IMG/VR virus record: IMGVR_UViG_3300009481_005154
Location: 1 to 22,620 of that record
Origin: a virus
Reading direction: 5' to 3' (one strand)
DNA length: 22,620 nucleotides
Shown here: positions 1 through 22,620 of the stretch, piece by piece
Layout of the letters: the number at the start of each line of letters is the position of its first letter
How positions within the stretch are numbered: the stretch's first letter is position 1
The notes under the pieces: generated by a model
Database searches by the model: none
The model's input: only the letters and a program-made list of their open reading frames with translations
Told to the model about the DNA's origin: nothing
Translations under genes and position numbers: made by a program

Positions 1-630
1 TCAGACCCTACTTTCCACCCACTTCTCGACAATCAACCCCGGCACGGACCCCACCACCCTCTCCGCATCCCGCGCCAGATCGAGCCGTTTGCGCAGTTTT
101 ACCTGCGGCACCAGCAGAAAAATCGGCACCGTCGCACGCCCTCGACCCGTTTTCGCGCGGGACGCAACGCCGAGCCCCCGGCTGTTGAGCCGGCCATCAG
201 CCACCAGAAGGCTGGGGGTGCCCCTGCGATAAATGAAGCGAAGCCGCATCCCGCGCCGCCGCTCCCATTCCCCGGGCGACAAGCGCGCGCCGCCGCGCCC
301 TTTGCCGGCGGCAGGGGTCGGGATCGCAAGATAGAACCCGTTCTTCGATCTGATCAGCACGCCCTTGTCATGGGCCGACAGGATCTCCGGGGCATTTGAC
401 CAGACAAACGCCGCCGCATCGATGCTGTCCTTGCCCTTGGGATAGGTCCGGTTTCGGATCGTGCGCGGCAGGCGGTGGCCAAGGCCCGCGGAGGTGATCT
501 GCTGGCGCCACGCTTGTTTCAGTTCGCCGCCAGCGGCTTTCATGGCCGCAGAGACAGCATGTTCACCGGCCTTGAATTCGTCTTCGAGCATCCCGACCAG
601 ATCAGGATCAAAGTCGATCTTCAGTTTCAT
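1..630 (-). CDS. DUF6441-type phage tail/head-completion protein
   Basis: This 209-aa protein matches my recollection of DUF6441, a family seen in alphaproteobacterial phages; no biochemical role is known to me. It is basic, with RRRGMRLRF and RGRAT-type stretches in its middle and C-terminal parts, no signal peptide and no obvious membrane segment. The gene lies directly after the gpFII-like gene, with start and stop overlapping as ATGA, so it is probably translationally coupled. In lambda the gene at this place is the minor tail protein Z, so a head-tail or tail-completion role is plausible by position only. The stop codon occupies bases 1-3, so the gene is complete. Family is fairly sure; function is inferred. 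Confidence 0.8.
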   Translation of the reverse strand: MKLKIDFDPDLVGMLEDEFKAGEHAVSAAMKAAGGELKQAWRQQITSAGLGHRLPRTIRNRTYPKGKDSIDAAAFVWSNAPEILSAHDKGVLIRSKNGFYLAIPTPAAGKGRGGARLSPGEWERRRGMRLRFIYRRGTPSLLVADGRLNSRGLGVASRAKTGRGRATVPIFLLVPQVKLRKRLDLARDAERVVGSVPGLIVEKWVESRV

Positions 631-938
631 GTCGCCACCAACTCCAGCGTCCAGATCAGCCGCTCGCGATCCCGTTTCGGCTCGCCTTGAATGGTGAAGG
701 TGTCAGGGCCGATGATGATGGTGTCCCCCGGTTTTGGACTGGCCATGTCACTGACCCGAACATCCACAAGCGTGGTGTCCGACAGAATCCGCGCTGCGCC
801 AAAGCTGGTCAGTTCATCCGGCGCCTTGCGAATGACCCTCACCGGCAGAGGAACCCCACCCTGCGGGGTCCAGGTGGCATCCGCCGCCATGTTGGCGTCC
901 TGAAAGATCGCGTCCACGGCAGCGGAAAAGGCAGACAT
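627..938 (-). CDS. gpFII-like head-tail attachment protein
   Basis: A 103-aa protein with the layout of lambda gpFII: an N-terminal helix (SAAVDAIFQDA), then a beta-rich body, including a GDTIIIG-PDTF segment at about residues 71-81 that resembles the GDTLTIGEENF segment of gpFII. In lambda this protein sits between the filled head and the tail. The ATG at 938 is chosen because it shares a base with the TGA of the upstream capsid gene (TGATG), and because the longer open frame upstream is out-of-frame capsid sequence. Its own stop overlaps the start of the DUF6441 gene. It is slightly shorter than lambda gpFII (117 aa). The family call rests on size, the motif and gene order. Confidence 0.75.
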   Translation of the reverse strand: MSAFSAAVDAIFQDANMAADATWTPQGGVPLPVRVIRKAPDELTSFGAARILSDTTLVDVRVSDMASPKPGDTIIIGPDTFTIQGEPKRDRERLIWTLELVAT

Positions 939-1951
939 CAGGTGCGCCGCGCGCTGCGCAGAACCTGCGGACGGGTGCAGATCGGCAGCGGGTTGCTCTC
1001 GATCTCGAGCCGCACCCATTCGTCGCGGTCCCGATCCGGGATCGAACGCGCGTAAAGCGGCAGGCCCAGCGTATTGACGGTCTCGAAGGTGTCCGCCGGG
1101 GCGTAGTAGATCTCGAACAGCCCCTCCACGCCCTCGGGATAGAACCACGCCTTGTCGACCGGCACCCCGAAGGCGGCGTTGCCCCGGTAGCGGCGAAAAT
1201 TGATGCCGCCGAAGCTGACCTCGTCCGACACGCGCGACCGCAGATCGGCAGCTGCCGCCGTGTTGAGATAGGTCGCGCGCACCTCCTTATGGGCGACCAG
1301 ATCGGCAAAGAAGGCCGAGCCGCATTCCGCCCGCATCTGCACAGCACCCGTGGACAGGCCACCGAGATCACTCTCGACACTTTCGATCAGCGCCTGGCAG
1401 GCCTTGCGCAGGGCCCCCGAAGCAGGCGACGCATTGGCCAGATCGAAGTTCACCTCCGCCGCCGGAGTGATGGCGAACTCGGTGAAGTAGTCGATCACCG
1501 TCGCCCCGTCCTTGGGATCGAGCACCTTGCCCTGAATGCCGTTGAGCAGGTGATATTCAAACGTCGCCTCGGCATCGGTGCGCAGCCGGCGCAGTCGGCG
1601 TGCCACTTCCGCCTGGATTTGCTGGGTCTCGCTGTCAGTGCCAAAGGCGCGAATGCCCTGAATTTCCGAGGCCCAGAGCACGTCCTGCTTCTTGAACTGG
1701 CGGCAGACAAACGCCCGCACGTCGCGGCGTTCCGGCACCTGTTGATCGTATGCCGAACCGCGTTCGGAAAACGGGATCAGCGACAGGGTGCCGTCGCGGC
1801 TCTCGATGACGACGGTGCGGCTTCGCACGCCGCGATCGGAGAACAGGCCGGAGCCCGAGAGAGTAGCGGGCTTGAACGGGATGTTCTCCAATGCCCGGGT
1901 GAGTTCGATCACCGAAAAGGCATCGGTCGCAAAAATATCCATGGTGGCCAT
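938..1951 (-). CDS. Major capsid protein, lambda gpE family
   Basis: A 337-aa protein, close to the 341 aa of lambda gpE, and recognisable as the HK97-fold major capsid family of lambda-type phages. It opens with MATMDIFATDAFSVIELTRA and has the typical LIPFSERG segment near residues 58-65. A conserved YLNTAAAADLR region and an AWFYPEGVEGLFEIYYAP region follow towards the C-terminus. It would form the shell of the procapsid. It follows the decoration protein gene by 27 bases. An AAAGGA ribosome site 7 bases before the ATG at 1951 supports that start over the in-frame ATG three codons later. Its stop is shared with the next gene's start. Confidence 0.93.
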   Translation of the reverse strand: MATMDIFATDAFSVIELTRALENIPFKPATLSGSGLFSDRGVRSRTVVIESRDGTLSLIPFSERGSAYDQQVPERRDVRAFVCRQFKKQDVLWASEIQGIRAFGTDSETQQIQAEVARRLRRLRTDAEATFEYHLLNGIQGKVLDPKDGATVIDYFTEFAITPAAEVNFDLANASPASGALRKACQALIESVESDLGGLSTGAVQMRAECGSAFFADLVAHKEVRATYLNTAAAADLRSRVSDEVSFGGINFRRYRGNAAFGVPVDKAWFYPEGVEGLFEIYYAPADTFETVNTLGLPLYARSIPDRDRDEWVRLEIESNPLPICTRPQVLRSARRT

Positions 1952-1978
1952 GGGGCGGTCCTTTCAGAATAGGATGGT

Positions 1979-2356
1979 TCAGCGGACGAGAATGCCGACA
2001 GCGGCGAGCGCGGTGTGGGCGGCGGTGATTTCCGGCGCCGTGGGCGTACCGGTGAACACCAGATCATTGGCGTTGACGATGGCGGGACCGCGCAGCAGCA
2101 CAACCGCATCCACGTCAGCAGCGGTGGCATCCACCTTGCCCCAGAGCACGGCGGCGGCGGTTTCGGTGCCATCGACGGCCGCCGGATCGTGGGCGGCGTA
2201 TTTGCCCGTCGCGGTGATTTTGCCGAGCACTGTGCCGGGTTCCAGAACCGGGTATGTGCCGCCGGTAGCGATGGTGATGACCTCGCGGGTGTAATCGCGA
2301 AAGGCCTCCCAGACGAGGAATCCGCCGGGATGGGTGGTCTCGGTGAGCGTGGTCAT
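1979..2356 (-). CDS. Head decoration protein, lambda gpD family
   Basis: A 125-aa protein of the gpD type, which trims and stabilises expanded capsids at three-fold axes. Typical features are the extended N-terminus (TTLTETTHPGGFLVWE), the motif YPVLEPGTVLGKIT and the alternating Ala/Val beta-rich end with VVLLRGPAIVNANDL. The length is close to lambda gpD (110 aa). The gene lies between the head protease and the major capsid gene, exactly as in lambda. Its ribosome site AAAGGATAA overlaps the last codons and stop of the protease gene, with the start codon 9 bases later, which suggests coupled translation of this highly needed protein. Confidence 0.9.
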   Translation of the reverse strand: MTTLTETTHPGGFLVWEAFRDYTREVITIATGGTYPVLEPGTVLGKITATGKYAAHDPAAVDGTETAAAVLWGKVDATAADVDAVVLLRGPAIVNANDLVFTGTPTAPEITAAHTALAAVGILVR

Positions 2357-2362
2357 GGGTGT

Positions 2363-3355
2363 TTATCCTTTGCGCTTGAAGGTGCGAGCGATCACGTCGC
2401 CCCAGGGTTTGGCCTGAGGCGTTGGGCCCGGTTGCGGGTGGGTGGAGGAGATGTCGGGGTCATCTGCCGCGCGGGCGTCGATCAGGGCCTTGCGGATATC
2501 CGCGAGGGAGGCCTCGGCGGACAGAAAGCCCGCTGCCATTTGCGGTTGTCCTGCCAAGCGGCAGAGATCGACGACGGTTCTGGCGTAGGCCATGGTCTCG
2601 TGGCGGATCGCAGCGGGATCAGGTGCAGGATCAGGTTTTGCGACCGGGGCAGCTTTGGGTTTGGGGTCTGCGACAAGATCAACGCTGGCGTTGGCCTTGG
2701 CTACGGGTGACAGTTTCGGTTCGGGTTCCGGTTCGACCACGTCGGTTTTTTCTGCCGCCTTCACTGCCCTCACGATTTCCGGCGGTGCATTGCGGAACCG
2801 GCTCACATCAAAGCTGGCGGCCATTTTGACCGGCTCGGCCATGGTATCGGCAAAGCCCATCTCCAGCGCCTCGGCGGCATCCAGCCAGGTTTCCTTGGCC
2901 ATCAGTTTCGCGATGTCCTTTTCCGCCTTGCCGGATTTTGCGGCATAGCCGCGCAGCAGGCTGGCACCAATCTTGTCGAGCGCATCGGCCATGGCGCGCA
3001 TATCAGCCGCCGTGCCCATCACCATGCCGGACGGGTCATGGATCATCAGAAAGGCATTTTCCGGCATGATGATTTCATCGCCGGCCATGGCAATATAGGA
3101 CGCGGCCGAGGCGGCGATGCCGTCGATGGTCACGGTTACAGTACCCGTATGGCGTTGAAGGGCGTTGTAGATCGCCACCGCATCAAAGACCGAACCACCC
3201 GGACTGTTGAGCCTGAGCGTTAGCGGAGCCTTGTCGGGCAACTTGCCGAGATCAGCCAGAAACGCCTTGGCCGACACGCCGTAAGCGCCAATTCCATCAT
3301 AGATCGAGATTTCCGCGCCCGCATCAAGAGCGCAGATTGAATACCAGTTGTTCAT
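2363..3355 (-). CDS. ClpP/S49-type head maturation protease (gpC-like)
   Basis: A 330-aa protein with an N-terminal ClpP-fold protease domain (about residues 1-175) and a Pro/Lys-rich C-terminal tail. The oxyanion strip is LNSPGGSVFDA (49-59). The nucleophile is probably Ser86 in SAASYIAM, and the His is His106 in MIHDPSG. At the place where ClpP has its third residue (ERD before FLSA) this protein has KETWLDA with Glu155, so the third catalytic residue may differ. The tail after about residue 200 (PEPEPKLSP, then a helical end) could act like the scaffold portion of lambda gpC/Nu3; that part is inference. The gene sits 4 bases after the portal gene and cleaves head proteins during assembly. 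Confidence 0.88.
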   Translation of the reverse strand: MNNWYSICALDAGAEISIYDGIGAYGVSAKAFLADLGKLPDKAPLTLRLNSPGGSVFDAVAIYNALQRHTGTVTVTIDGIAASAASYIAMAGDEIIMPENAFLMIHDPSGMVMGTAADMRAMADALDKIGASLLRGYAAKSGKAEKDIAKLMAKETWLDAAEALEMGFADTMAEPVKMAASFDVSRFRNAPPEIVRAVKAAEKTDVVEPEPEPKLSPVAKANASVDLVADPKPKAAPVAKPDPAPDPAAIRHETMAYARTVVDLCRLAGQPQMAAGFLSAEASLADIRKALIDARAADDPDISSTHPQPGPTPQAKPWGDVIARTFKRKG

Positions 3356-3359
3356 GGGT

Positions 3360-4862
3360 TCATCCTTGTGGATTGGATAGTTTGGCCGTTTGCTTGCCCG
3401 ATTTCTGGGGATCAGCCTGCTTTTGCGGAGTGGCCCGCGCCCCCTGGGTCTCGCCGGGGCTGGTGGAATAGGTCAGGCCAAGTCCTGCGGCCCGCTCTGC
3501 ATCCGCGGCATTCTCGCGGTCGATTTCTTCGATATCGTAACCGGTGGCCTCGACGGCTTTGCGCCGCGACATCAGCCCAGCGTTGATCCCGAGCAATTGC
3601 GCCTGAATGTCTTTGAGCGGATCGACCCAATCCCAACGCGGCGGGATCCAGTGCACCGGTTCCGTCTTGGCCATATCAGGCAGGTCGAGTGCACCGGACA
3701 GGGCCGCCGCCTCCAGCCAGCGCGTCCAGACAGGGCGGCAGAACTGATGCGCCATCACCCCGTGCTGCAACTGCCCGATCCGGCGGCGGAACTCGACCAG
3801 CTCGGCGCGCAGGCTGGAATAATTGGCCTGGCGCACATCGCCGGTCACCAGATGATACGGCAGACCCAAGGACGCCGAGATCGCCAGCAGGGTGCGATAC
3901 TGAAACGCCTCATAACCGCCGCCCACGTCGGCGGGGCTGGAGAACTTGATATCTTCGCCGGGCAGCAGAACCTGCAGGGTGCCGGGCTCGAGGCTGGCGA
4001 TGCCAATGCCGGTGCCTTCGTCCTCGATCTCGCCCATCATTGGATCTTCGGGCGCGTTTTTGGTGACAAAGCCCGCGAACATGGCAGCGGTTTTCTTGCG
4101 GTCGAGTTCGGCGTCATCGTATTGATCGAGCAGAAACAGCCGCACCATCGCCGGGGCCACATGTGGCAGCCCCCTGATTTGCCCCGCGTCGATCGGGCGG
4201 TAGATGTGGAGCACATCCTCGGCCGGCACGCGGCTGGTTTCCGGAATTACGTCCCCCCGGTCCGTGCTGTCACCGGGATGGCGGCGGCGGAAGTGATAGG
4301 CGACGCGGCGTCCGATCAGATCGAACTCGATGCCGCAGCGGATCGGGTTGCCGTTTGGCGCTGTCTCGGTTTTCTCGAACGGCAGCATTTCCGATTGCAG
4401 CAGCTGCAACTGCATCGGCACCAGCAAGCCGTCCTCAGAACGCCTTGGCCGGATGCGCACGAAGCATTCGCCCGCCACAAACATCTCACGGGCAATCATC
4501 GCCTGCAGCCCATAAAAATCCGTCAGCCCGTCAGCGTCCGCCTGATTGGTCCAGGCCAGCCACAGGCGTTGGACCCGATCGCGAAGCTCCCCGTCCTCGA
4601 TCAGCGACGAGGGTTTGATCCCGTCGCCAACCAGATTGGCGGCATAAGCCTCGCAGGCATTGGCGGCGTAGCCGTTGGTGACCACCAGTTCCCGCGACCG
4701 CGCCAACAGACGCGGCCCTCCCGAGGCCACCAGCGAGTTGATGTTTTCCAAGGGTGGCTGCCAGCCCCGCAGACGGCGGCGTGACATCGCCCCTTCGAGA
4801 CGGGCGCGCACAGAGGACGGGTCGCCAGTGGAGTGGCGGCGAAAGGCGTTGAACAATCCCAT
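3360..4862 (-). CDS. Portal protein, lambda gpB family
   Basis: A 500-aa protein (lambda gpB 533 aa) forming the dodecameric DNA entry ring of the capsid. Recognisable segments are LVVTNGYAANACEAYAANLVGDGIK near residues 58-82, the FVAGECFVRIR strand at about 128-138, the VLHIYRPIDAGQIRGLPHVAPAM stretch near 216-238, which is typical of lambda-type portals, and the ANYSSLRAELVEFRR motif near 345-360. The C-terminus is Gln/Lys rich and probably flexible. It lies 3 bases after the gpW-like gene and directly before the head protease, as in lambda. The plus-strand open frame covering nearly all of it is a GC-rich antisense shadow. Confidence in the family is high. Confidence 0.95.
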   Translation of the reverse strand: MGLFNAFRRHSTGDPSSVRARLEGAMSRRRLRGWQPPLENINSLVASGGPRLLARSRELVVTNGYAANACEAYAANLVGDGIKPSSLIEDGELRDRVQRLWLAWTNQADADGLTDFYGLQAMIAREMFVAGECFVRIRPRRSEDGLLVPMQLQLLQSEMLPFEKTETAPNGNPIRCGIEFDLIGRRVAYHFRRRHPGDSTDRGDVIPETSRVPAEDVLHIYRPIDAGQIRGLPHVAPAMVRLFLLDQYDDAELDRKKTAAMFAGFVTKNAPEDPMMGEIEDEGTGIGIASLEPGTLQVLLPGEDIKFSSPADVGGGYEAFQYRTLLAISASLGLPYHLVTGDVRQANYSSLRAELVEFRRRIGQLQHGVMAHQFCRPVWTRWLEAAALSGALDLPDMAKTEPVHWIPPRWDWVDPLKDIQAQLLGINAGLMSRRKAVEATGYDIEEIDRENAADAERAAGLGLTYSTSPGETQGARATPQKQADPQKSGKQTAKLSNPQG

Positions 4863-4865
4863 CCG

Positions 4866-5081
4866 TCAGAGGCCTTTGGTGGTGGTCACGCGGACCTGAC
4901 GAATGACAGACCGGCCCTCGAGCGCGGCGAACTCCCGGTCCAGCACATCGATGGCGCGGTCGATTTCGGCGAGGCTGCGGTATTCCACCGTCTTGCCGTC
5001 ATAGCTGACCCGGGCCACGCCGCTGGCGCGCGAGGCCGCCAGTGCCTCGCGGCGGGTTTGCAGTTCTGCCAGAGTGGCCAT
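4866..5081 (-). CDS. gpW-like head-tail joining protein
   Basis: A 71-aa protein close to the 68 aa of lambda gpW. It shows the family pattern: an N-terminal helix (LAELQTRREALAASRASG), a short beta hairpin around VARVSYDGKTVEYRS, and a second helix (LAEIDRAIDVLDREFAAL). gpW binds the portal after packaging and is needed before the tail can attach. The position just before the portal gene is the lambda position, but the usual close spacing to the large terminase is broken here by 688 bases holding a toxin-antitoxin pair on the other strand. The ribosome site is weak (GAGAAA). The 3' end lies 3 bases from the portal start. Confidence 0.85.
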   Translation of the reverse strand: MATLAELQTRREALAASRASGVARVSYDGKTVEYRSLAEIDRAIDVLDREFAALEGRSVIRQVRVTTTKGL

Positions 5082-5097
5082 GCTGTTTCTCGATGCC

Positions 5098-5141
5098 TGT
5101 CATTGACATATAGGTCGCTGACACCTATCTAATGTCATGAC
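5098..5141. promoter_or_regulatory. Divergent regulatory region with stacked palindromes upstream of toxin-antitoxin pair
   Basis: Three small palindromic motifs lie within 44 bases: TGTCA-T-TGACA (5098-5108), ATAGGT-N7-ACCTAT (5110-5128) and GTCATGAC (5134-5141), the last covering the toxin's start codon. A TTGACA box (5103-5108) lies inside the first and a TCTAAT box (5128-5133) 19 bases downstream, a possible sigma-70-type promoter reading right. Toxin-antitoxin operons are normally repressed by their own complex on such repeats, so an operator role is likely but inferred. The toxin gene has no visible ribosome site, so the transcript may be leaderless or start further upstream. Confidence 0.5.
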
Positions 5142-5478
5142 CATTGTAACCGTTGTCGAAATGCCAGAATTCCAGCGTCGTGCCCGCGCAATCATGAGTA
5201 ATGGCGAGCGTATGGAACTGATCGATTTTGTCGCCCGCAACCCGATGAGCGGCGTTTCCATCGGCGGTGGTGTGCGCAAATTCCGTTTTGCGCGCACGGG
5301 CAGCGGTAAAAGTGGCGGTTACCGGGTGATCCATGTCTTCAGCCCCGAGGACGGCACACCGGTCATATTGATCACGGTCTTCGCAAAGAACGAGAAGGCC
5401 AACCTGAGCAAGGCTGAAACCGAGGCCGTAAAAACCCTGGGCAAGGCCCTGACAGAAACCTACAGGAGCAAGCGATGA
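5137..5478 (+). CDS. RelE/HigB-like toxin of a type II toxin-antitoxin module
   Basis: A 113-aa protein with the RelE/HigB2-like pattern: N-terminal EMPEFQRRARAIMSNGERMELIDFVARNP, then GGGVRKFRFAR, then GGYRVIHVFSPEDGTPVILITVFAKNEKANLSKAE. The beta-strand core R(V/I)xxxF followed by a (F/Y)xKNEKxNLS end is typical of mRNA-cleaving toxins of this family. The gene is upstream of its antitoxin (toxin-first order, as in higBA) with an ATGA overlap. It is oriented against the phage late genes, between gpW and the large terminase, so it is an accessory insertion. An ATG eight codons downstream is an alternative start. mRNA interferase activity is inferred from the family. Confidence 0.85.
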   Translation: MTIVTVVEMPEFQRRARAIMSNGERMELIDFVARNPMSGVSIGGGVRKFRFARTGSGKSGGYRVIHVFSPEDGTPVILITVFAKNEKANLSKAETEAVKTLGKALTETYRSKR

Positions 5479-5765
5479 GCGACGCCTTCAACAGCATCGA
5501 ACAAGGTCTGAAAGAGGCTCTTGCCCACGCCAGGGGCAAAGGTCCGGCCACCATACACGAGATCGATATTCCGGAGCCCGATGTTCAACTCATTCGCGCC
5601 AGCACCGGCCTTTCGCAGGCCGAGTTTGCGCGCAGTATCGGCGTGAAAAAGGGCACGCTCCTCAACTGGGAATACCGCCGTCGCCGCCCTGACGGCCCGG
5701 CGCGCGTCCTGCTGGCCATGATCGCCAAGGATCCTGAAATTGTTCAACGCACACTCCAAGGTTGA
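5475..5765 (+). CDS. HigA-like HTH antitoxin
   Basis: A 96-aa protein with an XRE-type helix-turn-helix at about residues 42-75 (IRASTGLSQAEFARSIGVKKGTLLNWE), followed by the RRRRPDGPARVLLAMIAKDPE end common to HigA/NadS-like antitoxins. The N-terminal part (about 1-35) would bind and block the toxin and the HTH would bind the operator upstream of the pair. The ATG overlaps the toxin stop (ATGA) and is preceded by AGGAG at a good distance, so it may be translated more strongly than the toxin. Its stop is only 4 bases from the stop of the convergent large terminase gene, leaving no room for a terminator between them. Confidence 0.87.
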   Translation: MSDAFNSIEQGLKEALAHARGKGPATIHEIDIPEPDVQLIRASTGLSQAEFARSIGVKKGTLLNWEYRRRRPDGPARVLLAMIAKDPEIVQRTLQG

Positions 5766-5769
5766 CGCT

Positions 5770-7668
5770 CTAACTCATATAATTTGAGCGCACGGATCTG
5801 CGCTGACGCGTAGACAAGGCCGAGCGGCTTGACTTGGCTGGCACTGGCGCATCCTGTTCCGGCACCGCGACCTGGCGCTCCAACTCATCCCATTGTTTGT
5901 CCGACCAGCGATCCGCCCCGAGGATCCACGCCGCCGCGCGGGCATAGACCCGGCAATCGAGCGCCTCGTTGCGTTCCCTGAGTTTCTGCCACTCCAGCCG
6001 CGCGAACCCACGCTTGTTGCGCACCGTCACCAGTTGCTCGGCGACCAGCTGTTTCAGCCATTCAGAATCAATCCAGCCCGGCAGGTGCAATGTTCCCGGC
6101 GGGAACAATGCTCCAACTGCCATTTCCTCGGGCGTCGGCCGTTCAAGGCGCAAGAACCGGTAGGTCTCGGATTTGAAGGTCGACACTGCCACCGTCCAGA
6201 GCCGCGCGCCCCGGCGCAGGCGTTTGCCGGCGATGGTTGCATCCACGAAGGTCGGCCCCGACACCGGGCTGGCGCGGTTGAACCCCTCGACACCCTTTAC
6301 CGGAGCGACCTGGCCGAACCCGACCTTGCGGGCCCAGCCATACACGGCGGGGGTTTCATAGCCGGTGTCAACGGCAAGCCGCGCGATGGTCATAGATGTG
6401 CCATTGGCATGTTGCCATGTTCGTCCCAGAAGCTCTGTGAGGCCACTCCAGCAAGCCTCCGATCCCGGGCCGCCCTCGATCACGATATGGTCGATCAGCC
6501 AGCTTTCCAGCCCGCGTCCCCAGGCCCAGACGTCGACCTCGATCCGGTCTTTTTGAACATCGGCCCCGGCGGTCAGGAACAAGGCTTTCGCGGGAACTGT
6601 GCCAGCACTCCAGTCTTCCTTGCGGTCCAACAGCCGCTGCCAGTCGGGCGCTTCGCCAGACTCGACCCATGTCTCGCCAAGCGATGTGTTGACGAAAGTC
6701 TTCATTGCCTCGTCACCACCAGCGCGTGCCGAGAGGAACGCTTTCACCATCGCTTCAAGCCGCACCCAGGGCGAGTAAATCTCGTTGAGATGGAACCCGG
6801 CAATACCGGCGAAGGGCGCGTTCGCTTGCCAACGCCCCTGTCTGACCGCTGCCCAGCGGGTTTCGTCACGCCATGCGGCATCACAGTCGATACAATGATA
6901 CCGGGCTGTTTCGGGACGATGCGCGCCACCCGCCGACTTGTCCCATTTGACCTGGCTCCAGACCAGCACCTGCTCGGCCCCGCAGTCCGGGCAAGGCACC
7001 CAGTATTGGCGCTGGTCACTTTCTTCATACGCCGTTTCGATCCGGCTTGCCCCCTTGTTCGTGGGCGTCGACACCAGCACGATCTTGCGGTTCCAGAACG
7101 TCACGGTTCGTTTCTTCGCGAGGTTCACCGGATCCCCCTCGGCACCGGCGCTGAACGGATAGCGATCGACCTCGTCGCACATCAGCAGCCGGATCGGGCG
7201 GCTTGCCAGCCCCGAAGGCGCGTTTGCCCCGACAATCGTCAGATGCCCGCCCGGAAACCGCTTGTGCAGGATCTTGTTGTTGCCATCGCGCGATTTGGGA
7301 TCGGCGATCTTGCCAGTCAGGCAGGGCGTATCGCGCGCCATCGGTGAAAACCGGTCCTTCGACCAGGTCTCGGCGTCCCGCTCGGTCGGCATCACCACCA
7401 TGATCGGCGCCGGGTCCTGATCGATGTGATAGCCGACGGCACAGAGTTGTGTTTCGGTCTTGCCCGTCTGGGCAGATGACATGACAACCACCATTTCGAC
7501 ATTGGCATCCGAGATCGCGTCCATGATCCCGCGCTGATATTCGGCGCGTGAGGTGCGCCACTGCCCCGGTTCGGCGCTGGCTTCAGAACTCAGCCGACGG
7601 TTCTGGTCTGCCCAGTCACTGATCGTCAGCTCCGGCGGTGGCCGCAGGGTCTGGAGCGCCGTCTTCAC
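5770..7668 (-). CDS. Terminase large subunit, lambda gpA family
   Basis: The packaging motor and cos-type or headful nuclease of a lambda-like phage. Counting from the GTG at 7668 (632 aa; lambda gpA 641 aa), the ATPase has a Walker A-like SSAQTGKT at 64-71, Walker B LLMCDE ending at 166 and the coupling motif LVSTPTNKG. A zinc-binding pair CPDC/CIDC follows at about 226-262. The nuclease domain starts near GADVQKDRIEVDVW and includes LAVDTGYET. The start is uncertain: the GTG is preferred because the recognisable family N-terminus (TLRPPPELTISDWAD) begins right after it. An in-frame ATG at 7743 is an alternative, and an ATG at 7920 is too far inside the small-subunit gene. None has a strong ribosome site. 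Confidence 0.92.
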   Translation of the reverse strand: MKTALQTLRPPPELTISDWADQNRRLSSEASAEPGQWRTSRAEYQRGIMDAISDANVEMVVVMSSAQTGKTETQLCAVGYHIDQDPAPIMVVMPTERDAETWSKDRFSPMARDTPCLTGKIADPKSRDGNNKILHKRFPGGHLTIVGANAPSGLASRPIRLLMCDEVDRYPFSAGAEGDPVNLAKKRTVTFWNRKIVLVSTPTNKGASRIETAYEESDQRQYWVPCPDCGAEQVLVWSQVKWDKSAGGAHRPETARYHCIDCDAAWRDETRWAAVRQGRWQANAPFAGIAGFHLNEIYSPWVRLEAMVKAFLSARAGGDEAMKTFVNTSLGETWVESGEAPDWQRLLDRKEDWSAGTVPAKALFLTAGADVQKDRIEVDVWAWGRGLESWLIDHIVIEGGPGSEACWSGLTELLGRTWQHANGTSMTIARLAVDTGYETPAVYGWARKVGFGQVAPVKGVEGFNRASPVSGPTFVDATIAGKRLRRGARLWTVAVSTFKSETYRFLRLERPTPEEMAVGALFPPGTLHLPGWIDSEWLKQLVAEQLVTVRNKRGFARLEWQKLRERNEALDCRVYARAAAWILGADRWSDKQWDELERQVAVPEQDAPVPAKSSRSALSTRQRRSVRSNYMS

Positions 7669-8197
7669 CGTCCGGCGCAGGATCGGTGAGCCCGATATCG
7701 TCAGGATCGGTGCCTGTTTTGTCGTCTGGGTCCGATTGCACATCGCTGTTGGCCAAATCCTCAAGAACGTCCCGCAATGTCCCGCGCAGCAGGTCCCGTG
7801 TTCCGGCCAGGTTGCCCGTTTCATAGACCAACGGGGCCAGCCGATCCGGCAGCGACAGCAACCGGGTGCGCAACAACGCCAAAACCGCAATCCAGGCGGC
7901 CTCGGCGTCGTCCGCGGCAATCAGCGAACCGCGCCGCTGGTTCGCTTCCATTTCCGCAAGATCAGCCCGGGCCCGGATGAACCGGGCACGTTCCACAGCA
8001 TAATCCGGTGCCCCGGCCTGGGCGCTCATTGCCTGATCGCGCAGGTAGCGCACATAGCCCCTAACCGAGCCGATCAGGTCATATTGCCCCCGCGTTGCTT
8101 TCGGGATCACTCCTTCGCGGCTCAGCTGCTGCACCCGGCGTTCGGACAGGTCCAGAAGCTTTGCGATTACCGCGAGGGGCTGTGTGGCGGCGGCCAT
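7616..8197 (-). CDS. Terminase small subunit, lambda Nu1-like
   Basis: A 193-aa protein (lambda Nu1 181 aa). The N-terminus holds a winged helix-turn-helix of the Nu1 type (AVIAKLLDLSERRVQQLSREGVIPKATRGQYDL, residues 9-41), which recognises the packaging site. The middle (about 60-130) is helical (ERARFIRARADLAEMEANQRRGSLI) and is the typical Nu1 segment for self-association. The C-terminal 40 residues are Asp/Pro/Gly-rich (DPDDKTGTDPDD) and would reach to the large subunit. AGAGGA lies 8 bases before the ATG. Its 3' end overlaps the start of the large terminase gene by 53 bases or more, in a different frame. Confidence 0.9.
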   Translation of the reverse strand: MAAATQPLAVIAKLLDLSERRVQQLSREGVIPKATRGQYDLIGSVRGYVRYLRDQAMSAQAGAPDYAVERARFIRARADLAEMEANQRRGSLIAADDAEAAWIAVLALLRTRLLSLPDRLAPLVYETGNLAGTRDLLRGTLRDVLEDLANSDVQSDPDDKTGTDPDDIGLTDPAPDGEDGAPDPAATAGADDQ

Positions 8198-8311
8198 TTA
8201 CCAATCCTCTCGGGTCTATCAACGCAATGATATTGCTGCGTCTTTACTGGATAGCCACCCCGATCAGAGCGATGCTGATTGCACCGAACGATGCAATCAA
8301 GGACGAAAAGC
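8198..8311. promoter_or_regulatory. Divergent intergenic region with small inverted repeats
   Basis: This short gap separates the small terminase (leftward) from the DUF3489 gene (rightward). It contains the palindrome GCAAT-gat-ATTGC (8224-8236) and the inverted repeat GATTGCA-N8-TGCAATC (8277-8298), both sharing the GCAAT core. An AAGGA box at 8296-8300 serves as the likely ribosome site of the rightward gene and overlaps the second repeat. A regulatory role, for instance as an operator of the HTH-containing DUF3489 protein, is only inferred. No clear promoter consensus was found. Confidence 0.35.
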
Positions 8312-8818
8312 ATGCCCACACTCAGTGAAACTCAGACTCTCATTCTTTCGCGCGCCTCTCAGCAGGCCGACCGCATTGCCTTGCCGCTGCCCGACCGCCT
8401 GCGTGGCGGGGCCGCCAACAAGGTGATCGTGCCCTTGATCGCACGCGGCCTGCTGGATGAGGTCGAAGCCGACCTGCGTAAAAATGAGCCCACATGGCGC
8501 AAGACCGGCGACGGCCACGGTACCACGCTGGTCATTACCAACGCGGGGCTCGAGGCCATTGGCGTCAAACCCGACATGCCGAAGGCCGATCCAAATCGGC
8601 CAAAGCCGAAAACCCGCGCAGGCACGAAACAGGCCCGGCTGATCGAGATGCTAAACGCCTCCGACGGGGCGACCATCTCCGAGATCGTGACCGCGCTCGA
8701 CTGGCAATCACACAGCGTGCGCGGGGCGATGTCGGGGGTGCTGAAGAAACGCCTCGGCCTGACCATTACCTCCGAAAAGGCGGAGCAAAGGGGGCGCGTT
8801 TATCGCATCGTTTACTGA
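8312..8818 (+). CDS. DUF3489 family protein with two HTH-like segments
   Basis: A 168-aa protein with the DUF3489 C-terminal domain: RAGTKQARLIEMLNASDGATISEIVTALDW, then SHSVRGAMSGVLKKRLGLTITSEKAEQRGRVYRI. This looks like a winged helix and suggests DNA binding, although the family has no established role I know of. The N-terminal half (SETQTLILSRASQQADR to LDEVEADLRKN) looks like a second helix-turn-helix. The ATG at 8312 is preferred over two upstream in-frame ATGs because it is preceded by AAGGA and starts the conserved sequence. The gene is antisense to the phage late direction and its last 7 bases overlap the 3' end of the convergent DUF7220 gene. It is probably an accessory gene. Confidence 0.8.
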   Translation: MPTLSETQTLILSRASQQADRIALPLPDRLRGGAANKVIVPLIARGLLDEVEADLRKNEPTWRKTGDGHGTTLVITNAGLEAIGVKPDMPKADPNRPKPKTRAGTKQARLIEMLNASDGATISEIVTALDWQSHSVRGAMSGVLKKRLGLTITSEKAEQRGRVYRIVY

Positions 8819-9093
8819 TTGCGATCGACCCATCCATCTTCCCGCCGTTCCGCTGGAGCGGCGGTTTCTCGTTCCGAGCGCCGTGCCCTGATCGCTTCGA
8901 AAACCCGCCGCAGCGCGAACGATCTCGCCAGGCTGACAAGGCTGAAAATCCCGCCCATCTTCATGTTCTGCACCAGCGTGGTATGCAACCCGAAGACCGG
9001 GAAGATCAGGATCTGCGTTGCGACGGCAACGCCGTAGCCCACCGCGATATTGGCGACGGCCTCGACCAGCGACATAGCCCGGCTCTGCTTCAT
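8812..9093 (-). CDS. DUF7220-like small membrane protein
   Basis: A 93-aa protein with two hydrophobic stretches: about residues 9-36 (VEAVANIAVGYGVAVATQILIFPVFGL) and 46-60 (MGGIFSLVSLARSFALR), followed by a charged tail (RRSERETAAPAERREDGW). It matches my recollection of DUF7220, a small two-helix inner-membrane family frequent in alphaproteobacterial prophages; its role is unknown. It starts in an ATGA overlap with the methyltransferase stop, so the two are probably co-translated. An in-frame ATG six codons downstream is a possible alternative. A holin-like role cannot be excluded from topology, but nothing in the context supports lysis. Confidence 0.7.
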   Translation of the reverse strand: MKQSRAMSLVEAVANIAVGYGVAVATQILIFPVFGLHTTLVQNMKMGGIFSLVSLARSFALRRVFEAIRARRSERETAAPAERREDGWVDRNQ

Positions 9094-10322
9094 GCAGCTT
9101 CACGTCCGGATTTGATCTCGTCAAAAGCGCGTCCGTCGCTGTCCAATACGGCCGGCTTCCCGGTGAATTGCTGCCAGCGCTGTACCGCCACATCGACATA
9201 AGCCGGGTTCAGCTCGATCCCGAGACAGACCCGCCCAGTGGATTCCGCCGCGATCAACGTGGTGCCCGATCCCATGAACGGCTCATAGATCGCCTGACCC
9301 GGGCTGGAATTATTCAGAATCGGACGGCGCATGCATTCCACCGGCTTCTGCGTGCCGTGCACGGTTTCGGCGTCCTGATCCTTGTTGGCAATCTGCCACA
9401 GCGTCGTTTGCTTGCGATCTCCGGCCCAATGGCCCTTGCCGGTTTTCTTCACGGCATAAAGGCAGGGTTCATGCTGCCAATGGTAATCGCCCCGGCTCAG
9501 AACTAGCCGGTCCTTGGCCCAGATGATCTGCGATCTGATCTTGAACCCCGAAACTTCGAGGCTTTCAGCGACCTCCCCAGCGTGGAGCGCGCCATGCCAG
9601 ACATAGGCCACATCACCCGGAAACAGCGCCCAGGCCTCGCGCCAGTCAGCGCGGTCGTCATTCAGCACCTTGCCGGTGCGTTTGGTCTTCGCCGCGCCGG
9701 TCTGGTTGCGCCACGACGGATCGTATTCCACACCGTAGGGAGGATCGCTGACAAGCAACAACGGTTTGATGCCATCCAGCACCCGCTCGACATCGGTCGC
9801 CACCGTGCTGTCGCCGCAAAGCAGTCGATGGTTTCCCAGCACCCAGAGGTCGCCCGGACGGCTGACCGGATCCTCCGGCGTCTCGGGAATGTCATCCTCG
9901 CCCTCCTGCGCGCCGTCGCCGTCAGCAAGCCCGTTCAGCAGGTTGTTCAATTCCTCGTCGGTAAAACCGGTCAGGTCGAGATCGAAGTCCGCCGCCTGCA
10001 AATCACCCAGTTCCAGCCCGAGCAGCTCATTGTCCCATTCGGCATTCTCACCCGAACGGTTGTCCATGATCCGAAAGGCCCGCGCCTGGGCCTCGGTCAG
10101 CCCTTTCGCCACGTGCACCGGTGCCGTTTCCAGCCCCAGTTGCTGCGCGGCCGCCAACCGGGTGTGTCCGGCCAGCACGATCATCGCCTCATCCACCACG
10201 ATGGGTTGACGCCAGCCGAACTCCCCGATCGAGGCGGCAACCGTGGCAACGGCTTTCTCGTTGCGCCGAGGGTTGCGCGCATAGGGAATGATCTGCCCGA
10301 GGGGCAGGTCGATCACGTCCAT
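9090..10322 (-). CDS. ParB-domain DNA methyltransferase (beta-class, probable adenine-N6)
   Basis: A 410-aa protein with two parts. Residues 1-110 form a ParB/sulfiredoxin-type domain (IPYARNPRRNEKAV at 12-25; AGHTRLAAAQ at 51-60). Residues about 155-395 form a SAM-dependent DNA methyltransferase with catalytic DPPY at 193-196, HGTQKPVE at 322-329 and the SAM-binding FMGSG at 349-353. The order DPPY before FxGSG is the beta class, and DPPY favours adenine-N6 over cytosine-N4. No restriction gene is next to it, so it is an orphan modification enzyme, perhaps protecting phage DNA or altering regulation. The target site cannot be read from sequence. It stands alone downstream of a long repeat-rich leader. 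Confidence 0.9.
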   Translation of the reverse strand: MDVIDLPLGQIIPYARNPRRNEKAVATVAASIGEFGWRQPIVVDEAMIVLAGHTRLAAAQQLGLETAPVHVAKGLTEAQARAFRIMDNRSGENAEWDNELLGLELGDLQAADFDLDLTGFTDEELNNLLNGLADGDGAQEGEDDIPETPEDPVSRPGDLWVLGNHRLLCGDSTVATDVERVLDGIKPLLLVSDPPYGVEYDPSWRNQTGAAKTKRTGKVLNDDRADWREAWALFPGDVAYVWHGALHAGEVAESLEVSGFKIRSQIIWAKDRLVLSRGDYHWQHEPCLYAVKKTGKGHWAGDRKQTTLWQIANKDQDAETVHGTQKPVECMRRPILNNSSPGQAIYEPFMGSGTTLIAAESTGRVCLGIELNPAYVDVAVQRWQQFTGKPAVLDSDGRAFDEIKSGREAA

Positions 10323-10346
10323 CGGATTATCCTTGAAAAGCTGTGC

Positions 10347-10471
10347 CGAAACGAAACGGGTCAGCGCGCGAAACGAAATGGGTCAGAGGGGCCATTTCGT
10401 TTCAGAGGGGTTTTACGGACCCTCAGGCCCTTGTTTCATTGGGGTTTTGGTCAAAACGAAACGAAACGGGT
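10347..10471. repeat. Iteron-like repeats CGAAACGAAACGGGT
   Basis: CGAAACGAAACGGGTCAG occurs at 10347-10364 and, with one mismatch (T for C), at 10369-10386. CGAAACGAAACGGGT recurs at 10457-10471. The start points are 22 and then 88 bases apart, multiples of 22, so the copies would lie on similar faces of the helix. An inverted partial copy (CCATTTCGTTTC) is at 10392-10403. CAGAGGGG also occurs twice (10384-10391 and 10403-10410). Spacing and repetition resemble initiator-binding iterons or a multi-site operator. Confidence 0.65.
10370..10403. repeat. 12-bp perfect hairpin
   Basis: GAAACGAAATGG (10370-10381) and CCATTTCGTTTC (10392-10403) are perfect reverse complements separated by 10 bases. 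There is no T-run directly after the stem on either strand, so this is not a standard intrinsic terminator. In a leftward leader transcript it would form a stable stem about 50 bases before the methyltransferase start codon. Confidence 0.7.
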
Positions 10472-10642
10472 GTTTTTTGAAACGTCACTGGGAAAGCCTC
10501 GCGCCTCGCCCCCCCGTATACGTTTACAGCGGGAAGGGACCCGTTCAATATCAATGGGTTATGAGTCGATGCCAATGTTCTGTGCTTTGCGTTCTGTCTT
10601 GAAACCGTTCATCATCCCTACGTATTTATCGAACTTACCACC

Positions 10643-10681
10643 CATATACCGGCGAGACCCGAAATCTGTCTGGCAGAAAAC
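10643..10681 (-). promoter_or_regulatory. Copy A of three-copy promoter/operator-like element
   Basis: Read on the minus strand this is CCAGACAG (10673-10666), then 12 bases, then GCCGGTA (10653-10647) and TATGG. The same layout with the same 12-base gap occurs at 15922-15960 and 19061-19098. If used as a promoter, GACA would sit at -35 and TATATG at -10, pointing left towards the methyltransferase gene. The match to ordinary sigma-70 promoters is weak at -35, which fits a phage-specific sigma factor or an activator. Confidence 0.55.
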
Positions 10682-10700
10682 AATCTTTTTTCATTTTTTC

Positions 10701-11141
10701 TCAGATTGATCCGTTATCGGACCGGGCAAGCTCGATCACACGCTGCATCGAGAGCTTTGAGGATACCTGTCTCCTGTTCAAATGATGGGCAATCAGGCAA
10801 AGCCCATAGATCCAATGCTGGTGGGCCGACGCCCGCGCGAGGCCGACCGTCCAGCAGATGGTTTTCCAGCGCGCGCCCTGGGCTTTCATCCAGACAATCT
10901 TGCCGTCATCTGGTTCGAGGCACGCGGTCCAGGTCAGGGTTTCCTCCATCCGGCTTATGGCTTCAGGCGATGGCAGTACCCGCATCGGCGTGGGTTCCTG
11001 CCCCACCTTGTCGGCAAAGCTGTGGAAGTATTCTGGCCACGCGTTGAAATACCCGGTGAGCCTGGGCTCGGGCAGGCGTTTGAGCACGAAGGCGGACTCG
11101 GACAGGCGCGCCTCCACGAGACTTGGGGTCCATTTCGTCAT
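10701..11141 (-). CDS. DUF6362 family protein
   Basis: A 146-aa protein that I recognise as DUF6362, common in alphaproteobacterial prophages beside replication genes; its function is not established. The N-terminal third carries EARLSESAFVLKRLPEP and a GYFNAWPEYFHSF motif. The middle has SPEAISRMEETLTW. The segment ARWKTICWTVGLARASAHQHWIYGLCLIAHHLN (about 87-119) has the shape of a helix-turn-helix, as in late-gene activators of the sigma region 4 type; this is inference. It ends the replication operon and starts in an ATGA overlap with the 68-aa gene. The three-copy element A lies just beyond its stop. Confidence 0.75.
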   Translation of the reverse strand: MTKWTPSLVEARLSESAFVLKRLPEPRLTGYFNAWPEYFHSFADKVGQEPTPMRVLPSPEAISRMEETLTWTACLEPDDGKIVWMKAQGARWKTICWTVGLARASAHQHWIYGLCLIAHHLNRRQVSSKLSMQRVIELARSDNGSI

Positions 11142-11344
11142 CGCGCGTCCTCCCCATCCCGTGGGCGTTTGCCGTAGAGTTTTTCACCAAGCTGGCGGAC
11201 CAGTTCCCGCTCCGGCCAAGTGAGGCGTTGATCATCGAGCGAGACAGCGAGCATGCCCTGTTCATTCCAGCCATCGCGTTTGACCTGATCGGGATTGCGC
11301 CGGCTGCCACCAAACCCACGAGGGGTAAAGCTCATGCCCTTCAT
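11138..11344 (-). CDS. Small conserved phage protein, function unknown
   Basis: A 68-aa basic, probably soluble protein (MKGMSFTPRGFGGSRRNPDQ at the start, LTWPERELVRQLGEKLYGKRPRDG at the end). I do not recognise a named family. Its reality is supported by ATGA overlaps with both neighbours, which place it in frame inside the operon without gaps, and by a charged helical C-terminus. There is no membrane segment and no Cys cluster. Confidence 0.65.
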   Translation of the reverse strand: MKGMSFTPRGFGGSRRNPDQVKRDGWNEQGMLAVSLDDQRLTWPERELVRQLGEKLYGKRPRDGEDAR

Positions 11345-11598
11345 GGCGACACCTCCGGCAGCAGGGCCGCGTATCCGATGACGTCGGTGACCCCATCGCG
11401 ATAGGTGGGGTCATGGTTGAGGCGGGCGAGTTTCAGATCGATCATGCAAAGCACGACCTCGGCGGGGGTGATGGGCCGATCCAGCGTCAACGACCAGCGC
11501 GCGGCAATCGCGGCCATGGCTTCCATCGGCGGTCCGTAGGCAGTGCGGCGGTCGTCAAGCACCCCGGCCGTATGCTCAAGAACATTGCGGGCACTCAT
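11341..11598 (-). CDS. DUF6378 family protein
   Basis: An 85-aa protein with the DUF6378 pattern: DRRTAYGPPMEAMAAIAARWS (residues 16-36), then ITPAEVVLCMIDLKLARL (43-60) and TDVIGYAALL near the end. This family is frequent in phages and shares the look of small all-alpha NTP pyrophosphohydrolase-like proteins, though activity is not shown and the metal ligands of MazG are not evident. It overlaps both neighbouring genes by 4 bases (ATGA), so it is translated as part of the replication operon. Confidence 0.8.
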   Translation of the reverse strand: MSARNVLEHTAGVLDDRRTAYGPPMEAMAAIAARWSLTLDRPITPAEVVLCMIDLKLARLNHDPTYRDGVTDVIGYAALLPEVSP

Positions 11599-12482
11599 TT
11601 GAGACCCCCTTTGGTTTCAATGGCCCAAAGCAGGATCGCGATGGCGTCGGCCTCGTTGTCGTCCTTGGGGGAAAAGCCACGTGCACGCGCCGCCTCGATC
11701 ATCATGGTTTTGCTCGCATTGCCCTTGCCGGTTGCCGATTTCTTGATCGTGCCAACGGGGACGCCCTGATAAGGCACGCCCCGCATTTCGGCCCAAGCAG
11801 TCAGGACCGCCATCAGCCCGCCATAAACGTGCGAGGCATCGACTCCTTTGTGGTTTCTGACTTCTTCGTAAAAGATTGCTTCGATCGGTCCTGCGAGCCG
11901 GTCCATTTCACTCAGCCAGTTCGTGAAGCGCAAATACCGCATGCCGCCACCGTCAAAGCGGCTGGGTTTGAACGATACCGTTCCGCTGGTGATCAGGCCG
12001 TCGTAGCCGCGCAGGGCCCAGCCGGTCGTTGTGCCGAGGTCAAGAGCCAGAACCGCCTTGGCGCGGATTTCTGTCTGAATTGGGTCTTCGGGGTTTAGCC
12101 GGGCGCTTGCCCCCGGCGCTACGACCCCTTGTGGTTTCAGGGATATTCCGCAGAAACCTCTGCGCGTATTTGTATTGTGGCGCGCAAAGCCTCTGTCACG
12201 CAAAGCTTCAGAAAACCGTTTGATTGAGCCAATGAAACACTCGTGCACCTTTGCCCAGTTTTTCCAATCGGCAAAAAGTTCCGAGGTTCCGGATGTCTGG
12301 TTCACATCCACCAGGCATTGGGATTCCATCCAATTGTTGACTGCATCATGATAATCGGATTGGGGTGCGACGGGTGCGACGGGTCTCGTCTTATCAGACG
12401 TATAGGCGCGCGTATGCGCGCGCGTAACGCCTATATAGGGACTACCTGTCGAACCCGTCGCAACCATTGATTTCATGGGCAT
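11595..12482 (-). CDS. RuvC-like nuclease fused to a primase C-terminal-type domain
   Basis: A 295-aa protein. The ATG at 12482 is chosen over one at 12518 because GAGGAG lies 7 bases before it and the primase stop is one base away. Residues 1-42 are low-complexity (VTRAHTRAYT, VAPVAPQ). Residues about 42-115 match the C-terminus of the neighbouring primase, 29 of 65 positions identical without gaps by hand count. Residues about 145-295 form an RNase H-fold RuvC-like domain: VLALDLGTTTGWAL (first Asp at 148), IFYEEVRNHKG (second acidic site) and DDNEADAIAILL (final Asp residues). Such phage enzymes cut Holliday junctions or branched DNA before packaging. The fused domain may dock it to replication forks; that is inference. 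Confidence 0.85.
   Translation of the reverse strand: MPMKSMVATGSTGSPYIGVTRAHTRAYTSDKTRPVAPVAPQSDYHDAVNNWMESQCLVDVNQTSGTSELFADWKNWAKVHECFIGSIKRFSEALRDRGFARHNTNTRRGFCGISLKPQGVVAPGASARLNPEDPIQTEIRAKAVLALDLGTTTGWALRGYDGLITSGTVSFKPSRFDGGGMRYLRFTNWLSEMDRLAGPIEAIFYEEVRNHKGVDASHVYGGLMAVLTAWAEMRGVPYQGVPVGTIKKSATGKGNASKTMMIEAARARGFSPKDDNEADAIAILLWAIETKGGLK
12138..12332 (-). repeat. Duplicated primase C-terminal domain, copy in the RuvC-like gene
   Basis: Translates from WMESQC to GFCGISL. It aligns without gaps to the primase C-terminus encoded at 12520-12714; the two copies are offset by 382 bases in tandem. Shared signature: SG(S/T)S-x-LFA-x-WK-x-WA, GS-x-KRFSE-x-L, RGF, NT, RG-(Y/F)-x-G. DNA similarity is also visible, for example TTCAGAAAACCG in both. 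Confidence 0.8.
12363..12462. repeat. Nested inverted repeats around an alternating purine-pyrimidine tract
   Basis: GGGTGCGAC is tandemly repeated at 12363-12380. TGCGACGGG (12375-12383) is the reverse complement of CCCGTCGCA (12454-12462). Inside lies TATAGGCG (12401-12408) with its reverse complement CGCCTATA (12428-12435). In the centre 12406-12426 is a 21-base strictly alternating purine-pyrimidine run, mostly CG steps, which is prone to Z-DNA. All of it lies in the 5' coding part of the RuvC-like gene, just after the primase gene. Confidence 0.75.
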
Positions 12483-12483
12483 T

Positions 12484-14856
12484 TTATTTCTCCTCAAATA
12501 GGTCATTATTGCTGTCATTTATGGTCAGCCCCCGATATCCACGGGCTTTCCGGGTGTTCATTTTTTCAAACCCGCGGTTGCCGAGGTTTTCAGAAAACCG
12601 CTTCATGGATCCGGGGTATTCGCCGTTGGCCTCGGCCCATGATTTCCAGCTGGCAAAAAGCGCGCTCGAGCCCGACCACGCGGCAGGAGCTTTTTCGCAA
12701 GCCTCCTCAAGCCAGCGGCCCATGGCGTCTTCGGCCTCGAAATAATCCTCGGTGGCTGCCATCACGGCCGCAGGGGGGCAAAGGCCCTCTCGCTGCCACG
12801 CGAGACAGCCTTCAAGCGCCCAGGCGAGGATGCCGTCCTTCTCGGTCAGCAGACGTTCCTGAAGCCGCTGGTCGCGTTTTGCCGGTGGGATGGTGATCGT
12901 GAACGGCACCATGTGGAGGCGCCGGCGCATGGCCTCGTCCACATTGCGGATCGAGGGCTTGTGGTTGCCGACGATCAGCAATTTGAACTGCGGGATGAAC
13001 TCGAAGAAATCCTGACGCATGAACCGCGCGGTGATCTTGTCGCCCCCGGTCAGCGCCTTAAGCTTGCTTTCGGCCCAGCGACTGCCCTGTTCGGTCTCGA
13101 TCGAGGTGACGATGCGGGCGCCCCGCAGCCCCGCCATGTCGGTCGGGTGCCGATCCCCATGGGTTGCCATGAACATATCCATGGCCGCGACGGTGGCGTA
13201 GTCGCCCATGATCGCGGTCAGCGTATTGGCAAACACCGACTTGCCGTTGGCACCGGTTCCGTAGAGGAAAAACAGCGCGTGCTCGGTGGTAACACCGCTC
13301 AGGCAATAGCCCGCCATGCGCTGAAGATAGGATTGCAGCTCGGCATCGCCGCCGGTGACCGTACGCAGGAACTCGAGCCACACCGGGCACTCGCCCGCGA
13401 CGGAAGCGCCCGCTGTCTTGGTCATGAATTGAAGCGGCTCATGGGCGCTGACAGCCCCGCTCCTGAGATCGATGACGCCATTGGGGGTGTTGATCAGCCA
13501 GGGATCGCGATCCCAGATGTCGGTCGTGCTGGCCAGACGTCGGTCGCTGCGCGCAAGGCGCTCGACGGCGGAGACGGTTGAGGCAGACGAAAGCTTGGTT
13601 CTGATCTTGGCGGATATGGCGCGTGTGGCGGTTTCACGACAGATCTGACGTGACAGATCAAACGCTTGTAACGTGTTTTCGCGGGTCCAGACGATGCCTG
13701 TCCATTTGAACCACTGCCCCCAACCGGCAACGAAACGCCAGCTTTCGCCGTGGCGAGTGGCAAAGGTGGCTGCCAACGCGTCTTCGCTATAACGCACTGG
13801 CGCGGAGCCGCCTTGATCTCCGGGACCATTGCCGTTGCCTTTGGCGTCATCAGTTTCCTCGGCCGTGCCCGGGTCACCGTTTCGCTCGGCATCGCGCTTC
13901 CAGAGACGTTCTGCCTCCTGGCGAAGGCGGCCGTCAGGCCAGGGCGGCTCAATGCGCGCGGCGTTATAGGCAACGATCTCGTCCCAGGCCTCACCAGGGG
14001 TGACATGGCCCTCGCGACAACGGCGGATCCAGTAGCCGATGATGCGGGAGAGCGCGTCAAAGCGTGTGGTGCCATCGGCCCCGCCCTCGCGCACCTTGCG
14101 CCCGAAGAGTTCCGGCACGCTGCCTTTGGTGCTGGAGGCATCGTTAAAATCAAGATCCGAGGCCGCCTCGCCCTCAAGCGGCGGCATGGCAATCACCGCT
14201 TCGATCAGATCGCCGATGTCATAGTCACGTGCTTCATGATGCAGGATATCGACCAGCCGTCGCACGCCGGATTTGGCATGGATGGAGCCCGCCACCCGGA
14301 TCGGCTGATGGGCCGAGCGAAACGCCGGATCACCGCCGGCTTTCGTTGCGATCGTGTGGCGCGCGCGACAAACGCGGGCGATGTCGTCGCCTGTCGCCGG
14401 TTCCGTCAGGCGCCAGTAGAGGTGGCGCTTGCGCTGGCCTTCGGGCGTGACACCACCCGAGGCCACTTCGAGCGTGGGTGTCCCGAGATGGCGCGCCAGA
14501 TGTTCGCTTTTGGCCGCAATATCCCCGTGATCAAGATCAACGAGAACGACCTGCGTCTCGATGATATGTTCGGCGCGCGCTTCGCCGGCTTTGGCAACCG
14601 TGCCCGGAATGACAAAGAGCGCCATTCCAGAATTCCGCGCCCAATCGGCCTGCAGGACCAGCTTGTCCACGAGATCGCTGCCGGTTTTTAGAAACGGGGT
14701 ATGGGGCGGCGCATCGAGCGCGCCTTTCTCCGCCAGAGCGCGCACCGGAACCAGATATTCGCAATAGCCAAACACCACATCGGCGAAGGTTGTTATCATC
14801 TCACGGTTGATTGCTGTCGCGATATCACCCTGATTGACATCGGTCGGGCTCGTCAT
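12484..14856 (-). CDS. D5-type primase-helicase with N-terminal primase domain
   Basis: A 790-aa replication protein. The N-terminal part looks like a RepB/AEP-type primase: VVLVDLDHGD (about 103-112) carries the metal-binding Asp pair, RHLYWRL (144-150) the conserved His, and IRVAGSIHAKSG follows. A linker rich in Asp/Gly/Asn is at about 325-355. The SF3 helicase has Walker A GTGANGKS at 533-540, ARIVTSIETEQG as Walker B region, LLIVGNHKP as sensor and MRRRLHMVPF with the arginine finger. A winged-helix-like domain ends the protein and is duplicated in the next gene. The ATG at 14856 (ATGA overlap with the nuclease gene, GAGGT 8 bases upstream) is preferred over the ATG at 14892. Confidence 0.93.
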   Translation of the reverse strand: MTSPTDVNQGDIATAINREMITTFADVVFGYCEYLVPVRALAEKGALDAPPHTPFLKTGSDLVDKLVLQADWARNSGMALFVIPGTVAKAGEARAEHIIETQVVLVDLDHGDIAAKSEHLARHLGTPTLEVASGGVTPEGQRKRHLYWRLTEPATGDDIARVCRARHTIATKAGGDPAFRSAHQPIRVAGSIHAKSGVRRLVDILHHEARDYDIGDLIEAVIAMPPLEGEAASDLDFNDASSTKGSVPELFGRKVREGGADGTTRFDALSRIIGYWIRRCREGHVTPGEAWDEIVAYNAARIEPPWPDGRLRQEAERLWKRDAERNGDPGTAEETDDAKGNGNGPGDQGGSAPVRYSEDALAATFATRHGESWRFVAGWGQWFKWTGIVWTRENTLQAFDLSRQICRETATRAISAKIRTKLSSASTVSAVERLARSDRRLASTTDIWDRDPWLINTPNGVIDLRSGAVSAHEPLQFMTKTAGASVAGECPVWLEFLRTVTGGDAELQSYLQRMAGYCLSGVTTEHALFFLYGTGANGKSVFANTLTAIMGDYATVAAMDMFMATHGDRHPTDMAGLRGARIVTSIETEQGSRWAESKLKALTGGDKITARFMRQDFFEFIPQFKLLIVGNHKPSIRNVDEAMRRRLHMVPFTITIPPAKRDQRLQERLLTEKDGILAWALEGCLAWQREGLCPPAAVMAATEDYFEAEDAMGRWLEEACEKAPAAWSGSSALFASWKSWAEANGEYPGSMKRFSENLGNRGFEKMNTRKARGYRGLTINDSNNDLFEEK
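12520..12714 (-). repeat. Duplicated primase C-terminal domain, copy in the primase gene
   Basis: Translates from WLEEAC to GYRGLTI and is the normal C-terminal, winged-helix-like end of D5-type primase-helicases. It is the probable source of the copy at 12138-12332. Confidence 0.8.
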
Positions 14857-15599
14857 CCCCAGCACCTCGCGCGCCAGTCGCAAAACCGGCATTGGAAATG
14901 CTCGGGATCGATGGTGTGGCGCCCCAGAAGCTCACCGGCATCGCAGGCTTTCAGAATGGTGACCGCCTTGTCGCTGGCCGCTTGCGCGCGCGCTGCATCA
15001 AACGGCACCAGTTCGTGCCAGATTTCACAGGTATCCTTGTTGATCGCGGTAAAAAGCGCCGGCGCTTCCGCGAGGCCAAGATAGGCCTGATAGAGCGCGA
15101 TCTGGGTGGCATAGATCGACTTTGATTTGACAACTCCGCGCTTGACGATGTCGCGCCAGTTCCTGGCGTTCGCCGATTTGCATTCCCAGAGGGCTGGCAC
15201 CGCCATGCCGTTGGGGGTGGCCACCACGACACCGTCGGCATGTCCTTTGATGCGCCCGCCTGCTGCGGAAAACCCGAACTGGCCGCCTTCTCGGCTGCGG
15301 GTTCTCAGGTCAAACCCGGCTTTGCGAAGCCAATCGATAGCAAGGTCTTCGAGCACATGGCCAAGCGCGAATATCCGCAAGGTTTGCCCGTTAAACCCGG
15401 CCCCATCATCCTTTTTTACATGGAGATACTCGTATTGCAGGCGGCGTTGTCTCGCGTCCCCCAGACGGCTGCCACCGAGATAGTCTCGTGGCACATGGCG
15501 CGCGTTTTCGGCAACAAGGGCGGTATCAATGTAGCCGTTGACACCGTCAGCGAATGTCGGAGGCGTTTCCCGGTGATTGAAATCAAGCAGGTCAGCCAT
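14853..15599 (-). CDS. PD-(D/E)XK nuclease, RecB/Cas4-like
   Basis: A 248-aa nuclease of the RecB/Cas4 type. Motifs in order: GHVLED with Glu84, GHADG with Asp122, WECK with Glu139 and Lys141, and the helical QIALYQAYLG with Gln166. The C-terminus has CRFCDWRARCW (Cys237, Cys240, Cys246), three of the four cysteines that bind an iron-sulfur cluster in Cas4/AddB; the fourth is not certain. It likely resects DNA ends for phage recombination, working with the Sak4-like ATPase encoded divergently on the plus strand. It starts in a TGATG overlap with the 68-aa gene and ends in an ATGA overlap with the primase. Confidence 0.87.
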   Translation of the reverse strand: MADLLDFNHRETPPTFADGVNGYIDTALVAENARHVPRDYLGGSRLGDARQRRLQYEYLHVKKDDGAGFNGQTLRIFALGHVLEDLAIDWLRKAGFDLRTRSREGGQFGFSAAGGRIKGHADGVVVATPNGMAVPALWECKSANARNWRDIVKRGVVKSKSIYATQIALYQAYLGLAEAPALFTAINKDTCEIWHELVPFDAARAQAASDKAVTILKACDAGELLGRHTIDPEHFQCRFCDWRARCWG

Positions 15600-15805
15600 C
15601 AGAACGGCACCTCCGACTCTGTTCGGGGTGCGCTTGTGCCCATGGACTCGAGATAACCGTCGACCGCCGCCTCGGCGAGCTTTGCCGCCTGCTGTGCATC
15701 GAGGTCGGTGAAGCGCGTCTCCCAGCCTGTTTCCGCCATGAGGGCGGCCATGAATTTGAGAGCGTTTCGGAGCGCTGCGCGTTCGCGCGAATCGGGATCA
15801 ATCAC
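15599..15805 (-). CDS. Small conserved phage protein, GTG start
   Basis: A 68-aa acidic protein of unknown function (RAALRNALKFMAALMAETGWETRF, LDAQQAAKLAEAAVDGYLESM, then TESEVPF). It is predicted to be helical; the end (EVPF) resembles the acidic-hydrophobic tips by which SSB-type proteins bind partners, but this is only a resemblance. The start is GTG, supported by AGAGGGG just upstream and by the GTGA overlap with the preceding small ORF. It shares a base with the start of the nuclease gene (TGATG). Confidence 0.7.
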   Translation of the reverse strand: MIDPDSRERAALRNALKFMAALMAETGWETRFTDLDAQQAAKLAEAAVDGYLESMGTSAPRTESEVPF

Positions 15806-15897
15806 GCGCGCCCCTCTGCGGTCTTTTGGATCCGAAAGGCCGGATTATGGTGGCTCGCGCGCAGGGCGCGCAGGCATGGTCTCGTTGGTTTCGTCAT
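15802..15897 (-). CDS. Possible 31-aa first gene of the replication operon
   Basis: A short open frame, MTKPTRPCLRALRASHH at its start, 31 residues, strongly basic. It begins at an ATG with GGAG about 10 bases upstream and ends in a GTGA overlap with the next gene, the same packing as the rest of the operon. It starts some 25 bases downstream of element B. It could be a true small basic protein or a leader peptide that brings ribosomes to the GTG-started gene. There is no recognised family. Confidence 0.45.
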   Translation of the reverse strand: MTKPTRPCLRALRASHHNPAFRIQKTAEGRA

Positions 15898-15921
15898 GAA
15901 ATCTTGCTCCGGTTTCCCTCT

Positions 15922-15960
15922 CACATACCGGCGTGAGCGGAAAACTGTCGGGCAGGAACT
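15922..15960 (-). promoter_or_regulatory. Copy B of three-copy promoter/operator-like element
   Basis: On the minus strand: CCCGACAG (15952-15945), 12 bases, GCCGGTA (15932-15926) followed by TGTGAGAGG. As a promoter it would have GACA at -35 and TATGTG at -10 and start about 15-20 bases before the first ORF of the replication operon, which has its ribosome site in place. CTCAC and GTGAG flank the GCCGGTAT core here, giving this copy an extra inverted repeat not seen in the other two. It would serve as the leftward operon promoter or operator. Confidence 0.6.
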
Positions 15961-16041
15961 TTCCCAGAACAAGCGCTCTGGAAAACGCGTTGAAAACCGC
16001 GTACGAAAACAACCCTGACGAAACTTATGGAGCAGACCCGA
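15961..16041 (+). promoter_or_regulatory. Leader of the two-gene cassette with GAAAAC repeats
   Basis: Upstream of the rightward cassette there are three GAAAAC units at 15981, 15992 and 16005, spaced 11 and 13 bases, and an inverted repeat CCAGA-N8-TCTGG (15964-15981). No good sigma-70 promoter was found; TTGAAA at 15990-15995 lacks a matching -10. GGAG at 16029-16032 is the ribosome site for the ATG at 16042. Together with element B this fills the gap between the two divergent operons. Confidence 0.35.
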
Positions 16042-17241
16042 ATGAGTGCATTCAATCCCCGCATTTTCACCAACCCCGGTCGCCTGAAAGAGATTGCCCC
16101 CCAAAGGCTGAAAGCGTTCCTCACCCCGTGGCGGGATTATTTTACGGAGCGTGGCCTTGATCTTTCAGCCGCACCAATTACCGATCTGCCGTTTGAGGAC
16201 ATCGCCCATATCCTGTTGAACCCGGATGAATCGGTGCCCGAGAAAATGGTGGACGCGCTTTATTATGTGCACGAAACCGCCAACAACGAGGACATGGAAG
16301 AACTGCTCGAGCGCGCCGAGCATGCAGGGCTCGAGCTCGATGCTGATCCCGAGGTGACAGTCGCCGATGTCGCGGTCCAGATATGGCTGATAAAGCCCGA
16401 TCTGCTTCAGCGTCACCACGCCGAGACCGTGGCGTTCAAGCGCACCAATTTCATGTATTTCTCCGGATCAGCGGCAAAGAAAACCGCCGGCTCACTCCCC
16501 GACATTTCCGAGACTGCCTTCAAGGCCATGCAGGAGCACATGGATGGTTGGTTCGAAAAAAAGCGCCGTGGACACGATTGCCGTATCTTCGCATTTCCAC
16601 GTGGCAAGAAAGTCTGGCTGCTGGTTCGCCACGGAATGCCGATGCGCCGCGAGGGCAAGCATCAGGACAACGGCGAAAGCGGCATCGCTTTTTATCGGCC
16701 ACAACAGCATGACGTGCTGATCTATGACAGCGAGACCGACGAAATCGGCGTCAATGCCGGCACCAAGGGAGAGCGGGAACTTTATCTCGAGACCTTCGGT
16801 GACGTGCCGTTCGGGTCCGGGACGTATTTCGAGACATCCGTGCGTTATACGCTTGAACCCTTGCGCGACTCCGGGCCGAATTCCATGGCATGCGACGACA
16901 TCGAAGGCATCAAGGGAGTTCGCCTCGTCGAGTTTGGCCGTTTCTGGCCTGGCGCCATCCCGGAGCGGGAAATCCGCAAGGGTGATGACCTGTTCAAGGC
17001 TTACGCCGAAAACTGGAGATCGCGTCTGGGAATTGGGTCTTTCACCCATGCCACGTTCAAGTTTGCCTTTGAGGGGACCAAGCGCGAACGCTCGGTCACG
17101 ATCCGTCCCGCCAATGTCGCACGCTATGAACGGGAATCCGACGAGGCCATGATCGAAGAATGGCTGAAGGCGCGCGGGTTCTGGAACATCCCGGCGGAGG
17201 ACGCGGACGATGCTGATTTCGAAGTTCTGGAAAGCGCTTGA
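16042..17241 (+). CDS. Unrecognised 399-aa protein, first gene of a two-gene cassette
   Basis: I do not recognise a family. The N-terminal 130 residues are helical and acidic (FEDIAHILLNPDESVPEKMVDALYYVHETANNEDMEELLERAEHAGLELD). The middle (about 130-260) is mixed alpha/beta with aromatic-rich strands (FMYFSGSAAKK, GWFEKKRRGHDCRIFAFPRGKKVWLLVRHG, SGIAFYRPQQHDVLIYDSETDEIGVN). The C-terminal part has VRLVEFGRFWPGAIPEREIRKGDDLFKAYAENW and ends with an acidic tail. There is no membrane segment or signal peptide. The ATG at 16042 has GGAG 9 bases upstream; an in-frame ATG five codons earlier lacks one. It overlaps the next gene by 32 bases, so both products probably act together. Base and codon use look like the surroundings. 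Confidence 0.8.
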   Translation: MSAFNPRIFTNPGRLKEIAPQRLKAFLTPWRDYFTERGLDLSAAPITDLPFEDIAHILLNPDESVPEKMVDALYYVHETANNEDMEELLERAEHAGLELDADPEVTVADVAVQIWLIKPDLLQRHHAETVAFKRTNFMYFSGSAAKKTAGSLPDISETAFKAMQEHMDGWFEKKRRGHDCRIFAFPRGKKVWLLVRHGMPMRREGKHQDNGESGIAFYRPQQHDVLIYDSETDEIGVNAGTKGERELYLETFGDVPFGSGTYFETSVRYTLEPLRDSGPNSMACDDIEGIKGVRLVEFGRFWPGAIPEREIRKGDDLFKAYAENWRSRLGIGSFTHATFKFAFEGTKRERSVTIRPANVARYERESDEAMIEEWLKARGFWNIPAEDADDADFEVLESA

Positions 17242-18319
17242 TGCACTGAGTGATGCCGGGGCCTCACGCCACTATTGGGCGCGCTGCCTCGGGGATGAAT
17301 GGAAAGCTGCTGGCCGGTTCTTGGGGCCGACTGGCAATCTTGCAATGTCCATCGACTGCCCGTCGCCGGGCGGGGATGATTGCCCGCGCCGGGTTGTTTG
17401 CCATGCGGACGGAACCATACGGGCCATCTGCGGTGAGCGGCCAAAAATGTGTGCGGATCTGGATCTGGTCAAGGAGGACATCGCGATCCTTGAACTTGAC
17501 CGGCGCAAGCTCGGTGTGTCACTGGCAGCGGCATTGTCATTGACCCCGCCCACCAGAACACCGGCTCTGGCTCCTGTCGTGCGGATCGGCGCGCGCGACA
17601 TCGTGGCAGGCTCCGGCATACCGGTTTTTCTGACCATTCCCGGCGCCAGGCCTGATTTGCGGCGCGCGGATTTCAGCGAGGTTCTGGCGCTGACAGCCCC
17701 CGTTCTCGTTCTGACACCCGGAACGGCGTCATTGCCCGAGGAAACGGCAGACCTGCTCGACCAGCACGGCGTGACCACATTGGCATTGGATGATCTGGTG
17801 AATGCAACCGCGCCCGGAAAGCTGGCCCTGACGACGCAGGGAACAGCACAGATAGGCCGCTTGGTACAGCAGTTGGAGGACGCCAGCGCCGCCTCAACTG
17901 GTCCGAAACGTGCCTGGAATTTGCCGCCCGATGCCCGCTGGGAGGAAAACACTATCCGGTTTATTTCCGCGGAGGTGATCAACGTGACCTTCCGGGGCGA
18001 TACCCGCCGGTTCGAGCCGGACGGCCTTGGCATGAAAAACGCCACGAATGGAAAACCGACCAGGCAATGGACCTACCTGCGTGCGTTTGCCATCGCGGGC
18101 GGGCGCCTTCCTGTCAGCCCAGTCGACGTCCGGGAAACATCCAAACACCAGAAACAAAAGCAGGCGCTTTCAAACGCGCTGCGCGACGCATTCGGGATCA
18201 CCGGCGACCCGATCCGAATTGACGGAAAAGATTATGTCACGCGCTTCGTTCTGAGTGCGGACGACCTCAAACAAGGCAAACCAGACCAGCGCCAACGAAA
18301 TTTCGTCGACGACATGTAA
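17210..18319 (+). CDS. Unrecognised 369-aa protein with Cys cluster, second gene of the cassette
   Basis: No family recognised with certainty. Residues 50-81 hold five cysteines (C50, C58, C64, C74, C81), a likely metal-binding site; CPRRVVC lies in its middle. Residues about 120-215 look like a small alpha/beta domain (PVFLTIPG, PVLVLTPGTASLPEETADLLDQHGVTTLALDD). Residues about 235-350 form a third domain (WNLPPDARWEENTIRFISAEVINVTFRG, GLGMKN, RQWTYLRAFA, QALSNALRDAFGITGDPIRI) that could be a nucleic-acid-binding wing domain; this is inference. GGAGGA 8 bases before the ATG at 17210 decides the start, inside the 3' end of the first gene. An intrinsic terminator follows 30 bases after the stop. 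Confidence 0.8.
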   Translation: MLISKFWKALDALSDAGASRHYWARCLGDEWKAAGRFLGPTGNLAMSIDCPSPGGDDCPRRVVCHADGTIRAICGERPKMCADLDLVKEDIAILELDRRKLGVSLAAALSLTPPTRTPALAPVVRIGARDIVAGSGIPVFLTIPGARPDLRRADFSEVLALTAPVLVLTPGTASLPEETADLLDQHGVTTLALDDLVNATAPGKLALTTQGTAQIGRLVQQLEDASAASTGPKRAWNLPPDARWEENTIRFISAEVINVTFRGDTRRFEPDGLGMKNATNGKPTRQWTYLRAFAIAGGRLPVSPVDVRETSKHQKQKQALSNALRDAFGITGDPIRIDGKDYVTRFVLSADDLKQGKPDQRQRNFVDDM

Positions 18320-18340
18320 CGAAAAACCAAAAAATCCACA

Positions 18341-18390
18341 GATCACAAGCCGCTGAAATCACAGGATTTCGGCGGTTTTTCTTTGTGATC
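18341..18390 (+). terminator. Intrinsic terminator after the two-gene cassette
   Basis: CCGCTGAAATC (18350-18360), loop ACAG, GATTTCGGCGG (18365-18375), then TTTTTC. The 11-bp stem has a single T-G wobble. A second arm pair, GATCACAA (18341-18348) and TTGTGATC (18383-18390), encloses it. It separates the cassette from the sigma-like gene and so marks the cassette as its own transcription unit. Confidence 0.85.
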
Positions 18391-18479
18391 AAGCCTCCGA
18401 AACCGCCGCTCCCGCGAATTTTCGCCGGGTCCAGATGTTCGGGCCCTCGTGCCCGCCATTTTGAGAACGGCGACACCTC

Positions 18480-19091
18480 ATGGAGCATCTGCATCACCTC
18501 ACCGACCCCCATTCCCGCGTATCACGCAACATCCGCATACGAGCGGCCAGACTGGCGCGCTCAGGCGTCATTCCCGGCATGGATGCCGAGGATATCGAGC
18601 AGGATCTGCGGCTTGATCTCATCCGGCGCATACCGTGTTTTGATGAAACCCGTGCCTCCTTTGAAACCTTCGCTGACCGGCTGATTGCCCACCGGGTCGC
18701 CAGCCTTGCCGCAACCACGGCGGCAAAGCGTGCGGACCGTTCGATGAAATCGCTTGAGGCGCCGATCGCACCAGATGGCGAAGATGGCGGCCTGACCCTG
18801 GCTGACGTCACACCCGAGGACGCCGCCCTTTATGCACCATCCGCGTTGGGGTTAGCGGCTGGCAACGGCCTTGGCTACGACGTTGCGCTGCTTTTGCACG
18901 CGCTTTCGCCCAGCTGTCGGTCCGTGGCCATTGCGCTTGGCAATATGAGCGTGGCCGAGGCTGCGAGCGCATTGGGTCTGCACCGAAGTTCTGTTTACGC
19001 GCGCATCGTCAAGATCCGCGAGGTCGCAACAGGGCTTGGCTTGCAAGAATATTTCGCCGCCTCCCCGACAGTTTCGCGCGCCCGCCGGTAA
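18480..19091 (+). CDS. Sigma-70-like transcription regulator
   Basis: A 203-aa protein resembling phage-encoded sigma-70-family factors. A region-2-like segment lies at about 34-75 (MDAEDIEQDLRLDLIRRIPCFDETRASFETFADRLIAHRVASL), followed by an acidic linker (APDGEDGGLTLADVTPED). A region-4-like helix-turn-helix is at about 140-182 (ALSPSCRSVAIALGNMSVAEAASALGLHRSSVYARIVKIRE). It would direct host RNA polymerase to phage promoters. The ribosome site before the ATG at 18480 is weak. Its stop codon lies inside copy C of the three-copy element, so that copy can drive the downstream recombination genes. The sigma call is likely; target promoters are inferred. Confidence 0.8.
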   Translation: MEHLHHLTDPHSRVSRNIRIRAARLARSGVIPGMDAEDIEQDLRLDLIRRIPCFDETRASFETFADRLIAHRVASLAATTAAKRADRSMKSLEAPIAPDGEDGGLTLADVTPEDAALYAPSALGLAAGNGLGYDVALLLHALSPSCRSVAIALGNMSVAEAASALGLHRSSVYARIVKIREVATGLGLQEYFAASPTVSRARR

Positions 19092-19098
19092 GTGAAAG
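19061..19098 (+). promoter_or_regulatory. Copy C of three-copy promoter/operator-like element
   Basis: On the plus strand: CCCGACAG (19064-19071), 12 bases, GCCGGTA (19084-19090) followed by AGTGAAAG. The TAA stop of the sigma-like gene is part of it (19089-19091). It points right towards the 93-aa, Sak4-like, DUF669 and helicase genes. Gap length and both boxes agree with copies A and B, which point left. Confidence 0.55.
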
Positions 19099-19245
19099 CA
19101 CGAACAAAACAGCATCATGCCGGGCCTTCGGGGCAATGAAAAACCCGTTCACGGGAAACACCCCGACCGCAAACTCCAAGGCGGCGTCGGGCCCGGCAGC
19201 AGACTTCACGACGCCCCTTGGAGAGGACGCAATAGGAGCAAAACA

Positions 19246-19527
19246 ATGTTTATCTCTCCCCTCAAACGCCTGCGCCAATCCAGCATGCTTGGCGCGTTGC
19301 CTGAAAAACTCACCGTCCCACCGTTTGGATCACAGCGCGGCAAAAACCTGCCGATCGAGGTTGCGACCCTCGATGACGTGGCCTTCGCGCTCTGTGCGTT
19401 GGAACGCGAAAAAGATGGTCTCACCTATGCGCTCGAGGAAGTTTTGAAGATGGCCCGCCGTCAGGGGGCCTGTGGCGCAGATACCGCGATTTCCGCCGCC
19501 GCAGGCGATCTGGAGGCCCGCACATGA
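19246..19527 (+). CDS. 93-aa phage protein, function unknown
   Basis: A small protein, MFISPLKRLRQSSMLG at the start, then a helical segment LDDVAFALCALEREKDGLTYALEEVLKMARRQGA. I do not recognise a family. The ATG at 19246 has AGGAG 7 bases upstream; an in-frame ATG at 19117 is possible but has no ribosome site and gives an Arg/Gly-rich extension that does not look like protein. The stop overlaps the Sak4-like start (ATGA), so the two are coupled and probably function together in recombination. It has no membrane segment. Confidence 0.7.
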   Translation: MFISPLKRLRQSSMLGALPEKLTVPPFGSQRGKNLPIEVATLDDVAFALCALEREKDGLTYALEEVLKMARRQGACGADTAISAAAGDLEART

Positions 19528-20420
19528 GCCCTGCCACCACATCCACCGCCTCGCTCAAAATCATCACCGCCGATGAACGGCTGAAAGAAACCCGTGGCAT
19601 CAAGGGCGTGCTGACCGGGATTTCCGGAATTGGCAAGACCTCGCAGCTCTGGACGCTCGATCCCGCGCACACGCTTTTTCTCAATCTCGAGGCGGGTGAG
19701 CTGGCCGTGCAAGGCTGGCCCGGCGATGAAATCCGCGTACGAGACTGGGAACGGGCGCGCGATCTTGCCTGCTGGATTGGTGGCGCAAACCCCGCGATGC
19801 GCGAAGATCAGCCCTATAGCCGGCAGGATTACGAGCGGGTTTGTGCCGCCTTCGGCGATCCCGCGCGTCTTGATAAATACGAGACGATCTTCGTTGACAG
19901 CATCTCGGTTGCTTCGCGCATTTGCTTTGGGTGGTGCAAGGGCCAACCGCAAGCCCAGTCTGATCGCAGCGGCAAACCGGATCTGCGCGGGGCCTACGGC
20001 CTTTTGGGTCAGGAGATGATCGGTTGGCTCACGCATCTGCAGCACACGCCCAGAAAAAACATCTGGCTCGTGGGACTCCTTGACAAAAAGCTCGACGATT
20101 TTGGCAAGCCCTATTTTGCCCTGCAGGTCGAGGGCTCCAAGACCGGGTTGGAACTGCCCGGCATCGTTGACGAGGTCATAACCCTCACTGAAATCCGCCC
20201 CAAGGAGGGCAAAGCGTTTCGCGCCTTCGTTGCCACCACCATCAATGATTTCGGGTTTCCAGCCAAGGATCGCAGCGGTCGTCTTGCCATGCTGGAGCCG
20301 CCTCATCTCGGGCGCCTGATGGCCAAGATACGTGCGCCCCGCGACGCCAATACCGGCAAGGGCCTCGAGTTTGGTCTGCCGCAGGATGCCGCCCCAGCGA
20401 CAAACCCAACCGACAATTGA
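19524..20420 (+). CDS. Sak4-like RecA-fold ATPase (AAA_24)
   Basis: A 298-aa ATPase of the phage Sak4/AAA_24 kind, RecA-core recombinases that anneal or exchange single strands during phage recombination. Walker A is GISGIGKTS (32-40). LFLNLEAGEL (51-60) is the strand after it. Walker B is TIFVDS (121-126). The stretch GKPDLRGAYGLLGQEMIGWLTHLQH and IWLVGLLDKK are typical of the family. Near the end a polar, Pro/Thr-rich tail may bind the partner SSB. GGAGG 7 bases before the ATG and the overlap with the 93-aa gene fix the start. The DUF669 gene follows 22 bases later, the usual Sak4-SSB pairing. Confidence 0.87.
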   Translation: MSPATTSTASLKIITADERLKETRGIKGVLTGISGIGKTSQLWTLDPAHTLFLNLEAGELAVQGWPGDEIRVRDWERARDLACWIGGANPAMREDQPYSRQDYERVCAAFGDPARLDKYETIFVDSISVASRICFGWCKGQPQAQSDRSGKPDLRGAYGLLGQEMIGWLTHLQHTPRKNIWLVGLLDKKLDDFGKPYFALQVEGSKTGLELPGIVDEVITLTEIRPKEGKAFRAFVATTINDFGFPAKDRSGRLAMLEPPHLGRLMAKIRAPRDANTGKGLEFGLPQDAAPATNPTDN

Positions 20421-20442
20421 CAGACGAAAAGGAGTATAACGC

Positions 20443-21078
20443 ATGTCTGACAGCATGGATTTCAACGGCGCGGACGCGCAAGACGCCGCATTCGATCTGA
20501 TCCCCGCGGGGACCGTCGCAAAGATCTGCCTGACGGTTCGCCCCGGTGGTGCCGGCCCCGAAGGCTGGCTCACCCAAAGCAAAACCAGCCCGGCGCTTTA
20601 CCTCAATACCGAGGCCGTCATCCTTGAGGGTCCGCATGCGCGGCGGCGGATTTACACCCGCATCGGCTTCAAGGGAAAATCGCTCAACGAGCGCGGCGAG
20701 GATGGCTACGCCAATCGCGGCCGCGCCATGATCCGGGGCATTCTGGAATCCGCGCGCGGTATCAAGGCCTCTGACGCGTCGGAGGCGGCCAAAGCCGCGC
20801 GTAAAATCCGCAGCCTCGGGGAATTGAGCGGGATCGATCTCGTTGTCAAAATCGGCATCGAGAAAGACAAGGACAAACCCGAGGATCCCGGACGCAACAC
20901 CCTCAAGGCGGCCATCGGGCCGGATCACTCGACCTATCTCAAGGTGATGGGGGCGCTGCCGGACCCGTCCGCGCGCCCCTCGATGAACCCCGACACGCCT
21001 TCGCCGCGTATGGGTGAGGACCCCTTTGCAAGCCCCGCTGATACGTCCGGCGGCAACGCGCCGTTCTGGGCCGTTTGA
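20443..21078 (+). CDS. DUF669-like putative single-stranded DNA-binding protein
   Basis: A 211-aa protein with the DUF669 pattern: MDFNGADAQDAAFDLIPAGTVAKICLTVR at the start, an OB-like beta region (ALYLNTEAVILEGPHARRRIYTRIGFKGKS) and SGIDLVVKIGIEKDKDKPEDPGRNTLKAAIGPD. The disordered Pro/Ser-rich tail ends with an aromatic-hydrophobic tip (APFWAV), reminiscent of the partner-binding tip of SSB proteins. The protein probably coats ssDNA for the Sak4-like ATPase and the helicase on either side; this role follows from gene pairing in phages. AAGGAG lies 9 bases before the ATG. The helicase gene begins 12 bases after its stop. Confidence 0.83.
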   Translation: MSDSMDFNGADAQDAAFDLIPAGTVAKICLTVRPGGAGPEGWLTQSKTSPALYLNTEAVILEGPHARRRIYTRIGFKGKSLNERGEDGYANRGRAMIRGILESARGIKASDASEAAKAARKIRSLGELSGIDLVVKIGIEKDKDKPEDPGRNTLKAAIGPDHSTYLKVMGALPDPSARPSMNPDTPSPRMGEDPFASPADTSGGNAPFWAV

Positions 21079-21090
21079 GGGGGGCAAGCC

Positions 21091-22620
21091 ATGATCCCGC
21101 GTGATTATCAAAGGGCGGCGGTCGATGCCGCCCACGCGCAGACGGCCATGCATGGCAACACCATGCTGGTGCTTCCGACAGGGGCGGGCAAGACTGCGAT
21201 CGCCGGGTTTTACATTGGCGAAACAATCGAGCAGAAGCGCGATGCACGGGTTCTGGTCCTGCAGCATACCGACGAGCTGATCGAGCAAAACCAGAGCGCG
21301 ATTGCCAACATCACCGGGTTTGACACCTCGATCGTAAAGGCCGCGCGCAACGATTGGGACAGTCCCGTGATCTTTGGCAGTGTCCAGACGCTCGCACGCG
21401 GCAACCGGCGCGCGGAAATGCCGTCCCTCTCGCATCTCGTCATCGACGAATGCCATCGAGCGGCGGCCACAAGCTATCAATCCATCATAGATCATGCCCG
21501 CGAAATGAACCCTGGCCTCAAGCTTCTGGGCCTCTCGGCAACGCCCGGACGCGGCGACGGGCGCAGTTTGCGCAAGACCTTCAGCAATGTCGGTTTTCAT
21601 CTCCAGATCGGCACCCTGATCGCGCGCGGCCTTCTGGTGCCGCCGCGCACGTTTACCATTGATCTCGGCGTAGAGGACGAGTTGGCCGGTCTGACCAGCA
21701 CCGCCGGGGATTTCGACATGCGGGCCGCGGACAAGGTTCTGAACCGCTCAGTCCTAAATGAAACAGTGGTCGCGCACTGGAAGGAAAAAGCCGCCGACCG
21801 GCGCAGCATCTTTTTCTGCGCAACAGTGGAACACGCCAGGGCCGTCGCGGCGGCGTTTCAGGCCGAGGGCATCGCGGCGGAAACCATCACCGGTGAAATG
21901 CCAGGCCATGCCCGCGCCGATCTGATCGCGCGCTTTGATCGCGGTGACGTGCAGGTTCTCACCAACTGCATGGTACTGACCGAAGGCTTTGACAGCCAGC
22001 CGGTCGGCTGCATCGGCATCTTGCGCCCCATGCTTCACAAGGGCACATTCATTCAGGCCATCGGGCGGGGACTGCGCCGTGTGGATCCCGCGCGCTATCC
22101 CGGCATCATAAAAACAGATTGCGTGGTGCTTGATTTTGCCGGCGCCGCCCTGCGTCATGGCTCGCTTGAGGCCGAGATCACCCTGGACGAGAAGGATGCC
22201 CCCAAAGAGGCGGCCCCCCGGAAAACCTGTCCATGCTGTGACGCAGAACTCCCCCTCGGGGTCTCAATCTGTGACTTCTGCGGCTATGTCTTTACCCGCG
22301 ATCTCGGTGAAAAGCCCCTGCTGACCGCCTTCGAGATGACCGAGATTGACCTTCTGGATCGCTCGCCGTTTTCCTGGGTGGCTCTCCACGCCGATGGCCA
22401 GGCGCTGATGGCCAGCGGGTTTCAGGGCTGGGCCGGTGTTTTTTGCGACGGCACGCTCTGGCACGCGCTCGGACAACCCAAACGGGGCGCAGTGCGGCCA
22501 CTCGCGATCGGCACCCGCGTTCAGGCACTGGCCGCGGCCGATGATTTTCTGCGCAACACCGAAACCTCAACCGCCTCGGCCAAAAGCAAGCGCTGGCTCA
22601 ATGATCCCGCCACAATGCGC
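21091..22620 (+). CDS. SF2 DEAD/DEAH-type helicase, 3' end beyond the window
   Basis: An open frame of 510 codons reaching the window end without a stop. Motifs: RDYQRAAV (4-11), Walker A LPTGAGKT (28-35), DECH (119-122), SATPGRG near 150, LTEGFDSQPVG as motif V region and QAIGRGLRR as motif VI. A zinc-ribbon-like CPCC-x9-CDFC pair follows. The last visible part (KSKRWLNDPATMR) resembles the C-terminus of phage helicases of this group, so little is probably missing. The ATG at 21091 has GAGGGGGG 7 bases upstream. The likely role is unwinding DNA for phage replication and recombination together with the DUF669 and Sak4-like proteins. Confidence 0.92.
   Translation, partial: MIPRDYQRAAVDAAHAQTAMHGNTMLVLPTGAGKTAIAGFYIGETIEQKRDARVLVLQHTDELIEQNQSAIANITGFDTSIVKAARNDWDSPVIFGSVQTLARGNRRAEMPSLSHLVIDECHRAAATSYQSIIDHAREMNPGLKLLGLSATPGRGDGRSLRKTFSNVGFHLQIGTLIARGLLVPPRTFTIDLGVEDELAGLTSTAGDFDMRAADKVLNRSVLNETVVAHWKEKAADRRSIFFCATVEHARAVAAAFQAEGIAAETITGEMPGHARADLIARFDRGDVQVLTNCMVLTEGFDSQPVGCIGILRPMLHKGTFIQAIGRGLRRVDPARYPGIIKTDCVVLDFAGAALRHGSLEAEITLDEKDAPKEAAPRKTCPCCDAELPLGVSICDFCGYVFTRDLGEKPLLTAFEMTEIDLLDRSPFSWVALHADGQALMASGFQGWAGVFCDGTLWHALGQPKRGAVRPLAIGTRVQALAAADDFLRNTETSTASAKSKRWLNDPATMR

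Follow-up and report, generated by a model that had tools for sequence, protein, structure and literature searches.

Do three copies of a short two-box element in a bacterial virus act as start signals for the virus's own sigma factor, the subunit that tells RNA polymerase where to begin? We addressed this question in a window of 22,620 nucleotides, the whole of the stretch analysed (positions 1 to 22,620 of IMG/VR virus record IMGVR_UViG_3300009481_005154). The original prediction was that the element constitutes a phage-specific promoter regulon for a sigma-like protein encoded next to one of the copies, with a repressor operator as the alternative. Our comparative analysis supports the promoter interpretation, although no transcript 5' ends, binding or in vitro transcription data exist for any member of the family, and transcription from the elements is inferred.

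The element and the units it heads

The pattern CCMGACAG-N12-GCCGGTA matches exactly three times in the window, at 10647-10673 (-), 15926-15952 (-) and 19064-19090 (+), whereas 100 dinucleotide shuffles gave 0 matches. Copies A and B are intergenic. Copy C overlaps the end of a 203-aa gene, its bases spelling P-T-V-...-R-R and the TAA stop, and this overlap is a general feature of the family. Aligned relatives extend the element to 32 bases, nCCGACA(G/C)T-N11-GCCGGTAnGTGA. As originally predicted, each copy points into a different unit, but unit A is larger than the methyltransferase group first proposed, as it runs on into terminase, portal, protease and major capsid genes. The original prediction also missed a LexA box beside copy B and a structured RNA behind copy C. 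Its doubt about sigma-70 was right: the boxes are not sigma-70 hexamers, as the -10 position reads TAnGTG, which lacks the final T, and no other -10 fits.

Table. Features of the window discussed in the text
Position	Strand	Feature	Unit or remark
10642..10673	-	Copy A of the element	Inferred sigma-dependent promoter of the methyltransferase/late operon
15921..15952	-	Copy B of the element	Inferred sigma-dependent promoter of the leftward replication operon
19064..19095	+	Copy C of the element	Inferred promoter of the recombination unit; overlaps the 3' end of the sigma gene
18480..19091	+	ECF-type sigma factor gene, 203 aa (P0001)	Regions 2 and 4; C-terminal 10 residues, encoded by copy C, predicted disordered
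15956..15970	+	LexA box GAACTTTCCCAGAAC (GAAC-N7-GAAC)	Between copy B and the rightward sigma operon
16027..17241	+	Gene of unknown function (P0002)	First of the rightward sigma operon; likely start 16042, MSAFNPRIFTNP
17210..18319	+	Gene of unknown function (P0003)	Second of the sigma operon
19118..19198	+	Conserved structured RNA (three-way junction, related to sRNA-Xcc1)	5' leader of the inferred C transcript
19246..19527	+	93-aa gene (phrog_36009)	First gene of unit C; the hit lies in this part of ORF 19117-19527
19524..20420	+	Sak4-like ssDNA annealing protein (AAA_24)	Unit C
20443..21078	+	phrog_2300	Unit C
15802..15897	-	Short ORF (31 aa)	Right after copy B; from reading of the sequence
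15599..15805	-	DUF6511 protein	Unit B
14853..15599	-	Cas4-type exonuclease (phrog_1990)	Unit B
12484..14892	-	Primase/D5-type helicase	Unit B
11595..12518	-	RuvC-like Holliday junction resolvase (phrog_159)	Unit B
9090..10322	-	ParB-N/DNA methyltransferase fusion	First large gene of unit A
5770..7920	-	Terminase large subunit	Unit A
3360..4862	-	Portal protein	Unit A
2363..3355	-	Head maturation protease	Unit A
938..1951	-	Major head protein	Unit A

Linkage and co-divergence of the element with the sigma protein

The gene overlapped by copy C encodes an ECF-type sigma factor, with regions 2 and 4 and without regions 1.1 and 3. Pfam Sigma70_r2 is over the cut-off for the window protein and was matched in 11 of 12 members, and NCBIfam sigma70-ECF in 12 of 12, although below NCBI's cut-off for the window protein. 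A single-sequence AF2 model was poor, but the model built from an alignment has two confident domains, and its top PDB matches by Foldseek are essentially all sigma factors. The two genes preceding it in the operon match no family, and no anti-sigma gene was identified.

We then searched for relatives of this protein, as many of the 119 hits of a first pattern search in IMG/VR look like chance matches. In the 116 loci (1.67 Mb) so obtained, from prophages of many alpha-proteobacteria, every copy of the element lies at one of three places: the 3' end of the sigma gene (C, 112 of 116 loci), divergently about 3.1 kb upstream (B, 93 copies in 93 relatives) and about 8 kb upstream (A, 21 copies in 21 relatives, 7.7-8.5 kb from C). 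The reversed pattern gave 0 hits. These loci are related, and the counts are therefore not independent events. In twelve whole host genomes, zero-mismatch copies lie only in the prophage, with 2-3 per genome; relaxed scans allowing 2 mismatches match the reversed control outside the prophage, and only perfect sites were thus used. No named isolate phage or plasmid was found to carry the sigma gene.

Interestingly, a distant sigma clade (clade 2, 15 loci) lacks this element but has a different one, TGGGAC-N16-GAGTAG, at the sigma stop (14 of 15) and on the minus strand upstream (15 of 15). The clade-2 element gives 0 hits in 3.3 Mb of clade-1 strand-bases and the clade-1 element 0 hits in clade 2, yet the GAC-N18-GTA spacing is the same in both. 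The sigma tree splits the two element types at a 100/100 branch. Protein and element thus co-diverge. Such natural pairs, having diverged in step, let one map how ECF regions 2 and 4 read DNA, and could serve as orthogonal promoters.

An inferred SOS-gated cascade and the alternatives

In most relatives the sigma gene is the last of a three-gene operon whose sigma-70-like promoter abuts a LexA box of the alpha-proteobacterial type (GTTC-N7-GTTC; PMC3323433). A perfect box is present at 42 of 62 distinct B sites, against 0.0011 expected per site, but at 0 of 75 C and 0 of 18 A sites; the box is separate from the element, and a simple LexA operator role for the element was thus rejected. The arrangement LexA box, 4-7 bp, CTTG, 17-18 bp, TAnnnT was found in 38 loci. 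The window keeps the LexA box, but its own -35/-10 is weak.

The explanation that we consider likely, pending experimental data, is that the element is the promoter recognised by the adjacent sigma factor, with CCGACA(G/C)T as the -35 side read by region 4 and GCCGGTAnGTGA as the -10 and discriminator side read by region 2, the two being at fixed spacing. DNA damage would remove LexA, the host polymerase would make the sigma factor, and this would direct RNA polymerase to copies B (replication genes), C (recombination genes) and A (methyltransferase and packaging/structural genes). Direct recognition by the protein, LexA repression and the order of events are inferred. The conserved -10 side is long for an ECF promoter. 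Moreover, copy A is found only in the Roseobacter-like group, and in Paracoccus and Sphingobium relatives late genes must be expressed otherwise.

It has been shown that GafZ and GafA-C are phage-related, sigma-like alpha-proteobacterial proteins that act at promoters (PMC11150451, PMC6363796), and one might suppose that our protein is likewise a loader or anti-terminator, which binds the element at promoters made by the host sigma and travels with RNA polymerase through terminators. The long operons and the structured leader RNAs downstream would suit such a mechanism. However, the GafZ element is a palindrome between sigma-70 -10 and -35 boxes (PMC11150451), whereas this element is asymmetric, without good sigma-70 boxes flanking it. 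We detected no homology to GafA/GafZ-type proteins (hhalign probability 10%, involving only an HTH stretch; BLASTP E 1.7; no DUF6456 match), and our protein keeps region 2 as well as region 4. This reading is therefore unlikely.

Equally doubtful is an operator for a repressor or activator, be it the sigma-like protein or P0002/P0003 acting as an ordinary DNA-binding factor next to host sigma-70 promoters. The fixed, two-box form would fit, and P0002 is co-conserved with the sigma gene, a homologue also lying upstream of a clade-2 sigma gene. But orientation towards the downstream unit and GAC-N18-GTA spacing are invariant across the two clades, the element tracks the sigma clade, no sigma-70 boxes accompany the copies, and the only conserved sigma-70-like promoter belongs to the opposite, rightward operon. 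Finally, as copy C is coding in clade 1, its conservation could reflect the C-terminus of the protein, with A and B as duplicated debris. This is already contradicted: the rare Thr codon ACA is fixed in 29 of 29 distinct copies against 14% in the gene bodies (and CCG in 29 of 29 against 53%), the tail is predicted disordered, and B and A are intergenic and conserved in 62 and 18 distinct sequences with diverged spacers. In a third lineage (L282), a changed element lies just after the stop codon, where coding cannot explain it.

The closest known system is SigN (ZpdN) of the Bacillus subtilis plasmid pBS32 (PMC6751061), a weakly ECF-like sigma factor of a mobile element behind a LexA-repressed host-sigma promoter, whose own promoters on the element drive replication genes, with positive feedback. 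The resemblance is by anatomy only, and the two have not been shown to be homologous. SigN belongs to a Firmicute plasmid with a Gram-positive LexA box, its promoters largely spare the prophage structural genes, and it autoactivates from an upstream promoter, whereas here the nearest element lies at the 3' end of the sigma gene and points away. GafY/GafZ and GafA, the activators of gene transfer agents (PMC11150451, PMC9638019, PMC6363796), are phage-derived, sigma-like regulators in the same bacterial orders and act at phage-type gene clusters, but involve a DnaA-like partner and anti-termination. With bacterial ECF sigma factors (RpoE, SigE, SigH) the protein shares the region 2/region 4 architecture and a two-box promoter at fixed spacing; it differs in being encoded in prophages, in the inferred promoter inside its own coding end and in the inferred LexA gate. 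The arrangement is widespread and apparently undescribed, and gives a concrete, if inferred, wiring diagram for lytic induction, linking host SOS to a phage sigma factor and to early and late operons.

The RNA behind copy C

Copy C is followed by a conserved RNA which resembles sRNA-Xcc1 (RF02221) of Xanthomonas in its three-stem layout and internal-loop bases, but sits between a phage promoter, as inferred here, and its first gene. It scores 24.5-35.8 bits, and 27.9 in the window, below the gathering score of 53, and blastn of the RNA against phages gave only 31-base chance matches in coding genes. One might tentatively speculate that a widespread family of SOS-gated prophage sigma factors has evolved several mutually exclusive sigma-promoter pairs, with one promoter kept inside the 3' end of the sigma gene itself, and that in the larger clade this promoter launches a transcript beginning with an RNA of the sRNA-Xcc1 kind, which controls elongation or translation of the recombination genes. 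Despite the low scores, model positions 1-87 are matched with the same secondary structure, and the best RF02221 hit is at this place in 12 of 12 genomes, extending sRNA-Xcc1, known from Xanthomonas integrons, into phage leaders.

The element and its candidate sigma factor

The three copies lie exactly where the original prediction had placed them, and the pattern CCMGACAG-N12-GCCGGTA matches three times in the 22,620 bases of this IMG/VR virus record but never in 100 shuffles. A relaxed alignment over relatives gives a 32-base element, nCCGACA(G/C)T-N11-GCCGGTAnGTGA. The neighbouring gene encodes a protein of 203 aa, in which Pfam finds Sigma70_r2 and a sigma-like HTH. A 12-member alignment of this protein matches sigma70-ECF in all members, and its profile hits RpoE/SigE in the PDB. 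An AF2 model built from 22 sequences has two confident domains, at about residues 13-80 and 130-193, separated by a loose linker and followed by a disordered tail, and the listed Foldseek PDB matches are essentially all sigma factors or sigma-containing polymerase entries. The tail predicted to be disordered is the part encoded by copy C. In 29 distinct genes, the Thr codon within the element is always ACA (14% elsewhere in these genes) and the Pro codon is always CCG (53%), which identifies copy C as a DNA signal.

We then took the protein as the starting point and searched GTDB genomes and IMG/VR, which together with the window gave 116 loci (1.67 Mb). Copy C is at the 3' end of the sigma gene in 112 of them. 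In two more loci (L149 and L244), the gene is interrupted and the element lies at its far end; the gene is split by about 1.8 kb holding a DEAD-like helicase frame, which may be either an insertion or an assembly chimera. Every site with at most 2 of 19 mismatches is at C, at B (minus strand, 2.4-3.3 kb upstream) or at A (7.7-8.5 kb upstream), whereas the reversed pattern gives none. The alignment used for the search was built from element-positive loci, so these counts could lean towards them, and as the loci are related the counts are not independent. Copy A, moreover, is missing in many relatives. The hosts are Paracoccaceae, Roseobacteraceae, Sphingobium, Brevundimonas, Aquibium/Chelativorans and two Planctomycetota bins. 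In whole genomes, zero-mismatch sites are confined to the prophage, with two or three in each. The sigma genes of Rhodobacter and Aquibium (L145 and L151), which belong to different orders, are almost identical on the tree, suggesting recent transfer between hosts.

Co-divergence of the protein and the element

A further comparative analysis does not have the weakness of the element-positive alignment. A homologue is carried by 21 of 298 genomes of one family, and 17 best matches are much more distant. In 15 of these loci (clade 2), the element of the loci described so far (clade 1) is absent. A blind search for repeated gapped hexamers returned TGGGAC-N16-GAGTAG as the top pair (13 of 15 loci), and this pair sits at -21 from the sigma stop in 14 of 15 loci and on the minus strand 2.9-5.2 kb upstream in 15 of 15. 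It has no hit in 3.3 million strand-bases of clade-1 loci, and the clade-1 element has none in clade 2. In both, GAC and GTA are 18 bases apart, and the sigma tree separates the two element types by one fully supported branch. A third lineage (locus L282) has GCCGACAGTTTTTGAGCCCTCTCGGTAAGTAA just after its stop, outside the coding sequence. Although it rests on sequence comparison without transcript or binding data, this pattern is what a sigma factor and its promoter should produce, and it is hard to explain if an unrelated protein reads the element.

The LexA box, the inferred regulon and the conserved RNA

Between B and the rightward operon lies GAACTTTCCCAGAAC, the alpha-proteobacterial LexA direct repeat (PMC3323433). 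A perfect box is found within 45 bases of 42 of 62 distinct B sites, but of 0 of 75 C and 0 of 18 A, with 0.0011 expected per site. In 38 loci, the box is followed at 4-7 bases by CTTG(T/G)n, 17-18 bases and TAnnnT, a sigma-70-like promoter reading into P0002, P0003 and the sigma gene; in the window the LexA box is perfect, but the -35/-10 is weak. LexA boxes also recur 47-49 bases upstream of B in 7 of 15 clade-2 loci. The two genes that precede the sigma gene, P0002 and P0003, are of no known family, but P0002 has a 22% homologue in the same place in clade 2, so it may be a partner or regulator of the sigma factor.

Copy B heads DUF6511, a Cas4-type exonuclease, primase-helicase and RuvC-like genes, and copy C heads a 93-aa protein and a Sak4-like annealing protein. 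Copy A heads a ParB-methyltransferase fusion and, in the same direction, terminase, portal, protease, decoration and major head genes; that A transcribes all of these is inferred from orientation. The A copies have an A/T-rich upstream flank and are followed by a conserved GGTAAGTTCGA...GGTGCG stretch. In one clade-2 element (L268), the nearest large gene downstream of copy B is a serine integrase, so this regulon may control excision. In L167, L133, L245 and other relatives, a hairpin right after copy B (GGAGAGC-ATCTGGA-GCTCTCC, CAGGAC-CATCTGGA-GTCCTG) holds a ribosome-binding-like CTGGAG in its loop, with arms that change together between groups; it is weak in the window.

Just after copy C, the sequence folds into a three-stem junction (z = -2.6), conserved in 16 distinct sequences. 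Four pairs show compensatory changes, and 97.4% of cells are paired, against at most 56% when slid. A covariance model finds this RNA once in 44 of 48 sources, always after C. The sRNA-Xcc1 model of Rfam gives its best hit here in 12 of 12 genomes, full length but below threshold. A leader acting on elongation or translation is the simplest guess as to its role. A second sRNA-Xcc1-like match (30.2 bits) is present in the Paracoccus kondratievae genome (L260), away from the sigma prophage and upstream of a 100-aa gene, and is not found by the phage RNA model.

Coordinates of the features discussed in the text
Sequence	Position	Strand	Feature
Window	10600-10641		Sequence noted together with the 18 A copies
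Window	16027-18319		Two genes preceding the sigma gene
Window	18480-19091		Sigma-like gene
Window	19118-19198		Three-stem RNA
L149	10490-12287		Split of the sigma gene
L260	2456-2547	minus	Second sRNA-Xcc1-like match
L268	4394-5854		In a clade-2 element, serine integrase as the nearest large gene downstream of copy B

ALTERNATIVES: GafZ-type anti-termination

The strongest rival to the sigma factor reading was anti-termination of the GafZ type. However, DUF6456 proteins from the same hosts, DUF6456 being the annotation that GafA homologues carry (PMC9638019), show no detectable homology beyond an HTH, and the binding element of GafZ is a palindrome between sigma-70 boxes (PMC11150451). The closest functional parallel is SigN of pBS32 (PMC6751061).
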